Part shown: one piece after another, positions 1 through 64,000 of the stretch
Layout of the letters: each line of letters opens with the position of its first letter
Position numbering within the stretch: position 1 is the first letter of the stretch
DNA from: Burkholderiales bacterium
Lineage (GTDB): Bacteria; Pseudomonadota; Gammaproteobacteria; Burkholderiales; Burkholderiaceae_C
Assembly (NCBI GenBank): GCA_017307865.1
Contig: JAFKGE010000017.1
Span: 1 to 64,000, forward strand
Direction: 5' to 3'
Length of the DNA: 64,000 bases
The notes under the pieces: model-generated
What the model saw: only the letters and a program-made list of their open reading frames with translations
Told to the model about the DNA's origin: nothing
The model's database searches: none
Translations under genes and position numbers: made by a program

Positions 1-490
1 ACACCCCCGCCGCCAGCCCCGCCGCCAGCCCGGCCCCCAGCTCCGCGCAGCGCGCCAGGTCGTCGGCGCCGATGATCTTGGGCGCCAGAATGCGCTCGGG
101 CGTTTGCGCGTGGGTGCACACGATGAGGCTGGGCGCGATTTGCTTCAGGCGCCAGCCGGTGGCGATGCGCTCCAGCTGGCGCAGGGCGTTGCTGCCGTCG
201 CTGCCGGCGCAGAACATGGCGGCGTAGGGCCGGCCGTTGGCCTGGCCCAGCACGGGGTAGTAGCAACGGTCGAAAAAATCCTTCATCAGCCCGGCCAGCG
301 CGGCCAGGTTCTCGGGTGCGGCAAACAGGTAGCCGTCGGCGGTCAGCACGTCGGCGGGGCCGGCGTCCACGGCGCGCAGCAAGCGCACCACCACGCCCTC
401 CTCGGCGCGCGCGGCGGCGGCCGCGGCCTCGGCCATCTGGCGCGTGCCGCCGGTCAGGCTGTGATAGACGATGAGCAGGGTCTTGGTCAT
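1..490 (-). CDS. Flavodoxin-like NAD(P)H-dependent oxidoreductase family protein (3' end cut by window edge)
   Basis: The protein begins MTKTLLIVYHSLTGGTRQMA. This is the flavodoxin phosphate-binding loop (S-L-T-G-G-T-R) directly after the first beta strand, followed by 'APENLAALAGLMKDFFDRC', which resembles the FMN-isoalloxazine loop of NADPH-dependent FMN reductases. About 163 residues are visible and the reading frame runs off the left end. The start ATG (488-490) overlaps the comEC stop in an ATGA quadruplet, so the two are translationally coupled with comEC upstream. A role as a soluble FMN-binding electron carrier or reductase is known for the family; the partner is unknown. Confidence 0.8.
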   Translation of the reverse strand, partial: MTKTLLIVYHSLTGGTRQMAEAAAAAARAEEGVVVRLLRAVDAGPADVLTADGYLFAAPENLAALAGLMKDFFDRCYYPVLGQANGRPYAAMFCAGSDGSNALRQLERIATGWRLKQIAPSLIVCTHAQTPERILAPKIIGADDLARCAELGAGLAAGLAAGV

Positions 491-2988
491 GGCGCGGCAC
501 TCGGCACCCGATGGTGCCAGTAACGCGCGGCGCTGTCGCGCTGGCACGCCAGCTCGTCGGGGCGGGCGCTGCTCCAGCGCATGGCGCCGCAGGCGGGCGA
601 GGCGCGCACCGGCACGCCGCGCTCGGCGTAGCGCGCCAGCACCGGTGGCGCGGGGTGGTGAAAGCGGTTGCGATAGCCGGCCTGGATCAGCGCCAGCCGC
701 GGCTGCACGGCGTCGATGAAGGCGGCCGACGACGAGGTGCGGCTGCCGTGGTGCGGCACCAGCAGCACCGTGCTGCGCAGCGGCGCGCCGACCGCCAGCA
801 GCGCCTGCTCCTGCGCCGCCTCGATGTCGCCGGTGAGCAGGGCGGACGCCTGCGGCGTGCTGACCCGGATCACGCAGCTCATGGCATTGCTGCGCCGCGC
901 GGCGGCGGCTTGCGCGGCGTCGGGATGCAGCACGTCGAAGCGCACGCCGTCCCACTGCCAGCCCTGGCCGGCGCGGCAGGGCGTGCCGGCGGGCAGGCCC
1001 TCCAGCACGCGGCCGGGCTCGATCGAGGTGATCAGCTCGGCCCAGGGCTGCTGCGCCAGCACGGCCGCCGCGCCGCCGGTGTGGTCGGTGTCGCGGTGGC
1101 TCAGCACCAGGGTGTCCAGGCGCTCGCCCAGGGCGCGCAACAGGGGCGCCAGCACGCGCTGGCCGGCGTCGCTGTCTTCCGAATAGCGTGGCCCGGCGTC
1201 GTACAGCAGGCTGTGGCGCGCGGTGCGCACCAGCACGGCGCTGCCCTGCCCGACGTCGGCCGCCAGCAGCTCGAACTGGCCGGGCGCCGGCCGCGCCGGC
1301 TGCCACAGCAGCAGGGGCAGCAGCAGCGGCACGCCGGCCAGCCGCAGCGCCAGCGGCCAGCGCATGGCCAGCAGCGCGCCGCCGGCCACCGCCAGTGCGC
1401 CCAGCGCCAGGGGCAGCGCCGGCACCGACCACTGCGCCCACGGCCAAGTGGCCAGCCATTGCAGCAACGCCACCAGCGGCTGCAGGGCCAGCGCGGCGGC
1501 CTGCCACAAGGCGGGCCAGGCCACGCCCAGCAAGGCCAGGGGCGTGACCACCAGCGTGACCCACGGGATGGCCACCAGATTGGCCGCCAACCCCACCACC
1601 GAGGCCTGGCCGAACAGCAGCAGCGACAGCGGCGTGAGCGCCAGCGTGACCACGCCCTGCTCGCGAAGCAATTGAACAAAATGACCGCTGGCGCCCTTGT
1701 GACCTGCGCCGGCAGCTCTCGAATCAGTAGCAAACAAGATGCCCACCGCGACGAAGCTGAGCCAGAAGCCCGCCTGCAGCAGCGCCCACGGGTCCAGCGC
1801 CAGCACCGCCGCGCCGGCCCACAGCCAGGCCAGCCACCAGGGCCAGCGCAGGCCGGCCACGCGCAGTGCCGTCATGCCGGCCAGCATCAGCACCGTGCGC
1901 TGCGCCGGCACGCCCCAGCCGCTGAACAGCGCGTAGGCCGCCGCCAGCGCCACGCCGCCGATCCAGGCCGCGCTGGGCGCCGGCAGCCACAGGCAGGGGT
2001 TGGCGCGCCCCCAGCCGCGCCAGCGCGCTGCGCGCCGCCACAGCCAACCCACCGCGCCGGCGGCCAGCCACGCGAACATGGTGATGTGCAGGCCCGAGAT
2101 GCTCATCAGGTGCGCCACGCCGGTGACGCGAAACAGGTCCCAGTCGCGGTGCTCGATCACGCCCTGGTCACCCGTCACCAGCGCGGCGACGATGGCCAGC
2201 CGGCCGTGCGCGGCGGCGTCGCCCGGCGATTCGGCCCGCGCCAGGATGCGGTCGCGCACGGCCTGGCGCGCGCGCTCGACGCGGTGGCCCACGCCCTCGG
2301 CCAGGCGCTGCGGCGGCGCGTCGCGCGGGCCGGCACGCACGTAGCCGGTGGCGCCGATGCCCTGCTCCCACAGGTACAGCTCGTAGTCGAAGCCGTGCGG
2401 GTTGAGCGTGCCGTGCGGCGCCTTCAGACGCGCCTGCAGGCGCCAGCGTTGGCCGGCGCGGATCGGCTCGGGCGGGCCCCTGTCGGCGCGCGCGGCGCCG
2501 TCGGGCGCGGCGCTGTACCAGGCCAGCTGCACGCGCGGCGGCAGCCTGACCCGTGAACCATCTCGCTCGGCCCGTTCGACCTCGAAGACAAAGCGCCAGC
2601 CGGTGGCGCCCTGCTGCGGCATGCGGGCGACCACGACGGTCAGCAGCAGGTCCGCGCCTTCCAGGTCGGGCGCCAAGGCCTGCGCGGCCACCTGCTGCGC
2701 GCGCCAGCCGGCGGCGCCCCAGGCGGCCAGCGCGCCGGCCAGCAGCCAAGCCAGGGGCAGCAGTCGCAGCGCGCCGGCCGCCACGCGCCGCGTTCGCAAG
2801 GCCCAGGCCGCCAGCCCCGCCAGCAGCAGCGCCAGGGCCAGCGCGCCGCCATAGACCGCGGGCGCATCCAGCGCGCGCTGCTGCACCTGCACGGCCGTGC
2901 CCAGCCAGGCCCCCAGTGGCAAGGCCAGCAGCGCGGCGGCCAGCGGGCGCTGGGCGGCATGCGCGGGCAAGGTCGGTGGCACGGCCAA
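487..2988 (-). CDS. comEC: ComEC/Rec2 DNA internalization channel
   Basis: An inner-membrane channel that moves single-stranded DNA into the cytoplasm during transformation. At 833 residues it has usual family length. Order: N-terminal membrane anchor and soluble OB-like part; the multi-helix competence domain (motif around LMSISGLHITMFAWLAAG near residues 290-310); and a C-terminal metallo-beta-lactamase domain with LSHRDTDHTGG and VPHHGSRTS, the metal-binding signatures. The start is TTG (2988) with AAGGGAGA about six bases upstream; GTG at 2982 is an alternative. Residues about 419-439 (ATDSRAAGAGHKGASGHF) are a copy of the dispersed repeat carried in frame, in a loop between transmembrane segments. 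No pilus or comEA genes are nearby. Confidence 0.93.
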   Translation of the reverse strand: MAVPPTLPAHAAQRPLAAALLALPLGAWLGTAVQVQQRALDAPAVYGGALALALLLAGLAAWALRTRRVAAGALRLLPLAWLLAGALAAWGAAGWRAQQVAAQALAPDLEGADLLLTVVVARMPQQGATGWRFVFEVERAERDGSRVRLPPRVQLAWYSAAPDGAARADRGPPEPIRAGQRWRLQARLKAPHGTLNPHGFDYELYLWEQGIGATGYVRAGPRDAPPQRLAEGVGHRVERARQAVRDRILARAESPGDAAAHGRLAIVAALVTGDQGVIEHRDWDLFRVTGVAHLMSISGLHITMFAWLAAGAVGWLWRRAARWRGWGRANPCLWLPAPSAAWIGGVALAAAYALFSGWGVPAQRTVLMLAGMTALRVAGLRWPWWLAWLWAGAAVLALDPWALLQAGFWLSFVAVGILFATDSRAAGAGHKGASGHFVQLLREQGVVTLALTPLSLLLFGQASVVGLAANLVAIPWVTLVVTPLALLGVAWPALWQAAALALQPLVALLQWLATWPWAQWSVPALPLALGALAVAGGALLAMRWPLALRLAGVPLLLPLLLWQPARPAPGQFELLAADVGQGSAVLVRTARHSLLYDAGPRYSEDSDAGQRVLAPLLRALGERLDTLVLSHRDTDHTGGAAAVLAQQPWAELITSIEPGRVLEGLPAGTPCRAGQGWQWDGVRFDVLHPDAAQAAAARRSNAMSCVIRVSTPQASALLTGDIEAAQEQALLAVGAPLRSTVLLVPHHGSRTSSSAAFIDAVQPRLALIQAGYRNRFHHPAPPVLARYAERGVPVRASPACGAMRWSSARPDELACQRDSAARYWHHRVPSAAP
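1671..1733 (-). repeat. GATAGCT-family dispersed repeat, copy 1 (inside comEC)
   Basis: Read on the minus strand, the copy has a degenerate core AGAGCTGCCGGCGC and an end GCGGTCATTTTGTTCA, matching the other copies in this window. It lies in the sense orientation of comEC and adds about 21 codons without breaking the frame. Confidence 0.7.
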
Positions 2989-3105
2989 TGAATCTCCCTT
3001 CCAATGCCCGCATCATGCCGCGCCCCGCGCCGGCCGTTACAGTGGCGTGGTGCGTGCCTGCGTGGCGGGCGCGCCGCATCCTTTCAACACCCTTGAGGGC
3101 ACACC

Positions 3106-3564
3106 ATGAGCATCGCCGCCAAACTGCAGCAACTGGGCATCACACTGCCGCCCGTCTCCACCCCCGCCGCGGCCTATGTGCCCTTTGTGCGCAGTGGCAA
3201 GCTGGTCTTCTTGTCCGGCCACATCGCCCGCAAGGAGGGCAAGGTCTGGACCGGCAAGCTGGGGGCGAACATGGATACCGCCGAAGGCGCGGAGGCCGCG
3301 CGCGCCGTGGCCATCGACCTGATGGGCACGCTGCAGGCCGCGTGCGAGGGCGACCTCGGGCGCGTGCGCCGCATCGTCAAGGTGATGAGCCTGGTCAACT
3401 CGGCGCTGGACTACACCGAGCAGCACCTGGTCACCAACGGCTGCTCGGAGCTGCTGGGCAAGGTGTTCGGCGACGCCGGCAAGCATGCGCGCAGCGCCTT
3501 CGGCGTGGCGCAGATCCCGCTGGGCGCGTGCGTGGAGATCGAGTTGGTTGCCGAGATCGATTGA
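3106..3564 (+). CDS. RidA/YjgF/Rid family protein
   Basis: A 152-residue member of the YjgF-YER057c-UK114 family, which hydrolyses reactive enamine/imine intermediates released by PLP enzymes. Visible are the strand 'GKLVFLSGHIARKEGKVWTGKLG' region and the C-terminal 'HARSAFGVAQIPLGACVEIELVAEID'. The arginine of the A-R-S-x-F-G-V motif, equivalent to the catalytic Arg of RidA, is retained. The longer N-terminal part and the G-x-N-x-D-T insertion resemble the DR_2372/Atu-type subgroup rather than archetypal RidA. ATG is preceded by GAGGG. It appears monocistronic and divergent from comEC; the shared upstream region is about 115 bp. Confidence 0.88.
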   Translation: MSIAAKLQQLGITLPPVSTPAAAYVPFVRSGKLVFLSGHIARKEGKVWTGKLGANMDTAEGAEAARAVAIDLMGTLQAACEGDLGRVRRIVKVMSLVNSALDYTEQHLVTNGCSELLGKVFGDAGKHARSAFGVAQIPLGACVEIELVAEID

Positions 3565-3969
3565 GGCTGGCGCGCCGCTTCGACCCGATCGCGGGCGCCT
3601 GGGCTGGCCGCCCATCCAGCGTTTGTTGCCCAATTGCAACCAATGGCTGGCGCGCTCACCCGACAAGCACCCCTACAAGAATGGGCGCAAGGCAAGGAAA
3701 GTCAACGCCGCCGCGGGAAAAGCCCGTTTCCGTAGGCTCGCGCCGCGAATACCCCCACGCTAACGCTTTGTGACCGCCATCGGGGTGGTTGTCGGCATAG
3801 TTGAAAGTACACGTGCCTGCCGGGGCATGCCCGGTTTGACCGGGTGCAGTTCAAACCGCGGCGACATGCTGTCCCGGCTTGCGGCGTCGTCAACGTGCAT
3901 CTTTGTGTGTGACCGCGGGTTTCGCCTTGTGCAGCCGGCCACTCGAACCCTGCACACAAGGATGCCAAC
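3565..3969. other. Gene-free interval between RidA and DUF1800 genes
   Basis: About 405 bases without a credible gene. Small frames here have no family resemblance or coding bias. A weak hairpin (GTTGC, six bases, GCAAC) lies near 3624-3640. The 3' part should hold the promoter of the DUF1800/DUF1501 pair, but no clear -35/-10 pair stood out. AAGGA precedes the ATG at 3970. Confidence 0.5.
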
Positions 3970-5775
3970 ATGACCCTGGAGGTCTCTGAAAGCGCGTGCG
4001 CACCGCTGGCAAACCAGCCCGCCGCAACGCCACAGTCCGGCGCGTCGTCATCGACGCCGGCCACTGCGACAACGACTGGCCACCCCGTGGCTGGCACCAT
4101 CGGCTTGAGCGCCTTGGCTGCGGCGGCCTTGGCGGCCTGTGGCGGCGGCAGCGATGGAACGGGTGTTGCCGGAAATCCCGGCAACTTCGACACACCCCCG
4201 GCCGCACCCAGCGGCCCCATTTCCCCCGAGCAGGCGGCGCGCTTTCTGCATCAGGCGCAGTTCTCGTCCAGCGACGACGAGATCGATCAGGTGCGCGCCA
4301 AGGGCTACGAGGGCTGGCTGACGGCCCAGATGGCGCAGCCCCCCACCCAAGCGGCCTGGGACTGGCTGATCGCTGGCGGCTACAACGGCACAGACGCCAA
4401 CGTTCTCGACAACGATGCCTATGCCGACTACATGGTGTGGTATCAGCTGATGCAATCGAGCGATGCCATGCGCAAGCGCGTGGCGCTGGCGCTGTCGGAG
4501 ATCATGGTGGTGTCCACCACGCTGATCGAAGGCGAGTCGTGCTCGTTTGCCATGGCCGCGTACTGGGACTTGCTCAATCGCAACGCCTTCGGCAACTTTC
4601 GCAAGCTGCTGGGCGAGATCACGCTGAACCCGGCCATGGGCATCTTCCTGAACACGCTGGGCAACCAGAAGGAAGACGCCGCCACCGGTCGCCAGCCGGA
4701 CGAGAACTATGGGCGCGAGGTGATGCAGCTGTTCACCATCGGGCTGATCCAGCTGAACATGGACGGAACGCCGCGCCTGGGCGCCAACGGCCGCCCGCTT
4801 GAAACCTACGGCCAGGATGACGTGAGCAACCTGGCGCGCGTGTTCACCGGCTATGTACTGGACCCGACGGGCCACGTCAAAGGCACCAAGCCCGAGCGCT
4901 ATCGCAATCCCATGATCGTCAAGGCCGCCCAGCACTCCACGCTGGACGTCACCTTCCTGGGCACCACCATCGCCGGCAGCACGCCGCCGCAGCAAAAGCT
5001 GGACAAGGCGCTCGACACCTTGTTCAACCACCCCAACACCGCCCCCTTCATCGGCCGGCAACTCATCCAGCGCCTGGTGACCAGCGCGCCCAGCCCCGCC
5101 TACGTGGGGCGGGTGGCCGCCGCCTTTGCCAACAACGGCGCCGGCGTGCGCGGCGACTTGGCCGCCGTCATCAAGGCCATCTTGCTCGATCCCGAGGCAC
5201 GCCGCGACCCGGCGCAGGCGCCAGCCACCTGGGGCAAGCTGCGCGAGCCCATGATCCGCTGCGTGCAGTGGGCGCGCACCTTCGGCGCCGCCCCGAAAAA
5301 CGGTGCGCCCTGGATGATCGAAGACCTGTCCGACCCATCCGAGGGCCTGGGCCAGAGCCCGCTGCGCAGCCCCTCGGTGTTCAACTTCTTCCGGCCCGGC
5401 TACGTGCCGCCGAACACGGCCCTGGACGCCACCGGCCAGAGCGCGCCGGAGTTCCAGCTCACCAACGAAACCACGGTGGCCGGCTACATCAACTACATGG
5501 AAGGCGCCATCGGCGACGGCATGGATGCCGACAAGGGCACCAAGATCTGGGTGCAGAGCTACACGCGCGAGATGGCGCTGGTGAATGACCCCAAAGCCCT
5601 GGTGAACCGCCTGAACCTGCTGCTGGCGGCGGGCCAGCTGTCCAGCGCCACGCTTGCCACCATCACCAATGCCATCGCCACCATCGGTACCGGCAGCGCC
5701 TACGGCCGCAAGACGCGCATCTGGAGCGCCATCTTGCTGGTCATGAGCTGCCCCGAATACCTCGTTCAAAAGTGA
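3970..5775 (+). CDS. DUF1800 domain-containing exported protein (probable lipoprotein)
   Basis: A 601-residue protein of the DUF1800 family, function unknown. Signature parts are 'AARFLHQAQFSSSDDEIDQV' at the start of the domain, 'NYGREVMQLFTIG' in the middle and 'SVFNFFRPGY' near the end. Residues about 45-58 form a hydrophobic segment ending L-A-A-C-G-G-G, which looks like a lipobox. The preceding ~44 residues are unusually long and uncharged for a signal peptide, so the true start or export route is uncertain. It is followed at once by a DUF1501 gene; this pairing recurs in many bacteria, so the two products probably act together at the cell surface. Confidence 0.85.
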   Translation: MTLEVSESACAPLANQPAATPQSGASSSTPATATTTGHPVAGTIGLSALAAAALAACGGGSDGTGVAGNPGNFDTPPAAPSGPISPEQAARFLHQAQFSSSDDEIDQVRAKGYEGWLTAQMAQPPTQAAWDWLIAGGYNGTDANVLDNDAYADYMVWYQLMQSSDAMRKRVALALSEIMVVSTTLIEGESCSFAMAAYWDLLNRNAFGNFRKLLGEITLNPAMGIFLNTLGNQKEDAATGRQPDENYGREVMQLFTIGLIQLNMDGTPRLGANGRPLETYGQDDVSNLARVFTGYVLDPTGHVKGTKPERYRNPMIVKAAQHSTLDVTFLGTTIAGSTPPQQKLDKALDTLFNHPNTAPFIGRQLIQRLVTSAPSPAYVGRVAAAFANNGAGVRGDLAAVIKAILLDPEARRDPAQAPATWGKLREPMIRCVQWARTFGAAPKNGAPWMIEDLSDPSEGLGQSPLRSPSVFNFFRPGYVPPNTALDATGQSAPEFQLTNETTVAGYINYMEGAIGDGMDADKGTKIWVQSYTREMALVNDPKALVNRLNLLLAAGQLSSATLATITNAIATIGTGSAYGRKTRIWSAILLVMSCPEYLVQK

Positions 5776-5786
5776 GACGCCACACC

Positions 5787-7181
5787 ATGCATCACCATCA
5801 TCAGCCGGCGCGCCGCGCCTTCTTGCAGCGCGTGGGCCAACTGGGCGTGGCCGGCGTCGCCACGCCGTGGGCGCTGAACCTGGCGGCCATGGGCGAGGCG
5901 GCCGCCTTCACCGCCAATGACTACCGCGCCCTGGTCTGCGTCTTCCTGTACGGCGGCAACGACCACGGCAACACCCTGATTCCAGCGGACGCCACGGGCT
6001 ACGCCGAATACGCCAAGGTGCGCGGCGGGCTGGCCTTCGCGCGCAGCGCGCTCAATGCCACGCAACTGGCGCCGACACTCAACGGCGGTCGCCAGTACGC
6101 GCTGGCGCCCTCGCTGTCCGCGCTCAAGCCGTTCTTCGACGCTGGCCAGTTGGCCGTGCAACTGAACGTCGGCCCCCTGGTGCAGCCCACCACGCTGGCG
6201 CAGTACAAGGCGCGCGCCGTGCCGCTGCCGCCCAAGCTGTTCTCGCACAACGACCAGCAGTCGGTGTGGCAAAGCGCCGCCGCCGAGGGCGCGGTGCGTG
6301 GCTGGGGCGGCGCCATGGGCGATCTGGCACTGGCGTCCAACGGCCAGTCGCTGTTCACCTGCATGTCGGTGACGGGCAACGCGGTGTTTCTGGCCGGGCG
6401 CAACGTCGTGTCCTACCAGATCGGCGCCAGCGGCGCCGTGGCCATCAACGGCGTGGCCATCGAGCCGCTGTACGACTCGCCCGCCTGCCGCGAGGCGCTG
6501 CGCACGCTGATCACCCAGGCACGCCCCCAGGTGCTGGAAAACGAATACAACCGCATCACCGCGCGCTCGATCGATTCGCAAAAGACCCTGGCCACGGCGC
6601 TGGCCGGCACGCCCAACTTCGACGCGCTGCTGCCCGACAAGGACGCCGCGACGGGACAAAAGCGCGACCTCAACCGCCAGCTCAAGATGGTCGCGCGCCT
6701 GATTGCGGCCGGTCGTGGCATGGGCATCAAGCGGCAGGTGTTCATGGTCTCGCTGGGCGGCTTCGACACGCACGACAACCTGAAGGAGCGCCACCCGGCG
6801 CTGCTGCAGCAGGTCGGCGACGCCATGGCGGGCTTCCAGCGCTCGATCGACAGCATGGGCATGGGCGCGGGGGTGACCACCTTCACCGCCTCGGACTTCG
6901 GGCGCACGCTGAGCTCCAACGGCGATGGCTCCGACCACGGCTGGGGCGCCTATCACTTCGTGCTGGGCGGTGCCGTCAAGGGCGGCGCCTATTACGGCAG
7001 CGCACCGCAGATCGCGCTGGGCGGGCCCGAGGACACCGGCCAGGGACGGCTGCTGCCCACCACCTCGGTCGATCAGTTCGCCGCCACGCTGGGGCGCTGG
7101 TTCGGCGTGTCCGACTCCGAGTTGCCGCTGGTGGCCCCCAACATCGCCAACTTCAGCACCCGTAACCTCGGATTCGTTTGA
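5787..7181 (+). CDS. DUF1501 domain-containing protein, predicted Tat substrate
   Basis: A 464-residue protein of the DUF1501 family, related in fold to alkaline phosphatase/sulfatase-like enzymes. The N-terminus MHHHHQPARRAFLQRVGQLG has a twin-arginine motif (R-R-A-F-L-Q) followed by a hydrophobic stretch and an A-x-A-type cleavage region, so export folded through Tat is likely. Conserved parts visible are 'ALVCVFLYGGNDHGN', 'VSLGGFDTHDNL', 'FTASDFGRTLSSNGDGSDHGWG' and 'YHFVLGG'. ATG at 5787 was chosen because it places RR correctly; an upstream in-frame GTG at 5772 overlaps the DUF1800 stop. Substrate is unknown. Confidence 0.85.
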   Translation: MHHHHQPARRAFLQRVGQLGVAGVATPWALNLAAMGEAAAFTANDYRALVCVFLYGGNDHGNTLIPADATGYAEYAKVRGGLAFARSALNATQLAPTLNGGRQYALAPSLSALKPFFDAGQLAVQLNVGPLVQPTTLAQYKARAVPLPPKLFSHNDQQSVWQSAAAEGAVRGWGGAMGDLALASNGQSLFTCMSVTGNAVFLAGRNVVSYQIGASGAVAINGVAIEPLYDSPACREALRTLITQARPQVLENEYNRITARSIDSQKTLATALAGTPNFDALLPDKDAATGQKRDLNRQLKMVARLIAAGRGMGIKRQVFMVSLGGFDTHDNLKERHPALLQQVGDAMAGFQRSIDSMGMGAGVTTFTASDFGRTLSSNGDGSDHGWGAYHFVLGGAVKGGAYYGSAPQIALGGPEDTGQGRLLPTTSVDQFAATLGRWFGVSDSELPLVAPNIANFSTRNLGFV

Positions 7182-7277
7182 TCAGAGAGCCGGCAGCAGC
7201 GTGATGATCGCGGCGCGTGCGCCGCATCATCGAAAGAATCGGCCCGCTCAATCCCTGCGCGGATGGATGGCCAGCCA

Positions 7278-7688
7278 TCACCTCGCGGCGGCTACGGCCT
7301 TGATCTCGACCAGCAACTCGGGACGAGCCAGCGCGGCCACGCCCAGGATGGTCCAGGCCGGAAACTCGCGCGTGACGTAGCGCTCCTTGATGGCGCGAAA
7401 CGCCGTCAGTTGCTCGTCGATGCGCACGTGGTAGGTCACCAGCTCGACCAGGTCCTGGAACCCCAAACCCTGTTGCGCCAGGATGGCGTCCAGGCGCTGA
7501 AAGGCCAGCTCGGTCTGCTCCTCGGCGCTTTCAGGCACAGTGCCGTCGGGACGGATGCCAACCTGCCCCGCGATGAAGACCAGGCCGCCCGCCTGCACCG
7601 CGGGCGAGTACTGAAACAGATCAAAGACCTTGTTGCTGCCGAAGCTCGGGTGATTCTCTGGCAGGCGCAGACGTTGGATGTTGCTCAT
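7278..7688 (-). CDS. RidA family protein lacking the catalytic arginine
   Basis: A 136-residue Rid-family protein from ATG 7688 (MSNIQRLRLPENHP). The fold signature is present: 'AGGLVFIAGQVGIRPDG', 'QTELAFQRLDAILAQQG' and 'LVEIKAVA'. Where archetypal RidA has A-R-S/T-x-x-x-V, this one reads F-P-A-W-T-I-L-G-V, so the arginine needed for imine hydrolysis is replaced by tryptophan. That places it among Rid subfamilies without demonstrated deaminase activity. It is convergent with the DUF1501 gene. An in-frame upstream extension to 7730 has no ribosome-binding site and was not used. Confidence 0.85.
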   Translation of the reverse strand: MSNIQRLRLPENHPSFGSNKVFDLFQYSPAVQAGGLVFIAGQVGIRPDGTVPESAEEQTELAFQRLDAILAQQGLGFQDLVELVTYHVRIDEQLTAFRAIKERYVTREFPAWTILGVAALARPELLVEIKAVAAAR

Positions 7689-7794
7689 GATGAATGATGG
7701 CTTCAGAAACACGACAGACTGAGCTGCCAAACAGAAAGAAGCAACGCGGGCTTCAGGTACAAGCCGCGGTGGACCGTGCCTGCCACACTGCCCA

Positions 7795-9039
7795 TCACCC
7801 CTTCGCCGACCCCAGCTTGCGCAAGCCCGGCACCGTGCGCGCGCCCAGGCCCAGCACGCCGGCCACGATCCAGAACAGGCCGGCTGGGCCAGTGACGGCG
7901 CCGATGGAGCCGAACAGCAGCGGCATGGCGAAACTGGACGCGTTCATGGTCAGCGAGCGCAGCGCCATGGCCTCACCCTGGCGCGCGGGCGGCGCGACCT
8001 CGTGCAGCAGCGACAGCACCATGGGTTGCACCGCGCCCAGGGTCAGGCCCAGCAGCGCCGAGCACAGCCCCATGCCCCAGGGCCCGCGCGTCCACGGGTA
8101 GGCCAGCAGGGCCACCGCCGCCAGCAGGGTGGCGACGTAGATCACCTGCCACTCGGCAAAACGGCGTGCCAGCCAGGGCAGCGCCATGCGCAGCACGGTG
8201 GCGGCGATGGCGAAGGCGCCCATCAGCGCGCCGATGACCGACGCCTCCAGGTTGCGCGCGTGGCCCAGCAGCGGCAGCACGAAGGTGTGCGCATCCCAGG
8301 CCACGCTTTGCAGCCAGTTGGCGACCAGCACGCGCCGCATCGCGGGCTGGCCCAACAGGTCCCACACCGAGGGGCTGGCGGCCGCGGCATCTTCGTCGGC
8401 CAGTGCGGGCGCGGCCGGCGCCTGCGGCGCCTCGGGCGCGCGGCGCAGCAGCCACCAGCAGGCCAGCGGCAGCACGGCCATCAGCGCAAAGGCGAGGCGG
8501 TAGGCGCCCAGGTCGCCCGGCTGCGACCCGGCGTGGTCGATCACCAGGCCCGCCAGCAACGGGCCGACGAAGTTGGCCGCCGCCGGGGCGATGGCGATCC
8601 AGCTGAAGGCGCGCTTGCGCTCGCCCGCGTCCTGGGCCGAGCGCCCCACGTGGCGCTGCAGTGCGATCTGCATGGTGTTGGCCGACGCCCCCAGCAGCAG
8701 CGCCGACACGCACAGCACGCCGAACACCGGCCACAACGCGGCCAGGGCCGCGCCCAGCACGGCGCCCGCCACCGACAGCGCCAGCGGCAGGTGCAAGCCC
8801 TTGCGGTCGGCCAGGCGGCCGGCCGGCAGCGCCAGGAACACCGCCGACAGCGAATACAGCGCCAGCAGCACGCCCACCGCCGCCGCGCTGTAGCCCAGCT
8901 TGAGCGCCAGCAGCGGCGCCGCCAGGCGTGCACCCGTCATGGCGCTGTGCTCGCAGATCTGCGCCGCGACCAGGCGCAGCAGCTCGCGGCCGCTCAGCGC
9001 CGGCCGCGCGGGGTGTGGGTCGGGTTCGGGCTCGGTCAA
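7795..9039 (-). CDS. Major facilitator superfamily transporter
   Basis: A 414-residue membrane protein with about twelve hydrophobic segments. The MFS loop 2-3 motif is seen as G-R-L-A-D-R-K-G after 'LALYSLSAVFLALPA', and a second long loop with acidic residues (EDAAAASPSVWDLLG) separates the two halves. Substrate cannot be read from sequence. The start overlaps the stop of rmuC by four bases (ATGA), so it is translated from the same message, downstream of rmuC. Confidence 0.88.
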   Translation of the reverse strand: MTEPEPDPHPARPALSGRELLRLVAAQICEHSAMTGARLAAPLLALKLGYSAAAVGVLLALYSLSAVFLALPAGRLADRKGLHLPLALSVAGAVLGAALAALWPVFGVLCVSALLLGASANTMQIALQRHVGRSAQDAGERKRAFSWIAIAPAAANFVGPLLAGLVIDHAGSQPGDLGAYRLAFALMAVLPLACWWLLRRAPEAPQAPAAPALADEDAAAASPSVWDLLGQPAMRRVLVANWLQSVAWDAHTFVLPLLGHARNLEASVIGALMGAFAIAATVLRMALPWLARRFAEWQVIYVATLLAAVALLAYPWTRGPWGMGLCSALLGLTLGAVQPMVLSLLHEVAPPARQGEAMALRSLTMNASSFAMPLLFGSIGAVTGPAGLFWIVAGVLGLGARTVPGLRKLGSAKG

Positions 9040-10562
9040 GCGGCGCCGCCCCCGCCGTCACCGGGCTCGGGCGGCAGCAGCGCCTGGGTGTCGGCCTCGG
9101 GCAGGGCCTCGACCTTCTTGAGCGCGCGGTTCATCATGTTGGTGCGGGTTTGCGCCGCATCCAGCGTCTTGACCACCGACTCGGCCTGGCCCTTGACCTT
9201 GGCCACGAAGTCGCCGAACTTGCCGAACTCGGTCTTGACCGCGCCCAGCACCTGCCACACCTCGCTGCTGCGCTTTTCCAGCGCCAGGGTGCGAAAGCCC
9301 ATCTGCAGGCTGCTCAGCATGGCCAGCAGCGTGGTCGGCCCGGCCAGGGTCACGCGCCAGTCGCGTTGCAGCTGCTCCATCAGGCCGGGGCGGCGCAGCA
9401 CCTCGGCGTACAGGCCCTCGGTGGGCAGGAACAGGATGGCGAAGTCGGTGGTGTGCGGCGGCTCGATGTACTTGTCGGCGATGCTGCGCGCCTCCAAGCG
9501 AATGCGCTGCTCCAGCGCCTTGGCCGCCGCCTCGGCGCCGGCCGCGTCGGCGCGCTGCTGGGCGTCCAGCAGGCGCTCGTAGTCCTCGGTCGGAAACTTG
9601 GCGTCGATCGGCAGCCACAGCGGCGCACCCTCGTCGCCGCGCCCGGGCAGGCGAATGGCAAAGTCCACCTTGTTGGCCGAGCCCGGCCGGGTGGCCTGCT
9701 GCGCCGCGTACTGGTCGGGCACGAAGACCTGCTCCAGCAGCGCGCCCAGCTGGGTCTCGCCAAAGGTGCCGCGCGTCTTGACGTTGGCCAGCAGGTGCTT
9801 CAGGTCGCCCACGCCCTGCGCCAGCGTCTGCATCTCGCCCAGGCCCTTGTGCACCTGCTCCAGGCGCTCGGCCACCTGCTTGAAGCTCTCGCCCAGGCGC
9901 TGCTCCAGCGTGGCGTGCAGCTTCTCGTCCACCGTCTGGCGCATCTGGTCGAGCTTGTCGCTGTTGCTGGCCTGCAGCTGCGCCAGCTGCTGCTCCAGCG
10001 TGGCGCGCATTTCGCCGATGCGGCGCGCGTTGGCTTCGCTCAGCTGCTGCAGCTGCTCGGCCAGCGTCTGCGACAAGCCGGCGCGCAACTGCGCCAGCTG
10101 CTGGGCAAAGGCGTCGATCTGCGCGTTTTGCGTGCGCGTGGTCTCCTGCGCCTGCTGGGTCATCGTCAGGCCCAGGGTCTGCAGCTGCGCCACCAGCGTG
10201 TCGCCCAGGCTGCCGCGCAAGTGGGTCAGCTGCTGCGCCAGCGCATCGACCTGCGCGTTCTGCGTGCGCACCGCCTCGGCGCCCTGCGCCGTCACGGCGG
10301 TCTGAAAGGCGGCCAGGTTCTGCGCCAGCTCCTGCCGGCTGCTGCGCGCGCCATCGCCCAGCTCCTGGCGCAAGCCACGTTCCAGCCGCTCGCCGTGGCG
10401 CGCCGCGGCCTGCTCCACGCTGGCTTGCAACTCCTCGCGCGTGGCCACATCGGCCGGGCGGCGCGGGCGGCGCAGCAGCAGGGCCAGCAGCAGGATCAGG
10501 TTCAGCGCCAGCGCGGCCAGCGCCAGCCAAGGCACCCATCCGGGCAGCCAGTTCGTCGTCAT
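9036..10562 (-). CDS. rmuC: DNA recombination protein RmuC
   Basis: A 508-residue protein. ATG 10562 has GGAG four bases upstream. The first ~30 residues form one membrane segment (WLALAALALNLILLLALLL). Residues 40-290 are a very long coiled coil with a repeated Q-L-x-x-L-R/QTLxxQ pattern; 'TRTQNAQIDAFAQQL' and 'VRTQNAQVDALAQQL' are near-repeats. The C-terminal RmuC core contains 'GTFGETQLGALLEQV', 'VDFAIRLPG', 'LPIDAKFPTEDYERLL' and 'ILFLPTEGLYAEVL'. RmuC limits DNA inversions and has a restriction-endonuclease-like core. A dispersed repeat starts just upstream of its ribosome-binding site. Confidence 0.92.
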   Translation of the reverse strand: MTTNWLPGWVPWLALAALALNLILLLALLLRRPRRPADVATREELQASVEQAAARHGERLERGLRQELGDGARSSRQELAQNLAAFQTAVTAQGAEAVRTQNAQVDALAQQLTHLRGSLGDTLVAQLQTLGLTMTQQAQETTRTQNAQIDAFAQQLAQLRAGLSQTLAEQLQQLSEANARRIGEMRATLEQQLAQLQASNSDKLDQMRQTVDEKLHATLEQRLGESFKQVAERLEQVHKGLGEMQTLAQGVGDLKHLLANVKTRGTFGETQLGALLEQVFVPDQYAAQQATRPGSANKVDFAIRLPGRGDEGAPLWLPIDAKFPTEDYERLLDAQQRADAAGAEAAAKALEQRIRLEARSIADKYIEPPHTTDFAILFLPTEGLYAEVLRRPGLMEQLQRDWRVTLAGPTTLLAMLSSLQMGFRTLALEKRSSEVWQVLGAVKTEFGKFGDFVAKVKGQAESVVKTLDAAQTRTNMMNRALKKVEALPEADTQALLPPEPGDGGGGAA

Positions 10563-10569
10563 GTCACTC

Positions 10570-10626
10570 CAATTTTGATAGCTATCGGCGCTTAGTATGA
10601 ACCGGCCAGGGCGCAAAAAGGCTTGA
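10570..10626 (+). repeat. GATAGCT-family dispersed repeat, copy 2
   Basis: Begins CCAATTTTGATAGCTATCG and ends near AAAAAGGCTTGAATCC. It lies antisense to rmuC, with its first bases touching the rmuC ribosome-binding site, so it forms the rmuC 5' leader. Confidence 0.75.
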
Positions 10627-10749
10627 ATCCTGGGCATTCGGCCCTGATCGGCCAGGTGCCGAGTGATTTTAGAAGCAGACCCTGCACCGCCGCGGTTGCC
10701 GCCGCATTACCGGCCCAACTTCAACAACCGTGGATCACGATAAATCTTA

Positions 10750-10773
10750 ATTTTTGATGCTCATATCAAAAAT
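10750..10773. promoter_or_regulatory. Perfect palindrome, candidate operator of the aminotransferase operon
   Basis: ATTTTTGAT (10750-10758), spacer GCTCAT, then ATCAAAAAT (10765-10773), a perfect 9-base inverted repeat. It sits in an AT-rich patch 93 bases before the aminotransferase start. The regulator is not identified; the LysR protein encoded at 13553-14458 is one local candidate. Confidence 0.6.
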
Positions 10774-10865
10774 ATATCGCTTTCAGAAATGCTAAATGGC
10801 ACCTAAAGTTGCCGCCATCGCGTTCGAAATCGCGCGCCCTACGTCCCAACATCCAGAGAAAATTC

Positions 10866-12089
10866 ATGAGCACGATTGCAGAAAAGTTTGCCCGACTATC
10901 GACCGACCACGCCCCGGGCCAGGAGGTGCGCCAGAGCGCAGGCGGTCTGGACGCCCTGCTGCGCGGCGAGGTCTTGAAGGGCACGCCCGTCGATTTCTCC
11001 CACGGCGACGTCAACCCCTCCGCCTTCGCCCCCACCCCCGGCTCGCTGGAGGAGTTCATCGCCGGCTTCAAGCGTGGCGGCGAGCAGGCGTACACCGAGT
11101 ACCGTGGCGGCGCCGAGCTGCGCGAGCGTGTGGCGGGGCATCTCGCCACCTTCACCGGCCGCGCGCTGTCCGGCGCCGACGAGCTAATCATCACCCCCGG
11201 CACCCAGAGCGCGCTGTTCCTGGCCATCGCCGCGACCGTGAATGCCGGGGACAAGGTGGCCATCGTGCGGCCGGACTACTTCGCGAACCGCAAGCTGGTG
11301 GAATTCTCCGGCGGCGAGGTAGTGCCCGTGAGCATGAACTATCTGGATCACACGGATCGCGCGGGGCTCGACCTGAATCAGTTGGAGGAAGCATTCAAGG
11401 CAGGCGTCAAGACCTTTCTGTTCTCCAACCCGAACAACCCCGCGGGTGTCATCTACTCCAAGCAAGAGATCGAGCAGATCGCAGCGCTGGCCAACCGCTA
11501 TGGCGCCACCGTCATCGTGGACCAGCTGTATTCGCGGCTGCTCTACAGCGGCTCGTCGTACACGCACCTGCGCGCCTCGGCGATCAACGCCGACAACGTG
11601 GTGACCATCATGGGGCCCTCCAAGACCGAATCGCTCAGCGGCTACCGCCTGGGCGTGGCCTTCGGCCCCAAGGTCCTGATCGACCGCATGGAAAAGCTCC
11701 AGGCCATCGTGTCGCTGCGCGCGCCCGGCTACTGCCAGGCGGTTTTGCGCACCTGGTTCGAGGAGCCCGCAGGCTGGATGCAGGAGCGCATCGCCCAGCA
11801 CCAGGCCATCCGCGATGACCTGCTGAAGGTTTTCCGCACCGTCGATGGCCTGGCCGTAAGGGCGCCCGAGGCGGGCAGCTACCTGTTCCCGCGCCTGCCG
11901 GCGATGTCGCTGTCGCAGCACGACTTCGTGCGCGTCCTGCGCCAGCAGGCCAGCGTGACCGTGACGCCCGGCACCGAGTTCAGCCCGCATGCGACGGACA
12001 GCGTGCGCCTGAACTTCTCGCAAAACCACGCGGCAGCCGTGCAGGCGGTGGAGCGCATGGTGCAGCTGATCCAGCGCTACCGCGCCTGA
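10866..12089 (+). CDS. PLP-dependent aminotransferase, class I/II
   Basis: A 407-residue fold-type I aminotransferase. Visible are 'EYRGGAELRERVAGHL', 'ELIITPGTQSALFLAIAA' (cofactor phosphate-binding region), 'FSNPNNPAGVIYSKQEI' (the N-P-N-N-P-x-G motif), 'IVDQLYSRLLYSG' with the Asp that binds the pyridine nitrogen, and 'GPSKTESLSGYRLGVAFG' with the Schiff-base lysine. Substrate is not determinable. The ATG at 10866 gives a normal N-terminus; the frame is open further upstream without a ribosome-binding site. It is followed by a RidA gene after 16 bases and a GltI-like binding protein, suggesting amino-acid uptake and transamination with RidA clearing imine by-products. Confidence 0.9.
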   Translation: MSTIAEKFARLSTDHAPGQEVRQSAGGLDALLRGEVLKGTPVDFSHGDVNPSAFAPTPGSLEEFIAGFKRGGEQAYTEYRGGAELRERVAGHLATFTGRALSGADELIITPGTQSALFLAIAATVNAGDKVAIVRPDYFANRKLVEFSGGEVVPVSMNYLDHTDRAGLDLNQLEEAFKAGVKTFLFSNPNNPAGVIYSKQEIEQIAALANRYGATVIVDQLYSRLLYSGSSYTHLRASAINADNVVTIMGPSKTESLSGYRLGVAFGPKVLIDRMEKLQAIVSLRAPGYCQAVLRTWFEEPAGWMQERIAQHQAIRDDLLKVFRTVDGLAVRAPEAGSYLFPRLPAMSLSQHDFVRVLRQQASVTVTPGTEFSPHATDSVRLNFSQNHAAAVQAVERMVQLIQRYRA

Positions 12090-12105
12090 TCGGGAGCAAG
12101 CCACC

Positions 12106-12492
12106 ATGACCACACGCAAGGCCTTCTCCAGCGACAAAACCCCGCCGCCGGCGGGCACCTACAGCGTCGCCATGCAGGCGCAGGGCCTCGTCTTTCTCTC
12201 GGGACAGACCCCGCGCGATGTGAACAACGTGCGCCACGGAGACAAGCCCTTCGAGTTCCAGGTGCGCATGGCCCTGGACAACCTCGAAGCGGCCGCCAAC
12301 GCCGCGGGCCTGTCCCTGAAGGACGCCGTGAAGGTGGGCGTGTTCCTCAGGAACCCCGCCGACGCCAAGGCGTTTGACGCCATCTACGCCGAGTACGTCG
12401 GCGACCCGCCGCCCGCGCGCACGCTCACGCAATCGAACTTCGCCGGCTTCGACATCGAGGTCGACGCCGTGCTGCTCGCCAAAAACGGCTGA
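12106..12492 (+). CDS. RidA family protein of the aminotransferase operon
   Basis: A 128-residue Rid protein. 'PAGTYSVAMQAQGLVFLSGQTPRD' and 'VRMALDNLEAAANAAGLSLKDAVKVGVFL' are the family core, and the catalytic arginine is present in 'PPPARTLTQSNFAGFDIEVDAV'. It lies 16 bases after the aminotransferase with GGGAGCAAGCC as ribosome-binding region. Rid proteins hydrolyse 2-aminoacrylate and related imines formed by PLP enzymes, so the pairing has a direct biochemical rationale. Confidence 0.9.
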   Translation: MTTRKAFSSDKTPPPAGTYSVAMQAQGLVFLSGQTPRDVNNVRHGDKPFEFQVRMALDNLEAAANAAGLSLKDAVKVGVFLRNPADAKAFDAIYAEYVGDPPPARTLTQSNFAGFDIEVDAVLLAKNG

Positions 12493-12633
12493 CGGCAGCC
12501 CTTGCCAGCCCGGGGCCGCAGGGCACCGAGCGCAAGTCAATTCTCTGTTTCGCTTCCAGACCCCTCCGGCAACGCGATGAATGGTCTTCATCGGCCGCGC
12601 CGGATTCACTTTCGCCACCCCCAAGGAGACCCC

Positions 12634-13539
12634 GTGATTCGCTTCGCATTCAAGAGCCTCGTTTTGACCTCCGCCCTGACCGTTCTGGCTGGCGGCGCCC
12701 TCGCACAGACCGACACCCTGGCCAAGATCAAGGAGGCCAAGTCCATCGTCGTCGGCGTACGCGAAGCCTCCGGCGCCATGTCCTTCACGCTCGGCTCGGG
12801 CAAGTACACCGGCTTTCATGTCGAGGTGTGCGAGCACATCATCGCCAACATCGAGAAGGCGATCGGCGTGAGCAAGCTCGACGTGCGCTACCAGCTGGTG
12901 ACGGCGCAAAACCGCATGCCGCTGGTGCAGAACGGCACCGTGGACATCGAGTGCGGCACCACCACCAACAACCTGGCGCGGCAAAAGGACGTGGCCTTTG
13001 CGCCGGCGCTGTTCATCGAAGGCGTGCGTTTCGCCGTCAAGACCGCCTCGGGCATCAACAGCTCGTCGCAACTGGCTGGCAAGACGGTGGCCGCCACGAC
13101 CGGCACCACGGCGGTGCAGGCACTGCGCAAGTTCAAGCGCGACGTGGACGTCAACGAAGTGCTCGGCAAGGACAACGCCGACGCCTTCCTGCTGCTCGAA
13201 AGCGACCGCGCGACCGCCTTCGTCGGCGATGGTCAGGTGGTCGCCACCCTGATTTCCCGCAGCCGGAACCCGTCCCAATTCAAGCTGCTCGACCAGGTGC
13301 TCAGCGTCGAGCCGATCGCCATCATGTACCGCAAGGACGACCCAGCCTTCAAGAAGGTGGTGGACGACACCGTCATCGCACTCGCCAAGAGCGGCGAAGC
13401 CGCCAAGATCTACGACAAGTGGTTCATGCAGCCGATTGCGCCGCACAACGTGGCCGTGGGCCTGCCCGCCTCCTCGGCGACCAAGGCCGCCTGGGCCAAT
13501 CCCAGCGACAAGCCGATGGAAAGCTACGAGGCGCCCTGA
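12634..13539 (+). CDS. Glutamate/aspartate-type ABC transporter substrate-binding protein
   Basis: A 301-residue periplasmic binding protein. GTG at 12634 was chosen because AAGGAG lies six bases before it and it starts a clean Sec signal peptide (VIRFAFKSLVLTSALTVLAGGALAQ). The mature protein is close to GltI: 'NRMPLVQNGTVDIECGTTTNNLARQKDVAF' corresponds to the region lining the ligand site. No permease or ATPase is adjacent, so it must use components encoded elsewhere. It ends 13 bases from the stop of the convergent LysR gene. Confidence 0.88.
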   Translation: MIRFAFKSLVLTSALTVLAGGALAQTDTLAKIKEAKSIVVGVREASGAMSFTLGSGKYTGFHVEVCEHIIANIEKAIGVSKLDVRYQLVTAQNRMPLVQNGTVDIECGTTTNNLARQKDVAFAPALFIEGVRFAVKTASGINSSSQLAGKTVAATTGTTAVQALRKFKRDVDVNEVLGKDNADAFLLLESDRATAFVGDGQVVATLISRSRNPSQFKLLDQVLSVEPIAIMYRKDDPAFKKVVDDTVIALAKSGEAAKIYDKWFMQPIAPHNVAVGLPASSATKAAWANPSDKPMESYEAP

Positions 13540-13552
13540 ACCCGGCACACCC

Positions 13553-14458
13553 CTACCGCACCTGCCCCGCCCCCGGCTTGACGCGCTTGGCGTCAGCCGC
13601 CTGCTGCAGGAACTGGGCAAAGTGCGAGACGATGGCCGGCGTGCTGCGCAGCCTGCGCTGCAGCAGCCCGGTCTCGCGAAAGAAGGTCGAAGCGCCCAGC
13701 GGCACGGCGCGCACGCCCTCGGGCAGGGGCAGGTGCGCCTCGACCATGGGCACCAGGGCCACGCCCAGCCCCTCGGCCGCGAGCTGAATCAGGGCCGGGA
13801 TCTCGTCGATCTCCACCGCCTCATTCACCGCCAGGCCTTCGCGGCGCAGAAAGCCCTCGACGATCCGGCCGCCGAACGAGGTGCGGTCGTAGCGCAGAAA
13901 AGGCTGCTCCTGGATCAGCCTGCGCCAGTCCCGGCTGCGTGACATGGCCGCCGGAACGGCCAGTACAAAGGGCTCCCGCACCAGGGGCTGCCAGACCATG
14001 TCCGAGGGCATGCCGAAGGGCGGGCGAATCATGATGGCCGCATCCGTCTTGCCCGAATCCAGGTCGTCCATCAGTCGCATCGAGACACCCGGCGTGACGT
14101 ACACGCGCACGTTCGGAAAGGCCTGGCGCAGGCGGCCGAGCGCGCGCGCCACCAGTGTGGTCTGGGCCGAGGCGATGGCCCCGATGCGCAGCAGGCTGCC
14201 GGTGCTTTCGTCGGCGGATGGGTCGCGCAACTTCTCGTACAGCGCGCACAGCTCCTCCGCCCGGCCCAGCGTCACCTGCCCGGCAGCATTCAGGGTGGCC
14301 GAGCGGCCCGTGCGGTCGAACAGCGCAAAGCCCAGCGACTCCTCCAGGCGCTTGATCTGGCTGCTGACCGCCGACTGGGTCAGCCCGATGCGATCGCCCG
14401 CGGCCGCGAAGGTGCCGTGCTTGCACACCGCGATGAAGGTCTTGAGCTCGGTAATCAT
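13553..14458 (-). CDS. LysR-family transcriptional regulator
   Basis: A 301-residue LTTR. The winged helix-turn-helix is at residues 1-60 (FIAVCKHGTFAAAGDRIGLTQSAVSSQIKRLEESLG) and the effector domain follows ('GSLLRIGAIASAQTTLVARALGRL', 'GVSMRLMDDLDSGKTDAAI'). It is last in a tight run with the FABP-like and MscS genes (six-base gap after mscS) and convergent with the GltI-like gene. Target is unknown; the palindrome at 10750-10773 is a possible site. Confidence 0.9.
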   Translation of the reverse strand: MITELKTFIAVCKHGTFAAAGDRIGLTQSAVSSQIKRLEESLGFALFDRTGRSATLNAAGQVTLGRAEELCALYEKLRDPSADESTGSLLRIGAIASAQTTLVARALGRLRQAFPNVRVYVTPGVSMRLMDDLDSGKTDAAIMIRPPFGMPSDMVWQPLVREPFVLAVPAAMSRSRDWRRLIQEQPFLRYDRTSFGGRIVEGFLRREGLAVNEAVEIDEIPALIQLAAEGLGVALVPMVEAHLPLPEGVRAVPLGASTFFRETGLLQRRLRSTPAIVSHFAQFLQQAADAKRVKPGAGQVR

Positions 14459-14464
14459 GCTGTG

Positions 14465-15028
14465 TCACGACCGAATGTGCGGGTCGACACGCGTTTGCGC
14501 CGGCGCGATGCGCGTGATGGCACTGCCCATGATGACGCTGTTGGGCATGATGACCTCGTGGCCCTGCTGGTCGACCAGCACGGTGTTGCCCAGCGAGATC
14601 AGGCGCACGGTGGCGTCGAAGGCGCCCACCGACGAGGCCAGGTGAATCGCGTCGCCCACGCGGATCGTGCCGGACAGCACCAGCCAGAAGCCGGCCACCA
14701 GGTTGCCCAGCGTGTTTTGCGCCGCGACGCCGATCACGACCGAAATCACGCTGACGCCGGTGAGCAGCGCCGTGCCGAAGGCGCGCAGCTCCGGAATCAG
14801 GTGCGCGTAGAGCACAAAGCCGAACAGATAGGTCAGCAGCTGCGCGAAGGCGCTGACGAAACCCAGCGCCGTGACATCCGTCAGGTGCTGCCGGATGCGC
14901 CGCGTGCCCCGGCGGATCGCCAGCGCAACGATGAACGACAGCGCGAAGGCCAGCACGCCCAGAACAACCGCGCCGACGACCGAACTCGGGTTCAGCCAGC
15001 CCACGGCGGGGTCCGACGCAAGGACCAT
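14465..15028 (-). CDS. Short MscS-family mechanosensitive channel
   Basis: A 187-residue membrane protein. The pore helix TM3 signature is clear: 'GTALLTGVSVISVVIGVAAQNTLGNLVAGFWLVLSGTIRVGD', followed by the beta domain ('VRLISLGNTVLVDQQGHEVIMPNSVIMGS'). Classical MscS is about 286 residues. This protein has the TM and beta domains but stops before the alpha/beta cage, so it is a minimal variant, not obviously truncated since the frame and spacing are intact. It starts four bases after the FABP-like gene. Confidence 0.85.
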   Translation of the reverse strand: MVLASDPAVGWLNPSSVVGAVVLGVLAFALSFIVALAIRRGTRRIRQHLTDVTALGFVSAFAQLLTYLFGFVLYAHLIPELRAFGTALLTGVSVISVVIGVAAQNTLGNLVAGFWLVLSGTIRVGDAIHLASSVGAFDATVRLISLGNTVLVDQQGHEVIMPNSVIMGSAITRIAPAQTRVDPHIRS

Positions 15029-15032
15029 CGCC

Positions 15033-15665
15033 TCAACCCGCGCGCGCGGTCGGGTTCGGCGTCGGCTCGCCGATCTTCACCAGCCGGTTGCGATCGGTGT
15101 GGGCAAAGGGTTCGGCCTGGCCGGGAATGATCAGCGTCGTTTCCTGCTCGTAAGACCACGTGCCGTCGTCGTGGATGGTGACGGTGATGACGAAGCGGTC
15201 GGTGCGAAAGGCGTGCTCCAGGAACGGGTTGGAGCAGATGCCGTTCACCGTCGAGCCGCGCACCGCCTCCAGCCGAAACGACTTGGCGTCGGCGGCGGCC
15301 TGGCCCATGGCCAGCGCGGTTTGCCCGCGCGGAATCGACAGCGTCTGGATCACCGTGCCCGTGGCCGGCTCCCACAGCCAGTAGCCGACCTGGTCGTGCA
15401 GCGTCTCGACATCGTCCGGCTTGAGAATGTGGGTGTGATAGCGCAGCCCGTAGTACAGCTGCGGACCGTTGGTCTGCGCGTCGATCGGCTGCAGCTCCAT
15501 GCGTTCGATGTAGGGCTGGCGCTCCGGCCCGTCGGCCTTGGGGTTGATGTCCAGGCCCTGCGCGCTGGTCCAGATGCCCGCCATCGGCGCCAGCGGCCCC
15601 AGGTTGGCCAGCGTATCGACGTCGGGCGTCGGCTCGGTGTAGATGTCGGCGGGGTAGTTGGGCAT
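15033..15665 (-). CDS. FABP/nitrobindin-like beta-barrel protein (DUF1794-type)
   Basis: A 210-residue soluble protein with 'LANLGPLAPMAGIWTSAQGLDINPKADG' at the N-terminus, matching the G-x-W-x-x-x-x-G opening of the FABP/heme-binding-like barrel. Later strands include 'LYYGLRYHTHI', 'DQVGYWLWEPATGTVIQTLSIPRGQT' and 'DGTWSYEQETTLIIPG'. It is somewhat longer than typical nitrobindins, and heme binding is not proven. ATG 15665 has GAGGAC upstream. First gene of a run with mscS and lysR. Confidence 0.78.
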   Translation of the reverse strand: MPNYPADIYTEPTPDVDTLANLGPLAPMAGIWTSAQGLDINPKADGPERQPYIERMELQPIDAQTNGPQLYYGLRYHTHILKPDDVETLHDQVGYWLWEPATGTVIQTLSIPRGQTALAMGQAAADAKSFRLEAVRGSTVNGICSNPFLEHAFRTDRFVITVTIHDDGTWSYEQETTLIIPGQAEPFAHTDRNRLVKIGEPTPNPTARAG

Positions 15666-15936
15666 GGGGCGGTCCTCACGGTGGGCGCCACAGCTTAGCA
15701 GGCGGGTTGGCGCGGTTCGCGGTGCCATCGGAACGCTTCACTGCGAGCGACGTGGCGCCAGTTCCGCCCGATTCGTTCAGCCTATCCAGCAATTGCCGCT
15801 CGGGCGATTCGACGCCCGTTCAACCCACGGCAACCGGCGACACCTTCAAAAGGGCCCACCCGCATCGAGGGTGTAGAGAGCAGTCTTTGAAAGTGGGGGC
15901 GCTTGAACCACCTCGCCGGTTAGTCAGAACCTCAGC

Positions 15937-16920
15937 TCACTCTTTTGGCGCGCCTGAGTCGCGCACAAGGACCTCGTAACGCATGAGCTCCGACAATACG
16001 AAGCGGCCAAACTCTTGTGCTGAACCGCCGAGCTCAAAGGCGCCCATTTCGGTCAACCGCGACTGGATATCCGGTTGGTGAAGGATCTTGTTGGCCTCGG
16101 TGTTCAAGCGGGCAACCACATCGGCTGGCGCGTGGGCCGGCAGCATGAGTCCATACCACGCCGACGCTATCATGGGAGTGCCGGCTTCTTTGAACGTGGG
16201 CACGTTGGGCAGCGCTGGAAGGCGCTTGCCATAGGCCACGGCTAGGGGCTTGAGTAGTCCGCCGCGAATGCTGCCCAAAGAGCCGGTATCGATCATCATG
16301 TCGATGTGCCCCGCGATCAGATCCGACGCGGCCGGGCCGCTACCCTTGTAAGGCACATGCCGTAGGTCGATGCCTGCAGCCGTCTTGAACTGCGCTCCGG
16401 CCAAGTGCTGCGAGCCGCCGATGCCGGCCGAGCCGTATGTGTAAACGCCAGGCTCCTTCTTCGCCGCAGCAACGACTTCGCTCAGCGAGTTCCAAGGCGA
16501 CTTTGTCGGCACCACCATCACGTTCGGAATTTCGCACAGCGACACTACCGGGGTGAAATCTTTAACCGGGTCATAGCCAAGCTTCGCGTACAAATATGGC
16601 GCAACGGCATTAGAAGAACTGGTTGCCAGCAGGATCGTGTGGCCATCGGGTTTTTCCTTGACGAACTGCCGGGTACCGACGACACCACCTGCGCCAGCTT
16701 TGTTTTCTACATACACGGGTACTCCCAGGGCCTGCGACAGCGGCTGTGCGAGCATGCGGGCCACCTGGTCAGTGGCTCCGCCGGGTGGCCATGGCACGAG
16801 GATCCTCACTGGCTGGTTGTCGTCGGCTGGCCAGGCAGCCATAGACATGCCGGAGGCGAGCGCCAGCAAAGCCCCTATCAGCACACGGCGGCGCAGAGCG
16901 TTCAATCGAGTCATCCTCAT
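15937..16920 (-). CDS. Bug-family (tripartite tricarboxylate transporter) substrate-binding protein
   Basis: A 327-residue exported binding protein. Signal peptide at residues 1-31 (LRRRVLIGALLALASGMSMAA), then the Bug signature 'VRILVPWPPGGATDQVARML', 'VYVENKAGAGGVVGTRQF' and 'GSAGIGGSQHLAGAQFK'. Bug proteins bind carboxylates or related solutes; this family is greatly expanded in Comamonadaceae and Bordetella. No TctA/TctB membrane partners are in the window. Its start overlaps the RraA-family stop (ATGA). Base composition is visibly lower in GC than the flanking genes. Confidence 0.9.
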   Translation of the reverse strand: MRMTRLNALRRRVLIGALLALASGMSMAAWPADDNQPVRILVPWPPGGATDQVARMLAQPLSQALGVPVYVENKAGAGGVVGTRQFVKEKPDGHTILLATSSSNAVAPYLYAKLGYDPVKDFTPVVSLCEIPNVMVVPTKSPWNSLSEVVAAAKKEPGVYTYGSAGIGGSQHLAGAQFKTAAGIDLRHVPYKGSGPAASDLIAGHIDMMIDTGSLGSIRGGLLKPLAVAYGKRLPALPNVPTFKEAGTPMIASAWYGLMLPAHAPADVVARLNTEANKILHQPDIQSRLTEMGAFELGGSAQEFGRFVLSELMRYEVLVRDSGAPKE

Positions 16921-17588
16921 ACCCCTTTCTTCTTGAGTTCGGCGTCAACCCAGGCCGACGAATAGGTTCCGGCCAAAATTGCGGAGATCGTTGCTTGTTC
17001 GTCGGAGACTTTTTTACGAGCCAGGTCGGCCACCTGCGCGGCCAGCGCCTGCGGCACGGCGACGACGCCATCGCCATCTGCGACGATCACGTCGCCGGGA
17101 TTCACCAGCATGCCGGCCAGCGAAACCGGCACGTTGATGCTGCCCGGGCCGTCCTTGTAAGGCCCACGCAAACTGATACCCCGTGCCCAGCACGGAAAAG
17201 CATGTTCCTCGAAGGCCTGCGCATCGCGGATGGCACCGTCCATCACGAACGCGACTGCACCACGCACCCGCGCCGAGGTCATCATGATTTCACCGACCAG
17301 GGCACGCGAGGTGTCGCCCTCGCCGTCAACCACGAGCACGTCGCCAGGCTCGAGTTGGTCCAGGGCTTTGTGGATCAGCAGGTTGTCGCCTGCCCGCACA
17401 CGCACGGTCAAAGCGTTGCCGCAGGTGGTGACGGCTGAGCGATTGACTGGACGCAAGGCCGTCGTTCCAACCAGGCGCCCCCCCATCACATCACCGATTA
17501 CGGAGGTGGGCAGGCCGCGCAATGCCTCGATGGACTTGGCGTCTGGTGGAACGCGGGCGTTGAGCGTCATGCCATTGAAGTCGGTCAT
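16917..17588 (-). CDS. RraA-family aldolase-like protein
   Basis: A 223-residue protein of the RraA/dimethylmenaquinone-methyltransferase-like family. The class II HMG/CHA aldolase features are visible: 'VIGDVMGG' near the N-terminus, 'LEPGDVLVVDGEGDTSRALVGEIM' and 'VMDGAIRDAQAFEEH' with the R-D pair that positions metal and substrate. In known members these enzymes cleave 4-carboxy-4-hydroxy-2-oxoadipate or decarboxylate oxaloacetate; here the substrate is presumably related to that bound by the neighbouring Bug proteins. It sits between two Bug genes, four-base overlap with one and three-base gap to the other. Confidence 0.85.
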   Translation of the reverse strand: MTDFNGMTLNARVPPDAKSIEALRGLPTSVIGDVMGGRLVGTTALRPVNRSAVTTCGNALTVRVRAGDNLLIHKALDQLEPGDVLVVDGEGDTSRALVGEIMMTSARVRGAVAFVMDGAIRDAQAFEEHAFPCWARGISLRGPYKDGPGSINVPVSLAGMLVNPGDVIVADGDGVVAVPQALAAQVADLARKKVSDEQATISAILAGTYSSAWVDAELKKKGV

Positions 17589-17591
17589 GGT

Positions 17592-18560
17592 TCAATCCAC
17601 CTTGGCGCCTGAGCGCTTGACGACGTTCTCCCATAGCGGAAGTTCGTGAGTGATGAACTTGGAAAACGCCTCCGACGTCCCTTTTACGTCGCTCGAACCC
17701 ATCTTGTCGAGGGTCGCCTGCACTTCCTTGTCATCCAGAGTCTTATTGAGCGCTATGCTCAAGCGCTGCACCAACGCTGGAGGTGTCTTGGCCTGGGCGA
17801 ACAGGCCGTACCAATTTTCTGTGACGAAATCGGGCAGGCCCAACTCCTTCATGGTCGGCACTTCAGGCATTATCTTGGAACGCGTGGCGCCGGTGGTAGC
17901 GAGTGCACGAATACGACCAGATGTGAGCTGCGGCGCGATCACGGTGGTCGTCTCGAATGCCATTTGCACTTGGCCGGACACCACGTCCTGCATTGCAGGG
18001 CCCTGTCCCTTGTAGGGAACGTGCACGATATCCAGGCCCTTCTCCAACTTCAGGAGTTCGCCCATGAGATGCTGCGGACTGCCGCTGCCGCCTGATGCGT
18101 AGCTGTATTTGCCGGGGTTGGCGCGCACCAGATCAATCAACTGCTTGAGGCTGTCCGCCGGAACGGCGCTGTTCACGTAAAGAACCAGCGGCACCGAGGC
18201 GACCGCGCCGACCGGCACAAGGCCCTGCACCGGGTCGATGCGCAGCTTGTACAGGTTGCGATTGATTGCCACGCCCGTGTTGTTGCCCAGCAGAAGCGTG
18301 CAGCCGTCAGGCGCGGACTGAGACACGAACTCGGTGCCGATATTGCTGCTCGCGCCAGCCTTGTTCTCGACGATTACGTTGGTGCCAAGTTCCCGAGACA
18401 ACCCCGGCTGGATCAGGCGCGCCAGGATGTCGGTGGTGCCACCAGGTGGATAGGGCGAGATCAGCTTGACGACCGAACAGGAGTAGGCTGACTGGGCCGT
18501 GGCGGCAAGGCAGGAGAAGGTCAGTGCCAAGCTGACCGAAAGCAAGCGGACGGGTTTCAT
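17592..18560 (-). CDS. Second Bug-family substrate-binding protein
   Basis: A 322-residue paralogue of the preceding binding protein. Signal peptide MKPVRLLSVSLALTFSCLAA, then 'VVKLISPYPPGGTTDILARLI', 'NVIVENKAGASSNIGTEFV' and 'YSYASGGSGSPQHLMGELL'. Two Cys (C28 and C86 approximately) could form a disulphide, unusual in this family. Same composition and strand as its neighbours. Confidence 0.9.
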   Translation of the reverse strand: MKPVRLLSVSLALTFSCLAATAQSAYSCSVVKLISPYPPGGTTDILARLIQPGLSRELGTNVIVENKAGASSNIGTEFVSQSAPDGCTLLLGNNTGVAINRNLYKLRIDPVQGLVPVGAVASVPLVLYVNSAVPADSLKQLIDLVRANPGKYSYASGGSGSPQHLMGELLKLEKGLDIVHVPYKGQGPAMQDVVSGQVQMAFETTTVIAPQLTSGRIRALATTGATRSKIMPEVPTMKELGLPDFVTENWYGLFAQAKTPPALVQRLSIALNKTLDDKEVQATLDKMGSSDVKGTSEAFSKFITHELPLWENVVKRSGAKVD

Positions 18561-18603
18561 GAGGTTGGAGTCTCCGTGGTTGTCTTAAGAGTGTTGATGA
18601 GGT

Positions 18604-19293
18604 TCACAAGCCAAGCTGCGATGCAGCGGAGCGCTGGAGCGTGTGGTAGTTGAACTTCTTGCGGGCTTCATTCAAGGACAGTCCGCCCAAGGCTGCCTGG
18701 AGGATCTGATCTTCTGCGGCTCTCGTTCGCAGGGCTCGGGTTAGAACCTCCTTCATGCGCTGGCTTGGCACCACGACGATGCCATCCGAGTCGCCCACGA
18801 TCAGGTCGCCTGGGCTGACGCGTACATCGCCAAGAGAGACGGGCTGTTCGTAGGCCTCCACCTGAACGCGGTCCTTACCAGTACGCATGAAGCGGCCGTT
18901 GGCATACAGCGGATAGCCCACTGTGTTGGCCTCGGCGGTGTCGCGGCAAACGCCATGCACCACTGTGCCGCCCAAGCCCTTGTGCGCTGCCAGCCGGCTG
19001 AGAATCCCGCCCCAGACCGTGCAGTCGAGTCGCCCACCGTTGTCCAACACGACCACCGTGCCTCGTTCGAGCGTATCGATGAAATCGCCCACGGTGCCCG
19101 GGCTGAATCGGTCGATCGGCGAGAAGCGTGCCGTGAAGGCCAGACCGAACAGCTTGGCCGGGCCAGCGATCGGTTGAATGCCCAGCGCGCTGCCGGGTAG
19201 GTTCAATGCATCCAAGGCATCGGAGACTTCAGCTGTAGAAAGTTCGCGCGCTTGCTGAAACCAGTCGGTTTGGAGGATTGCGTCAGTGCTCAT
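18604..19293 (-). CDS. RraA-family protein, second copy
   Basis: A 229-residue protein. It retains 'TAEVSDALDALNLPGSALGIQPI', 'GDFIDTLERGTVVVLDNGGRLDCTVWGG' and the R-D pair in 'VVHGVCRDTAEANTVGYPLY'. It is only distantly similar to the other RraA gene here, so it is probably not a recent duplicate. It is the first gene of the leftward cluster and is divergent from the LysR gene, whose palindromic box lies in the shared 99-base spacer. Confidence 0.85.
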   Translation of the reverse strand: MSTDAILQTDWFQQARELSTAEVSDALDALNLPGSALGIQPIAGPAKLFGLAFTARFSPIDRFSPGTVGDFIDTLERGTVVVLDNGGRLDCTVWGGILSRLAAHKGLGGTVVHGVCRDTAEANTVGYPLYANGRFMRTGKDRVQVEAYEQPVSLGDVRVSPGDLIVGDSDGIVVVPSQRMKEVLTRALRTRAAEDQILQAALGGLSLNEARKKFNYHTLQRSAASQLGL

Positions 19294-19363
19294 TGGAGTT
19301 CAGTGCGGGAAGACTGGTGTTGGGGATGCCCGATCTTCAATCCAAGTTACACTGAACTCAACC

Positions 19364-19388
19364 ATTGATTTTTGAATGAAGAATCAAT
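19364..19388. promoter_or_regulatory. T-N11-A type palindrome, LysR-family binding box
   Basis: ATTGATT (19364-19370), eleven bases, AATCAAT (19382-19388): a perfect inverted repeat with LysR-box geometry. It ends four bases before the LysR ATG, so binding would also block the regulator's own ribosome-binding site, and it lies 70 bases from the divergent RraA start. Confidence 0.65.
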
Positions 19389-19392
19389 AAAA

Positions 19393-20346
19393 ATGAATTT
19401 GAAGCAGTTGCGCTATTTCTGTGGCGTGGTTGAAGCGGGCAATGCCCGAGCAGCAGCCGAAAAGCTCTTTGTGGCCCCCACGGCCATCAGCATGCAGCTG
19501 GCGCAGCTCGAAAAGACATTGGGCGGTCAGCTGTTCGACCGCGGATCGCGGCCGATGGGCCTGACGCCGTTGGGCCAGTTTGTCTACTCCAAGGCTCGGG
19601 AGTTGCTTGCGGCTGCGAGTCGGCTGGAACGCGAAGCGCGAGGCGTTGCAGAGGGCAAAATGGGCTGGCTGGGGATTGGATTTACGCGCTCGACGATCTT
19701 TTCTTTCTTGCCCGAAGCAGTGCGCGCGATGCAAGCCGATTTTCCGAACGTGCGCATCGAGTTGATGGAAATCCTGACGGAGGACCAAGCGAGAAGCCTG
19801 CGAAATGATGTGATCCACTTGGGTGTCGCGCGGGTCATTGGCCACTACGTTCAAGAGCCGGACTTGGCCTATACCCGACTGTTCGACGATCCGCTCGTGG
19901 CAGCTGTCCCGCTCCATCATCCGCTGGCCGCACGGAAGTCGCTGGTCGCCGCAGATCTTGCAACGCTGCCTTACATCACCTACCCAGGCAATGCCAACAG
20001 TCACTTCCCGCGTCAGGTGCTGGCGCTGCTACAGGCCGCAGGAGCAATACCTCGAATCGGCCATGAGGCCAAGGAAATTCATACGGCGCTGGGACTGGTC
20101 GCTGCCGCACTGGGGGCCACGGTGGTGGGGCGCAGTGTGGCCACGAACAACCGTACGGATATCTGCTTTCTACCGATCACCGACGTCAAAGAATGCAGCA
20201 CCGTGATCGCCGTTCGGAAGGCAAACAGAACTTATCCACTCGCGGATTCGTTCATGACGACGCTACGGGCCCAAGTAGCGGTAAATCACTTGGTACCACA
20301 GGACAGGGGCACGGCGCGGGGTGCAGCTCTTCCAGGTACTCCATGA
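19393..20346 (+). CDS. LysR-family regulator of the Bug/RraA cluster, with an abnormal C-terminal tail
   Basis: A 317-residue LTTR with the helix-turn-helix at residues 1-60 (LRYFCGVVEAGNARAAAEKLFVAPTAISMQLAQLEKTLG) and an effector domain ('GWLGIGFTRSTIFSFLPEAVRAM'). ATG 19393 starts the canonical 'MNLKQLRYF'; TTG at 19372 would lie inside the operator. After 'DSFMTTLRAQVAV', where LTTRs normally end, about 20 residues continue. The last ~12 are encoded by DNA that reads as a glutathione S-transferase fragment on the other strand, so the tail is a product of the junction. It probably controls the divergent cluster. Confidence 0.88.
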   Translation: MNLKQLRYFCGVVEAGNARAAAEKLFVAPTAISMQLAQLEKTLGGQLFDRGSRPMGLTPLGQFVYSKARELLAAASRLEREARGVAEGKMGWLGIGFTRSTIFSFLPEAVRAMQADFPNVRIELMEILTEDQARSLRNDVIHLGVARVIGHYVQEPDLAYTRLFDDPLVAAVPLHHPLAARKSLVAADLATLPYITYPGNANSHFPRQVLALLQAAGAIPRIGHEAKEIHTALGLVAAALGATVVGRSVATNNRTDICFLPITDVKECSTVIAVRKANRTYPLADSFMTTLRAQVAVNHLVPQDRGTARGAALPGTP

Positions 20347-20442
20347 TCGCCACCGATTCGGCGATGCAGGTGCCGTCATCCAGCAGCAGCGCGGGGCTGA
20401 GGGCATCGAGGACGAGCATGGCGATGGGGCGCGGTTTGGCCG
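20305..20442 (-). pseudogene. Glutathione S-transferase relic (internal fragment)
   Basis: On the minus strand the frame reads M-L-V-L-D-A-L-S-P-A-L-L-L-D-D-G-T-C-I then A-E-S-V-A-I-M-E-Y-L-E-E-L-H-P. This is the thioredoxin-domain signature of GSTs (P-A-L-x-L-D-D-G-T-x-I-x-E-S-x-A-I-x-x-Y-L-E-E), normally near residues 50-85. About 45 codons remain. The upstream part is lost where a dispersed repeat copy begins, and the downstream part is lost at the junction with the LysR gene. No start or complete domain remains. Confidence 0.65.
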
Positions 20443-20500
20443 TTATGGTTTCGATAGCTGCTTGCGCGCGATGGGCGGGCGCTGCAACCCATTTTGACCA
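20443..20500 (+). repeat. GATAGCT-family dispersed repeat, copy 3
   Basis: TTTCGATAGCTGCTTGCGC followed by GGGCGCTGCAACCCATTTTGACC. It lies between the GST relic and the adenylate-forming gene, so it marks the breakpoint where the GST N-terminus was lost. Confidence 0.75.
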
Positions 20501-20545
20501 TGATCGCAAGCCCCGCCCGCCGGCGGAGGCTTGGCCAATGGGCGC

Positions 20546-21961
20546 TCAGGCCGCGGCGTCCAGCGCCACGCGGCAGGCCTTGCCGCTGCGCCCGCGCGGC
20601 ACGGCGCAGCCCAGCTCGCCCAGCACGCGGATGGGCTCGGCGCCCTGGCGCTGGGCAAAGTCCTGCAGCGCCAGGCGGCAGCGCTCGACGGCGGCGGCCG
20701 CCGCGGCGTCGCTGCCGGGCAGGCGCAGCACCAGGGTGTTGGGGCCTTGCTGGCGCAGCTGAAAGTCGAACACGCCGCCCTCTTCCTCCAGCACGGTGCA
20801 CAGGGCCAGCGGCAGCAGGCTGACCTGCTCGCCGGCGCGGCGCGCGGGCACGCGCATCACGTCGTCGCTGCGGCCCTCGACCTCGATCACGGGCAGGTGC
20901 GAGCCGCAGGCACAGCCTTCGCCGTGCCAGGTGATGCGGTCGCCCAGGTCGTAGCGGATCAGCGGCTGCACCCGGTTGGCCAGGTTGGTCAGCAGCACGG
21001 TGTGCGATCGCTCGCCGGCGGGCACGGGCTGGTGGCAGTCGTCCACCGGCTCCAGCAGCACCCAGTCGGCGTTGACGTGCAGGTGGCCGTGCGCGCATTC
21101 CCAGGCGATGGGCAGAAATTCGGACGTGCCATAGCTGGCGCGCACGCTGGCGCCAAACACGCGCGCCACGCGCTCGCGCACGGCGTGGCTCAGCGTTTCG
21201 CCGCCCATCATCACGCAGCGCGGGCGAATGCGCAGGCGCCCGGCCTCGGCCTCGTCGGCCAGCAGCGCGGCGGCCGTGGGGTAGGTGGCCAGCACGGTGG
21301 GCTGAAAGTGGTTCAGCTGCGCCACCAGCTCGTCCACCGGCTGCATCACGCAAAAGCTGCGCGAGCTGGCGGCCACCCAGGGGTTGATGGCGCGCAGCCG
21401 CTCGAAGCTGACCACGCTGGCAAAGTGCCCACCGGTGGCGGTGACCAGCGCGTGCCGGTCGGCCGCGCCCAGCAGCTGCAGCGCACCGAAGGGGTCGAAG
21501 GGCAGCGGCGTGGCGCGCGCCGGCGGGCGGTGGCGCGTGGCCTCGATGGCGTCGTACACCGCCATGGCGCGCGCGTCCTGCACGAAGATGCCCGGCATGC
21601 CGCTGGTGCCCGAGCTTTCCCACACCACGTAGCGCCCCAGCCAGGGCTGGCCGGCGCGCGATGCATCCAGCGTGAAGGCGCGCAGCTCGTCCAGGCGCAG
21701 CAGCGGGTCGGTCACCCAGTCGTCGAAACGCGCCATCAGCTCGGCGCGCCGGACCGGGGCCATGCGCTCGAGCGCCGGCGTGTCGCCGTCCATGCGCTCG
21801 CGGTACAGCGCCGAGCCGCGCGCGGCCTGCAGCAGCTGCTGCACGCGCGCCTGCTGGCGTTGCCGAATCAGCCAGGCCGGCGCGTGCGTGGCCAGCAGCA
21901 CGTCCTGCGCGGCCGACTGCAGGTGCAGGGCGTCGAAGACCGGGGCATGCGCGGCCGTCAT
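20546..21961 (-). CDS. Phenylacetate-CoA ligase/CapK-like adenylate-forming enzyme
   Basis: A 471-residue member of the PaaK/CapK branch of AMP-forming ligases. The ATP-binding loop is 'VVWESSGTSGMPGIFVQD' (about residues 112-129). Other parts are 'LATYPTAAALLADEAEAGRL', 'MMGGETLSHAVRERVARVFGASVRASYGTSEF' (adenine-binding region) and 'QPLIRYDLGDRI' with the ribose-binding Asp. A Cys-rich 'GEGCACGSHLPVIEVEGRSDDV' precedes the C-terminal domain. Substrate is unknown. It is divergent from the PHA synthase gene, and may activate a carboxylic acid for it, but that is inference. Confidence 0.8.
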   Translation of the reverse strand: MTAAHAPVFDALHLQSAAQDVLLATHAPAWLIRQRQQARVQQLLQAARGSALYRERMDGDTPALERMAPVRRAELMARFDDWVTDPLLRLDELRAFTLDASRAGQPWLGRYVVWESSGTSGMPGIFVQDARAMAVYDAIEATRHRPPARATPLPFDPFGALQLLGAADRHALVTATGGHFASVVSFERLRAINPWVAASSRSFCVMQPVDELVAQLNHFQPTVLATYPTAAALLADEAEAGRLRIRPRCVMMGGETLSHAVRERVARVFGASVRASYGTSEFLPIAWECAHGHLHVNADWVLLEPVDDCHQPVPAGERSHTVLLTNLANRVQPLIRYDLGDRITWHGEGCACGSHLPVIEVEGRSDDVMRVPARRAGEQVSLLPLALCTVLEEEGGVFDFQLRQQGPNTLVLRLPGSDAAAAAAVERCRLALQDFAQRQGAEPIRVLGELGCAVPRGRSGKACRVALDAAA

Positions 21962-22210
21962 GGCGCGGGCCCCGCGATGGGGGGATGGTGGGCGTGGTGA
22001 GCAGCCATGCTGTCTCCTCGTGGGTGGAGGAACGGCGCGCCGCCATGGGGCATGGCTCGCCCCGCGGCACGCCCCCTGGTTTGTGAACGAATGCGATCTT
22101 CTTGTTGCTGCGAAGGCTGATCTTGCATCAAATCAAAAGTTCAACCTTGACGCAAGCCAATCCTTGGGCTTGTGATTACGATTGGTTAAACAAACGGAGC
22201 ACGAACCGCC

Positions 22211-24013
22211 ATGGCCCGCAACAGCCCTTCCGTCTCGCGCAGCCTGCGCCCGGCCACCATGGCCATCGAGCGCGCCGACCCGGCCCACTTGGTCGAAACA
22301 CCCACCGAAAGGCTCGACCGCGTGGCGCAAAGCCGCGCCGCGGCGGCGTTTCGGCACCTGTCGCCCATCACGCTGGGCCTGGCCTGGGCCGACTGGGCCT
22401 GGCACCTGGCCGCCGCGCCGGGCCGCCAGCTGGAGCTGGCCACGCTGGGCGCCAGGCTGGCATTGGACACCGCCCGCGGCCGCCACGCCGACGACGAGGG
22501 CGTGGGCCTGCAGGACGAGGACCCGCGCTTTCGCGCCGACGAGTGGGCGCGCTGGCCCTTCAGCCAGTGGCGCGCCGGCTTTCGCAACGCCGAGGCCTTC
22601 TGGCGCGAGGCCACCTGCGTGCCGGGCGTGAGCGAGCACCACGGACAGCTGGTGGGCTTTTTCGCGCGCCAGTACCTGGACATGCTCTCGCCGGCCAACC
22701 ACCCGTTGACCAACCCGGTGGTGCTGCAGCACACCCTGCGCTCGGGCGGCGCCAACCTGGCGCAGGGCCTGCGCAACTGGGTGGCCGACCAGACCGGCGT
22801 GCCCACCGCCGAGGACCTGGCCAACCAGAGGCGCTATGTGGTGGGCGGCAACCTGGCCACCACGCCCGGCCAGGTGGTGTACCGCAACCACCTCGTCGAG
22901 CTGATCCGCTACGCGCCGCAGACCGACAGGGTGCACCCGGAGCCGGTGTTCATGCTGCCCTCGTGGATCATGAAGTTCTACATCCTCGACCTGTCGCCGC
23001 ACAACTCGCTGGTGCGCCACCTGGTCGAGCAGGGCCACACGGTGTACATGGTGTCGTGGCGCAACCCCGACGAGTCGGACCGCGAGCTGACGATGGACGA
23101 CTACCTGGAGCTGGGCGTGCTCGAAGCCATGCGCGCGGCCCAGCACGACGCCGGCGGCGCGCCGCTGCACGCCATGGGCTACTGCCTGGGCGGCACGCTG
23201 ATGGCCATAGCGGCTGCCGCGCTGTCGGCCAAGGGCGGCGTGGACGGCTACCACGACCTGCCGGCCCCGCGCACGCTGACGCTGCTGGCGGCGCAGGTGG
23301 ACTTTGCCGAGCCGGGCGAGCTGGGCCTGTTCATCGACGAGGGGCAAATCAACCTGCTGGACCACGTCACCAAGGGCCAGGGCTATCTGAGCGGGCAACA
23401 GATGGCGGGCTCGTTCCAGTTCCTGCATTCGCGCGACCTGGTGTGGACGCGGCGCATGCGCGAATACCTGATGGGCGAGCGCGAGCAGGGCAACGACCTG
23501 ATGGCCTGGAATGCCGACACCACCCGCCTGCCCGCGCGCATGCACCACGAATACCTGGTGGCGCTGTACCTGAAGAACGCGCTGGCGCACAACCACTACC
23601 TGGTGGCCGGCCGCCCGGTGGCGCTGGCCGATTTGCGCCTGCCGATCTTTCTGGTGGGCACCGAGCGCGACCACGTCTCGCCCTGGCGCTCGGTCTACAA
23701 GCTGCACCTGCTGACGGCCACCGAAATCACCTTCGTGCTGGCCAGCGGCGGGCACAACGCCGGCATCGTGAGCGAGCCCGGCCACCCGCGCCGCCACTAC
23801 CGCATCGACACCCGCCCCGAGCGCGGCGACTGGGTCAGCGCCGACGAATGGCCGCAGCAGGCCCGGCGCGTCGAAGGCTCGTGGTGGCCCGCCTGGCAGG
23901 GCTGGCTGGCGGCGCATTCGTCGGCCCCCGTCAAGGCCAGGCCCATCCCGGCCGGCCACGTGCTGGGCGACGCGCCGGGCGAATACGTGATGCAGCGCTA
24001 CGCCGAGCCTTGA
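22211..24013 (+). CDS. Poly(3-hydroxyalkanoate) synthase, PhaC family
   Basis: A 600-residue alpha/beta-hydrolase-fold polymerase joining hydroxyacyl-CoA units into PHA granules. The N-terminal PhaC domain (WNAD-like) is at residues 90-260. The lipase-like box 'GYCLGG' carries the nucleophile Cys at about residue 325; the Asp is in 'VGTERDHVSPW' and the His in 'LASGGHNAGIV'. The length fits class I synthases. The promoter region holds CCAATC (22157-22162) and GATTGG (22180-22185) in inverted orientation. No phaA, phaB or phasin gene is adjacent, so this may be an accessory synthase. Confidence 0.88.
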   Translation: MARNSPSVSRSLRPATMAIERADPAHLVETPTERLDRVAQSRAAAAFRHLSPITLGLAWADWAWHLAAAPGRQLELATLGARLALDTARGRHADDEGVGLQDEDPRFRADEWARWPFSQWRAGFRNAEAFWREATCVPGVSEHHGQLVGFFARQYLDMLSPANHPLTNPVVLQHTLRSGGANLAQGLRNWVADQTGVPTAEDLANQRRYVVGGNLATTPGQVVYRNHLVELIRYAPQTDRVHPEPVFMLPSWIMKFYILDLSPHNSLVRHLVEQGHTVYMVSWRNPDESDRELTMDDYLELGVLEAMRAAQHDAGGAPLHAMGYCLGGTLMAIAAAALSAKGGVDGYHDLPAPRTLTLLAAQVDFAEPGELGLFIDEGQINLLDHVTKGQGYLSGQQMAGSFQFLHSRDLVWTRRMREYLMGEREQGNDLMAWNADTTRLPARMHHEYLVALYLKNALAHNHYLVAGRPVALADLRLPIFLVGTERDHVSPWRSVYKLHLLTATEITFVLASGGHNAGIVSEPGHPRRHYRIDTRPERGDWVSADEWPQQARRVEGSWWPAWQGWLAAHSSAPVKARPIPAGHVLGDAPGEYVMQRYAEP

Positions 24014-24015
24014 GG

Positions 24016-24071
24016 GTCAAATCGAGCTCTGTCCCGCTACAGATTTGCGCAAGGCGCTATCGTTTCAGGAT
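24016..24071 (-). repeat. GATAGCT-family dispersed repeat, copy 4
   Basis: Minus-strand reading: TCCTGAAACGATAGCGCCTT, then AGCTCGATTTGA. It fills the gap between convergent phaC and RES-toxin genes, and its first bases (TCCTGA) supply the toxin's last codon and stop. Confidence 0.65.
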
Positions 24072-24571
24072 TTTTCCGGCGCCATGGCGCGCGCCGCCCG
24101 CGGGTCGTACAGCCAGCGGCGCAGCTTGGCCAGGCGGATGCGCCCGGCCTGCGGGTGGCGCGGGTTGACCAGCAGATTGCCCTCCTCGGGCACCACCACC
24201 GACGGCACCTCGGCCACACAGCTGGCGCCGCCCTGCGCCCAGGCCGTGCCCCAGGCGATGCTGACGCGCCCGGGCGGCAGCGCGTCCCAGCCGACGTGAA
24301 CGGCGGCGTCGAACACGGTGCGCTCGGCCCACACGTCGGCCGGCACATCCACACGCACCAGGTAGCGGTTGAGGGGCAGCGCCAGGCCGCCGCCCAGGTG
24401 CACCACCGTTTCCAGGCAGGCCAGCGCGCGCGTGCTGCTGGCGTACAGCAGGGGCGTGCCGCGCGCGTTCCAGCGCCCGCCGCTGCGCTGGGCACCGGTG
24501 CCGCTGGCGTCGTCGGCGGTGTAGTCGGGCGTGTCGGTGGCGATGCGCCAGAACGCCAGCGCCTCAGGCAT
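24065..24571 (-). CDS. RES-domain toxin (type II toxin-antitoxin)
   Basis: A 168-residue RES-domain protein from ATG 24571 (MPEALAFWRIATD). The conserved R-x-x-x-R-W-N region appears as 'GAQRSGGRWNARGTPLLYAS', the catalytic Glu in 'RALACLETVVHLG', and the R-E-S serine in 'VAEVPSVVVPEEGNLLVNPRHP'. Characterised RES toxins degrade NAD+. The gene overlaps the Xre/MbcA-type antitoxin by eight bases and follows it, the normal antitoxin-first order. The 3' end is built by a dispersed-repeat copy. Confidence 0.87.
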   Translation of the reverse strand: MPEALAFWRIATDTPDYTADDASGTGAQRSGGRWNARGTPLLYASSTRALACLETVVHLGGGLALPLNRYLVRVDVPADVWAERTVFDAAVHVGWDALPPGRVSIAWGTAWAQGGASCVAEVPSVVVPEEGNLLVNPRHPQAGRIRLAKLRRWLYDPRAARAMAPEKS

Positions 24572-25073
24572 ACACGCCCGACTGCATCTGCAGCAGCAGC
24601 GTGCCCAGCGCCTCGCGGCCGTCGGCGGTGTCCAGCAGCTCGTGCGGGCACAGGCCGCCCAGCGCCGCCACGGGCTGCGCCATCCAGCCGGCAAACCAGC
24701 GCGCGGCGCTGAAGTCGGCTGGCGCCTGGCCCGACGCGCGCACCATGGCATCGACCTGCCCGATCAGGCGCGACAGGCCCACCAGCTTTTCGCTTTCGCC
24801 CTCCGACAGGCGCGCGCGCGCGGCGATCTTGCGCTCGACCGTGGAGCGCGCCAGGCCGACGGCGCGCATCAGCTGATCGCGCGGCAGGCCCATGGCCACG
24901 CTCATCTCCTGCACCGTGCGCGCGGGCAGGCCCTGCTTGACCAGGCGCACGCGCTCGAGCGCCGACAGGGCAAAGGCGTCGCCCTGCCCGGCGGTGGGCG
25001 CGCCCAGAAAGTAGGTGGCGCTGCGCTCGCGCGCGGCATGGTCGGCGGGTTGGGCGGCGGGGTAGGCAGGCAT
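24564..25073 (-). CDS. Xre/MbcA/ParS-type antitoxin (DUF2384)
   Basis: A 169-residue antitoxin. Residues ~35-100 form a helix-turn-helix-like region ('ALERVRLVKQGLPARTVQEMSVAMGLPRDQLMRAVGLARSTVERK') and residues ~120-169 the toxin-binding MbcA/ParS part ('WFAGWMAQPVAALGGLCPHELLDTADGREALGTLLLQMQSGVYA'). ATG 25073 has GGAG six bases upstream; an in-frame TTG at 25085 is less likely. It overlaps the RES toxin gene. Autoregulation through the repeats at 25083-25113 is expected. Confidence 0.87.
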   Translation of the reverse strand: MPAYPAAQPADHAARERSATYFLGAPTAGQGDAFALSALERVRLVKQGLPARTVQEMSVAMGLPRDQLMRAVGLARSTVERKIAARARLSEGESEKLVGLSRLIGQVDAMVRASGQAPADFSAARWFAGWMAQPVAALGGLCPHELLDTADGREALGTLLLQMQSGVYA

Positions 25074-25082
25074 GCGGATCTC

Positions 25083-25113
25083 CAATCGAGAGTCAATTTA
25101 CTCTCAATCGAGA
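25083..25113. promoter_or_regulatory. Direct/inverted repeats, probable operator of the RES/MbcA operon
   Basis: CAATCGAGA occurs twice as a direct repeat (25083-25091 and 25105-25113), and GAGAGT (25088-25093) is inverted as ACTCTC (25100-25105) around a six-base AT-rich spacer. It lies 10-40 bases before the antitoxin ATG and overlaps the end of the desaturase fusion gene. Confidence 0.6.
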
Positions 25114-26861
25114 TGTTGCGCAAGACCGCGCTGGCCGCCGCGCAGCATGCCGCCCACGATCAGCGCCTGCGCCGCGTAGTAGCTGGCCAGCACCCAGACC
25201 TGCGCGCCCGGCAGCGGCGTGACGAAGCGGTTGATGGCCAGCAGCGAATCGCTCAGCATGAAGCAGCATGCGCCCAGCGCCACCAGCAGCGCCGGCCGGT
25301 CGCGCAGCGCGGCCCAGCGGCCCCAGGCCTGCGCCGCCATCAGCGCGATCACCCCCACATACGCCGCCACCGGCCCGCGCAAGGCCACCGGCAGGCCACC
25401 CCACCACAAGAAGGCATACATGCCGGCCGCCAGCCCCAGCGTCGCCACCAGCGCCGCGCGCTGCCCGAACCAGGGCACGCCCTGGCGAAACAGCGCGATG
25501 TAGCACAGGTGCGCCAGCAGGAAGCTGAGCAGGCCCGGGATGAACTGCCCGGGCAGCATCAAAAACACGTCGCCCGCCAGCGAGCCCAGCAGCGCCGCCA
25601 GCAGCAGCACTTGCGATCGATTCAAGCAAAATCGGCCTCTGGCCCGCGTCGACCAAGCGCCGGCAGCTACCGCAACGATAGCAAACACCATCGCCGCCGG
25701 CTTGGCCAGCACATGCCATTCGCGCAGGCCCAGCGCGCTGGTGGCGGTGGCCAGCGCCCCGGCCTCGATCATCAGCGCCTCCCACATGCCGATGCGCCCC
25801 TGCATGGCCGCGCCCAGCGCCCACTGGCAGGCCGCCAGCGCCGCGAACCAGACGGCGTTGGTGGCCAGCGGCGCGCCTTCGGCCTGCCACAAGAAGGCCG
25901 CCACGCCGGCCAGCAGCAACACGAACTGCACACCGGCAAACCAGCGCAGGGCGGGCGACATGGCGGGGTTGAACAAGGGCATTTGGTCGATGTCGAAGGC
26001 GGGTTTGGGAAAGCGCCGGGCCACATCCTGCGGGCGCCAGCCGGGCGGCCGCAGCCACACGCCCAGCTTGTCGCGCCAGCGCCGCGTGTGCCAGCTGTCG
26101 CGCGCCAGGCCGGCATACACCTGCGCGTTGGCCCACAGCGGGTCCCAGCTGTTCAGCAGGCCGCGCGTGCCGTACACGCAGGGTTCGCGCGCGTCCTCGT
26201 CCTCGAAGGTGCCGAACAGGCGGTCCCACACGATCAGGATGCCGCCATAGTTCTTGTCCACGTAGCGCTCGTTCACGGCGTGGTGCACGCGGTGGTTGCT
26301 GGGGCTGCAGAACCAGCGGTCGAACCAGCCCAGGCGCTCCACCTGCTCGGTGTGCACCCAAAACTGGTACAGCAGGTCGACCAGGCCGACGACGGCAAAC
26401 ACCAGCGGCGGCACGCCCACCAGCGCCATCGGCAGGTAGAACAGCCAGCCGAACAGCGCGCCCGAGCTGGTCTGGCGCAGCGCCGTCGACAGGTTGTAGT
26501 GCTGGCTGTGGTGGTGCACCGCATGCGCCGCCCACAACACCGCCACGCGATGGCCCAGGCGGTGATACCAGTAATAGCAAAAGTCGTACAGCAGCAGCGC
26601 CAGCAGCCAGCCCACGGCGCTGTGCCAGAACGCATCGCCGCGCCACAGCGCCAGCGTTTGCCAGGTCAGCGTGTACAGCCCCAGGCGCAGCACGCGCGTG
26701 AACACCGCGCTGGTCTGGCTGAGCATGCCCAGGCTGATGCTGGTGAGGGCGTCGGCCAGCCGAAACGCCGGCCGCCCGCGCCAGCGGCCCGCCGCCCACT
26801 CCAGCGCCATCAGCGCAAAGAACGCGGGCGTGACGAGGACGATGACTTGGCTGCCGGACAT
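25104..26861 (-). CDS. Sterol desaturase/fatty-acid hydroxylase fused to a YhhN (lysoplasmalogenase-like) domain
   Basis: A 585-residue membrane protein from ATG 26861. The N-terminal ~300 residues form a di-iron fatty-acid-hydroxylase-superfamily domain with the three histidine clusters H-R-L-G-H, H-A-V-H-H-H-S-Q-H and H-R-V-H-H ('SPSNHRVHHAVNERYVDKNYGG'). The C-terminal ~250 residues have about eight hydrophobic segments typical of YhhN/TMEM86, including 'GSLAGDVFLMLPGQFIPGLLSFLLAHLCYIALF' and 'ACCFMLSDSLLAINRF', where the conserved Asp residues lie. Alkylglycerol monooxygenase belongs to the first family and lysoplasmalogenase to the second, so ether-lipid cleavage is a reasonable inference. 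A dispersed repeat is embedded at residues ~393-414. Confidence 0.83.
   Translation of the reverse strand: MSGSQVIVLVTPAFFALMALEWAAGRWRGRPAFRLADALTSISLGMLSQTSAVFTRVLRLGLYTLTWQTLALWRGDAFWHSAVGWLLALLLYDFCYYWYHRLGHRVAVLWAAHAVHHHSQHYNLSTALRQTSSGALFGWLFYLPMALVGVPPLVFAVVGLVDLLYQFWVHTEQVERLGWFDRWFCSPSNHRVHHAVNERYVDKNYGGILIVWDRLFGTFEDEDAREPCVYGTRGLLNSWDPLWANAQVYAGLARDSWHTRRWRDKLGVWLRPPGWRPQDVARRFPKPAFDIDQMPLFNPAMSPALRWFAGVQFVLLLAGVAAFLWQAEGAPLATNAVWFAALAACQWALGAAMQGRIGMWEALMIEAGALATATSALGLREWHVLAKPAAMVFAIVAVAAGAWSTRARGRFCLNRSQVLLLAALLGSLAGDVFLMLPGQFIPGLLSFLLAHLCYIALFRQGVPWFGQRAALVATLGLAAGMYAFLWWGGLPVALRGPVAAYVGVIALMAAQAWGRWAALRDRPALLVALGACCFMLSDSLLAINRFVTPLPGAQVWVLASYYAAQALIVGGMLRGGQRGLAQHLD
25621..25684 (-). 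repeat. GATAGCT-family dispersed repeat, copy 5 (inside the YhhN domain)
   Basis: Minus-strand reading: TTTGCTATCGTTGCGGTAGC, then TGCCGGCGCTTGG, and near the end GCCAGAGGCCGATTTTGC. It is in frame and in sense orientation, encoding roughly AIVAVAAGAWSTRARGRFCL in a loop between hydrophobic segments. Confidence 0.75.
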
Positions 26862-26910
26862 GGCGGCGATTTTGAGCGAAACTCCTGCCTGCGCACGGCG
26901 GGCGGCGCAC

Positions 26911-26949
26911 AAAGAAAAACGCTCCGAAGTTTGTAGCTACGGAGCGTTT
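26911..26949 (-). terminator. Rho-independent terminator after tRNA-Val
   Basis: Stem AAACGCTCCG (26917-26926) pairs with CGGAGCGTTT (26940-26949); on the minus strand it is followed by a T-rich tract (TTTTTCTTT). It lies eight bases beyond the tRNA 3' end. Confidence 0.85.
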
Positions 26950-26957
26950 GTGTATGC

Positions 26958-27032
26958 TGGTGGGTGATACATGGATCGAACATGTGACCCCTGCCGTGTG
27001 AAGGCAGTGCTCTACCGCTGAGCTAATCACCC
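26958..27032 (-). tRNA. tRNA-Val (anticodon CAC)
   Basis: Minus strand: acceptor GGGTGAT pairs with ATCACCC; D arm contains TAGCTCAGCGGTAGAGCA; anticodon arm CTGCC-TTCACAC-GGCAG with anticodon CAC; T arm has GTTCGATC; encoded CCA at the 3' end. Reads GUG codons. Clear terminator downstream. Confidence 0.95.
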
Positions 27033-27057
27033 GCTTCGCCTTGCAGCGAAGGGCGAA

Positions 27058-27771
27058 TTATAGCGTGCTTTTTTCGGCCTTCCAGATGGCGCGGCCGCCG
27101 CTGGCCTTGCCGATTTCGGCCAGCACGGCCGCGTGAGCCGCCAGTTCGGCCTCGCTGGCGGCCAGCACGGGCAGGTCGAAGCCGCTCAAGTCCACGCGCT
27201 CGACGTGCACGCCCGGCTGGGCCACTTCGCCCAGGTCGATCAGCAGCGCTTCCTGGCCGCGCGTGAGGTTGATGTAGACGTCGGCCAGCAGCTCGGCGTC
27301 GAGCAGCGCGCCGTGCAGCGTGCGGCCGGAGTTGTCGACCTCCAGGCGGTCGCACAGCGCGTCCAGGCTGTTGCGCTTGCCCGGGTACAGCTGCTTGGCC
27401 ATGGCCAGGGTGTCGGTCACGCTGTCGACGAAACGCTCGAAGGCCGGCTGGCCGACGCGCTCGAGCTCCTTGTCCAGAAAGCCGACGTCGAACGCGGCGT
27501 TGTGGATGATGATCTCGGCGCCCTCGACGTAGCGCAGAAAATCCTGCGCCACCTCGGCGAACTTGGGCTTGTCGCGCAAAAATTCGTTGCTGATGCCGTG
27601 CACCTTGAGCGCGTCCTCGTGGCTGTCGCGCTCGGGGTTGAGGTACAGGTGCAGGTTGTTGCCGGTCAGCTTGCGGCCCACCAACTCGACGCAACCGATC
27701 TCGATGATGCGGTCGCCGCCCTCGGCCGACAGGCCGGTGGTCTCGGTGTCCAGGACGATCTGGCGCGTCAT
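27058..27771 (-). CDS. dnaQ: DNA polymerase III epsilon subunit (3'-5' proofreading exonuclease)
   Basis: A 237-residue DEDDh exonuclease. ExoI motif 'IVLDTETTGLSAEGGDRIIEIG', ExoII 'IIIHNAAFDVGFLDKEL', ExoIII 'LHGALLDAELLADVYINL' containing the catalytic His-Asp. Length is normal. It starts 15 bases after iscA on the same strand and is immediately upstream of the tRNA-Val gene. Confidence 0.95.
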   Translation of the reverse strand: MTRQIVLDTETTGLSAEGGDRIIEIGCVELVGRKLTGNNLHLYLNPERDSHEDALKVHGISNEFLRDKPKFAEVAQDFLRYVEGAEIIIHNAAFDVGFLDKELERVGQPAFERFVDSVTDTLAMAKQLYPGKRNSLDALCDRLEVDNSGRTLHGALLDAELLADVYINLTRGQEALLIDLGEVAQPGVHVERVDLSGFDLPVLAASEAELAAHAAVLAEIGKASGGRAIWKAEKSTL

Positions 27772-27786
27772 GCGATGGCGTTCAGA

Positions 27787-28110
27787 TCAGACGCGGAAGG
27801 ATTCGCCGCAGCCGCAGCGGTCGCGCTCGTTCGGGTTGGTGAACTTGAAGCCCTCGTTCAGGCCCTCGCGCACGTAGTCGAGCTCGGTGCCGTCGATGAA
27901 GGCGAGGTTCTTGGGGTCGACCAGCACTTTCACGCCGTGCTGCTCGATCACCAGGTCGCCGGGCGCCACGGCGTCGACGTATTCCAGCTCGTAGGACAGG
28001 CCCGAGCAGCCGGTGGTCTTGACGCCCAGGCGCACGCCCACGCCGGCGCCGCGCTTGGCCAGATGGGCGCTCACGTGCCGCGCGGCGGCTTCGGACAAAT
28101 GGATGTTCAT
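27787..28110 (-). CDS. iscA: IscA/HesB-family iron-sulfur carrier
   Basis: A 107-residue A-type carrier. The three cluster-binding cysteines are in '[17 protein letters not shown]' and the C-terminal 'DRCGCGESF'. ATG 28110 starts the canonical '[13 protein letters not shown]'. It follows iscS after a 147-base gap that contains a dispersed repeat rather than iscU. Confidence 0.92.
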
Positions 28111-28203
28111 GGTGAAAACAATAAGGGCTGGGCAAAAACTGCGATGCGGCAAGCGTACCGCCAATCGGGCGCGCCTGCTGGGGTGCTGGCCATAGGCCGT
28201 TGA

Positions 28204-28261
28204 AACTATGCTTTTGATAGCTGCTCGCGCACGACCCGCAAGCGCTGGAGGCCCATTTTAC
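28204..28261 (+). repeat. GATAGCT-family dispersed repeat, copy 6
   Basis: AAACTATGCTTTTGATAGCT, GCTCGCGC, then AAGCGCTGGAGGCCCATTTT. It occupies the iscS-iscA gap, antisense to both genes, and its far end overlaps the iscS stop codon. Confidence 0.85.
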
Positions 28262-29436
28262 TGTGAATCGCGCATCGGCGTCGCCACCGGCCCGCGCAGC
28301 CGCGCCACGCCCTGGCGCAGCAGTTCGGCGGCGCGGTCGATCTCGGCGGCGGTGGTGAAGCGCCCCAGGCTGATGCGCAGCGAGGCGTGGGCGCGCTCGT
28401 CGCTGGCGCCCAGCGCGCGCAGCACGTGGCTGGGCTGCGCGCTGCCCGAGCTGCAGGCCGAGCCGCTGGACAGCGCCAGCTCGGGCACGGCCAGCATCAG
28501 GGCCTCGGCGGCCACGCCGTCGAAGGCGAGGTTCAGGTTGTGCGGCACGCGCCGCGTGGGGTGGCCGTTGATGTGCATGCCGTCCACGCCCTGCAGGCCG
28601 CGCAGCAGGCGCTGGTGCAGCGCCTGGGCGTGGGCGCTGTCGTGGGCCAGCTCTTGCGCGGCGATGCGAAAGGCCTCGCCCATGCCGACGATCTGGTGCG
28701 TGGCCAGGGTGCCCGAGCGCAGGCCGTGCTCGTGCCCGCCGCCGTGCATCTGCGCGGCCAGGCGCACGCGCGGCGCGCGGCGCACCACCAGCGCGCCGAT
28801 GCCCTTGGGGCCATGGGTCTTGTGCGCCGTCAGGCTCATCAGGTCGACCGGCAGCGTGGCCCAGTCGATGGCCAGCTTGCCGGTGGCCTGCGCGGCGTCG
28901 ACGTGAAACAGCACGCCGCGCGCGCGGCACAGCGCGCCCAGCGTGGCGATGTCCTGCACCACGCCGATCTCGTTGTTGACCAGCATGACGCTGGCCAGGA
29001 GGGTGTCGGGGCGCAGCGCGGCGGCAAAGGCCTGGGCGTCGACCAGGCCGTCGGCGCCGACGTCGAGCAGGGTGACGTCGAAGCCCTGGCGCTGCAGGGC
29101 GGCCAGGGTGTCGAGCACGGCCTGGTGCTCGGTGCGCACGCTCAGCAGATGGCGCCCGCGCCCGGCGTGCTGCTGGGCAGCGCCGGTGATGGCCAGGTTG
29201 TCGGATTCGGTGGCGCCGCTGGTCCAGACGATCTCGCGCGCATCGGCGCCGATCAGCGCCGCCACCTGGCGGCGCGCGGTCTCGACGGCCCGCTCGGCCT
29301 CCCAGCCCCAGGCGTGGCTGCGGCTGGCGGGGTTGCCGAAGTGCTCGCCCAGCCAGGGCAGCATGGCGGCCACCACGCGCGGGTCGACCGGCGTGGTGGC
29401 GCCGCAGTCCAGGTAGATCGGCCGCGGCGGCGTCAT
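28258..29436 (-). CDS. iscS: Cysteine desulfurase IscS
   Basis: A 392-residue class V aminotransferase-fold enzyme that releases sulfur from cysteine for Fe-S cluster assembly. '[17 protein letters not shown]' and '[14 protein letters not shown]' match IscS; PLP lysine in '[18 protein letters not shown]'; catalytic Cys in the mobile loop '[20 protein letters not shown]'. The usual IscS extension after the loop is short. It follows iscR by 25 bases, so it should be under IscR control. Confidence 0.93.
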
Positions 29437-29461
29437 GGCGTGGCGCAGCCGCCGGCGCGGC

Positions 29462-29995
29462 TCACTTGTTGGTCAGGCCGCCCAGCGCGAACACCGAGTT
29501 GGGCGCGGTGATGCGGATCGGCTTGACCACCGGCGCGGCCGAGATGGCGCGCTTGGCGGCCGGGCGGTCTTCCAGCTCGAAGCCGTTGGCGTGCTGCTCG
29601 TCCACCAGCTTTTGCAGCGTGACGGACTGCAGAAAGTCCAGCATGTGCACGTTGAGCGCAGCCCACAGGTCGTGCGTCATGCAGCGCCCGCCGTCGGCGC
29701 GGCAGTTTTCGCGCCCGCCGCAGTGGGTGGCGTCCAGCGGCTCGTCGACCGAGGTGATGATGTCGGCCACGGTGATCTCGCCGGCCTTGCGCCCCAGCGA
29801 ATAGCCACCGCCCGGGCCGCGGGTGGATTCGACCAGCTCGTTGCGGCGCAGCTTGCCGAACAGCTGCTCCAGGTAGGACAGCGAAATCTGCTGACGCTGG
29901 CTGATGGCGGCCAGCGTGACGGGCCCGCCGTCCTGGCGCAGCGCCAGATCGATCATGGCAGTGACCGCAAATCGGCCCTTGGTGGTAAGGCGCAT
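29462..29995 (-). CDS. iscR: Fe-S cluster regulator IscR
   Basis: A 177-residue Rrf2-family repressor. Winged helix at residues 1-60 ([35 protein letters not shown]); cluster ligands in '[18 protein letters not shown]', giving Cys-x5-Cys-x5-Cys. ATG 29995 is preceded by AAGGAG at proper spacing. It heads iscR-iscS-iscA-dnaQ. A candidate IscR box lies upstream. Confidence 0.94.
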
Positions 29996-30074
29996 GGCCA
30001 ACTCCTTGCTGATGAGAAATGCGGCGGACCGTGGTTGACCGGGCACTGTGCGCGCTTCGCGCTGCCGCGCAACC

Positions 30075-30099
30075 AAATCCGACTATTTTTCTCAAGTAT
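30075..30099 (-). promoter_or_regulatory. Candidate type-1 IscR binding site
   Basis: On the minus strand ATACTTGAG, AAAAAT, AGTCGGATTT, resembling the ATA-xTTGA-N-AGTCGG type-1 IscR site, 80 bases before the iscR ATG. A second half-like AGTCGGGTTT lies just upstream (about 30104-30113 on the plus strand as AAACCCGACT). Confidence 0.5.
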
Positions 30100-30160
30100 A
30101 GCTCAAACCCGACTGAAAACTAGGGGCTTGGCTGGACTTGCGCATAAAAGTTGATCTGGT

Positions 30161-32254
30161 TCAAGCCGCCGCACTGCCCTCGCCCGCCGCGCCCAGCACG
30201 CGCTGCTTGAGCGCCGCCAGCTGGTCGCGCACGCGCGCGGCCTGCTCGAACTCCAGGTTGCGCGCGTGCTCCAGCATCAATTTTTCGAGCCGGCGCAGCT
30301 CGCGCGACAGGTCCTTTTCGGACAACGCCTCGGGCGCCACGGCGGCCGCGGCGCGCATGCGCTCGGCCTCGCGCCCGGCCTTTTCGCTGTACACGCCGTC
30401 GATCAAGTCGCGCACCTGCTTGACGATGCCGCGCGGGGTGATGCCGTGCTCGGCATTGAAGGCGATCTGCCGGGCGCGCCGGCGCTCGGTCTCGCCCATG
30501 GCCTTCTTCATCGACTCGGTGATGCGGTCGGCGTACAGGATGGCCTTGCCGTTGACGTTGCGCGCGGCGCGGCCGATGGTCTGGATCAGGCTGCGCTCGG
30601 CGCGCAAAAAGCCCTCCTTGTCGGCGTCCAGGATGGCCACCAGCGACACCTCGGGAATGTCCAGGCCCTCCCTCAGCAGGTTGATGCCCACCAGCACATC
30701 GAAGGCGCCCAGGCGCAGGTCGCGGATGATTTCCACGCGCTCCACCGTGTCGACGTCGCTGTGCAGGTAGCGCACCTTGACGCCGTTTTCGCTCAGGTAT
30801 TCGGTCAGCTGCTCGGCCATGCGCTTGGTCAGCGTGGTGATCAGCACGCGCTCGTTTTTTTCGACGCGCTCGCGGATTTCCTGCAGCACGTCGTCGACCT
30901 GATGGGTGGCCGGGCGCACCTCGACCTCGGGGTCGACCAGGCCGGTGGGGCGCACCACCTGCTCGACCACCTGGCCGGCATGCGTCTTTTCGTAGTCGGC
31001 TGGCGTGGCGCTGACGAAGACCACCTGATGCATGCGGCGCTCGAACTCCTCGAACTTGAGCGGCCGGTTGTCCAGCGCGCTGGGCAGGCGAAAGCCATAT
31101 TCGACCAGCGTGGTCTTGCGCGAGCGGTCGCCGTTGTACATGGCGTTGAGCTGGCCGATCATCTGGTGGCTTTCATCCAGGAACATGATCGCGTCGCGCG
31201 GCAGGTAGTCGGTCAGCGTGGCGGGCGGATCGCCCGGGCGCGCGCCCGACAGGTGGCGCGTGTAGTTCTCGATGCCCTTGCAGTGGCCCAGCTCGCTCAG
31301 CATCTCCAGATCGAAGCGGGTGCGCTGCTCCAGCCGCTGGGCCTCGACCAGCTTGCCCTCGCCCACAAAATACTTCAGCCGCTCGGCCAGCTCCAGCTTG
31401 ATGGTCTCGACCGCCGCCAGCGTCTTCTCGCGCGGGGTGACGTAGTGGCTGCTGGGGTAGACCACGAAGCGCGGCACCTTCTGCTGGATGTGGCCGGTGA
31501 GCGGGTCGAACAGCGCCAGGCTCTCGACCTCGTCGTCGAACAGCTCGATGCGCACCGCCAGCTCGCTGTGCTCGGCCGGAAACACGTCGATGGTGTCGCC
31601 ACGCACGCGAAAGGTGCCGCGCTGAAAATCCATGTCCTGGCGCTGGTACTGCATGCGCACCAGCTGCTGGATGGTGTCGCGCTGGCCCAGCTTGCCGCCC
31701 ACCTTCATGATGAGGCGCATCTGCAAATAGTCCTCGGGCGCGCCGATGCCGTAGATGGCCGACACGGTGGCCACGATCACCACGTCGCGCCGCTCCAGCA
31801 CGCTCTTGGTGGCCGACAGGCGCATCTGCTCGATGTGCTCGTTGATGGCGCTGTCCTTCTCGATGAACAAATCGCGCTGCGGCACGTAGGCCTCGGGCTG
31901 GTAGTAGTCGTAGTAGCTGACGAAGTACTCGACCGCGTTCTTCGGGAAGAACTCGCGGAATTCGCTGTACAGCTGCGCCGCCAGCGTCTTGTTGGGCGCG
32001 AACACGATGGCCGGCCGGCCCAGCCGTGCGATCACGTTGGCCATGGTGAAAGTCTTGCCCGAGCCCGTAACGCCCAGCAAGGTCTGAAACGACTCGCCGT
32101 CCTGCACGCCTTCCACCAACTGCGCGATGGCCGTGGGCTGGTCGCCCGCCGGCGGATAGGGCTGGTACAGCTGAAACGGCGAGTCGGGGTAGCTGACGAA
32201 CTGGCCCTGCGCGGGCGAAGGCGGCGGGGCGACGGCATGAATCGGAGTGGGCAT
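30161..32254 (-). CDS. uvrB: Excinuclease ABC subunit B
   Basis: A 697-residue nucleotide-excision-repair helicase. Walker A '[12 protein letters not shown]', beta-hairpin '[15 protein letters not shown]', DEAD-like box '[10 protein letters not shown]', motif VI '[19 protein letters not shown]' and a C-terminal UVR domain '[28 protein letters not shown]' that binds UvrC. The start is ATG 32254 ([12 protein letters not shown]), giving normal length; the frame stays open another 1.2 kb upstream through the antisense of the aminotransferase gene but that is not coding. Divergent from the aminotransferase. Confidence 0.96.
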
Positions 32255-32374
32255 TGGCAAGGACAGCGGCAAGGCTCGGCAAACGCGCCGTAAAATTTCG
32301 GGCGAACCGGCTAGGCTAACCCAGTCGGCCGTTTCTTGCCACCCGCTGGCGCTCCCACCGCAAGGATTTTTCTC

Positions 32375-33571
32375 ATGTCGCTGTTTTCCGCCGTCGAGCT
32401 CGCCCCGCGCGACCCCATCCTGGGCCTGAACGAGCAATTTGCCGCCGACACCAACCCCAACAAGGTCAACCTGGGCGTGGGCGTGTACTTCGACGAAAAC
32501 GGCAAGCTGCCGCTGCTGGCCTGCGTGCAGGCCGCCGAGAAGGCCATGATGGCCACGCCCAAGCCGCGCGGCTACCTGCCCATCGACGGCATCGCCGCCT
32601 ACGACGACGGCGTGAAGAAGCTGGTGTTCGGCGCCGACTCGGAGCCCTACCGCTCGGGCCGCGTGGCCACCGTGCAGGGCCTGGGCGGCACCGGCGCGCT
32701 GAAGATCGGCGCCGACTTCCTCAAGCACCTCAATCCCAAGGCCAAGGTGCTCATCAGCGACCCCAGCTGGGAAAACCACCGCGCCCTGTTCACGCAGGCC
32801 GGCTTCGACGTCGGCACCTACCGCTATTACGACGCCGCCACGCGCCAGCTCGATTTCGACGGCATGCTGGCCGACCTGCAGGCCGCCGCGGCCGGCACCA
32901 TCGTGGTGCTGCACGCCTGCTGCCACAACCCCACCGGCTACGACATCACGCCCGCGCAGTGGGACCAGGTGATTGCCGCCGTCAAGGCGCGCGGCCTGAC
33001 GCCCTTCCTGGACATGGCCTACCAGGGCTTTGCCGACGGCATCGCCGAGGACGGCGCGGTGATCGGCAAGTTCGTTGCCGCGGGCCTCACCTTCTTCGTC
33101 TCGACCTCGTTTTCCAAGAGCTTCAGCCTGTACGGCGAGCGCGTGGGCGCGCTGTCGGTGCTGTGCACCGACAAGGACGAGGCCGCGCGCGTGCTCAGCC
33201 AGCTCAAGATCATGATCCGCACCAACTACAGCAACCCGCCCACGCACGGCGGCGCGGTGGTGGCCACGGTGCTGGGCGACGCCGCGCTGCGCGCGCAATG
33301 GGAGCAGGAGCTGGCCGGCATGCGCACCCGCATCAAGGCCATGCGCCAGGCACTGGTGAAGGGCCTGAAGGCCGCCGGCGTGAAGAAGGACATGGGCTTC
33401 ATCACCACCCAGGTGGGCATGTTCAGCTACTCGGGCCTGTCCAAGGACCAAATGGTGCGCCTGCGCAACGAGTTCGGCGTCTACGGCACCGACACCGGCC
33501 GCATGTGCGTGGCGGCGCTGAACGAGAAAAACATCGACTACGTCTGCCAGTCGATCGCCAAGGTGATGTAA
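32375..33571 (+). CDS. Aspartate/aromatic amino-acid aminotransferase
   Basis: A 398-residue class I aminotransferase of the AspC/TyrB group. '[35 protein letters not shown]' is the family N-terminus; '[13 protein letters not shown]' is the cofactor motif; PLP lysine in '[18 protein letters not shown]'; substrate-carboxylate Arg region near '[14 protein letters not shown]'. ATG 32375 gives the exact family start. It is divergent from uvrB and ends in a strong terminator. Confidence 0.92.
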
Positions 33572-33591
33572 GCCGGCGCCCCGCGCGCAGC

Positions 33592-33620
33592 AAAAAGCCG
33601 CGAATCATCGCGGCTTTTTT
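33592..33620. terminator. Bidirectional rho-independent terminator after the aminotransferase
   Basis: AAAAAGCCGCGA (33592-33603), ATCA loop, TCGCGGCTTTTTT (33608-33620). Symmetric A and T tracts allow function on either strand, serving the aminotransferase and possibly the convergent dnaB. Confidence 0.92.
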
Positions 33621-33637
33621 CATGCTGGGCGAACCAA

Positions 33638-33698
33638 GAACTATTATTTTGATAGCTGTCCGCGCTTGGCTGACGCCGTCCAGAGCCCAAAAACACTC
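33638..33698 (+). repeat. GATAGCT-family dispersed repeat, copy 7
   Basis: AACTATTATTTTGATAGCTG, TCCGCGCTTGG, then CCAGAGCCCAAAAACACTC. One of the best-conserved copies. It lies between convergent genes and its end touches the dnaB stop codon. Confidence 0.9.
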
Positions 33699-35112
33699 AA
33701 TAATCGTCGTTGCTGCCCGGCGCCAGGCTCTCGAAGCGGGTGAGCGGCTTGATGAAGGCCAGCTTGACGGTGCCCGTGGGCCCGTTGCGCTGCTTGCCGA
33801 TGATGATCTCGGCCACGCCGGGCTCGCGCGAGTCCTTGTTGTAGTAGTCGTCGCGGTAGATGAACATGATGATGTCGGCGTCCTGCTCGATGGCGCCCGA
33901 TTCGCGCAGGTCGCTCATCATGGGGCGCTTGTCGGTGCGCTGCTCGACGCTGCGGTTGAGCTGCGACAGCGCGATCACCGGGCATTCCAGCTCCTTGGCC
34001 AGCGCCTTCAGGCCGCGCGAGATCTCGCCCAGCTCGGTGGCGCGGTTCTCGTCGCCGCTGCTGCTGCCGCTCATCAGCTGCAGGTAGTCGACCACGATCA
34101 GGCCCAGCTTGCCGCACTGGCGCGCCAGGCGGCGCGCGTTGGCGCGCAGCTCGGCTGGGGTCAGGCCCGGCGTCTCGTCGATGTGCAGGCTGACGTTGCG
34201 CAGGCGTTCGATGGCCTCGGTCAGGCGCGGCCACTCCTCGTCGGTCAGGCGGCCGGTGCGCAGGTGGCCCTGGTCGATGCGGCCAATCGAGCCGACGATG
34301 CGCACCGCCAGCTGCGAGGCGCCCATTTCCATCGAGAACACGGCCACCGGCAGGCCTTCGTTCAGCGCCACGTGCTCGGCGATGTTGATGGCGAACGCCG
34401 TCTTGCCCATCGAGGGGCGCGCGGCCAGCACCACCAGGTCGCCCGCCTGCAGGCCGGCGGTCATGCGGTCCAGGTCGTAGAAGCCCGTGGGCACGCCGGT
34501 GACGTCGTTGGGGTTGTCGGCCATCTCCTGCACGCGGTCGAGCAGCTTGACCACCAGGCTGTCCATGGCCTGAAAGCCCTGCTTCATGCGCGAGCTCTGC
34601 TCGCCGATCTTGAAGATCTTGCTTTCGGCGTCGTCCAGGATGCTGGCCACCGCGCGGCCCTGGGTGCTGAAGGCGCTGGTGGCGATGTCGTCGCTGGCGC
34701 TGACCAGCTGGCGCAGGATCGAGCGCTCGCGCACGATCTCGGCATAGCGGCGGATGTTGCTGGCGCTGGGCACGTACTGTGCCAGCGCGTTCAGGTAGGC
34801 CAGGCCGCCGATCTCGTCGCCCTTGCCCTGGCGCTGCAGCTCCTCGTGCACGGTGATCACGTCGGCCGGCTTGCTCTCGCCCACCAGCTTGGCCAGCACG
34901 CCGTACACCAGCCGGTGTTCGTAGCGGTAGAAGTCGCCCTCGATCAGCACGTCGCCCACGCGGTCCCAGGCACCGTTGTCCAGCAGCAGGCCGCCCAGCA
35001 CGCTGGACTCGGCCTCGATCGAATGCGGCGGAATGCGCAGCTGGGCGACCTGGCGGTCGAGTGGCGCGTCGTCGCCGAGGCCGGCGTAGGAAGGATCGAA
35101 AACGGAGGACAT
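33697..35112 (-). CDS. dnaB: Replicative DNA helicase DnaB
   Basis: A 471-residue hexameric helicase. N-terminal domain 'PHSIEAESSVLGGLLLDN'; RecA core with Walker A 'ARPSMGKTAFAINIA', Walker B 'LGLIVVDYLQLMSG', arginine-finger region 'SQLNRSVEQRTDKRPMMSDLRESGAIEQDAD' and C-terminal 'EIIIGKQRNGPTG'. ATG 35112 gives the normal N-terminus. No intein. Confidence 0.96.
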   Translation of the reverse strand: MSSVFDPSYAGLGDDAPLDRQVAQLRIPPHSIEAESSVLGGLLLDNGAWDRVGDVLIEGDFYRYEHRLVYGVLAKLVGESKPADVITVHEELQRQGKGDEIGGLAYLNALAQYVPSASNIRRYAEIVRERSILRQLVSASDDIATSAFSTQGRAVASILDDAESKIFKIGEQSSRMKQGFQAMDSLVVKLLDRVQEMADNPNDVTGVPTGFYDLDRMTAGLQAGDLVVLAARPSMGKTAFAINIAEHVALNEGLPVAVFSMEMGASQLAVRIVGSIGRIDQGHLRTGRLTDEEWPRLTEAIERLRNVSLHIDETPGLTPAELRANARRLARQCGKLGLIVVDYLQLMSGSSSGDENRATELGEISRGLKALAKELECPVIALSQLNRSVEQRTDKRPMMSDLRESGAIEQDADIIMFIYRDDYYNKDSREPGVAEIIIGKQRNGPTGTVKLAFIKPLTRFESLAPGSNDDY

Positions 35113-35289
35113 GCGAAGGCGGCTGAAACGGTGCGGCGGACTGGAGGCTGGGCGATTGGCACGCACGGCGCCCATGCCTCGCCCCAAAGCGGCCCGATCC
35201 TACGCGCTGGGCGGCCGCCCGTCACCGCACAAGTCTGTGGACAAGCCGTTGATACCCGGTGATGAACCCGGTATTGGTCCGGCCCCAAG

Positions 35290-35327
35290 GCACACGGCGC
35301 CCCATGCGGGGCATGGGACGCCGTGCG
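35290..35327. terminator. Long hairpin between dnaB and hsp20, possible terminator
   Basis: GCACACGGCG-CCCCATGC (35290-35307) folds on GCATGGG-ACGCCGTGCG (35311-35327) with a three-base loop. There is no T tract on the minus strand, so it may be a processing or attenuation structure instead of a classical terminator for hsp20. Confidence 0.45.
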
Positions 35328-35347
35328 TTGGCGAAGCGCCGGGCGAT

Positions 35348-35776
35348 TTATTCGATGGTCAGGCGCTGGGCGGCGCTGGGCAGCTTCTTGGGCAGGGTCA
35401 GCGTCAGCACGCCGCTGTCGTACTTGGCCTTGGCCTGCGCGGGGTCGACCTCGGCCGGCAGCTGAAAGCTGCGCGCCACGGCGCCGTAGTAGCGCTCGCT
35501 GCGCAACAGCTTCTCGCCGCTGGAGGGGCTGTCCTGCTGCTTGATCTCGGCGCGCAGGGCGACGACGCCGCCGTCGATCGACACCTGGATGTCGTCCTTG
35601 CCGACGCCCGGCACTTCGGCCTGCACCACGTAGCCGGCGTCCGACTCCTTGACGTCGACGCGGATCTGCGCCGCGCGGGGCAGCGCGTCGCCGTGCAGGG
35701 GCTTGATGAAATAGCCCGGCGCGACGTCGCGGAAGAAGTCGTCGAACAGGCTGTTGCGGATCACTGGATTGGCCAT
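35348..35776 (-). CDS. Small heat-shock protein, Hsp20/alpha-crystallin family
   Basis: A 142-residue chaperone. The alpha-crystallin domain runs from 'IRVDVKESDAGYVVQAEVPGVGKDDIQVSIDGGVVALRAEI' to 'YDSGVLTLTLPKK', including the G-V-L family signature. The N-terminal 'LFDDFFRDVAPGYF' is typical of bacterial class A sHSPs. ATG has AGGAG seven bases upstream. A sigma-32-like promoter precedes it. Confidence 0.93.
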   Translation of the reverse strand: MANPVIRNSLFDDFFRDVAPGYFIKPLHGDALPRAAQIRVDVKESDAGYVVQAEVPGVGKDDIQVSIDGGVVALRAEIKQQDSPSSGEKLLRSERYYGAVARSFQLPAEVDPAQAKAKYDSGVLTLTLPKKLPSAAQRLTIE

Positions 35777-35819
35777 GAAATTCTCCTGATGAGCGCGGCG
35801 TCATCGCCGCATGCCCCGT

Positions 35820-35847
35820 ATCTCGGGGCCGGGCGGCCGCTTTCAAG
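35820..35847 (-). promoter_or_regulatory. Sigma-32-type heat-shock promoter of hsp20
   Basis: On the minus strand CTTGAAA (35847-35841), 12-base spacer, CCCCGAGAT (35828-35820), close to the sigma-32 consensus CTTGAAA and CCCCATxT. It lies about 45-70 bases before the hsp20 ATG. Confidence 0.6.
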
Positions 35848-35979
35848 GCCCGCGGTCCGCACATCCCGGCGCGCGACACCGCCGCGTCACACCCGCCTCA
35901 GGCGTGGGAAAATACGCGTTTTGCCGCCGCCATCGGGCGCGGTCTGGCGGCCCTTTCGCCGCAGCTCTTCGCACAAATC

Positions 35980-36912
35980 ATGTCGTCCTCCCTGCACCCC
36001 ATGCTCAACGTGGCCATTCGGGCCGCCCGCGCCGCCGGCGCCATCATCAACCGCGCCGCGCTCGACATCGAGGCCGTGCGCATCTCGCAAAAGCGGGCCA
36101 ACGATTTCGTCACCGAAGTCGACCACGCCAGCGAGGACGCCATCATCGAAACCCTGCTGACGGCCTACCCGCAGCACGGCATCCTGGCCGAGGAGTCCGG
36201 CCGCACGCGCGGCAATTCGCGCTCCGACCACGTGTGGATCATCGACCCGCTGGACGGCACCACCAACTTCATCCACGGCTTTCCGGTCTACTGCATCAGC
36301 ATCGCGCTGGCAGTGGCCGGCCGCGTCGAGCAGGCGGTGGTGTACGACCCCACGCGCAACGACCTGTTCACCGCCACGCGCGGGCGCGGCGCCTTCCTCA
36401 ACGAGCGGCGCATCCGCGTCAGCAAGCGCACCCGCCTGGCCGAGAGCCTGATCGCCACCGGTTTTCCGTACCGCAAGGGCGACGACTTCGACGGCTACCT
36501 GCGCCTGATGGGCGAGCTGATGCGCCACACCGCCGGCCTGCGCCGCCCCGGCGCCGCCGCGCTGGACCTGGCCTACGTGGCCGCCGGCTATTCCGAAGGC
36601 TTTTTCGAGACCGGCCTCAAGCCCTGGGACGTGGCCGCCGGCTCGCTGCTGGTGACCGAGGCCGGCGGGCTGATCGGCAACTTCACCGGCGAGGTGGGCG
36701 ACACCCTGGAGCAGGGCGAATGCCTGGCCGCCACGCCGCGCGTGTACGCCCAGCTGGTGTCGGTGCTGCACAAGCACTCGCGCTATCAGGGCCAGGCCGG
36801 CGCCGCCGCGGCGGGCGAACGCAAGGGCTCGCTGTCGCTGCGCAAGCACGAGGTGGGCGCGACCGAGGCGTTCTTGCACAGCGCGTCCGAACCCGACACC
36901 GGCGCCGAATGA
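35980..36912 (+). CDS. suhB: Inositol-1-monophosphatase family protein (SuhB-like)
   Basis: A 310-residue Mg-dependent phosphatase. Metal ligands are visible in '[11 protein letters not shown]', '[17 protein letters not shown]' and '[18 protein letters not shown]'. About 40 extra residues at the C-terminus ('[30 protein letters not shown]') exceed the E. coli protein. SuhB can also act as a ribosome-assembly/antitermination factor. Its stop overlaps the trmB start. Confidence 0.9.
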
Positions 36913-37634
36913 GCACTCCCGAGGACAGCGCCACGGGCGTGGCGCACCCGCGCGCGGTGCGCAGCTTCGTCACCCGCGCCGGCCGCATGACCACCGGCCA
37001 GGCGCGCGCGCTGGCCGATCTGGGGCCGCGCTACGTGCTGCCTTACGATCCGACAATTCCTGATTTAATAGCATATTGCGCAGACCGGGAGCGGGCTAGC
37101 GGCCAAAATCACTTAAAAACCGTGCTGGAGATCGGCTTCGGCATGGGCCAAGCCACGGCGCACATCGCGGCGCTCAAGCCCGACACGCGGTTCATCGGCT
37201 GCGAGGTGCACGAGCCCGGCGTGGGCGCGCTGCTCAAGCTGGTCGACGCGCTGCAGCTGTCCAACGTGCGCATCGTCCAGCACGACGCGGTCGAGGTGCT
37301 GCGTGACATGATCGCCCCCGGCACGCTGGACGGCATCCACATCTTCTTTCCCGACCCCTGGCCCAAGAAGCGCCACCACAAGCGCCGCCTGATCCAGCCG
37401 GCCTTCGTGCACGAGCTGGCGCTGCGCCTGGCGCCCGGCGGCTACCTGCACTGCGCCACCGACTGGCAGGCCTACGCCGAGCAGATGCTGCAGGTGCTGG
37501 GCGCCGAGCCGCTGCTGGTGAACACCGCCGAGGGCTACGCGCCGCGCCCCGACTACCGGCCGCTCACCAAGTTCGAGCTGCGCGGCCTGCGCCTGGGGCA
37601 TGGCGTGTGGGATTTGGTGTTCCAGCGCGCCTGA
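36909..37634 (+). CDS. trmB: tRNA (guanine-N7-)-methyltransferase
   Basis: A 241-residue methyltransferase making m7G46 in tRNA. SAM motif '[16 protein letters not shown]', then '[15 protein letters not shown]' and the catalytic '[20 protein letters not shown]'. It overlaps the suhB stop by ATGA. Residues ~49-69 ([20 protein letters not shown]) come from a dispersed repeat carried in frame, just ahead of the SAM motif, replacing the loop normally found there. Confidence 0.93.
37055..37115 (+). repeat. GATAGCT-family dispersed repeat, copy 8 (inside trmB)
   Basis: ATTCCTGATTTAATAGCATA, TTGCGCAGAC, then GGGCTAGCGGCCAAAATCA. In frame and in sense orientation with trmB. The low-GC codons (TTA, ATA, GCA, TAT, TTA, AAA) stand out sharply from the rest of the gene. 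Confidence 0.8.
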
Positions 37635-37644
37635 GGCCGAGCCC

Positions 37645-38586
37645 ATGAGCCGCCGCGCCGGCGCCCTCGACCTGCCGCTGCGCGAGGGCGTGGCCGCCAG
37701 CACGGTCGCCGTGCCGGCCGGTGCCTGGCCGACGGTGCTGGACTTTCTGGCCGAGCGCCTGCCGGCGCTGTCGCGCGCCGGCTGGCACGCCCGTCTGGCC
37801 GGCGGCGAGGTGCTGGACGAGACCGGCCAGCGCCTGGCCCCGGACGCGCCCTGCCCGCACGGCCGGCGCCTGCACTACTGGCGCTGGCACGCGCAGGAGC
37901 CGCCGCTGCCCGGGCACGAATCCATCGTCTTTCAGGACGAGTGGCTGGTGGTGGCCGACAAGCCGCACTTCATGCCCGTCACGCCCAGCGGCCGCTTTGC
38001 GCGCCAAAGCCTGCTGGCGCGCCTGCGCCACCGCCTGGGCCTGCCGCAGCTGAGCCCCGTGCACCGCATCGACCGCGACACCGCCGGCCTGGTGCTGCTG
38101 GCCGTGCAGCCGCACACCCGCGACGCCTACCAGGCGCTGTTTCGCGCCCGTGCCGTGCACAAGCACTACGAGGCGGTGGCGCCGCACCAGCCCGACTTGG
38201 CGCTGCCGCGCCGATACGCCAGCCGGCTCGAACCCGACCCCGAGCGCTTTTTCATCAGCCGCGAAGTGCCGGGCGAGCCCAACAGCGTGAGCGAGCTGGC
38301 CTGCGCCCAGGGGCTGGGCCGCCATGCGCTGTACCACCTGCGGCCCGTCACCGGCCAGCGCCACCAGCTGCGCCTGCACATGGCGGCGCTGGGCCGCCCC
38401 ATCTTGGGCGATGCCTTCTACCCTGCCGTGCGCCACGCCGCCGGCGTGGACGACTGGCAGCGGCCGCTGCAGCTGCTGGCGCGCGCCCTGGCCTTCACCG
38501 ACCCCGTCACGGGGCAAGCGCGCGCCTTCCGCTCCAGCCTGCAACTGGCGGCGGCGCAGGGCCGCTGGCCGGACGGCGGCGCGTGA
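37645..38586 (+). CDS. RluA-family pseudouridine synthase
   Basis: A 313-residue rRNA/tRNA pseudouridine synthase. Catalytic Asp in 'LSPVHRIDRDTAGLVLLA'; conserved 'VVADKPHFMPVTPSG' and 'HHLRPVTGQRHQLRLHMAALG'-like region ('LRPVTGQRHQLRLHM'). The N-terminal S4-like part ends in 'RRLHYWRWHAQEPP'. It starts 10 bases after trmB. Which uridine it modifies cannot be told. Confidence 0.88.
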   Translation: MSRRAGALDLPLREGVAASTVAVPAGAWPTVLDFLAERLPALSRAGWHARLAGGEVLDETGQRLAPDAPCPHGRRLHYWRWHAQEPPLPGHESIVFQDEWLVVADKPHFMPVTPSGRFARQSLLARLRHRLGLPQLSPVHRIDRDTAGLVLLAVQPHTRDAYQALFRARAVHKHYEAVAPHQPDLALPRRYASRLEPDPERFFISREVPGEPNSVSELACAQGLGRHALYHLRPVTGQRHQLRLHMAALGRPILGDAFYPAVRHAAGVDDWQRPLQLLARALAFTDPVTGQARAFRSSLQLAAAQGRWPDGGA

Positions 38587-39108
38587 TCAGGCGTCGGCCA
38601 GCGGGCTCAGTTCGGTCAGGGTCAAGCCCTGCAGCAGGGCAAAGTCGCTGTCGATGCGCTGACGCCGGCGTGCGCTCAGGTGCTGGCGCAACTGCGTCAC
38701 CCGGTCGGCCTGGCGCGGCGGGGGCGCCGCCTCGGGGTTGGCGCGGCGCAGCATGGACGCCACGCGGCGCGAACTGACGTGCCCCACCGGCTGCTCGCCC
38801 ACGCGGGCCTGGTCCTCGCCGTCCACGACGTGCAGACGCAGCAGGCCGCGCTCGCCCAACTCGCCCAGCTCGCACAGCTTGCGCTGGAAATAGGCCTGCA
38901 GCTGCGGCCGCTCGGCCGGCGGCACGCACTGCGGCGTTTCGATGTGCAGCAGCACGCCGTGCTGCCCCCACTGGTCGCGCGTCAGCACGCAGTCGCACTG
39001 GCCCGCCAGGCCCACGTGCCGCATCACCAGCCGGGCGGCCCCGCGCAAGCGCCGCAGGCGCGCCTCGCGCGTCAACACGGGCCAGCGGGCCCTTTGGATA
39101 AACTGCAT
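38587..39108 (-). CDS. Hypothetical protein, not recognised
   Basis: A 173-residue basic protein (MQFIQRARWPVLTREARLRR at the start). Residues 1-90 look like a folded domain with 'CDCVLTRDQWGQHGVLLHIETP' and 'LQAYFQRKLCELGELGERGLLRLHVVDGE'; the C-terminal 80 residues are Arg-rich and probably helical ('QADRVTQLRQHLSARRRQRI'). No family recognised. Its stop directly abuts the pseudouridine synthase stop, and codon use is like its neighbours. GTG at 39114, with GGAG five bases upstream, is an equally good start. Divergent from the metallo-hydrolase. Confidence 0.6.
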   Translation of the reverse strand: MQFIQRARWPVLTREARLRRLRGAARLVMRHVGLAGQCDCVLTRDQWGQHGVLLHIETPQCVPPAERPQLQAYFQRKLCELGELGERGLLRLHVVDGEDQARVGEQPVGHVSSRRVASMLRRANPEAAPPPRQADRVTQLRQHLSARRRQRIDSDFALLQGLTLTELSPLADA

Positions 39109-39134
39109 CAGCACAGGCACTCCATTCGACGTCG

Positions 39135-39156
39135 CCGAACGTTACATAAAGTTCGG
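39135..39156. promoter_or_regulatory. Inverted repeat in a divergent promoter region
   Basis: CCGAAC (39135-39140), ten AT-rich bases, GTTCGG (39151-39156), between the unrecognised gene and the metallo-hydrolase. A tandem TTTTGGCCG duplicate follows at 39180-39197. Possible operator; no regulator identified. Confidence 0.35.
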
Positions 39157-39218
39157 TCTTGCTTTGGATTATGTGGCATTTTTGGCCGTTTTGGCCGTTT
39201 GATTAAACCTTTTTGGGT

Positions 39219-40169
39219 ATGTCCGCCCCTTCCCCTCCCATCCCGATCGGCGACGACGTCCTGGTCTTCGATCGCGGCTGGCTGTCGTCCACCAACGTCC
39301 TGTGCCGGGGCGACGAGCCCGCCGTGGTCGACACCGGCTACGTCAAGGACGCCGAGCAAACCGTGGCCCTGATGCAACAGGCGCTGGGCGACCAGCCCTT
39401 GGCGCGCATTGCCCACACCCATCTGCACAGCGACCATTGCGGCGGCACGGCCGCGCTGCAGGCCGCCTGGCCGCAAGCGCGCACCTGGGTGCCGCAGGTG
39501 TCGCTGGCGGTCGTGCAAGGCTGGGACGAAAGCGCCCTCAGCTTCGGCGTCACCGGCCAGCGCTGCGCGCGCTTCGTCGCCCAGCACGGCCTGCGCCCCG
39601 GCGACACGGTGCGCCTGGGCCGCCGCGACTGGCAGATCCACGCGGCACCCGGCCACGACAACCAGGCCGTGCTGCTGTTCGAGCCCGCCGCGCGCATCCT
39701 GATCGCTGGCGATGCGCTGTGGGAGCACGGCGTGGGCGTGATCTTTCCGGAGTTCGACGGCGACGAAGGCTTCGAGCCCTTCGAGCGCACGCTGCAAACC
39801 GTCGAGGCGCTGCAACCCGAGTGGGTGGTGCCCGGCCACGGCGGGCCCATCGCCCGCGCCGACGGCGGCATCGCGCGCGCCCTGGGCCAGGCGCGCACCC
39901 GCGTGCAGCAACTTCAGGCGCACCCGGCGCAGCACGCGCTGCATGCGGCCAAGGTGATGGTCAAGTACCAGTTGCTCGACGCCGAGGTCATGCCGCGCGA
40001 CGCCTTCCTGGCCTGGGCCGACGCGGCGCCCATCCTGCATCGCCTGCACCGGCAGCATCGCCCCGACCTGGCCTGGGACGACTGGCTGCAGCACGCCGTG
40101 CTGGCGCCGCTGCTGGCGCGCGGCGCGCTGCTGCAAGATGCCACCCACCTGCGCAACGGCGCCGGATGA
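39219..40169 (+). CDS. MBL-fold metallo-hydrolase
   Basis: A 316-residue beta-lactamase-fold hydrolase. Zinc-site motif 'HTHLHSDHCGG' (H-x-H-x-D-H), further ligands 'AAPGHDNQAVLLF', 'ILIAGDALWEHG' and 'VVPGHGGPI'. The extra C-terminal ~90 helical residues resemble the glyoxalase II/LACTB2-type tail. Substrate unknown, possibly a thioester. ATG 39219 was used; an upstream TTG at 39213 is less likely. It overlaps the MAPEG gene start by four bases. Confidence 0.87.
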   Translation: MSAPSPPIPIGDDVLVFDRGWLSSTNVLCRGDEPAVVDTGYVKDAEQTVALMQQALGDQPLARIAHTHLHSDHCGGTAALQAAWPQARTWVPQVSLAVVQGWDESALSFGVTGQRCARFVAQHGLRPGDTVRLGRRDWQIHAAPGHDNQAVLLFEPAARILIAGDALWEHGVGVIFPEFDGDEGFEPFERTLQTVEALQPEWVVPGHGGPIARADGGIARALGQARTRVQQLQAHPAQHALHAAKVMVKYQLLDAEVMPRDAFLAWADAAPILHRLHRQHRPDLAWDDWLQHAVLAPLLARGALLQDATHLRNGAG

Positions 40170-40555
40170 ACCCCAACATGAACCTGATCCACATCGTCGC
40201 CCTGCTGGCCGTCATCCAGTTCTTTTACTTCGGCGTCAAGGTCGGCCGCGCGCGCGTGCAGTACGGCATCAAGGCGCCGGCCGTGACCGGCCACGAGATG
40301 TTCGAGCGCGCCTATCGGGTGCAGATGAACACGCTGGAGCAGCTGGTCGGCTTTCTGCCCGCGCTGCTGATCGCCGGCACCTACTGGCCACAGGCCGTAA
40401 TCGCACCCATCGGCGTGGTGTATTTGGTCGGCCGCGCCCTGTACCGCCAGCGCTACATGCAGGACCCGGCCCGGCGCGCGCCGGGCTTTCTGCTCACCGT
40501 GCTGGCCACCGGCATCCTGCTGGCGGCGGGGCTGATCGGCGCCGCCATGCGCTGA
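40166..40555 (+). CDS. MAPEG-family membrane protein
   Basis: A 129-residue protein with four hydrophobic segments and the family motif 'GHEMFERAYRVQMNTLEQLVGFLPALLIAG' (E-R-x-x-x-x-x-N-x-x-E). MAPEG members include microsomal GST and eicosanoid enzymes; bacterial members are mostly uncharacterised. Its ATG overlaps the metallo-hydrolase stop (ATGA), so both are co-translated. Confidence 0.88.
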   Translation: MNPNMNLIHIVALLAVIQFFYFGVKVGRARVQYGIKAPAVTGHEMFERAYRVQMNTLEQLVGFLPALLIAGTYWPQAVIAPIGVVYLVGRALYRQRYMQDPARRAPGFLLTVLATGILLAAGLIGAAMR

Positions 40556-40561
40556 CGCGCT

Positions 40562-41086
40562 TTATCCCTCGGCCAGCAGGGTGCCCAAGGCTGCCCCCAG
40601 CGCCAAATCGGGCACGTGGCCGAAGCTGTGCTGGCGCACGCGTCCCTGGCGGTCGATCAGGATCAGCGTCGGAGTGCCCTGCATGCCGTAGGTGCGCATC
40701 GTGCGCGGCAGGCCGCCGTGACCGTCCGGCTGGTCCACCCCGATCGCAAAGCGCAGCCGGTTCTCGTGGATGTAGGCCTCCAGCGACACCGGCCGCATCG
40801 CCTCGTGGTGCTCGAACACGGTGTGCAGCCCGACCACCGTCAGGCCCTGGCCACCGAACTGCTCGTGCACCTGCTGTGCCTGCGGCGTGGCCAGCCGCAC
40901 GCAGGCCGGGCACAGCATCTGGAACGCATGCAGCATCACCACCTGGCCGCGCAGCCCGGCCAGCGTCAGGGGTGCGTCGCGATTGAACCACTGCGCCACC
41001 TCCCACTCGGGCGCGGGAGGCCCATAAGCCTGCGGGGTCGATGCATGTGCCACGGTCGCCCTTCGGCCGCCGCCGATGGCAGCCAT
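40562..41086 (-). CDS. TlpA/AhpC-type thioredoxin-fold protein
   Basis: A 174-residue redoxin. The active-site pair is C-P-A-C in 'MLHAFQMLCPACVRLATPQ', and 'TPTLILIDRQGRVRQHSFG' is the cis-Pro strand. No signal peptide is obvious, so it may be cytoplasmic. The start is uncertain: ATG 41086 has no clear ribosome-binding site and GTG about ten codons in is possible. The frame is open upstream through the promoter of the next gene. Confidence 0.8.
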   Translation of the reverse strand: MAAIGGGRRATVAHASTPQAYGPPAPEWEVAQWFNRDAPLTLAGLRGQVVMLHAFQMLCPACVRLATPQAQQVHEQFGGQGLTVVGLHTVFEHHEAMRPVSLEAYIHENRLRFAIGVDQPDGHGGLPRTMRTYGMQGTPTLILIDRQGRVRQHSFGHVPDLALGAALGTLLAEG

Positions 41087-41219
41087 GGCCCGATTATCGG
41101 CAGGCCGGTGCGCCGCCAGGCTCCTCGGGCTCGGGCAGCCCTGCGCGCGGTGATGCTTCGACGCACCGCCCGGCCCGCCACGGCGCGCACGGCTACGATG
41201 GCGCGCAGGAGACTTCGAC

Positions 41220-42053
41220 ATGACCCACGCCCCCACCCCGGCCCAGATCGCGGACCGCCGCGCCGCCTTTCGCCAGTTGCACGCCAGCGGCTGCTTCGCC
41301 CTGCCCAACCCCTGGGACGTGGGCTCGGCGCGCTACCTGGCGCAGCGCGGCTTCAAGGCGCTGGCCAGCACCAGCTCGGGCGCGGCCTGGTCGCGCGGCT
41401 GCGCCGACGGCCAGATGCCGCTGGAGGCCGTGCTGCACCATCTGCGCGAGCTGGTGGCGGCCACCGAGCTGCCCGTCAACGCCGACTTCGAGAAGGGCTT
41501 TGCCGACGCCCCGGAGGGCGTGGCGCGCCACGTGCGCCTGGCCATCGACACCGGCGTGGCCGGCCTGTCGATCGAGGATTCGACCGGCGACGCCGCCCGC
41601 CCCCTGTTCGAGCTGCCCGCCGCCGTGGCCCGCATGCGCGCGGCGCGCGCGGCCATCGACGCCTCGGGTCAGGACGTGATGCTGATCGGCCGCGCCGAAA
41701 ATTTCTTTGCCGGCCAGCCCGACCTTCAAGATGCCATCCGCCGCCTGCGCGCCTACGCCGAGGCTGGCGCCGACTGCCTGTATGCGCCGGGCTTGACCAC
41801 GCGCGAACAGATGGCCGCCGTGGTGGCGGCCGTGGCACCCAAGCCCGTCAACGTGCTCTACACCGCGCCGGGCGCGCTGACCCTGGCCGACCTGGCCGCC
41901 CTGGGGGTGCGCCGCGTCAGCGTGGGCGGCGGCCTGGCACGCGTCGCCTGGGCCGGCTTTCAGCACGCGGCCGACGCGCTGGCCGAGGGCCGGTTCGATG
42001 GCTTTGCGGGCGCCGCGCCAGGGGGCGAGCTGAACCGCCTGCTGCGCCATTGA
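41220..42053 (+). CDS. Isocitrate lyase/PEP mutase family protein
   Basis: A 277-residue TIM-barrel protein of the PEP-mutase/isocitrate-lyase superfamily. Visible are 'CFALPNPWDVGSARYLAQRGFKALASTSSGAAWSRG', 'LPVNADFEKGFAD' (metal site D-x-E), 'GVAGLSIEDSTGD' and 'LIGRAENF'. The loop Cys typical of isocitrate lyase (K-K-C-G-H) is not present, so it is more like the oxaloacetate-hydrolase/phosphonopyruvate group; reaction unknown. Confidence 0.85.
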   Translation: MTHAPTPAQIADRRAAFRQLHASGCFALPNPWDVGSARYLAQRGFKALASTSSGAAWSRGCADGQMPLEAVLHHLRELVAATELPVNADFEKGFADAPEGVARHVRLAIDTGVAGLSIEDSTGDAARPLFELPAAVARMRAARAAIDASGQDVMLIGRAENFFAGQPDLQDAIRRLRAYAEAGADCLYAPGLTTREQMAAVVAAVAPKPVNVLYTAPGALTLADLAALGVRRVSVGGGLARVAWAGFQHAADALAEGRFDGFAGAAPGGELNRLLRH

Positions 42054-42124
42054 GCTGGCCGGCTTGACCCAGCGCAAAACCATGCCGGCGGCAATGCGCC
42101 AATCTGCCGGCTCGAGATCGCGTC

Positions 42125-43273
42125 ATGACCCACCCCCCCGAGCCCGACTGGGACCCCCTTGCCCCCGAGGTGCAGGCCGACCCGCGCACCGCCGTCGACG
42201 CCCTGCGTGAACACTGCCCGGTCGTCTTCGACCGCGGCGGCACGGCCACCGTGCTGCGTCACGCCGACGTGCTGCGCGTGCTGCACGACCCCGCCACCTT
42301 CAGCAGCTCGGTGTCGGCCCACCCGGCCGTGCCCAACGGCTACGACCCGCCGCGCCACACCGCCTATCGGCGGGCGCTGGACCCCTTCTTCGCGCCCCAG
42401 CGCATCCGCCACTTCGGGCCCCAGTGCCGCCGGCTGGCGGTGCGCACCGTGCAGGAGGCGCTGACCCTGGGCGATGTGGACGTCGGCCGCGAACTGGCCC
42501 TGCCCTTTGCCGCCCGCGTGCAATCGGCCTTTCTGGGCTGGCCCGGGCTGATCCAGGACGAACTGCTGGACTGGTTGCAGCGCAGCCATGCCGCCACGCG
42601 TTCGGGCGATCGCCGGCAGACGGCCGCCGTGGCGCGCGAGTTCGAGGCCTTCGTCGAGCGCGTGCGTGACGCACGCACCGGCGCGCCGCCCACGCAGGAC
42701 ATCAGCACCGAGCTGATGCACGTGCAGATCGACGGCCGGCCGCTGGACCTGCGCGAGCTGTCCAGCGTGCTGCGCAACTGGACTGTGGGCGAGATCGGCA
42801 CCATTGCCGCCTCGGTCGGCATCCTGCTGCACTGGCTGGCCACCGAGCCCGACTGGCAGCAGCGCCTGCGCGACGAGCCGGCGCTGCTGCCGGCCGCCAT
42901 CGACGAGGTGCTGCGCCGCGACGGGCCGCTGCCGGCCAACCGGCGCGTCACCACCCGCGCCGTGGAACTGGGCGGGCGCCCCTTGCCCGCCGGCACGCGC
43001 CTGTCACTCAACTGGATCGCGGCCAACCGCGACCCGCGGGCGCTCGCCGAGCCGGACCGCCTGCGCCTGGACCGTGACCCGGCCCTCAATCTGCTGTACG
43101 GCACGGGCATCCACGTGTGCCCCGGTGCGCCGCTGGCCCGGCTGGAATTGCGCCTGCTGCTGGAAGAAGTGCTGATCCGCACGCAGTCGATCGCGCTGCC
43201 CGCGGGGCACACGCCCACGCGCGCCGCGACGCCCGACGCCGGCTACGCCCAGTTGCGCATCCGGCTGCGCTGA
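42125..43273 (+). CDS. Cytochrome P450
   Basis: A 382-residue soluble bacterial P450. Heme-binding loop 'YGTGIHVCPGAPLARLELR' with the Cys thiolate at about residue 332; E-x-x-R in 'IDEVLRRDGPLPANRRV'. The I-helix reads 'TVGEIGTIAASVGILLHWLA': the oxygen-activating Thr is present, but the usual acid before it (A-G-x-D/E-T) is replaced by Gly. No ferredoxin or reductase gene is adjacent. Substrate unknown. Confidence 0.92.
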   Translation: MTHPPEPDWDPLAPEVQADPRTAVDALREHCPVVFDRGGTATVLRHADVLRVLHDPATFSSSVSAHPAVPNGYDPPRHTAYRRALDPFFAPQRIRHFGPQCRRLAVRTVQEALTLGDVDVGRELALPFAARVQSAFLGWPGLIQDELLDWLQRSHAATRSGDRRQTAAVAREFEAFVERVRDARTGAPPTQDISTELMHVQIDGRPLDLRELSSVLRNWTVGEIGTIAASVGILLHWLATEPDWQQRLRDEPALLPAAIDEVLRRDGPLPANRRVTTRAVELGGRPLPAGTRLSLNWIAANRDPRALAEPDRLRLDRDPALNLLYGTGIHVCPGAPLARLELRLLLEEVLIRTQSIALPAGHTPTRAATPDAGYAQLRIRLR

Positions 43274-43286
43274 AGCGGCGCGCCCC

Positions 43287-44141
43287 TCAGATCAGATCGC
43301 CGCCCAGCGCCCGCAGGCGCTCGGCAATGTGGTCGCGGTCGGGGGCCTGGTCGGCCTGACGCAAGTACACCGCCAGATCGGCGCGCGCGCGCTGCAGCTC
43401 GCCCAGCTCTGCCAACGCCAGGCCGCGTTCGCGGTATTCGTCCCAGGCACGCGGCAGCAGGGTGATCAGGCGGTCCTGCACCGCCACCGCGCGCTGCCAG
43501 TCCTGCGCGCTGTGGTGGATGTGCTTGAGGTTGCCCAACATGCGCGCCAGGATCTGGCGTGGCGTGGCGCCTTCCAGAAACAGGGTGAGCGGCAGTTCCT
43601 GCGCAAAACCGGGGCCGCTGGCCGGGCGCGTCCATTCGTCCAGCCGCTCGCGCAGCTCGCCCTGGCTCAGCGACTGGCCGGTGAAGGGGTCGATCACCAC
43701 GCGCCCCTCGTCCAGATGGGCCTGCACCAGAAAGTGGCCCGGAAAACTCACGCCATCGACCGCCAGCTCGATGCTGCGCGCCAGCTCCAGCCACAGCACG
43801 GCCAGCGAGATCGGAATGCCGCGGCGGGTGTGCAGCACCCGGTGCAGGTAGCTGTTTTCGACCGCGTAGTAGTCGTTGGCGTTGCCGGCAAAACCCAGCT
43901 CGCCGAAAAAGAACTGACCCAGCGCGCTCAGCCGGTCGAACACCGGCGCCTGCCGGCTCACCTGCCGCTGCAGGCGCGCCGCCAGCTGATCCACGTCGGC
44001 CAGCACCTGCTGCACGTCCAGCTCGGGCCAGTCGTCCTGTGCCAGGCTGGCCGCCGCCTCCAGCAACGGCAGGTCGTCGTCGCTCTGCACCAGAACGGCG
44101 AAGTACTGAAGAGGGGTCGGTGTGGCCCAGTCGTGTTGCAT
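43287..44141 (-). CDS. SirB1-family transglutaminase-like/TPR protein
   Basis: A 284-residue protein. The SirB1 core is 'SYLHRVLHTRRGIPISLAVLWLELARSIELAVDGVSFPGHFLVQA', with a Cys-less transglutaminase-like fold, then a C-terminal tetratricopeptide pair ('LGNLKHIHHSAQDWQRAVAVQDRLITLLP' and 'EYRERGLALAELGELQRARADLAVYL'). Role uncertain. The order SirB1-murJ-rpsT is common in Burkholderiales. Confidence 0.87.
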   Translation of the reverse strand: MQHDWATPTPLQYFAVLVQSDDDLPLLEAAASLAQDDWPELDVQQVLADVDQLAARLQRQVSRQAPVFDRLSALGQFFFGELGFAGNANDYYAVENSYLHRVLHTRRGIPISLAVLWLELARSIELAVDGVSFPGHFLVQAHLDEGRVVIDPFTGQSLSQGELRERLDEWTRPASGPGFAQELPLTLFLEGATPRQILARMLGNLKHIHHSAQDWQRAVAVQDRLITLLPRAWDEYRERGLALAELGELQRARADLAVYLRQADQAPDRDHIAERLRALGGDLI

Positions 44142-44200
44142 GCGTGCCCTGCGGGCTGCTGGCGCAGCGTCGTCCCCGTGACTGTAGCCCGAGCGGCGCC

Positions 44201-45754
44201 TCAACGCCGAAGCAGGGTGCGCAGGCGCAGGCCGCTGAGCGCCAGGGTGCCGAAGTAGATCAGCGCCGCGCCCAGGCCCACCCCGCCCAGCAGGCCGACG
44301 CGCGGCCACGTCGGCGTGGCCAGCCAGTCGAAGTGGCGCGCCGCCCACAGCAGAAAGGCGGTCAGCACCACCGTGGCCAGCGCCACCTGACTACCGAAGC
44401 GCCCCCAGCCCGGCGCCGGCCGAAAGTGGCCGCGGCGCACCAGACCGTGCAGCAGCCAGGCGGCATTGATCAAGGCCCCCAGGCCAATCGACAGCGTGAG
44501 CGCCGCGTGCTGCAGAAAGGGCACGAACAGCGCATTGAACGCCTGCGTGATGACCAGCACCGCCACCGCGATCTTCACCGGCGTGCGGATGTCCAGGCTG
44601 GCGTAGTAGCCCGGCGCCAGCACCTTTACCGCCACCAGGCCCAGCAGGCCCACGCCGTACAGGGTCAGGGCGAAGGCGGTGCGCTCGACGTCGTGAGCCG
44701 AAAAGCGCCCGTGGTGAAACAGCGTGGCGATCAGCGGCGTGGCGAAGCTGAGCAGCGCCGCGGCGCAGGGCACGGTCAGCAGCACCACCAGCCGCAGGCC
44801 CCAGTCCAGCATCTGCGAATAGCGCGCGTCGTCGCCGCTGGCGCGCGCCGCCGCCAGCTGCGGGGTCAGCACCACGCCCAACGCCACACCCAGCAGCGCG
44901 GTCGGAAACTCCATCAACCGGTCGGCATAGAACAGCCAGGTCACGCTGCCCACCGCCAGATGCGAGGCGATCTGCGTGTTGATCAGCAGCGACAGCTGCG
45001 CCACGCCCACACCCAGCAGCGCCGGCAGCATCAGGCCGAGCACCTGCCGCACCCCCGCGTCGCGCCAGGCCGACCGCACGCGCGCGGGCCACAGGCCGAT
45101 GCGCGGCAGCAGGCCCAGGCGCGCCAGCGCCGGCACCTGCACCGCCAGTTGCAGCAGGCCGCCGACCAGCACGCCGCCGGCCATGGCGTAGATGGGCTCC
45201 ACGCCCCGGCGCGCCAGCCAAGGCGCACCCAGCCAGGCCGCCAAGATCATGGCCAGGTTCAGCAGCACCGGCGTGGCGGCCGGCACAGCAAAGTGCCGCC
45301 ACGTGTTCAGGATGCCGGCCGACAGGGCCACCAGCGACATGCAGCCGATGTACGGGAACATCCAGCGCGTCATCAGCACGCCGGCGTCGAAGCTGGGGCC
45401 GTCGAGCCCGCTGGCCAGCGCCCACACCAGCGCCGGCGCCGCGACGATGCCCAGCACGGTCACGGCCACCAGCACCCAGGCCAGCACGGTGGCCACCGCG
45501 TCGATCAGCTGGTGCGTGGCGGCGTCGCCCGCGCTGGCCCGGCTGCGCGCCAGCACCGGCACGAAAGCCTGGCTGAAGGCGCCCTCGGCAAACAGGCGCC
45601 GCAGCAGGTTGGGAATGCGAAAGGCGACGTTGAAGGCGTCGGTCAGTCCGTTGACGCCGAACACCGAGGCCATCAGCAAATCGCGCACCAGGCCCGTGAT
45701 GCGCGAGGCCAGGGTGAGCAGGGAAACGGTGGAAGCGGCTTTGAACAGGCTCAC
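44201..45754 (-). CDS. murJ: Lipid II flippase MurJ (MviN)
   Basis: A 517-residue membrane protein of about 14 helices that moves the peptidoglycan precursor lipid II across the inner membrane. N-terminal 'TVSLLTLASRITGLVRDLLMASVFGVNGLTDAFNVAFRIPNLLRRLFAEGAFSQAFVPV' is the family hallmark, with the functional Arg residues. GTG 45754 starts VSLFKAASTV; the frame extends upstream without a start of quality. Divergent from rpsT. Confidence 0.93.
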   Translation of the reverse strand: MSLFKAASTVSLLTLASRITGLVRDLLMASVFGVNGLTDAFNVAFRIPNLLRRLFAEGAFSQAFVPVLARSRASAGDAATHQLIDAVATVLAWVLVAVTVLGIVAAPALVWALASGLDGPSFDAGVLMTRWMFPYIGCMSLVALSAGILNTWRHFAVPAATPVLLNLAMILAAWLGAPWLARRGVEPIYAMAGGVLVGGLLQLAVQVPALARLGLLPRIGLWPARVRSAWRDAGVRQVLGLMLPALLGVGVAQLSLLINTQIASHLAVGSVTWLFYADRLMEFPTALLGVALGVVLTPQLAAARASGDDARYSQMLDWGLRLVVLLTVPCAAALLSFATPLIATLFHHGRFSAHDVERTAFALTLYGVGLLGLVAVKVLAPGYYASLDIRTPVKIAVAVLVITQAFNALFVPFLQHAALTLSIGLGALINAAWLLHGLVRRGHFRPAPGWGRFGSQVALATVVLTAFLLWAARHFDWLATPTWPRVGLLGGVGLGAALIYFGTLALSGLRLRTLLRR

Positions 45755-45863
45755 GAGGGGCTCTCGGCAAGGCCCTGCAGTGTAGCCGCCGCCCGCCGAA
45801 ACTCGCAAAAGAGTAGAATGCGCGGTTTGCCGACAACATCCTCAAACCAAAAGGAACATTGAA

Positions 45864-46166
45864 ATGGCTGCTGGAAAGCCCAAGAAAAAGAACCCGCGCC
45901 TGGCGTCGGGCCGCAAACGCGCGCGTCAGGACGTCGCGCTGAACGCCGCGAACACCTCGTTGCGCTCCAAATACCGCACCTCGGTCAAGAACGTCGAGAA
46001 GGCCGTGCTGGCCGGCGACAAGACCAAGGCGCAGGCCGCCTTCGCCATCATGCAGTCGGTGGTCGACAACGTGGCCGACAAGGGCATCTTCCACAAGAAC
46101 AAGGCCGCGCGCGACAAGAGCCGCCTGTCGGCCAAGCTCAAGGCGCTGACCCAGGTCGCGGCCTGA
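45864..46166 (+). CDS. rpsT: 30S ribosomal protein S20
   Basis: A 100-residue Lys/Arg/Ala-rich protein starting [20 protein letters not shown] with the S20 core '[20 protein letters not shown]' and '[21 protein letters not shown]'. A TAGAAT -10-like element lies at 45814-45819 and AAAAGGAAC precedes the ATG. Monocistronic with its own terminator. Confidence 0.97.
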
Positions 46167-46251
46167 GTCCAGGCCCTCAACCGCCCGGAGCGATCGTCCA
46201 CTGACCCGCTCCGCCGTTTGAATCGGGTGCGCTGTCGGCAAACAGCACAAG

Positions 46252-46273
46252 AACCGCCTTCGGGCGGTTTTTT
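46252..46273 (+). terminator. Rho-independent terminator of rpsT
   Basis: AACCGCC (46252-46258), TTCG tetraloop, GGCGGTT (46263-46269), then a T tract. It is 85 bases after the rpsT stop and also faces the exporter outer-membrane gene. Confidence 0.93.
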
Positions 46274-46307
46274 CGTTTCCGGGCGCTGCCGCTCTGAGTG
46301 GCGCCGC

Positions 46308-47852
46308 TCAGGCACCGGGCGCGCCGGCATTCGGCGTCCCGGCCGAGGCCTGGTACAGCGCGATGCTGTCGGCCAGCCGCTGCGCCTGCGCCGCGATCAG
46401 GCCGACCTGGCTTTGCTGCGCCTGCTGCCGCGCCAGCAAGACCTGCACGTAGCCGGCGGCACCGAGCGCGTATTGCCGCTCGACCGAGCGCAGGACCTCG
46501 CGCGCCGCGCCGTCGGCTGCCGCCTGGGCAGCCAGGGCCTGCGCATCGTGGTCAAGCGCGCGCAAGGCGTCGGCCACCTCGCGCAGCGCGCCCAGCACCA
46601 CGCCCTGGTAGTTGGCCCCGGCGGCATCGAGCGCCGCCAGCGAGGCGCGCCGTTCGGCCGGCAAGCCGGGGTTGAACAGCGGCTGCGTCAACTGCCCGAG
46701 CAGCGCCCAGGCGGCCGAGGCGCCGCCGAACAAGGCCCCCGCCGTCAGCGCCTGGCTGCCCAGGCTGGCACTCAGTTCGATCTGCGGGTACAGCTTGGCC
46801 ACCGCCACCCCGTGCTCGGCGTTGGCGGCGTGCAGCAGCGCCTCGGCGGCCTGGATGTCGGGACGGCGGCGCGCCAGTTCGGACGGCAGGACCACCGGCA
46901 TGACGGTGGGCAAGCTGAATTCGGCCAGGTTGAAATCCGGCACCGGCGTCACCCCCGGCGCCTGGCCGGCCAGCACGGCCAGCCCGTGCTCGCTTTGATC
47001 GAGCTGCTTGCGCAACAGCGGCACGCCGGCGCGCGTCTGCTCGATCTGCGCCTGCAAGGCCAGCAGTTCATCGGGCGCGGCCTGGCCCAGGCGCACGCGC
47101 TCGCGCGTCAGGCCGAACTGTTCCTGCTGCACGCCCAGCAGCGCCTCGGTGGCGGCGATCTGTCCGGCCAGCCGGGCGCGCCCGATGGCGGTGGCGGCAA
47201 TGCTGCCCGCCAGCGTCAGGCGGGCGCCCTCCAGTTGCTGGCGTCGATGATCGGTGCGTGCCGCCAGTGCCTCCAGCGCGCGCCGATTGCCGCCCGACAG
47301 GTCGAGCCGATAGCGCACGCCGACGCTGGCGCTGTACAGATTGAATTCGCGCGCATCGCCGGCCTGACCCTGCACGCTGGGGTTCAGGCGCTGGCGCTGC
47401 GCCCCCAGGTTGCCACTGACCTGCGGGTACAGGGTCGATCCGGCCTGCGCGGCGTAGGTCTCGTCGGCCTGGCGCAAGGTGGCCTCGGCCGCCGCCAGCG
47501 TGGGGCTGGCGGCGAAGGCCTGCTCGATCCAGTCGTCCAGCCGCCGCGAACCCAGGCTGCGCCACCATTGCGCCGGCACCGGCGCGCCCACCCCGAGGCT
47601 CTGCGTCCCGCCCAAATCGGTGGCGGCCGATGCCGTCTGCGCCGGCAAGGGCGTCGCCGTGTAAGCAGCCACCTTCGGCGCCGGCGGGCGCTGAAAATCA
47701 GGGCCGGCGGCGCAACCGACCAGCAGGCCGAGCGCGGCCAGCGTGGCCAGCACCGGCACCATGTGCGGGGGTGCGCCGGCGCCTCGGCCGGCGCCCGGCG
47801 GGACAGCGAGCCCATAGCGCGGCGTGACGATGCAGGCAGTGTTGCGTCTCAT
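46308..47852 (-). CDS. TolC/OprM-type outer-membrane efflux lipoprotein (NodT family)
   Basis: A 514-residue outer-membrane factor. Lipobox 'LAALGLLVGCAAG' after a long N-region; then the mature start 'GPDFQRPPAPKVAAYT' typical of NodT-family proteins. The two OEP repeats are visible ('WRSLGSRRLDDWIEQAFAASPTLAAAEATLRQADE' and 'RRPDIQAAEALLHAANAEHGVAVAKLYPQIELSASLG'). It is last in the exporter operon, 39 bases after the ATPase, and forms the outer-membrane exit. Confidence 0.92.
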   Translation of the reverse strand: MRRNTACIVTPRYGLAVPPGAGRGAGAPPHMVPVLATLAALGLLVGCAAGPDFQRPPAPKVAAYTATPLPAQTASAATDLGGTQSLGVGAPVPAQWWRSLGSRRLDDWIEQAFAASPTLAAAEATLRQADETYAAQAGSTLYPQVSGNLGAQRQRLNPSVQGQAGDAREFNLYSASVGVRYRLDLSGGNRRALEALAARTDHRRQQLEGARLTLAGSIAATAIGRARLAGQIAATEALLGVQQEQFGLTRERVRLGQAAPDELLALQAQIEQTRAGVPLLRKQLDQSEHGLAVLAGQAPGVTPVPDFNLAEFSLPTVMPVVLPSELARRRPDIQAAEALLHAANAEHGVAVAKLYPQIELSASLGSQALTAGALFGGASAAWALLGQLTQPLFNPGLPAERRASLAALDAAGANYQGVVLGALREVADALRALDHDAQALAAQAAADGAAREVLRSVERQYALGAAGYVQVLLARQQAQQSQVGLIAAQAQRLADSIALYQASAGTPNAGAPGA

Positions 47853-47891
47853 GTCCGACTCCTTGAGCGCCTGGCGCTCGATTGGCAGCGC

Positions 47892-48602
47892 TCAATCGAG
47901 CGCCCGCCCCTCCCCCGCCTCCTCGTGCGTCACGCCGTCGCGGATGTGATAGATGCGTTTGAAGGTGGGAATGATCTTTTCGTCGTGCGTGACGACGATG
48001 ATGGCGGTCTCGTACTTGCGCGCCATGTCGTTGAGAATGCGCACCACGGCCATGGCGCGCTGCGAATCGAGGGGCGCCGTCGGCTCGTCGGCCAGGATCA
48101 CCGGCGGGCGGTTGACCAGGCCGCGCGCGATCGCCACGCGCTGCTGCTCGCCACCCGAAAGCTGCGCCGGCATGGCCTGGGCGCGGTGCTGCACGTCCAG
48201 CGCCGTCAGCAGCTCGAGCGCCCGCTTGCGCGCCTCGTCGTTGGACGCGCCGGCCAGCATCGGCAGCAGCGCCACGTTGTCGGTGACATCGAGAAACGGG
48301 ATCAGGTAGGGCGCCTGGAACACGAAGCCGATCTTGTCGCGCCGCAGCGCGCGCAGATCGCGCACCTTCCAGCCGTCGTCGTAGATCACCTCATCGCCCA
48401 GCGTCATGCGGCCGGCCGTGGGGTCGATCACCGCGCCCAGGCACTTCAGCAGCGTGCTCTTGCCCGAACCCGAAGGCCCGATCAGGCCCACCACCTCGCC
48501 CGGCGCGACCTGCATGTTCACGTCCCGCAGCGCCAGCACGGCCGTGTCGCCGCTGCCGTAGCGCTTGGACAGCCCCTCGATGCGAATGCCCTTGCCGGCC
48601 AT
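47892..48602 (-). CDS. ABC exporter ATP-binding protein (DevA/LolD type)
   Basis: A 236-residue ATPase. Walker A '[17 protein letters not shown]', Q-loop '[15 protein letters not shown]', signature '[15 protein letters not shown]', Walker B '[12 protein letters not shown]', H-loop 'VTHDEKII'. It is five bases after the permease gene and pairs with it in a MacB/Dev-like exporter. Confidence 0.94.
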
Positions 48603-48607
48603 GGTGC

Positions 48608-49807
48608 TCACCCGATCGCCTCGGCCGGATCGACCTTCAGCGCCATGCGGATCGCCACCAGACTGGCCAGCACGCAGATCGCCATCAGGGCGAAGAAGCC
48701 GGCGATCGAGTCCTCGGGCACCAGCAGCACGTATTTGGGAAAGATGGGCGCCGCGAAGGTGGCGCTGATCTTGCCGACCACGAAGCCGATCAGCCCCAGC
48801 ACCAGCGCCTGCTGCAGGATCATGCCGGCGATGGTGCGGTTGCGCGTGCCGATCAGCTTGAGCACGGCGATCTCGCGGATCTTGTCCATCGTCAGCGTGT
48901 AGATGATGAAGGCGACGATGGCCGCGCTGACCAGCGCCAGAATCACCAGGAACATGCCGATCTGCTTGGCCGAGGTGGCGATCAGCTTGCCCAGCACGAT
49001 GCCTTCCATCTGCGCGCGGTCGTATACCGTCAGGCGCTTCCAGCGCCGGATCGGCTCGGCCACCTGCGCCGGCGCGAAGCCGGGCTGGGCGCGCACCAGC
49101 ACGGCGTTGACCGAGCTGTTGCTGGTCTGGGTGGCGATGACGGCATCGAGCAGGCCGGGCACGCCGGGACGGTTGAAGGCCGGGTTGGCCTCGGTGCGCC
49201 GCCGCTGCATCAGGATGGCGTCGTTGTCCTTGAGAAACTGCGCTTCCTGCGCGTCCTTGAGCGGGATGAACACCATCGGATCGCCGCCCGAGGACACCAT
49301 GCGGCGCGTGAGGCCGACCACGCGGTAGTGGTTGCGCCGGATCTTCAGCTCGTCGCCCAGCTGAAACCCCGAGGCCAGGTCGGCCACCGCCTCGTAGTGG
49401 CCGCGCGTGATCTGCCGGCCGGCCACCAGCTGCGGCGGCCAGCCCGGATCGCCCGGACCGCCGGCGGTGATGCCCACCACCATGGCGCGCACGTCGCGCT
49501 GGCCCTGGCCGACCTGCATCGTCAGGTAGGTCACGTTGACCGCCTGCGCCACGCCGGGCATGGCGCGAATGCCGCGCCACAGGTCGTCCGGCACGCTGGA
49601 CGACTCGGCATAGGGCCCCAGCGTGTCCTTCTGCACCACCCACAGATCGGCCCCGCTCGCGTCGAGCAACACTTTGCCGTCGTCGACCATGCCCCGGTAC
49701 ACGCCGGCCATGGTCAGCGTGACCCCGATCAACAAGCCCAGGCCGACCCCGGTGAAGATGAACTTGCCCCAGGCATGCAGGATGTCGCGCCCGGCCAGGC
49801 TGATCAT
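48608..49807 (-). CDS. FtsX-type ABC exporter permease (DevC-like)
   Basis: A 399-residue protein with one N-terminal membrane helix, a ~220-residue periplasmic domain, and three C-terminal helices with the FtsX signature 'IYTLTMDKIREIAVLKLIGTRNRTI'. This is the DevC topology. Its ATG overlaps the adaptor stop (ATGA). It acts with the adjacent ATPase, adaptor and outer-membrane factor. Confidence 0.92.
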   Translation of the reverse strand: MISLAGRDILHAWGKFIFTGVGLGLLIGVTLTMAGVYRGMVDDGKVLLDASGADLWVVQKDTLGPYAESSSVPDDLWRGIRAMPGVAQAVNVTYLTMQVGQGQRDVRAMVVGITAGGPGDPGWPPQLVAGRQITRGHYEAVADLASGFQLGDELKIRRNHYRVVGLTRRMVSSGGDPMVFIPLKDAQEAQFLKDNDAILMQRRRTEANPAFNRPGVPGLLDAVIATQTSNSSVNAVLVRAQPGFAPAQVAEPIRRWKRLTVYDRAQMEGIVLGKLIATSAKQIGMFLVILALVSAAIVAFIIYTLTMDKIREIAVLKLIGTRNRTIAGMILQQALVLGLIGFVVGKISATFAAPIFPKYVLLVPEDSIAGFFALMAICVLASLVAIRMALKVDPAEAIG

Positions 49808-50955
49808 GGCGACACCCCGGCAATGCGCTCGACCACCTGGATGCGGCTGCGCGCGCTCAGGGTCTTCTCGCTGTACACCACCACCTGCTCGCCCGCGGCC
49901 AGGCCCTGCGCCACCTGGACCCAGCCGTCCAGGTCGCCGCGGCCAGGTGTCACCGCCGCGAAGGCCAGCTTGCCGTCGGTCATTTTCCAGACGCCCCGCT
50001 GGCCGCCGACGGTGCGCAGCGCCGCGTTCGGAATGGCGGGCGCCGCGGCCAGCGCGGGCAATTGCACGGTCACCTCGGCCAGCTCGCCGACCGGCGGCAA
50101 GGAGGCCGGTGGCGCATCGAAGCTCAGCTTGGCCAGCGTTTCCTCGGTCACGGCGTCGGCGCGCGGCTCCACGCGCAGCACGCGGGCGTCCAGCGCCTGG
50201 CCGCGTCGCGACCGCAGCACCGCCTTGGCCGGCAAGCCGGCCGCCAGCCCCTCGGCCGCGATCTGGTCGAAGCGCGTGTCCACCCACAGGCTGGCCGGGT
50301 CGATGAGTTCGATCACCGCCTGCCCGGCCACCACCGTGGTGCCGGGATCGACGTCGCGCGCCACCACCAGTCCGGCCACCGGCGCCACCAGCACCAGGTT
50401 GCCGCGCTGCGCGCGCACCGCCTGCAACTCGGCACGCAGCCGGGCGCCGTCGGCGCGCGCCGCCACCAGCGCGGCATCGGCCAGCGCCAGCTCCTGGCGC
50501 TTGATGACGGCCTGCTCCTCGCTGGTGCCACGCGCCGCCAGCAGCTGCTCGTAGCGCGCCGCCTGCGTGCGGGCAAAGACCTGCCTGGCCTCGGCCTGGC
50601 GCAGGGCCGCGTCGGCGCTGACGATGGCGGCCTGCTGCGCGCGCAGGCGCTCGTCCAGATCGACCGGGTCCATCTCGCCCAGCACCTGGCCGGCGGCCAC
50701 GTGATCGCCCACCTGCACGTCGACGCGGCGCACGCGCCCGGCGCCGGTGGGGCCGATCTTGTAGGTGTAGCGCGCCTGCACCGTGCCGATGCCGGCCAGC
50801 GCCGGCGCGATGCTGCGCGATTCGACCTGCGTCACCGTCACGGCCACCGGCGCCAGCGGCCCCGAGCGCAGGGCGACGTAGGCGAACAGCACCGCCAGCG
50901 GCACGGTGACGGCCAGCAGCGTGAGCGTGCGGCGTTGCAGGCGTGGAAATTTCAT
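49804..50955 (-). CDS. Periplasmic adaptor (HlyD/membrane-fusion) protein
   Basis: A 383-residue adaptor with an N-terminal membrane anchor (LTLLAVTVPLAVLFAYVAL), split lipoyl halves ('GRVRRVDVQVGDHVAAGQVLGEMDP' and 'LVLVAPVAGLVVARDVDPGTTVVAGQAVIELID'), an alpha-helical hairpin ('RLRAQQAAIVSADAALRQAEARQVFARTQAARYEQLL') and beta-barrel/proximal domains. ATGA overlaps on both sides, with tetR and the permease. Confidence 0.92.
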   Translation of the reverse strand: MKFPRLQRRTLTLLAVTVPLAVLFAYVALRSGPLAPVAVTVTQVESRSIAPALAGIGTVQARYTYKIGPTGAGRVRRVDVQVGDHVAAGQVLGEMDPVDLDERLRAQQAAIVSADAALRQAEARQVFARTQAARYEQLLAARGTSEEQAVIKRQELALADAALVAARADGARLRAELQAVRAQRGNLVLVAPVAGLVVARDVDPGTTVVAGQAVIELIDPASLWVDTRFDQIAAEGLAAGLPAKAVLRSRRGQALDARVLRVEPRADAVTEETLAKLSFDAPPASLPPVGELAEVTVQLPALAAAPAIPNAALRTVGGQRGVWKMTDGKLAFAAVTPGRGDLDGWVQVAQGLAAGEQVVVYSEKTLSARSRIQVVERIAGVSP

Positions 50956-51560
50956 GGCGCACTCCCGATGCCGCGGCGGTAGATGGCGAACGCTCCCGGC
51001 GCCGCGTGGCGAATCTGGCCCACCTTGCCCGCCAGCAGCGACTGCATGACCAAACCCTGGATGGTGCCGATGAACAGCACCGCCGCCGCGTCCACGTCGA
51101 GCGCGCGGTCGAACTTGCCCTGCGCCTTGCCGGCGTCGAGCAGTCGGCGCAGGCGCACGCCGTACTGCTGCAGCAGCGTGCGCACCATCTGCTTGGGCAG
51201 GCTGTCGTCGGCGCGCTGCAGCTCGCCGAACAGCAGGCGCGGCACGCCCGGGTGCCGGGCGACGAAGTCGATGTGCGCCATGAACATGGCCTCCAGCGCG
51301 GCGGCCGGGCCAGCGGCCTGCGCGGCCGCCTGGTCGATGCGGGCCAACAGGCGCTCGCTGACCCAGGTCATGCAGGCCTGCACGATCGCGTCCCTGCTCG
51401 GGAAGTGCCGAAACAGCGCTCCCTGGGTCAGGCCCATGCGCTCGGCGATGGCGGCGGTGGTGATGTCGCTCGGGTTTTGCCGGGCGGCCAGGTCGATCAG
51501 GGCCGCCACGGTGGCTGCGCGCCGCTCGTCGGCCGGCAGGTGTCGTGCGCGTTCGGTCAT
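50952..51560 (-). CDS. TetR-family repressor of the exporter operon
   Basis: A 202-residue TetR protein: helix-turn-helix 'PSDITTAAIAERMGLTQGALFRHFPSRDAIVQAC' at residues ~30-65 and a ligand domain 'HPGVPRLLFGELQRADDSLPKQMV'. First gene of the five-gene operon tetR-adaptor-permease-ATPase-OMF. A palindrome 22 bases before its ATG is the likely operator. Confidence 0.9.
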   Translation of the reverse strand: MTERARHLPADERRAATVAALIDLAARQNPSDITTAAIAERMGLTQGALFRHFPSRDAIVQACMTWVSERLLARIDQAAAQAAGPAAALEAMFMAHIDFVARHPGVPRLLFGELQRADDSLPKQMVRTLLQQYGVRLRRLLDAGKAQGKFDRALDVDAAAVLFIGTIQGLVMQSLLAGKVGQIRHAAPGAFAIYRRGIGSAP

Positions 51561-51581
51561 GGTCGGGCAGCGTCATGAAGT

Positions 51582-51597
51582 TAGTAATTGATTACTA
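51582..51597. promoter_or_regulatory. TetR-type operator palindrome
   Basis: TAGTAAT (51582-51588), TG, ATTACTA (51591-51597): perfect inverted repeat, 22 bases upstream of the tetR ATG, AT-rich against a GC-rich background. Consistent with autorepression of the exporter operon. Confidence 0.7.
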
Positions 51598-51698
51598 TCT
51601 TATGGCCATCGCCCGATGTCATGCAAGCCGCGCATCGCCTGCCCACTTCAGGAAAGGGGTCACCCGTCTTTCAGGCGCAACAGACCGGCACCGGCCGT

Positions 51699-53150
51699 TC
51701 AGCCGCCCGCGCCCGGCGCCGCCCCGTCGGCCGCCGGCAGGCACAGCCGCATGCGCAGGCCGCCCAGCGGCGAGGCCAGCGCCTGCACGCTGCCGCCGTA
51801 GGTCTCGGTCAGCGTGCGCACGATGTCCAGGCCCAGGCCCGAGCCGGGGCGCCGCTCGTCGCCCTGCACGCCGCGCTGGAACATGCGCTCGCGCTCGGCC
51901 TCGGCAATGCCGGGGCCGTCGTCGTCGACCGTGAAGCACAGCTCGCCGCCCGCCGGCTGCACGTCGAGCACCACGCGCGTGCGGGCCCACTTGCCGGCGT
52001 TGTCCAGCAGATTGCCCAGCAGCTCGTACAGGTCCTGCGCCTCGCCGCGAAAGGCCCCGTCACGCGCCTGCGGCGCCAGCTCGAAGACGACGCCGCGCTC
52101 CACGTGCAGGCGCGCCATGGTGCGCAGCAGCGAGCGCATGGGCCCCAGCACCGGGGTGCGCAGCCCGGTGGCGCGCACGGCGGCGGCGGCACGCGCGCGC
52201 GCCAGGTGCCAGTCGACCTGGCGCCGCGCCAGCTCGACCTGCTCGCGCACCTGCTGCGCCAGCGGACTGGCGTCCTGCTGCGCGGCGTTGGCCAGAATCG
52301 CCAGCGGCGTGTGCACCGCATGCGCCAGGTTGCCGGCCTGGGTGCGCGCGCGCTTCACCATGTCGGCGTTTTCGCGCAGCACGTGGTTGAACTCGCCCAC
52401 CAGCGGCTGCAGCTCCTGCGGGAAGTCGCCGCTCAACTGCGCCGCCTCGCCGCTGCGCACGGCGGCCAGACGCTGGCGCAGCAGCTTGAGCGGCTGCAGC
52501 GCGAAGTGCAATTGCAGGGCCACCGCCACCGCCAGGCCCAGCGCCAGCATGGCCAGCGCCGTCAGCAGCAGGCGCGTGAAGCGCTGCAGCGGCTCGGCCA
52601 GCAGCGCCTCGTCGCCGGCCACCACCAGGCGCAGCGGCGGCGCGGCGGGCTCGGGCAACTGCAGCGGCCGTGCCACGGCCAGCAGCGCGTGGCCCTGCGC
52701 ATCGTGCAGGTGCAGCACGCCATGGCCGGCGGCGGGGTACTGCGCGGGCGGCGGCGGCAGGGTCAGGGCCTGGTCCCACAGCGAGCGCGAGCGCGCGACG
52801 GCCGCGCGCGGCCGGGCGCCCCCTTCGTCCACCTGCCAGTACAGGCCCGACAGCGGCTGCTGCAGCCGCGCGTCGCCCGCCATCGGGGCCACGGTGACGC
52901 CCGTCCCCGGCGCCCAGTCGACCGCCGCGCTCAGCTGGTCGAGCTGCAGCAGCAGTTGCGCCTGCAGCTGCTGCGTGATGTGCTCCAGAAACAGCGCGCG
53001 CAGGCCCCAGCCGGCCACCGCCACCGCCAGCACGATCCAGGCCAGCGTGCCCGCCAGCAGCCGCAGGCGCAGCGATCCGCCGTTCATTGGACGAGCTGCG
53101 GCCTGGCGGCCTGCGGTGCGAGCACCTTGGGGCGGCCCGGCGGTGCTCAT
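51699..53150 (-). CDS. Sensor histidine kinase (PhoQ-like)
   Basis: A 483-residue two-TM sensor: helix 1 'LLAGTLAWIVLAVAVAGWGL', periplasmic sensor of ~140 residues, helix 2 'LLLTALAMLALGLAVAVAL', HAMP-like segment, dimerisation His in 'NLAHAVHTPLAILANAA', N box 'ELLGNLLDNAGKW', G1 'VDDDGPGIAE' and G2 'GSGLGLDIVRTL'. The H-x-x-x-TPLA form is PhoQ-like. ATG 53150 overlaps the regulator stop (ATGA); ATG 53087, 21 codons in, is an alternative. Confidence 0.9.
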   Translation of the reverse strand: MSTAGPPQGARTAGRQAAARPMNGGSLRLRLLAGTLAWIVLAVAVAGWGLRALFLEHITQQLQAQLLLQLDQLSAAVDWAPGTGVTVAPMAGDARLQQPLSGLYWQVDEGGARPRAAVARSRSLWDQALTLPPPPAQYPAAGHGVLHLHDAQGHALLAVARPLQLPEPAAPPLRLVVAGDEALLAEPLQRFTRLLLTALAMLALGLAVAVALQLHFALQPLKLLRQRLAAVRSGEAAQLSGDFPQELQPLVGEFNHVLRENADMVKRARTQAGNLAHAVHTPLAILANAAQQDASPLAQQVREQVELARRQVDWHLARARAAAAVRATGLRTPVLGPMRSLLRTMARLHVERGVVFELAPQARDGAFRGEAQDLYELLGNLLDNAGKWARTRVVLDVQPAGGELCFTVDDDGPGIAEAERERMFQRGVQGDERRPGSGLGLDIVRTLTETYGGSVQALASPLGGLRMRLCLPAADGAAPGAGG

Positions 53151-53818
53151 GCCGCCGCGCCGGTGTCCACCAGCCGGTAACCCAGGCCGCGCACGGTCTC
53201 GATGCTGCCCTCGGGCAGCTTCTTGCGCAGGCGCCCGACGAACACCTCGATGGTGTTGGAGTCGCGGTCGCTGTCTTGCGCGTAGATGTGCTCGGACAGC
53301 TCGGTGCGCGAGAGCACCTCGCCCTTGCGCTGCATCAAGAGCGACAGCAGCTTGAACTCGTGGCTGGTCAGCACCAGCGGCTGGCCGTCGACCAGCACGC
53401 GCGCCTGGCGCGTGTCCAGCCAGATCGGGCCGCAGCGCCACTCGGCACTGGCGTGCTCGCCGCCACGGCGCAGCAGCGCGCGCAGCCGCGCCAGCAGCTC
53501 CTCCATGTGAAAGGGCTTGGCCAGGTAGTCGTCGGCGCCGGCGTCCATGCCCTCGACCTTTTCCTGCCAGCTGCCGCGCGCGGTCAGGATCAGCACCGGC
53601 ATGTTGCGCCCGGCGGCGCGCCAGCGGCGCAGCACCGACAGGCCGTCCTGCACCGGCAGGCCCAGGTCCAGCACCACGGCGTCGAAGGCTTCCACCTCGC
53701 CCAGGTAATGCGCCTCGCGCCCGTCGGCGGCGCCCTCCACCGTGTGGCCGGCGGCGGCGATGGCCTGCATCAGCTGCTCGCGCAAGGTGGGTTCATCTTC
53801 CACCACGAGGATGCGCAT
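53147..53818 (-). CDS. OmpR-family response regulator (PhoP-like)
   Basis: A 223-residue regulator. Receiver: acidic pair 'VVEDEPTL', phospho-Asp in 'DAVVLDLGLPVQDG', Thr/Lys 'LILTARGSWQEKVEGMDAGADDYLAKPF'. C-terminal winged helix 'LTSHEFKLLSLLMQRKGEVLSRTELSEHIY' and 'SNTIEVFVGRLRKKL'. ATG 53818 with GAAGGGA upstream lies 26 bases inside the PepSY gene, so the three genes PepSY-regulator-kinase form one operon. Confidence 0.93.
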   Translation of the reverse strand: MRILVVEDEPTLREQLMQAIAAAGHTVEGAADGREAHYLGEVEAFDAVVLDLGLPVQDGLSVLRRWRAAGRNMPVLILTARGSWQEKVEGMDAGADDYLAKPFHMEELLARLRALLRRGGEHASAEWRCGPIWLDTRQARVLVDGQPLVLTSHEFKLLSLLMQRKGEVLSRTELSEHIYAQDSDRDSNTIEVFVGRLRKKLPEGSIETVRGLGYRLVDTGAAA

Positions 53819-54158
53819 CCGTGTCCCTTCCCGCTTCGCGGCGCTTGATCGACAGCACGCGGCCATCGACCGCATCGACCTTGAGTTTGGCCACGCGGCC
53901 GTCGTTTTGCAACAGGCGGATTTCGTAGATGAAGCGGCCGTCCTCGCGCTCGAACTCGACCTTCAGCACCTGCCCCGGCGCCTCGTGCGCCAGCTTGCCC
54001 AGCACGGTGGCCAGCGGCAGCACCTGGCCGCTTTCCAGCGCCTGGCGCGCCAGCTCGTGATCCTCGTGCGCCACCGCCGCGCCGCCGGCGCCCAGCGCGC
54101 ACAGCAGCAGCACGGCCGGCAGCAGCCGGTGCGGGCGATGGGTGAAGAACGGGCTCAT
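53793..54158 (-). CDS. PepSY-domain periplasmic protein
   Basis: A 121-residue secreted protein. Signal peptide MSPFFTHRPHRLLPAVLLLCALGAGGAAVA; PepSY core 'LPLATVLGKLAHEAPGQVLKVEFEREDGRFIYEIRLLQNDGRVAKLKVDAVDGRVL'. Such proteins often sit beside PhoPQ/QseBC-like systems and may tune the sensor in the periplasm. First gene of the PepSY-regulator-kinase operon and divergent from the cytochrome b gene. Confidence 0.9.
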   Translation of the reverse strand: MSPFFTHRPHRLLPAVLLLCALGAGGAAVAHEDHELARQALESGQVLPLATVLGKLAHEAPGQVLKVEFEREDGRFIYEIRLLQNDGRVAKLKVDAVDGRVLSIKRREAGRDTDAHPRGGR

Positions 54159-54182
54159 GAGGCCGATTTATACCGACGCGGC

Positions 54183-54199
54183 GATGAACCATCGATGAA
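54183..54199. promoter_or_regulatory. 11-bp-period direct repeat, candidate response-regulator box
   Basis: GATGAA at 54183-54188 and 54194-54199, spaced exactly 11 bases start to start, the geometry of OmpR-family sites. It lies in the 130-base spacer between the divergent PepSY and cytochrome b genes. Confidence 0.4.
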
Positions 54200-54288
54200 T
54201 GGCGTCTTCAGCAAGCGTTCACCCGGCGTGCCGAGAATGCATGGCAGGCCCGGCATGGCGCCGGACCGCAAGGACCGCTGGAGCCAAC

Positions 54289-54876
54289 ATGAAAACCCAA
54301 GGCAAGCATTACCACCCCCTGCAGATCGGTGTGCACTGGCTGACGCTGCTGCTGCTGATCGCCGTCTACGCGCTGATCGAGCTGCGCGACATCTACCCCA
54401 AGGGCAGCGCCGGGCACGAGCTGATGAAGACCTGGCACTTCATGCTGGGCATGGCCGTGCTGGCCGTGGTGCTGGTGCGCCTGCCGCTGCGGCTGGCGCT
54501 GCAGGCGCCCCCCATCACGCCGCCGCCGCCGGCCTGGCAGGAGCAGCTGGCGCACGCCATGCACTGGGCGCTCTACGGCTTTCTGATCGTGATGCCCCTG
54601 CTGGGCTGGCTGACGCTGAGCGCCAAGGGGCAGCCGATCCCCTTCTTCGGGCTGGAGTTGCCGGCCCTGATGGGGCCCGACCGCGCCACGGCCAGGAACC
54701 TGGAGGGCATCCACGAGCTGATCGGCAACCTGGGCTTCTTCCTGATCGGCCTGCACGCCGCCGCCGCGCTGTGGCACCACTACTTCATGCGCGACGACAC
54801 GCTGGAGCGCATGTTGCCGCTGGCGACCCGGCAGCCCGAACGGGGCGCGCAGGCCCGCCTGCATCGGCCGAGCTGA
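54289..54876 (+). CDS. Cytochrome b561-type membrane protein
   Basis: A 195-residue four-helix di-heme cytochrome b. Heme histidines can be placed at 'LQIGVHWLTLLLL', 'KTWHFMLGMAVL', 'ALYGFLIVMPLLG' neighbourhood 'LAHAMHWALYG' and 'FLIGLHAAAALWHHYF'. Transfers electrons within the inner membrane. ATG 54289 with GGAGCC upstream. Heads the rightward run cytochrome b-PepSY-DUF2271-PepSY/flavoreductase-ApbE. Confidence 0.9.
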   Translation: MKTQGKHYHPLQIGVHWLTLLLLIAVYALIELRDIYPKGSAGHELMKTWHFMLGMAVLAVVLVRLPLRLALQAPPITPPPPAWQEQLAHAMHWALYGFLIVMPLLGWLTLSAKGQPIPFFGLELPALMGPDRATARNLEGIHELIGNLGFFLIGLHAAAALWHHYFMRDDTLERMLPLATRQPERGAQARLHRPS

Positions 54877-54891
54877 CAAGGAGCACACACC

Positions 54892-55311
54892 ATGAAAACC
54901 CGCCAGACCATCGCCCCGGGCCTGCTGGCCCTCACCCTGGGCGCCGCGGCGCTGCCGGCCTGGGCCGGTGACGACTGCGACGTGCCGATCCAGCGCTGGC
55001 AGTCGCGCGAAGCGGTGCGCCAGATGGCCGCCGACAAGGGCTGGGAGCTGCAGCGCCTGAAGATCGACGACGGCTGCTACGAGGTGCGCGGCCGCGACGC
55101 CGAGGGGCGCCGCTTCAAGGCCAAGCTGGACCCCGAGACGCTGGAGCCCGTCAGCCTGAAGCGGCGCGAACGCGACGACGACAACCGGCGTGACCGGCAG
55201 CGCGAGCGCCGTCGCGCACACGCGCCCAGCGAGCCGGCCGCATCGCCGGGCGCCGGCCCCGCCTCACCGCTCTTCACGCCCGGCAGCAAGCCGCGTGCAC
55301 AGGTCGAGTGA
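54892..55311 (+). CDS. PepSY-domain periplasmic protein, second
   Basis: A 139-residue protein with signal peptide MKTRQTIAPGLLALTLGAAA (cleaved near LPAWA) and a PepSY-like core 'VPIQRWQSREAVRQMAADKGWELQRLKIDDGCYEVRGRDAEGRRFKAKLDPETLEPV'. Two Cys (in DDCDV and DDGCYEV) may form a disulphide. The C-terminal tail is highly charged and then Pro/Ala-rich. It starts 15 bases after the cytochrome b gene. Confidence 0.88.
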   Translation: MKTRQTIAPGLLALTLGAAALPAWAGDDCDVPIQRWQSREAVRQMAADKGWELQRLKIDDGCYEVRGRDAEGRRFKAKLDPETLEPVSLKRRERDDDNRRDRQRERRRAHAPSEPAASPGAGPASPLFTPGSKPRAQVE

Positions 55312-55317
55312 GGGTGG

Positions 55318-55378
55318 AAATTTTAAGTCAAATGTGCTTGCAGCGCTTGATGGACAAGCGCGAGCAGCTATCGAATTG
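55318..55378 (-). repeat. GATAGCT-family dispersed repeat, copy 9
   Basis: Minus-strand reading: CAATTCGATAGCTGCTCGCG, CTTGTCCATCAAGCGCTGC, then ACATTTGACTTAAAA. It fills the gap between the PepSY and DUF2271 genes, antisense to both, and its head touches the DUF2271 ribosome-binding site. Confidence 0.85.
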
Positions 55379-55390
55379 AGAGGAATGATC

Positions 55391-55867
55391 ATGAAAAAAC
55401 CCGTTCACACCGCCCTCGCCGCCGCCGCTGTGCTGGCCCTGCCCGTGCTGGCCCAAAGCCGCGAGCTCACGCTGAGCACGCAGCTGAAGAACTACGGCGG
55501 CGACGGCGCCTACCTGGCCGTGTACCTGACCGACGCCAAGGGCGCCTACGCCGGCACGCTGTGGGTGGCCGGCGGCAAGGCCAAGTACTACAAGCACCTG
55601 GCGGACTGGAACCGCCTGTCCGCCGGCGACGCCAAGCGCCTGCAGGGCGTGACCGGCGCCAGCGTGGGCGCCGGCCGCACGCTCAAGGTGACGGCCGACT
55701 TGGCGGACGCGCTGATCGACGCCGGCTATGAAATCCACGTCGACGCCGCGGTCGAGGACATGCGCGACAGCCCGTCCGAAATCCGCGTGCCGCTGACCGC
55801 CGCCGGCGCCGGCAAGGCGCAGGCCGGCAAGGCCTACGTCCAGTCCTTCAGCTATCAACTCAAGTAA
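55391..55867 (+). CDS. Exported DUF2271 protein, candidate covalently flavinylated redox protein
   Basis: A 158-residue protein with signal peptide MKKPVHTALAAAAVLALPVL then mature 'QSRELTLSTQL'. The DUF2271 core includes 'APYLAVYLTDAKG'-type region 'YLAVYLTDAKGAYAGTLWVAGGKAKYYKHLADW'. At residues 86-91 it has G-V-T-G-A-S, resembling the ApbE recognition signature D-x-x-S/T-G-A-S/T; Thr88 would carry FMN. The usual Asp three residues before is Gln here. ATG 55391 has GAGAGGA six bases upstream. Sits between cytochrome b/PepSY genes and the reductase and ApbE genes. Confidence 0.85.
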   Translation: MKKPVHTALAAAAVLALPVLAQSRELTLSTQLKNYGGDGAYLAVYLTDAKGAYAGTLWVAGGKAKYYKHLADWNRLSAGDAKRLQGVTGASVGAGRTLKVTADLADALIDAGYEIHVDAAVEDMRDSPSEIRVPLTAAGAGKAQAGKAYVQSFSYQLK

Positions 55868-55876
55868 GCAAGCCCC

Positions 55877-58084
55877 ATGTTCTGGCGCAAGATTCATCGC
55901 TGGTTGGGCCTGGTGGCCGGCACCGTCGCGCTGGTGCTGGGCCTGACGGGCGCCGTGCTCTCGCTGGACCCGGTGCTCTCGCGCTGGCAAGCCGCGCCGA
56001 CGCCCCCTGGCCTCAGCGTGGCGCAACTGGCCGAGCGCGTCGCGGCCAGCACCCCCGGCGCGGAGGAAATCCGCCGCCTGCCCTCGGGCGAGGTGGTGGT
56101 CTACGCCTTCGACAACGGCCAGGCGCGCGCCAACCGGGTCGATCCGGCCAGCGGCCAGCTGCTGGGCGCCTACCAGCCCTCGGCCACCATGCGCTGGTTC
56201 AAGAACCTGCACCGCAGCTTTCTGCTGGGCGATGCCGGGCGGCTGGCGGCGGCGGGCATCGCGCTGGCGATGGGCTTGATCTCGATCAGCGGCCTGGTGC
56301 TGCTGGCGCGGCGCCTGGGCGGCTGGCGGCAGCTGGCGGCGCGCGTGCGCAGCACGGGGGTGCAGCGCCTGCATGCGGTCACCGGCCGCGTGGTGCTGGC
56401 GGTGCTGCTGCTGACCTCGGTCACGGCGCTCACCCTGAGCGCGGCCACCTTCGGCCTGGTCACGCTGGACGCGGCGCAAGAGCCCGAGCTCGCGTCCAAC
56501 GTTGCCACCCAGGGGGAACTTCCCGTTGCTCAATTGCCCTTGCTGCGGGAGCTGCCGCTGCGCGATTTGCGCAAACTGAACTTCCCCTCCGCCGACGACC
56601 CGGCCGACACCTGGCAGGTGACGACGGCGCAAGGCCAGGGCTGGATCGACCGCCACAGCGGCCAGACCCTGGCCTGGCAGCCGGCCAGCACGGCGCAGCG
56701 CATCAACGACTGGGCCCAGCTGCTGCACACCGGCGAAGGCGCCTGGGCCTGGGCGCCGGTGCTGGGGCTGGCGGGCCTGAGCATCCCGCTGTTCTGGGTC
56801 ACGGGCGTCATGCTGTGGTGGCAGGCGCGCCGCCAGCGGCCGCGCCTGGCCGACAACAGCGCGGCCGCGCAGGCCGACACGCTGATCTTCGTGGCCAGCG
56901 AAAACGGCTCCACCTGGGGCTTCGCGCAGGCGCTGCACGCCGCCCTGGTGCAGGGGGGGCACCGGGTGCACAGCGCGGGCCTGGAAAGCTTTGCTGTGCC
57001 GGCCGGTGCCAGCCAAGTCTTCGTGCTGGCCGCCACCTATGGCGACGGCCAGGCGCCGGCGCATGCGGCGCACGCGCTGGAGCGCATCGCGCGCACGCCG
57101 CTCACTTCGGCCCGCGTCACGGTGCTGGGCTTTGGCGACCGCCAGTTCGACGCCTTCTGCGCCTATGCCGACGCGCTGGACGGGGCACTGCGCGAACGCG
57201 GCTGGGCCAGCCTGTTGCCGCTGGCCCGCATCCACCAGCAATCCGCGCAAGAGTTTGCCCGCTGGGGCGAACAGCTGGGCGAGGCGCTGGGCGAACCGCT
57301 GGCGCTGCGCTACCGCCCGCGCATTCCGCGCACCACCGAGCTGGAGCTGGTGTCGCGCCAGGATTACCCGGGCGGCGCGGGCGAGCCGGCGGCGATCCTG
57401 CGCTTCCAGTGGCCGCGGGCGGGTTGGCTCGATCGCATCACGGGTCGCGCCTTGGCGCGCTTTTCTGCCGGCGACCTGCTGGGCGTGCTGCCACCCGATG
57501 GCGCCGTGCCGCGCCTGTATTCGCTGGCCAGCAGCTGGCGCGACGGCTTTGTCGAAATCTGCGTGCGCCGCCGCGCCGGCGGCGTGTGCTCGGGCTATCT
57601 GCACGGCCTGCAGCCGGGCGCGCGCATCCAGGCCTTCATCCGGCCCAACCCCGCCTTCACGCTGCAGGCCACGCGCCACCCGGTGATGCTGATCGGCGCC
57701 GGCACGGGCGTGGCGCCGCTGGCCGGCTTCATTCGCGGCAACACCGGACGCGCGCCCATGCACCTGTACTACGGCGTGCGCGACCCGGCGCTGGACTTTT
57801 ATTTCGAGGCCGACCTGCAGCGCTGGCTGGACGAGCAGCGCCTGGCCAGCCTGCACACCAGCTTCTCGCGCACGCCCCAGGGCGGCGGCTACGTGCAGGA
57901 CGCGCTCCAGCGCGACGCGGCGCGGCTGCGCAAGCTCATCGCCAAGGGCGCCATCGTGCGCGTGTGCGGCAGCCAGGCCATGGCGCGCGGCGTGGCGCAA
58001 GCGCTGGACGCCATCCTGGGCACGGTGGGCCTGAGCGTGCAGCAACTGAAGGCCCATGGACGCTATGCCGAAGACACCTTCTGA
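55877..58084 (+). CDS. PepSY-TM / flavodoxin / NADPH-flavoreductase fusion
   Basis: A 735-residue membrane flavoenzyme. Residues 1-320: PepSY-associated TM helices ('WLGLVAGTVALVLGLTGAVLSLDP', 'KNLHRSFLLGDAGRLAAAGIALAMGLISISGLVLLARR', 'IPLFWVTGVMLWW') with PepSY repeats between. Residues ~335-470: flavodoxin domain ('LIFVASENGSTWGFAQAL', 'LAATYGDGQAPAHA', 'GFGDRQFDAFCAYA'). Residues ~480-735: sulfite-reductase/CPR-type FAD-NADPH module ('RLYSLASS', 'GVCSGYL', 'VMLIGAGTGVAPLAGFI', 'VCGSQAMARGV'). It should pass NADPH electrons through the membrane. Its last 29 bases overlap apbE. Confidence 0.92.
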   Translation: MFWRKIHRWLGLVAGTVALVLGLTGAVLSLDPVLSRWQAAPTPPGLSVAQLAERVAASTPGAEEIRRLPSGEVVVYAFDNGQARANRVDPASGQLLGAYQPSATMRWFKNLHRSFLLGDAGRLAAAGIALAMGLISISGLVLLARRLGGWRQLAARVRSTGVQRLHAVTGRVVLAVLLLTSVTALTLSAATFGLVTLDAAQEPELASNVATQGELPVAQLPLLRELPLRDLRKLNFPSADDPADTWQVTTAQGQGWIDRHSGQTLAWQPASTAQRINDWAQLLHTGEGAWAWAPVLGLAGLSIPLFWVTGVMLWWQARRQRPRLADNSAAAQADTLIFVASENGSTWGFAQALHAALVQGGHRVHSAGLESFAVPAGASQVFVLAATYGDGQAPAHAAHALERIARTPLTSARVTVLGFGDRQFDAFCAYADALDGALRERGWASLLPLARIHQQSAQEFARWGEQLGEALGEPLALRYRPRIPRTTELELVSRQDYPGGAGEPAAILRFQWPRAGWLDRITGRALARFSAGDLLGVLPPDGAVPRLYSLASSWRDGFVEICVRRRAGGVCSGYLHGLQPGARIQAFIRPNPAFTLQATRHPVMLIGAGTGVAPLAGFIRGNTGRAPMHLYYGVRDPALDFYFEADLQRWLDEQRLASLHTSFSRTPQGGGYVQDALQRDAARLRKLIAKGAIVRVCGSQAMARGVAQALDAILGTVGLSVQQLKAHGRYAEDTF

Positions 58085-59042
58085 ACCCCTCGTGCGCGCA
58101 CGCCTGCACGGCCCGACCATGGGCACGCGCTGGTCGGTGCTGTGCGATCTCGAACCCACGGTGGATCAGCCAGCCCTGCGGCTTGCGCTGGCGGCAGCCG
58201 TGCAGCAGGTCGACCAGCAGATGTCGCCCTGGAAGCCCGACAGCGAGCTGATGCGCCTGAACCGCGCCGCGCCCGAGGAATGGGTGGCGCTGCCGCCCGA
58301 GATCATGACGGTGCTGACGCGCGCCGTCGAGGTCGGGCGCCAAAGCGGCGGCGCGTTCGACCCCACGGTGGGCGCGCTGGTCGATGCCTGGGGCTTCGGC
58401 GCCGCGCGCGACACTCCCGACGCCGCCGCCATTCGCGCCGCCACGCAGGCCACGCACGGGCCGGCGCATCAGAGCCTGGAGCTGGACCCCGCCAAGGGTC
58501 GCGCCCGCAAGCACGCGCCACTGCAGGTCGACCTGTGCGGCATCGCCAAGGGCTACGCGGTCGACCGCATGACCGCCGTGCTGCAGCGGCACGGCGTGGC
58601 GCACGCGCTGGCCGCGCTGGACGGCGAGCTGCGCGCCCTGGGCGGCCAGGCCGATGGCCAGCCCTGGGCGGTGGCGCTGGAAAGCCCCATGCCCGGCCGA
58701 CGCAGCGCCCACGGCGTGCTCGAGCTGCACGACCTGGCCGTCGCCACCTCGGGCGACTACCGCCGCTTCGTGCAGGTGGGCGCCGATCGCCTGGCCCACA
58801 CCATGGACCCGCGCCGCGCCGCCCCGGTGCGCAACGACGTCGCCTCCGTCACCGTGCTGGCGCCGGACTGCATGAGCGCCGACGCCTGGGCCACAGCGCT
58901 GCTGGTGGCCGGCGGCGACCACGGCCTGGCCCTGGCGCAACGCCTGGGCCTGGAGGCGCTGTTCCTGCTGCGGCGCGGCGCGGGCCTGGTCGAGCTGGGC
59001 CTGGGCCGCTTCGATGCCCGCGCGGTCGGCGCCAACGGGTGA
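58056..59042 (+). CDS. apbE: FAD:protein FMN transferase (ApbE family)
   Basis: A 328-residue flavin transferase that attaches FMN to Thr/Ser of target proteins. Family motifs: 'GPTMGTRWSV', 'SELMRLNR', 'GAFDPTVGALVDAWGFG', 'VDLCGIAKGYAVDRM', 'DLAVATSGDYRRF', 'LAHTMDPRRAAPV' and the C-terminal 'MSADAWATALLVAG'. No signal peptide or lipobox is visible, so unlike many ApbE proteins it appears cytoplasmic. It overlaps the reductase gene by 29 bases; ATG 58065 is an alternative start. Confidence 0.92.
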   Translation: MDAMPKTPSEPLVRARLHGPTMGTRWSVLCDLEPTVDQPALRLALAAAVQQVDQQMSPWKPDSELMRLNRAAPEEWVALPPEIMTVLTRAVEVGRQSGGAFDPTVGALVDAWGFGAARDTPDAAAIRAATQATHGPAHQSLELDPAKGRARKHAPLQVDLCGIAKGYAVDRMTAVLQRHGVAHALAALDGELRALGGQADGQPWAVALESPMPGRRSAHGVLELHDLAVATSGDYRRFVQVGADRLAHTMDPRRAAPVRNDVASVTVLAPDCMSADAWATALLVAGGDHGLALAQRLGLEALFLLRRGAGLVELGLGRFDARAVGANG

Positions 59043-59123
59043 ACGCCCGATGAATCGGGCATTCAGCATCGATTCACCGTCCGGCGCGCAAACTTCAGGC
59101 ACAGTCAGCTTCGACTGCAACCC

Positions 59124-59390
59124 AGTCCAGTGAAACGGAGAAATCGGCGGTGCGTGAATGCCAGGCAGAGCCGCAATCGAGGCGTCGGGCGCAGCCGGGT
59201 TGGACACCCGGCGAGCACGGCAACGAAGAGTGCGGCCCTGCCAGGCGTTCACCCGAAGGGCGGGTGCCGCAACAGGCGCATACCGGCGTTGCGCACCTTG
59301 CCAAGGCCACCAGCCTTGGCTGCGGCACGCGCCTTGGCCTGCACCCGTTGCGACACCCGCGCACCGCCGATTTCTCCGTTTCACTGGACT
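59124..59390. mobile_element. MITE-like element with 31-bp perfect terminal inverted repeats
   Basis: Left end AGTCCAGTGAAACGGAGAAA... (59124-59154) is repeated perfectly in inverse orientation at 59360-59390. AACCC occurs just outside both ends (59119-59123 and 59392-59396), possibly a target duplication. The 267-base interior has no transposase; it contains a hairpin GCCAAGGC/GCCTTGGC (59300-59320). Short frames beginning MKRRNRRC on both strands come from the inverted repeats and are not genes. It separates apbE from the next gene and ends just before that gene's ribosome-binding site. Confidence 0.75.
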
Positions 59391-59407
59391 AAACCCAGGA
59401 GACCATC

Positions 59408-59713
59408 ATGCGCACCACCGCCCTTCTCGCCACGATCGCCGTGCTGGGCACGGCCCTCAGCGCCCCCGTGCTGGCCGGCGACCACCACAAACGTGAGCGT
59501 CGGCAGCACATCAGCGCGCCGGCCCAAACCGGCTACGACCACGGCATGCAGGTCGTGGCCAACGACGCCGGCCCCGGCCAACCCGGCCACGGCTGGCAGT
59601 ATTTTTCCGACGCCAACGCGCAGCGCGCCGTGGTCATCAGCCCCCAGGGCGACTACTACCTCAGCCAGGGCCGCGGCCTGCACTGGGTGGCTGCCGCGCA
59701 GGGGCAGGCCTGA
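59408..59713 (+). CDS. Small secreted protein, unrecognised
   Basis: A 101-residue protein with a clear signal peptide (MRTTALLATIAVLGTALSAP, cleavage near VLAG) and a His-rich mature start 'GDHHKRERRQHISAP'. The body 'GWQYFSDANAQRAVVISPQGDYYLSQGRGLHWVA' looks like one small beta-rich domain. No family recognised. The ribosome-binding site AGGAG directly follows the MITE-like element, so the gene's promoter must lie in or be replaced by that element. Confidence 0.72.
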   Translation: MRTTALLATIAVLGTALSAPVLAGDHHKRERRQHISAPAQTGYDHGMQVVANDAGPGQPGHGWQYFSDANAQRAVVISPQGDYYLSQGRGLHWVAAAQGQA

Positions 59714-59834
59714 CCGGCGCCGCCTCCGCCCCGGCCGCATGGTTTCGGGGCGGAGCGGCGCAGCACGACACCCGGCGGGCGAACCCGCACCCTGAGAATC
59801 CGCCCACCGCCGACGCACCGACGATCCCTCGCCC

Positions 59835-62405
59835 ATGCCCATCCGCGACCCCGCCCCAGCCACCGAGCCCCAGGGCCTGAGCAGCCAGCAGGCGGCCGAG
59901 CTTCTCGCGCGTGACGGCCCGAACCAGCTGCCCGGCAGCGCGCCCAAGTCCACCCTGGCCATCGTGCGCGAGGTGCTGACCGAGCCCATGTTCCTGATGC
60001 TGCTGGCCGCCGGCGGCATCTACCTGGCGCTGGGCGACAAGGGCGAGGCGCTGTTCCTGCTCGGCTTCGTCTTCGTGGTCATCGGCATCACGCTGGTGCA
60101 GGAGCGGCGCACGCAGCGCGCGCTGGAGTCGCTGCGCGCGCTGTCCGCCCCGCGCGCGCTGGTGCTGCGCGACGGCCAGGAGCGGCGCATCGCCGGCACC
60201 GAGGTGGTCTGCGGCGACCTGCTGGTGCTGCACGAGGGCGACCGCATCGCCGCCGACGCGCGGCTGCTGCAGGGCGAACTGGAGGTGGATGAATCGCTGC
60301 TCACGGGCGAATCCGTGCCCGTGGCCAAGCTGGCGGGCGACGCGGCCAAACCCGATGCAGGAGCCGACCTGTTCGCCAGCACCGTGATCACGCGCGGCCG
60401 GGGCCTGGCCCGCGTGCTGGCCACGGCCGGGCGCACGGCCGTGGGCCGCATAGGCGCCGACCTGGCCAGGGCCGAGGCGCCGCCTTCGCCGCTGCAGCAG
60501 CGCTCACGCCGGCTGGTGCGCGGCCTGGGGGCGCTGGCGCTCGCGCTGGCGCTGGCGCAGGTGCTGCTGGGCTGGTGGTGGAACGGCCGGCCGCTGCTCG
60601 ACAGCCTGCTGGCCGGCATCGCCCTGGCCATGGCGCTGCTGCCCGAGGAGATTCCCGTCATCCTCACCGTGTTCCTGGCGCTTGGCGCCTGGCGATTGAC
60701 GCGGCTGCAGGTGCTGACGCGGTGCGTCACCGCCGTGGAGACCCTGGGCGCCATCACCGTGCTGGCGGTGGACAAGACCGGCACGCTGACCATGAACCGC
60801 ATGGCCGTGGCCGAGCTGGCCACTCCCACCGGCCATTGGAGCGCACAGGACGCACAGGAGCTGCCCGAGGACTTTCACCGGCTGGTGGAATTCGGCATGC
60901 TGGCCACGCCGGGCGACCCGTTCGACCCCATGGAGCAGGCCATACAGCGCTTCGGCCACGACTGGCTGCGCGGCACCGAGCATGTGCACGACGGGCGCGA
61001 GCCGGTGTTCGAGTACGCGCTGTCGGGCGAGATCCTGGCCATGACGCGCGTGTACGCCAGCGGTGCCCCCGACCTGCACTTGCTGGCCACCAAGGGCGCG
61101 CCCGAGGCCGTGGCCGACCTGTGCCACCTGGACGCGCCACGCCTGGCCGCCGTGCGCGCCCAGGTAGACGCCCTGGCCGAGCGCGGCCTGCGCGTGCTGG
61201 GCGTGGCCTGCGGGCGCTGGACCGGCCAGCCCGCCCAAGCGTGGCCGCCCAGCCAGCACGACTTCGACTTCGAGTTCCTGGGCCTGCTGGCGCTGGCCGA
61301 CCCGCCGCGCCCCGAGGTGCCGGGCGCCATTGCCGAATGCCGCGCCGCCGGCGTGCGCGTGGTGATGATGACCGGCGACCACCCGGCGACGGCGCGCGCC
61401 ATCGCGCGCCAGGTGGGCCTGTCCGAGCGGCCAGAGGTCATCACCGGCGACGAGATCGGGCAGCTGGACGACGCCACGCTGCGCGAGCGCCTGCGCCATG
61501 TGGACCTGTGCGCGCGCCTGAAGCCCGAGCACAAGCTGCGCCTGGTGCAGCTGCTGCACGCGGGCGGCGAGGTAGTGGCCATGACCGGCGACGGCGTGAA
61601 CGACGCCCCCGCGCTCAAGGCCGCGCATGTGGGCATCGCCATGGGCGAACGCGGCACCGACGTGGCGCGCGAGGCAGCGGCCCTGGTGCTGCTCCAGGAC
61701 AGCTTCGCCCACATCGTCGCCGCCGTCGCGCAAGGCCGGCGCATCGACGACAACCTGCGCAAGGCCACGCGCTTCGTGTTTGCCGTGCACCTGCCCATCG
61801 TGGCGCTGGCCCTCGCCCCCACGCTGCTGCACTGGCCGGCGCTGCTGCTGCCGGTGCACATCGTGCTGATGGAGCTGCTCATCGACCCGGCCTGCTCCAT
61901 CGTCTTCGAGGCCGAGCCCGCGGCGGACGACCTCATGCAACGCCCGCCGCGGCCGGTGGATGACTCGCCGTTCGCGCTGCGCGCCCTGCTGCCGCCGCTG
62001 CTGCAGGGCGCCGGCATCGCCGCCCTGCTGCTGGCCGCGCAGGCCTGGCTGCAAGCCCAAGGCTGGAGCCAGGCCCAGGGCCGCACGGTGGTCTTCGGCG
62101 CGCTGCTGATCTGCGTGCCGCTGCTGATCCTGGCGCAGCGCAACCCGGCGCGCGCCGTGCTGCACCGCGGCGCGGCGCCCAATCCCTGGCTGCGGCCCAT
62201 GGTGGCCGCCGTGGGCCTGCTGCTGCTGGCCGTGCTGGCCATCCCGGGTCTGCGCCAGCTGATGGGGCTGGCCGAGGTCGGCTGGGCGGGTCTCGCGGCC
62301 GGCGCCGCCGTGCTGGCGCTGTGCCTGCTCTGGCTGGAGCTGCTGCGCCTGGCCTTCAGATCGAGCGCATCAGCCCGCCGTCGACCCGGATATTCTGCCC
62401 CGTGA
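59835..62405 (+). CDS. Cation-translocating P-type ATPase
   Basis: An 856-residue P-type ATPase. N-terminal cation-ATPase domain 'GLSSQQAAELLARDGPNQLP'; actuator 'DESLLTGESVPV'; M4 ion motif 'ALLPEEIPVILTVFLALGAWRL'; phosphorylation 'LAVDKTGTLTMNRM'; nucleotide domain 'LATKGAPEAV'; hinge 'VAMTGDGVNDAPALKAAHVGIAMG'; then C-terminal helices. P-E-E-I-P in M4 resembles P2-like bacterial ATPases annotated as Ca or unspecified cation pumps; ion unknown. Its last 50 bases overlap the convergent SDR gene. Confidence 0.92.
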   Translation: MPIRDPAPATEPQGLSSQQAAELLARDGPNQLPGSAPKSTLAIVREVLTEPMFLMLLAAGGIYLALGDKGEALFLLGFVFVVIGITLVQERRTQRALESLRALSAPRALVLRDGQERRIAGTEVVCGDLLVLHEGDRIAADARLLQGELEVDESLLTGESVPVAKLAGDAAKPDAGADLFASTVITRGRGLARVLATAGRTAVGRIGADLARAEAPPSPLQQRSRRLVRGLGALALALALAQVLLGWWWNGRPLLDSLLAGIALAMALLPEEIPVILTVFLALGAWRLTRLQVLTRCVTAVETLGAITVLAVDKTGTLTMNRMAVAELATPTGHWSAQDAQELPEDFHRLVEFGMLATPGDPFDPMEQAIQRFGHDWLRGTEHVHDGREPVFEYALSGEILAMTRVYASGAPDLHLLATKGAPEAVADLCHLDAPRLAAVRAQVDALAERGLRVLGVACGRWTGQPAQAWPPSQHDFDFEFLGLLALADPPRPEVPGAIAECRAAGVRVVMMTGDHPATARAIARQVGLSERPEVITGDEIGQLDDATLRERLRHVDLCARLKPEHKLRLVQLLHAGGEVVAMTGDGVNDAPALKAAHVGIAMGERGTDVAREAAALVLLQDSFAHIVAAVAQGRRIDDNLRKATRFVFAVHLPIVALALAPTLLHWPALLLPVHIVLMELLIDPACSIVFEAEPAADDLMQRPPRPVDDSPFALRALLPPLLQGAGIAALLLAAQAWLQAQGWSQAQGRTVVFGALLICVPLLILAQRNPARAVLHRGAAPNPWLRPMVAAVGLLLLAVLAIPGLRQLMGLAEVGWAGLAAGAAVLALCLLWLELLRLAFRSSASARRRPGYSAP

Positions 62406-63060
62406 TGTAGGCCGCGCCGGCGGACGCCAGGAAGGCCACGGTGGCCGCAATCTCGTCGGCCGTGCCGTAGCGCTGCATGGGCACGCTCTGGCGGCGTGCC
62501 TCCTGCGCGGGCAGGCTGTCGATCCAGCCGGGCAGCACGTTGTTCATGCGAATGCCGTCCGCCGCGTAGCGGTCGGCAAACAGCTTGGTGAAGGCCGCCA
62601 GGCCGGCGCGAAACACGGCCGATGTCGGGAACAGCTCGCTCGGCTCGAAGGCCCAGGCGCTGGAGATGTTGACGATGGCGCCGCCCCCCTGGCGCTGCAT
62701 GGCGGGCACCACCAGGCGCGCCGGGCGGATGACGTTGAGCAGGTAGGTGTCCATGCCGCGCTGCCAGTCGGCATCGGGGATGCCCAGCAGCGGCCCCTTG
62801 GGCCCGTGGCCGGCGCTGTTGACCAGCACGTCGATGCTGCCGAAGCGCGCCAGCGCCGCGTCGACGAAGCGCGCCAGGTCGTCGGGCGACTGGTTGGAGC
62901 CCGTGACGCCCAGGCCACCCAGCTCCTGCGCCAACCGCTCGCCCTTGCCGGACGAGGACAGGATGGCGACCTGGTAGCCATCGGCGGCCAGCCGGCGCGC
63001 GGCGGCGGCGCCCATGCCGCTGCCGGCGGCGGTGAGAAGGGCGACCTTGGATTCGGGCAT
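62356..63060 (-). CDS. SDR-fold protein with altered catalytic site
   Basis: A 234-residue Rossmann-fold short-chain dehydrogenase homologue: cofactor loop 'LLTAAGSGMGAAAARRLAADGY', 'VLVNSAGHGPKGPLLG' (N-A-G), 'GAIVNISSAWAF' with Ser, and C-terminal 'GTADEIAATVAFLASAGAAYITGQNIRVDGG'. Where Y-x-x-x-K should be, the sequence reads S-A-V-F-R-A-G-L-A-A-F-T-K, so the catalytic Tyr and Lys appear replaced by Ser and Arg. Function as an oxidoreductase is doubtful. AGGAG precedes the ATG; a dispersed repeat lies just upstream. Confidence 0.88.
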   Translation of the reverse strand: MPESKVALLTAAGSGMGAAAARRLAADGYQVAILSSSGKGERLAQELGGLGVTGSNQSPDDLARFVDAALARFGSIDVLVNSAGHGPKGPLLGIPDADWQRGMDTYLLNVIRPARLVVPAMQRQGGGAIVNISSAWAFEPSELFPTSAVFRAGLAAFTKLFADRYAADGIRMNNVLPGWIDSLPAQEARRQSVPMQRYGTADEIAATVAFLASAGAAYITGQNIRVDGGLMRSI

Positions 63061-63070
63061 CGTGGGCTCC

Positions 63071-63130
63071 TAGTACTATTCGATTGATAGCTGCTCGCGC
63101 TTGTTCAACGGGCGCCAACGGCCGATTTGG
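63071..63130 (+). repeat. GATAGCT-family dispersed repeat, copy 10
   Basis: ACTATTCGATTGATAGCTGC, TCGCGCTTG, then GGCGCCAACGGCCGATTTGG. It lies between the SDR and DUF3579 genes, antisense to both; its head abuts the SDR ribosome-binding site and its tail the DUF3579 stop codon. Confidence 0.88.
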
Positions 63131-63131
63131 T

Positions 63132-63461
63132 TCATGTTTTCGGCGTCGGGTCGTCGCTCAGCAGGCAGGCTTCGACGGTCTGCAAGTCGTTGTCGCGGGC
63201 GAAGTTCATCACGAAGTCCCAGGCCATGGGCTCGTACTCGCGCAGCGCGCGGTTGACCACCACGCACTTCACGCCACCGATCACGGTGGGCAGGCACCAG
63301 GGCGAATAGCCCAGGTGGGCGCCAGGGCCTTCCGCACCGCCCGGGCGAAAACGCGCCATCACGCCGGCCAGCCGCTCGGCCCAGTCGCTGGGGCGAAAGC
63401 TGCGCCCGTCGCGGGTGATGCCCTGGATGAAAACTTCGCTGCTGGAGGGGGAGGCGGCCAT
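63132..63461 (-). CDS. DUF3579 family protein
   Basis: A 109-residue protein from ATG 63461 (MAASPSSSEVFIQGITRDGR). Core 'FRPSDWAERLAGVMARFRP', 'LGYSPWCLPTVIGGVKCVVVNRALREYEPMAWDFVMNFARDNDL' matches DUF3579, a betaproteobacterial family usually encoded next to argD, as here. Function unknown. Confidence 0.88.
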   Translation of the reverse strand: MAASPSSSEVFIQGITRDGRSFRPSDWAERLAGVMARFRPGGAEGPGAHLGYSPWCLPTVIGGVKCVVVNRALREYEPMAWDFVMNFARDNDLQTVEACLLSDDPTPKT

Positions 63462-63647
63462 CGATCCGAGACGGCGAGCCGTCCGCAAGAACGCAAAAAA
63501 AGACGCCGCTCGAACCGGCATCGACAGCCGGAGGCGGCCCGCGCATTTTATCCGCCGCCTCGAAGCGGCGCCGCCGGTGGGCGCATCGCTGTCATGCAAA
63601 AGCCGCAACGCGGGCGGCGGGCCGCACTTCTAGAATAGGGCTTCGAC

Positions 63648-63672
63648 GGGCCGCGTTGGCCCGCTTCTTTTT
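63648..63672 (+). promoter_or_regulatory. Leader hairpin with T tract upstream of argD
   Basis: GGGCC (63648-63652), GCGTT loop, GGCCC (63658-63662), then GCTTCTTTTT. A TAGAAT -10-like element is at 63631-63636. Terminator-like shape in the 5' leader could attenuate argD; short stem, so weak. Confidence 0.3.
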
Positions 63673-63702
63673 GGCCCCGTGCCGTTTGAGGAGTCCACCG
63701 CC

Positions 63703-64000
63703 GTGACCACCGCCCCCGAACTCGATCAGCCTCATGTGATGAACACCTACGGCCGCCTGCCCGCGGCCATGGCCTATGGCAAGGGCTGCCGACTGTGGGA
63801 CGTCAACGGCAAGAGCTACCTGGACGGCCTGGGCGGCATCGCCGTCAACACCCTGGGCCACGCCCACCCCAGGCTGGTGCCGGCGCTGCAGGACCAGATC
63901 GCCAAGCTCATTCACACCAGCAACTACTACTACACGCCCAACGCCGAGAAGCTGGCCGCCAAATTGGCCGAGATCTCGGGCATGAGCAACGTGTTTTTCT
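63703..64000 (+). CDS. argD: Acetylornithine aminotransferase (3' end cut by window edge)
   Basis: The visible 99 residues, 'TTAPELDQPHVMNTYGRLPAAMAYGKGCRLWDVNGKSYLDGLGGIAVNTLGHAHPRLVPAL', match the N-terminus of class III aminotransferases of the ArgD group (arginine biosynthesis). The start is GTG 63703 with GAGGAG upstream. The PLP lysine region is beyond the window. DUF3579 next door supports argD. Confidence 0.88.
   Translation, partial: MTTAPELDQPHVMNTYGRLPAAMAYGKGCRLWDVNGKSYLDGLGGIAVNTLGHAHPRLVPALQDQIAKLIHTSNYYYTPNAEKLAAKLAEISGMSNVFF

Follow-up and report, generated by a model that had tools for sequence, protein, structure and literature searches.

The 64,000-nucleotide stretch of DNA analysed here (the window) holds a run of genes for two PepSY proteins, a two-component system, a cytochrome b561, a DUF2271 protein, a large membrane reductase and an ApbE FMN transferase (Table 1). 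The locus raises the question of how such a set might deliver electrons to the periplasm, on which side of the membrane the flavin is attached, and what controls the genes.

Every gene listed in the original prediction was found with Pfam at or beside its expected coordinates. The histidine kinase gene lies almost entirely outside the span which that prediction covered (53147..59042), and its ATG overlaps the TGA of the response regulator gene.

Table 1. Features of the locus, with positions in the window.
Feature	Position	Strand	Evidence or remark
Sensor histidine kinase, SK1 signature	51699..53150	-	Pfam HATPase_c
OmpR/PhoB-family response regulator	53147..53818	-	Pfam Response_reg and Trans_reg_C
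PepA, small exported PepSY protein	53793..54158	-	Pfam PepSY 2.2e-9; hydrophobic leader
Box 1	54185..54221	.	Divergent promoter, pepA / b561
Cytochrome b561	54289..54876	+	Pfam and NCBIfam
PepB, exported PepSY_2 protein, two conserved Cys	54892..55311	+	Pfam PepSY_2 1.5e-24
DUF2271 protein, 158 aa, Sec-type leader, predicted ApbE substrate	55391..55867	+	Pfam DUF2271 E 2.9e-35
T-G-A-S motif in DUF2271	55652..55663	+	Predicted FMN residue Ser91, codon 55661-55663
PepSY_TM, flavodoxin and FAD/NAD(P)H reductase, 735 aa	55877..58084	+	PF03929 1.2e-40
ApbE FMN transferase, without signal peptide	58056..59042	+	Pfam ApbE E 4.2e-83
Box 2, second exact copy	59040..59076	.	Overlaps apbE stop; upstream of orf101
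orf101, small exported protein, family unassigned, probable second target	59408..59713	+	
P-type cation ATPase, possible further regulon member	59835..62405	+	Pfam

Class of the gene set and the probable electron route

The core of DUF2271 protein, PepSY_TM-flavodoxin-FNR protein and ApbE is a PepSY-like flavinylation system of the type already described in 2021 (PMC8238504). That study assigned to the class any PF03929 or PF16357 protein in a flavinylation-associated cluster, counting five genes either side. In the window, the PF03929 protein adjoins both DUF2271 and ApbE. Of the other marks used there, a signal peptide or lipidation site on at least one target is represented by the DUF2271 leader, as judged from hydrophobicity, and the [S/T]GA[S/T] site by TGAS in DUF2271. 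At the search threshold, the genome has a single DUF2271 and a single ApbE, and no protein matched FMN_bind. DUF2271 is therefore the only evident substrate.

We compared the locus with the best 80 of the 215 relatives found (the near loci), which with the window gave an alignment of 81 sequences. Counts over the near set are not independent, since many of these loci are related: L045 and L047, for example, come from one MAG, and L077, L079 and L081 are near copies of one another. The PepB gene was present in all 80, and its cysteines were conserved in the alignment of relatives (Cys29 in 72 of 74, Cys62 in 74 of 74). The PepA gene co-occurred with the regulator in 29 of these best 80 loci; orf101 was found in 21 and the P-type ATPase, at the score used, in 6. 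Neither DUF2271 nor orf101 gave a phage family match.

The DUF2271 protein of the window falls in a separate clade (support 1.0). We call it class II, as marked by a PepSY_2 partner and the lack of DUF4198. DUF4198 was found in 0 of the 80 near loci (best 80 of 215; tblastn with queries confirmed as PF10670), in 0 of 13 class II loci elsewhere and in none of the window proteins scanned.

The original prediction drew a route from NADPH through a membrane flavoreductase to a periplasmic FMN protein. This is the best reading, and it agrees with the published PepSY-like class (PMC8238504). The C-terminus of the 735-aa protein resembles CysJ/P450-reductase. In its PepSY_TM part, membrane histidines 7, 112, 166 and 284 were invariant in all 75 aligned sequences, which supports a haem step. 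NADPH would reduce the cytosolic FAD/FMN domains of this protein, and electrons would traverse the membrane via two bis-His haems of the PepSY_TM part. In the periplasm, the electrons would reduce the FMN that Ser91 of DUF2271 carries, and DUF2271 would hand them on to a periplasmic oxidant.

The best NCBIfam match of the b561 protein was PRK11513 cytochrome b561, at 144 bits with a cut-off of 170. Among the 29 regulator-linked relatives within the best 80 of 215, a Ferric_reduct-FAD protein occupied the b561 slot in 15. The two kinds of protein never occurred together (0 of 29), each locus having one or the other only. We suggest that b561 might serve as a second haem-bearing electron entry, probably from quinol, in place of the ferric-reductase-like protein of the relatives. 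The b561 of E. coli is a superoxide:quinone oxidoreductase. This and the PRK11513 match could also be taken to mean inward flow, in which DUF2271 or b561 gathers periplasmic electrons and feeds them to quinone. The NAD(P)H reductase module at the end of the main membrane protein favours outward flow, and we regard the inward direction as very unlikely.

Our main explanation is thus a class II PepSY-like flavinylation system with an outward route, a cytosolic ApbE and an SK1-type sensor, as set out step by step in this text. We give it, as a whole, a probability of about two-thirds.

The predicted FMN residue and the probable location of ApbE

A V-T-G-A-S stretch had been noted in DUF2271 as close to the ApbE target signature. 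The motif is present and is not due to chance, with T in 80 and G, A and S each in all 81 of the sequences (window and best 80 of 215 relatives). The FMN had been placed on Thr88, counted from the Met at 55391. Thr88 is the first residue of the motif, and in [S/T]GA[S/T] the residue that receives FMN from ApbE is the last (PMC12052999); this rule excludes Thr88 and makes Ser91 the predicted site. FMN is accordingly expected on Ser91 in this species, as judged from the motif. The conservation of the motif in apbE-linked orthologues held for the close relatives, with ApbE in 76 of 80 loci and the last Ser in all (best 80 of 215), but not for the other DUF2271 class, many members of which have GPT or SAT there.

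At the opening position of the motif, where Asp is usual, the window has Gln; among the 81 sequences (best 80 of 215 relatives and the window), 27 have Asp, 23 Asn, 15 Gln and 11 Ala. Replacing the opening Asp reportedly makes little difference (PMC12052999). ApbE was also reported to favour Thr over Ser (PMC12052999), which counts against the Ser site here. Flavinylation of a DUF2271 protein with ApbE was demonstrated in another species, where it was abolished when the site threonine was changed (PMC8238504). A search for a solved structural relative of DUF2271 found none (best E 0.33).

The two proteins differ in their export signals. By hydrophobicity, DUF2271 has a leader in the window (score 2.47) and in 79 of 81 sequences (window and best 80 of 215 relatives). 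None of the 81 had an RR among residues 1 to 20. In the window ApbE, the open frame extends upstream of the first ATG by just two codons, and there is no signal peptide or lipobox. With any start codon, a leader was possible in 0 of 77 ApbE copies, from 76 of the 80 near loci (best 80 of 215 relatives). Of 11 class II copies from other families, 0 allowed a leader; among other unfused copies, the figure was 3 of 29. Control ApbEs, the best-scoring ApbE loci of a class sample, from genomes without DUF2271 above the cut-off, had one in 27 of 28. The leader test was a hydrophobicity score, not SignalP. The wider counts covered 64 loci of 68 matches, those of genomes G292, G470 and G608 and the window's own being left aside; in 20 of the 64, the slice contained no ApbE hit. 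The exceptions were one ApbE copy with a lipobox (L141) and three of four ApbE-DUF2271 fusions with a leader. The window ApbE aligns with 6nxi, and His248, Asp276 and Thr280 were conserved in all 76 sequences aligned.

In the usual picture, exported proteins are flavinylated in the periplasm, which requires FAD to be exported as well. An ApbE without an export signal, together with a DUF2271 that has one, suggests the cytosol as the probable site of FMN attachment, with Sec export following. In the proposed mechanism, ApbE would remain in the cytosol and put FMN on the DUF2271 precursor, which would then exit by Sec. Alternatively, ApbE might be periplasmic after all, by a non-classical route or carried with its substrate, and flavinylate DUF2271 there in textbook style. 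Most ApbEs are described as secreted and typically membrane-anchored (PMC12052999), and the lipobox copy and the fusions with leaders point the same way. The authors of the 2021 study termed the A. ursilacus apbE 'signal peptide-truncated' (PMC8238504), so that some DUF2271 partners may be exported ApbEs. The upstream end of the frame in the window, the lack of leaders across the near copies and the lack of a twin-arginine pair in DUF2271 argue against a periplasmic ApbE, which we consider unlikely.

Sensor, box and possible acceptors

The kinase and regulator had been called PhoPQ-like, a label that we abandoned. The best NCBIfam match of the kinase was PhoQ (136 bits; cut-off 497), and the regulator scored 207 bits with PhoP (cut-off 336); both are under the equivalog cut-offs. 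The match of the regulator to PmrA (216 bits) was likewise below the cut-off. The kinase carries SGLYWQ and RSRSLWD. These correspond to the signature of SK1 sensors, with variants of SGVYWQ and RSRSLWD, known from the operon of the sphaeroides haem protein, SHP (PMC2909971). Of the 27 near loci that matched the kinase, 26 showed the signature (best 80 of 215 relatives).

The box, 37 bp long, reads TGAA-N7-TGAA-N7-TTCA-N7-TTCA. The 3.9-Mb genome has two exact copies, and both lie at this cluster. When at least 14 of the 16 core bases had to match, a box preceded the operon in 27 of the 29 near loci with a linked regulator, as against 17 of the 51 that lack the regulator (best 80 of 215 relatives). 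The exact box was found in 69 of 299 genomes of the family, with 0 for a reversed-pattern control in each of the rows listed. None of the 13 class II loci found in other families had an exact copy. Among the 74 sites listed in relatives, 8 have orf101 beside an exact box. We infer that the window box is bound by the window regulator, and an SK1-type sensor acting through a clear DNA box probably controls the gene set. The kinase, with PepA, would govern the operons in both directions through the two direct-repeat pairs of the box, spaced 11 bp, and probably orf101 as well. The box and the sensor assignment make the question of operon control directly testable.

We sampled the neighbours of the box as 72 stretches around the sites listed, with module families assigned by Pfam on one member each. 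Among these sites, the box is mostly beside similar regulators and faces ferric-reductase-like, b561/DUF2271 or DUF1924/diheme-cytochrome modules. At 16 of the 48 regulator-linked sites among those listed, DUF1924 (SHP) and a diheme cytochrome c follow this same box and a regulator of similar type. The SHP sets never overlapped the compared ferric-reductase, b561 or PepSY_2 sets among these sites.

For the acceptor, ferric chelates would be our best single guess, at somewhat short of even odds. A role as a ferric reductase for iron acquisition, as in the Shewanella and Caulobacter clusters under Fur control, is possible but doubtful. PepSY-like clusters have been tied to iron (PMC8238504, PMC11870441), the relatives have the ferric-reductase-like slot protein, and DbfS, a related sensor, has a P. 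aeruginosa ortholog that senses Fe(II) (PMC12666569, PMC12714742). On the other side, class II lacks DUF4198, as counted above, and V. cholerae DbfQRS was unresponsive to iron (PMC12714742). Fur control was rejected: no Fur consensus site was found in the window with up to 3 mismatches. Iron sensing through ExxE, as in BqsRS/CarRS, was also rejected; sensor residues 56-195, the stretch taken as periplasmic, contain no E..E or E...E.

The box shared with SHP modules suggests another task: when the envelope is stressed, the system would supply electrons to a periplasmic oxidant defence (O2, NO, superoxide or damaged proteins) and would be an alternative to the SHP module, which is haem-based. 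SHP binds O2, and NO dioxygenase activity was reported for it (PMC2909971); DbfQRS is described as responding to envelope stress. However, no SHP, peroxidase or other oxidant-handling enzyme was found among the window proteins scanned, and common regulation is no proof of common purpose. We regard oxidant defence as rather unlikely.

As a more tentative and wider proposal, DUF2271-linked ApbEs might form a cytosolic class that loads FMN on the precursor before Sec; the translocon would then have to pass a covalently flavinylated chain, and FAD would not be required in the periplasm. In the same proposal, one SK1-type sensor and its 37-bp operator would serve, by lineage, a flavin (DUF2271) or a haem (SHP/diheme cytochrome) module for the same periplasmic electron-delivery task. 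If true, cytosolic loading would relocate flavinylation in a common bacterial system, and Sec would gain a covalent cofactor cargo. Flavin-based and haem-based periplasmic electron delivery would be linked to one regulator type.

Comparison with known systems

The PepSY-like systems of Meheust et al. (2021, PMC8238504) have the same PepSY_TM protein, in some cases with an NAD-binding domain, a DUF2271 with [S/T]GA[S/T], and ApbE. Their clusters often contain DUF4198 and some have iron genes, whereas the window lacks DUF4198. The word b561 is absent from the main text of PMC8238504, and the parts of it drawn on here describe no SK1 control, box or leaderless ApbE. The leaderless ApbE, the SK1 signature of the sensor, the specific box and the b561 in the ferric-reductase-like slot had not been noted in the original prediction.

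FoxB of P. aeruginosa (PMC11334425) has the same haem-binding PepSY membrane core, as judged from the PepSY_TM match and the four invariant histidines; here the core is fused to a flavodoxin and an NAD(P)H reductase. The 60 listed of 97 PDB sequence matches included no FoxB chain. The cytosolic ApbE of Klebsiella likewise has no signal peptide, but it serves a soluble fumarate reductase (PMC12052999), whereas the substrate here bears an export signal.

The SK1/Orf1 system (Meyer et al. 2010, PMC2909971) shares the sensor signature and the divergent operon layout, and has the small accessory protein Orf1 alongside. It faces SHP, a diheme cytochrome c and a cytochrome b, while that of the window faces b561 and the flavinylation operon; neither DUF1924 nor a diheme cytochrome c was found among the window proteins scanned. 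PepA, a PepSY protein, occupies the place of Orf1/DbfQ, as judged from its position. DbfQRS of Vibrio cholerae and BqsRS/CarRS of Pseudomonas aeruginosa also have a small PepSY protein beside the kinase and regulator, and the BqsR operator has the pentamer-N6-pentamer geometry of the window box (PMC12714742, PMC4682146, PMC12666569). The operator there is TTAAG-N6-TTAAG, in contrast to TTCA pentamers at equal spacing here, and the targets differ.

Gene set and flavin site

The cluster is laid out as two divergent operons, and all the genes named in the original prediction of an electron-transfer set were found in the window by gene calls and domain matches. The 735-aa protein is similar to CysJ and P450 reductases over its C-terminal half. 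In its membrane part, His 7, 112, 166 and 284 were kept in all 75 aligned sequences; by analogy with PepSY-type proteins (PMC11334425), we infer that these four residues could hold two bis-His haems. The window ApbE can be aligned with solved ApbEs, and His248, Asp276 and Thr280 were kept in 76 of 76.

Features of the cluster and its flanks (strand in brackets)
Feature	Coordinates	Remark
FtsX-like gene	48608-49807 (-)	by eye; adjoins kinase
TetR regulator and HlyD-like gene	within 48608-51560 (-)	adjoin kinase
Leftward operon		pepA (PepSY), response regulator, histidine kinase (ends 51699, beyond the originally predicted span)
Response regulator	53147-53818 (-)	
pepA	53793-54158 (-)	small PepSY protein
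Box 1	54185-54221	pepA/b561 promoter
Rightward operon		cytochrome b561, pepB (PepSY_2), DUF2271, 735-aa PepSY_TM-flavodoxin-FNR protein, apbE
pepB	54892-55311 (+)	
Box 2	59040-59076	apbE stop
MITE-like element	59122-59392	separates box 2 from orf101; its 31-bp terminal inverted repeats are perfect (59124-59154 / 59360-59390)
orf101	59408-59713	small exported protein
P-type cation ATPase	59835-62405	

One scan of genome contigs found 215 DUF2271 relatives, of which the best 80 were taken (near loci); these were mostly from Burkholderiales-type bacteria or proteobacterial MAGs. When the window protein and these best 80 of the 215 were aligned, T was present in 80 of 81 sequences and G, A and S in all 81. 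In the ApbE target motif D-x-x-[S/T]-G-A-[S/T], it is the final residue that receives FMN (PMC12052999), so the predicted FMN residue is Ser91, counting from the Met at 55391, rather than Thr88 as originally proposed. The window motif has Gln in place of the usual Asp; according to the same paper, losing this Asp has only a minor effect, and ApbE favours Thr over Ser. The window genome has one DUF2271 and one ApbE, and no FMN_bind protein was found in it; DUF2271 is therefore the only evident substrate.

In a phylum sample, DUF2271 was detected at E <= 1e-10 in 65 of 398 genomes, and 64 of the 68 matches were fetched as a wider set. A midpoint-rooted FastTree tree of 75 sequences contained a clade of exactly 24 tips (support 1.0), consisting of the window protein, ten near relatives and 13 TGAS proteins of other families. 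We refer to this clade as class II. DUF4198, searched by tblastn with queries confirmed as PF10670, matched in 49 of the 64 wider loci, in none of the 13 TGAS loci of other families and in none of the 80 near loci. PepB, which has two nearly invariant cysteines, is a constant companion of class II DUF2271, being found in every one of the 80 near loci and in 10 of the 13 TGAS loci of other families; the latter also had regulator matches (11 of 13) and ferric-reductase-like matches (5 of 13). Conservation of the flavin motif, expected for apbE-linked DUF2271, held for the last Ser throughout the near set but not for every DUF2271. In the other class (L099-L102, L129-L148, L162-L188), many proteins have GPT or SAT where GAT is expected, so [S/T]GA[S/T] is not universal in apbE-linked DUF2271.

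ApbE without a leader and exported DUF2271

Only two codons are open in frame upstream of the first ATG of the window ApbE. We scored all ATG, GTG and TTG starts up to 70 residues ahead of the conserved ApbE core for a hydrophobic leader. Such a leader was possible in none of 77 ApbE copies (76 of the 80 near loci) and in none of 11 class II ApbEs of other families (13 loci, two without an ApbE match). Among 29 other unfused copies it was possible in three: L141, whose lipobox is clear, and the doubtful L130 and L168. Of the four ApbE-DUF2271 fusions of about 500 aa (L164-L167), three had one. The same test gave a leader in 27 of 28 control ApbEs. These controls were drawn from the top-scoring ApbE loci of a class sample, leaving out the DUF2271-linked locus of G012, and their genomes had no DUF2271 above the cut-off. 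Of the 81 DUF2271 proteins, 79 had a hydrophobic leader, the exceptions (L030, L032) having an unclear start, and RR was absent from the first 20 residues of all 81.

On these sequences, the simplest reading is that FMN would be attached in the cytosol and the DUF2271 chain then exported by Sec. A seven-residue tag suffices for ApbE modification (review PMC12052999), and the unfolded precursor would therefore be a plausible substrate. Against cytosolic loading, PMC8238504 calls the A. ursilacus apbE signal-peptide-truncated. No mention of cytosolic FMN loading of DUF2271 was found in a limited literature search that included passages of PMC8238504, PMC12052999 and PMC11334425.

The box and its neighbours

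When promoters were compared side by side, a candidate operator emerged, the box TGAA-N7-TGAA-N7-TTCA-N7-TTCA, with four half-sites at 11-bp spacing, two per strand. The window genome has two exact boxes, both at the cluster, and three sites with 3 mismatches; none had 1-2 mismatches. There were 49 exact boxes in 1.19 Mb of near loci, and no site reached 13/16 in a random first-order control of 1 Mb. Counting boxes that match 14 or more of the 16 core bases, 27 of the 29 regulator-linked near loci had one upstream of the operon, versus 17 of the 51 lacking the regulator; a box lay just past apbE in 14 of 29 versus 3 of 51, and four near loci had one at another position. Exact boxes occurred in 69 of 299 family genomes, with 0 for the reversed-pattern control in each family-genome row listed. 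No exact box occurred in three further genomes of the window's genus or in the 13 class II loci from other families.

Neighbours were sampled in 72 stretches with 74 exact sites, one counted twice (L270/L271 overlap). By sequence similarity, 48 of the 74 had a regulator, kinase or PepA match on one side (the L257 regulator match is weak). The others adjoined orf101 (8), the DUF2271 operon (5), a b561/ferric-reductase-like gene (1), the ATPase (1) or none of these (11, among them L280 with a diheme cytochrome c by eye). Opposite the 48 regulator-linked sites, clustering placed DUF1924 with diheme cytochrome c at 16, DUF2271 at 5, small PepSY_2 proteins at 22 and a ferric-reductase-like protein at 12 (L227 being a thirteenth by direct match); b561 matched directly at 5 (L237, L250, L254, L271, L273). 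The DUF1924 loci had none in common with the other sets compared.

At four others of the 11 sites that adjoin none of these genes (L230, L283, L285, L288), the exact box lies 15-25 bp ahead of an EptA-type phosphoethanolamine transferase gene (one Pfam-scanned), hinting at an envelope-stress link. At L281:2476, an exact box lies by eye between hemerythrin-like and ferritin-like genes.

Of the 29 regulator-linked near loci, 15 had a Ferric_reduct + FAD_binding_8 protein (three identified by Pfam, the rest by tblastn), seven had b561, seven neither and none both. The 51 near loci without the regulator had no ferric-reductase-like protein and four b561 (three near copies). We read b561 as a probable stand-in, a second haem-carrying electron entry, a reading whose weight is limited by the kinship of the loci.

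Downstream, the MITE-like element has a second copy, 96% identical, at G000:C84:122858-123124. Sixteen near loci have orf101 following apbE, and in 15 of them the gap is 103-229 bp, too short for the element; it is 288 bp in L044 and 366 bp in the window. The product of orf101, recurrent beside the box, matched nothing in Pfam, NCBIfam or PHROGs at the thresholds applied. The ATPase accompanies the cluster in six of the 80 near loci at the score used. Similar-looking TetR/HlyD/FtsX-type genes adjoin the cluster in L004 (by eye).

Sensor type and comparison with known systems

The control had been predicted to be PhoPQ-like; PhoQ and PhoP models scored well below cut-offs. The window kinase instead bears SGLYWQ and RSRSLWD, the signature of SK1, which with the accessory protein Orf1 accompanies the sphaeroides haem protein operon and is found in further contexts too (PMC2909971). 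This signature was present in 26 of 27 near loci having a kinase match and visible in 38 of the 72 box stretches, where the kinase often lies outside the slice. PepA sits where Orf1 and DbfQ stand in their systems; DbfQ is a V. cholerae PepSY protein shown to bind its sensor and promote phosphatase activity (PMC12714742). BqsS, the P. aeruginosa ortholog of DbfQ's sensor, senses Fe(II) via ExxE (PMC12666569); no ExxE motif was found in the presumed periplasmic stretch (residues 56-195) of the window sensor. Written as TTCAN-N6-TTCAN pentamers, the box matches the BqsR operator, TTAAG-N6-TTAAG, in geometry (PMC4682146).

As far as the literature searched goes, three features appear to be new: the pairing of a leaderless ApbE and an exported substrate, the assignment of a sensor type to this operon together with a precise candidate operator, and a putative exchange of modules behind that operator. 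The core of the operon is of an ordinary, described kind, since PMC8238504 (Meheust et al. 2021) reports 3220 PepSY-like clusters, 2833 of them with DUF2271, a NAD-binding domain in 1077 PepSY-like genes, and ApbE-dependent flavinylation of an A. ursilacus DUF2271, which is abolished by changing the site threonine.

Follow-up and report, generated by a model that had tools for sequence, protein, structure and literature searches.

The locus examined here, part of a 64,000-nucleotide stretch of Burkholderiales DNA (the window), raises the question of what a contiguous set of redox, flavin-transferase and two-component genes does, how it is controlled, and on which side of the membrane its flavin is attached. 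Taken as a whole, it is likely best explained as an electron-export chain that is switched by a two-component system (TCS) through a doubled FeuP-type box, with flavinylation in the cytosol and a second copy of the box directed to a small secreted protein.

Gene content of the locus

The two PepSY proteins, TCS, cytochrome b561, exported DUF2271 protein, PepSY-flavodoxin-reductase and ApbE named in an earlier sequence-only reading are all present and contiguous (Table 1), and family scores at such E-values are far beyond chance. The small exported PepSY gene is the first gene of a PepSY-RR-HK operon. The lack of a leader on ApbE, two cis elements and a small secreted protein gene, all absent from that reading, also mark the locus. 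Diaphorobacter nitroreducens DSM 15985 (L092) is among the strains carrying the set. An Rfam scan of positions 51500-62500 returned nothing at the gathering threshold.

Table 1. Features of the locus, in window coordinates
Feature	Position	Strand	Remarks
Sensor histidine kinase (HK)	51699..53150	-	HATPase_c; mostly outside the region covered by the sequence-only reading
OmpR-family response regulator (RR)	53147..53818	-	
Small exported PepSY protein	53793..54158	-	PF03413, E 2.2e-9; hydrophobic leader
UP element, divergent promoter	54185..54221		TGAA-N7-TGAA-N7-TTCA-N7-TTCA
Cytochrome b561	54289..54876	+	PF01292, E 4e-28
Exported PepSY_2 protein	54892..55311	+	PF13670, E 1.5e-24; leader
DUF2271 protein	55391..55867	+	PF10029, E 2.8e-35; Sec-type leader
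Codon of Ser91 (last residue of GVTGAS)	55661..55663	+	
PepSY_TM-flavodoxin-FNR (NAD-binding) fusion	55877..58084	+	
ApbE FMN transferase	58056..59042	+	PF02424, E 4.2e-83; no export signal
DOWN element	59040..59076		Same composite as UP; overlaps apbE stop codon
MITE-like insertion	59124..59390		31-bp perfect terminal inverted repeats; in leader of next gene
Small secreted protein, unnamed family	59408..59713	+	Behind DOWN element

Predicted electron route

The set probably moves electrons from the cell interior onto a periplasmic flavin-carrying protein. Hydropathy predicts four transmembrane (TM) segments in the PepSY_TM fusion, where the candidate heme ligands H7, H112, H166 and H284 are identical in all 73 rows, comprising the window protein and those 72 of 79 related frames that exceed 650 residues. 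Four TM segments and four conserved histidines, as judged from hydropathy and conservation, match a FoxB-type diheme PepSY protein, and the PepSY_TM part gives a weak sequence match to FoxB itself (7abw; E 0.018). In addition, the features of a PepSY-like flavinylation system are present, namely a PepSY_TM protein clustered with ApbE or a flavinylation substrate, an [S/T]GA[S/T] motif in DUF2271 and at least one exported component, the DUF2271 protein with its hydrophobic leader.

The sequence thus supports the earlier proposal of a route from NADPH to a periplasmic FMN protein, in which heme binding, the use of NADPH and the direction of flow are predicted from domains and conserved residues. 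NADPH would reduce FAD in the CysJ-like FNR domain and, through it, FMN in the flavodoxin domain, from which electrons would pass to two b-type hemes on the four histidines of the PepSY_TM part and onwards to FMN on Ser91 of the periplasmic DUF2271 protein. The latter would reduce an oxidised acceptor; our best guess is ferric iron, or else some other metal or redox partner in the periplasm.

The flavinylation motif of DUF2271

The GVTGAS motif noted previously is present in the DUF2271 protein, the only DUF2271 copy in the genome, and residue numbers counted from the ATG at 55391 put its threonine at 88 and its last serine at 91; a second in-frame ATG lies two codons upstream. The sequence-only reading took Thr88 as the FMN acceptor. 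However, ApbE places FMN on the last residue of [S/T]GA[S/T], according to the available parts of PMC12052999 and PMC11334425, so the predicted acceptor is Ser91, and a refutation test based on Thr88 watches the wrong residue. The redox route, the motif and two-component control proposed in that reading have support from sequence, whereas Thr88 and the label PhoPQ-like do not.

The proposed survey of T-G-A-S in orthologues beside apbE bears out conservation of the motif, with 79 TGAS and one SGAS among 80 DUF2271 relatives. The position of Thr88 is nearly fixed (79 T, 1 S), and the serine equivalent to Ser91 is kept in all 80. A hydrophobic leader is found in 79 of the 80. No further conserved [ST]GA[ST] was found in the operon, where the motif is scattered in 12/79 fusions, 4/80 PepSY_2 proteins and 2/74 ApbE proteins. 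The aspartate of D-x-x-[S/T]-G-A-[S/T] is a glutamine here and is present in just 24/80 relatives, having been lost in 56/80; this loss, together with the preference of ApbE for Thr over Ser reported in the available part of PMC12052999, counts against the predicted flavinylation of Ser91. For DUF2271, AlphaFold2 gave a model of modest quality, with a mean pLDDT of 67.8 and values below 50 at residues 63-90; it had no match in the PDB at E <= 0.001, and a sequence search of the PDB gave weak, implausible matches only.

Where the flavin would be attached

The genome has one ApbE copy, identified as an FMN transferase by its ApbE domain and conserved catalytic residues, H248 being kept in 75/75 rows and D276 in 74/75, counting the window protein; it also aligns to the solved ApbE 6nxi. 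The N-terminal export or lipoprotein signal of an exported-type ApbE is missing; a hydrophobic N-terminal stretch is absent here and in 74/74 related loci having ApbE. From this, ApbE seems to be on the opposite side of the membrane from its DUF2271 target. We tentatively favour, as a possibility somewhat short of probable, that cytosolic ApbE, with cytosolic FAD, flavinylates the unexported precursor of the Sec-type DUF2271 protein ahead of Sec passage; the cofactor would therefore cross the membrane on its protein. If true, the usual order of export and then periplasmic flavinylation is reversed, and FAD export is no longer needed.

The leaderless ApbE would instead be unlikely to enter the periplasm by a route invisible in the sequence and to flavinylate exported DUF2271 there as usual. 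Such a route would agree with other known DUF2271 and NqrC substrates, which the available parts of PMC8238504 and PMC12052999 describe as modified by exported ApbE, and with the leaders of the ApbE in L156, whose gene adjoins DUF2271, and of two ApbE-DUF2271 fusions (L173, L174), but it sits poorly with the uniform lack of a hydrophobic N-terminal stretch in the 74 ApbE proteins and with the clear leaders that second copies of ApbE carry in four of these genomes. We give less credence still to the idea that ApbE serves another, cytosolic substrate and that DUF2271 of this subgroup is not flavinylated. Here the final serine of the motif, invariant among the relatives, the operon devoid of any other conserved motif, and the failure to find an FMN_bind protein in this genome weigh against the frequent loss of the aspartate and the precedent of a Klebsiella cytosolic ApbE that acts on cytosolic fumarate reductase (PMC12052999, available part).

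Probable two-component control and a composite DNA element

The best NCBIfam match of HK is PhoQ, at 136.3 of the 497 bits needed, and those of RR are PmrA (216 of 330 bits) and PhoP (207.3 of 336 bits). The equivalog cut-offs for PhoP and PhoQ are not reached, and we reject a true PhoPQ system. PmrA and BqsR recognise a TTAAG-type box, and none was seen by eye in the 170-base and 181-base intergenic stretches. Rather, a small exported PepSY gene adjoins RR and HK, which makes the TCS a PepSY-RR-HK module resembling DbfQRS/BqsPQRS.

The composite TGAA-N7-TGAA-N7-TTCA-N7-TTCA occurs once in the divergent TCS/redox promoter (UP) and once on the apbE stop codon (DOWN), and these are its sole sites in the 3.9-Mb genome up to one mismatch. 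A search of 80 loci gave 57 matches in 42 loci and none in a mononucleotide shuffle. All 57 have a spacer of 7, although 4-11 was allowed, and [CAG]AAT stands exactly 14 bases past the last TTCA in 36/47 elements that are not at apbE ends. Half of the element, TTCA-N7-TTCA, matches the candidate FeuP site published for Sinorhizobium (PMC3616915, available part), and, as for FeuNPQ, such sites here precede both the predicted targets and the TCS operon.

Across 49 genomes, the element is present in 18/20 with a strong HK orthologue versus 2/29 others, counts that are not independent because the genomes are related, and in 12 of 20 genomes there are copies ~1.0-1.6 kb upstream of the remote HK. 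At loci L059 and L069 the TCS occurs without a full element; an HK orthologue without the element is found in G017 (which contains L069), G555 and G561. G556 pairs the element with a weak HK match, and G572, which is the same genome as G023, has a one-mismatch copy and no HK match. Within 18 remote regions fetched, four copies adjoin a different RR (~41% identity) and four have no recognised neighbour; of the latter, one is at a contig end.

These data support the two-component control suggested earlier. By the placement of its two copies, the element is a distinctive predicted DNA switch common to the redox genes, their own sensor genes and the gene of a new small secreted protein. In the region that separates the TCS from the redox operon, RR would bind two back-to-back half-site pairs and drive both, while the copy at the apbE stop codon would drive the small secreted protein; in this way a PepSY-modulated TCS would turn on a transmembrane electron-export chain via a dedicated doubled FeuP-type box. 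That another regulator binds the element, or that the element is a non-regulatory repeat accompanying the TCS by descent, we regard as quite improbable: the relatedness of the genomes and the four remote copies beside another RR lend it some weight, but the exact 11-bp period, the constant spacing from an AAT -10 motif and the copies upstream of remote HK genes do not fit it.

The shared element and its co-distribution with HK also argue against an ordinary Fur-type assimilatory iron reductase with a merely coincidental neighbouring TCS, as does the lack of any DUF4198 or TonB family in the ten proteins of the locus that were scanned. We hold this explanation to be unlikely, even though in Shewanella and Caulobacter such PepSY/DUF2271 clusters are under Fur control or tied to iron (PMC8238504 and PMC12004947, available parts) and a Ferric_reduct-type protein occurs in 15/80 loci; Fur control may act in addition to TCS control.

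The small secreted protein model is confident in its C-terminal half and has no PDB match at E <= 0.001. Weak Pfam matches of this protein and its relatives fall below cut-off and are not believed.

Significance

PepSY-like clusters with DUF2271 are common, with 2833 counted in the available part of PMC8238504. The present locus makes their control testable, through a small candidate regulon with a conspicuous DNA element, and likewise the site of flavin attachment, through leaderless and leader-bearing ApbE in the same genomes. A small secreted protein of an unnamed family is a likely further partner, and signalling of the FeuNPQ/DbfQRS/BqsPQRS type is here connected with a flavin-based exporter of electrons.

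Comparison with known systems

The redox reading is well founded without being new, because the core of PepSY_TM-flavodoxin-FNR fusion, exported DUF2271 and ApbE is that of a published PepSY-like flavinylation system. The sequence-only reading held such systems to be known in outline and this exact set to be open; the core is indeed known, and flavinylation of DUF2271 in PepSY systems was both demonstrated and surveyed in 2021 (PMC8238504). As far as the available part of that survey goes, the likeness extends to clustering of PepSY_TM, ApbE and a DUF2271 with [S/T]GA[S/T], and to a NAD-binding domain on the PepSY protein, whereas the locus here differs in its leaderless ApbE, in its fixed Ser acceptor and relaxed Asp, in bringing together TCS, b561 and the small secreted protein, and in the absence of DUF4198 among the proteins scanned.

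FoxB, the diheme PepSY reductase of P. aeruginosa (7abw; PMC11334425, available part), likewise has four predicted TM segments and four conserved histidines, but the window protein adds flavodoxin and FNR domains and is only weakly similar in sequence. As described in the available part of PMC12052999, the Klebsiella cytosolic ApbE also has no signal peptide; its substrate, however, stays cytosolic, whereas the substrate here has an export signal. DbfQRS of V. cholerae and BqsPQRS of P. aeruginosa (PMC12714742, PMC12666569) have the same arrangement, with a small exported PepSY gene directly before those of RR and HK, but the module here is predicted to drive a redox operon by a shared divergent promoter. 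With FeuNPQ of Sinorhizobium meliloti (PMC3616915, available part) the likeness is one of site sequence, the TTCA-N7-TTCA candidate FeuP site; in contrast, the locus here has two such sites, inverted and on one 11-bp period, and a different target set.

Gene set and redox core

All genes named in the sequence-only reading are present in the window; the histidine kinase (HK) of the PepSY-RR-HK two-component module (TCS) falls just outside the span it assigned. The redox core (fusion, DUF2271 and ApbE) is an already-known kind, the PepSY-like flavinylation cluster. In PMC8238504, DUF2271 is shown to be flavinylated by its ApbE, DUF2271 occurs in 2833 of 3220 PepSY-like clusters counted, and a NAD-binding domain is found on 1077 PepSY-like genes. 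The window matches this pattern, with a single 735-residue fusion protein comprising PepSY_TM, flavodoxin and NAD-binding domains. The window's genome (G000, rated 100% complete) encodes DUF2271 and ApbE once each and lacks an FMN_bind protein.

The fusion has four predicted TM segments, and His7, His112, His166 and His284 are invariant across 73/73 aligned rows (the window's protein plus 72 of 79 related fusion frames, shorter frames being dropped), which fits the FoxB diheme design described in PMC11334425; compared directly, the sequence resembles that of FoxB (7abw) only weakly (E 0.018). The C-terminal part is nearest to CysJ, and family resemblance suggests NADPH, not NADH, as donor. Among 80 related loci, a Ferric_reduct-type protein is present in 15 (six confirmed by Pfam, including L062, L104 and L109) and b561 in 12, never together.

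Features in and around the gene set
Feature	Coordinates	Description
HK	51699-53150	TCS gene
UP element, TGAA-N7-TGAA-N7-TTCA-N7-TTCA	54185-54221	between small PepSY gene and redox operon
Fusion	55877-58084	PepSY_TM-flavodoxin-FNR
DOWN element, second copy	59040-59076	overlaps apbE stop codon
MITE-like 267-bp element	59124-59390	perfect 31-bp terminal inverted repeats; 5' leader of small secreted protein gene
Small secreted protein	59408-59713 (+)	charged N-terminal half, conserved WxYF...RAVVISP...YY core
Cation P-type ATPase	59835-62405	adjoins the set

Predicted flavin acceptor and leaderless ApbE

FMN is linked by ApbE to the last residue, Thr or Ser, of D-x-x-[S/T]-G-A-[S/T] (PMC12052999, PMC11334425). 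Thr88, earlier put forward as the FMN site, occupies an inner motif position, and because the motif's last residue is Ser91, the predicted acceptor shifts to Ser91. Conservation of T-G-A-S, the check suggested with that proposal, is borne out: a search of GTDB genomes gave 474 relatives, and in the 80 best-scoring (mostly Burkholderiales by title) TGAS is present in 79 and SGAS in one, while 24 have Asp as the first motif residue. In a second DUF2271 group the motif is often DGVSGAT or DGVTGPT.

No start codon (ATG/GTG/TTG) precedes 58056 in the apbE frame, and no leader-like stretch (12 residues with mean Kyte-Doolittle of at least 1.6, within 45 residues before the domain) precedes ApbE in any of the 74 related loci with apbE, while 79/80 DUF2271 pass the same hydropathy test; leaders were judged from hydropathy and by eye. 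apbE was not seen in the other six loci, in five of which (L083, L100, L110, L121 and L124, not L065) the fusion gene reaches the end of the examined sequence. At L119, about 9764-10993, there is an extra in-frame stretch near the apbE start, with the same gene in L036. ApbE is also leaderless in six members with a GAS-type motif from outside the order (L175-L179, L182). The window DUF2271 carries a Sec-type leader without twin arginine. With ApbE leaderless and DUF2271 bearing a leader, the simplest reading is that flavinylation would precede export. Cytosolic ApbE is named for Klebsiella and trypanosomatids in a 2025 review (PMC12052999); titles and abstracts of the literature searched yielded no report of cytosolic flavinylation of an exported protein.

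As an internal control, ten genomes carrying the subgroup (window-like DUF2271 loci) were compared. In five (G000, G003, G014, G017, G025) the subgroup's ApbE is the sole one and there is no FMN_bind protein. Four (G018, G023, G032, G038) have a second ApbE with a clear leader, and an FMN_bind protein in a frame of 802-889 residues, by size a NosR-like candidate, lies no more than about 8 kb away. In G110 the second ApbE reaches the threshold (1.88), in a stretch that we take to be part of the domain. For the other DUF2271 group, 51 loci were examined, L175-L179 and L182 among them. A separate ApbE of this group occurs in 26: that of L156 has a clear lipoprotein-like leader, those of L048 and L144 exceed the threshold ambiguously, and the other 23 fall short of it. 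In 17 loci no ApbE is nearby. Two more, L173 and L174, encode ApbE and DUF2271 as a single open frame with an export-like leader, the reverse of the window's arrangement, in which ApbE is leaderless.

A composite element that travels with the TCS

Each of the UP and DOWN elements repeats its half-site four times at an 11-bp period, twice in each direction, and the two are the only sites with at least 15/16 matches in the window and with at most one mismatch in the whole genome. Across the 80 loci the full element has 57 matches in 42 loci, with a spacer of 7 in all 57 though 4-11 was permitted, compared with none after mononucleotide shuffling. It is present in 29/31 loci with an adjacent TCS (missing in L059 and L069) and in 13/49 without. 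At 36 of 47 elements away from apbE ends, [CAG]AAT stands exactly 14 bases past the last TTCA; on the opposite side a loose TATA-like match, a broad pattern, occurs in 22 of 27 elements adjoining the small PepSY gene. A simpler pattern, TTCAT-N6-TTCAT, is found once in the window (0.01 expected). It appears, in a single orientation, in 18/31 promoter regions from related TCS loci. Elsewhere in the 80 loci (1.03 Mb) there are 19 occurrences, 13 of them no further than 100 bases from a PepSY_2 frame start.

The element travels with the TCS across genomes. An HK orthologue (E <= 1e-60) is found in 6/10 whole genomes with the subgroup, five of which have the element (exception G017); of the four genomes with no such orthologue, one (G023) has a single one-mismatch copy. 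Where the TCS lies away from the locus (G025, G032), an element copy adjoins it there too. Among 49 genomes without an adjacent TCS at the locus (including G003, G023 and G025 under new handles), an HK matches at E <= 1e-40 in 24, of which 20 reach 1e-74 or better, a line picked after the list was seen. The element is present in 18 of these 20 versus 2/29 others (Fisher 2.7e-9, overstated because the genomes are related), and 12 of the 20 carry a copy 1.0-1.6 kb ahead of the HK match. At the loci themselves, all 13 that carry the element come from genomes whose HK match reaches 1e-84 or better; for loci without it, an HK at 1e-80 is found in 6/36 (7/36 at 1e-74).

Neighbours were fetched for 18 remote element regions of our choosing. 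Copies adjoin the TCS (L216, L229, L230), a ferric-reductase-type gene (L217, L220, L221, and L216 as well), b561 (L219) or the small secreted protein (L222, L224, L225). Four (L214, L215, and L227 and L228 with one mismatch) lie next to another RR, about 41% identical, which may belong to a sister system with the same half-sites. No recognised neighbour was seen at L213, L218, L226 or L223, where the contig ends.

Downstream neighbours

Of 12 other loci that bear the DOWN element, 11 (L030, L049, L050, L052, L055, L060, L061, L083, L092, L101, L109; exception L056) encode a secreted protein of ~100 residues closely behind it. In the window a 267-bp MITE-like insertion lies between the two and may set the gene apart from the DOWN promoter; a 96% identical copy lies elsewhere in the genome (G000 C84:122859-123124). 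By BLAST the small secreted protein occurs in 16/80 related loci; a homologue search with it returned 69 proteins, all of which lack a Pfam domain, the named ones being hypothetical proteins. An ATPase related to the adjoining cation P-type ATPase is present in 16/80 loci.

Comparison with known switches

A word search of open papers found no report of the composite element. PepSY-RR-HK modules are widespread, and DbfQ acts on the DbfS sensor, favouring phosphatase activity, according to PMC12714742, where V. cholerae DbfQRS output is unchanged by iron. BqsS, with PepSY neighbours, is a reported Fe(II) sensor (PMC12666569). In Sinorhizobium meliloti, TTCA-N7-TTCA has been put forward as the candidate FeuP site (PMC3616915), and the window element equals two such sites, inverted.
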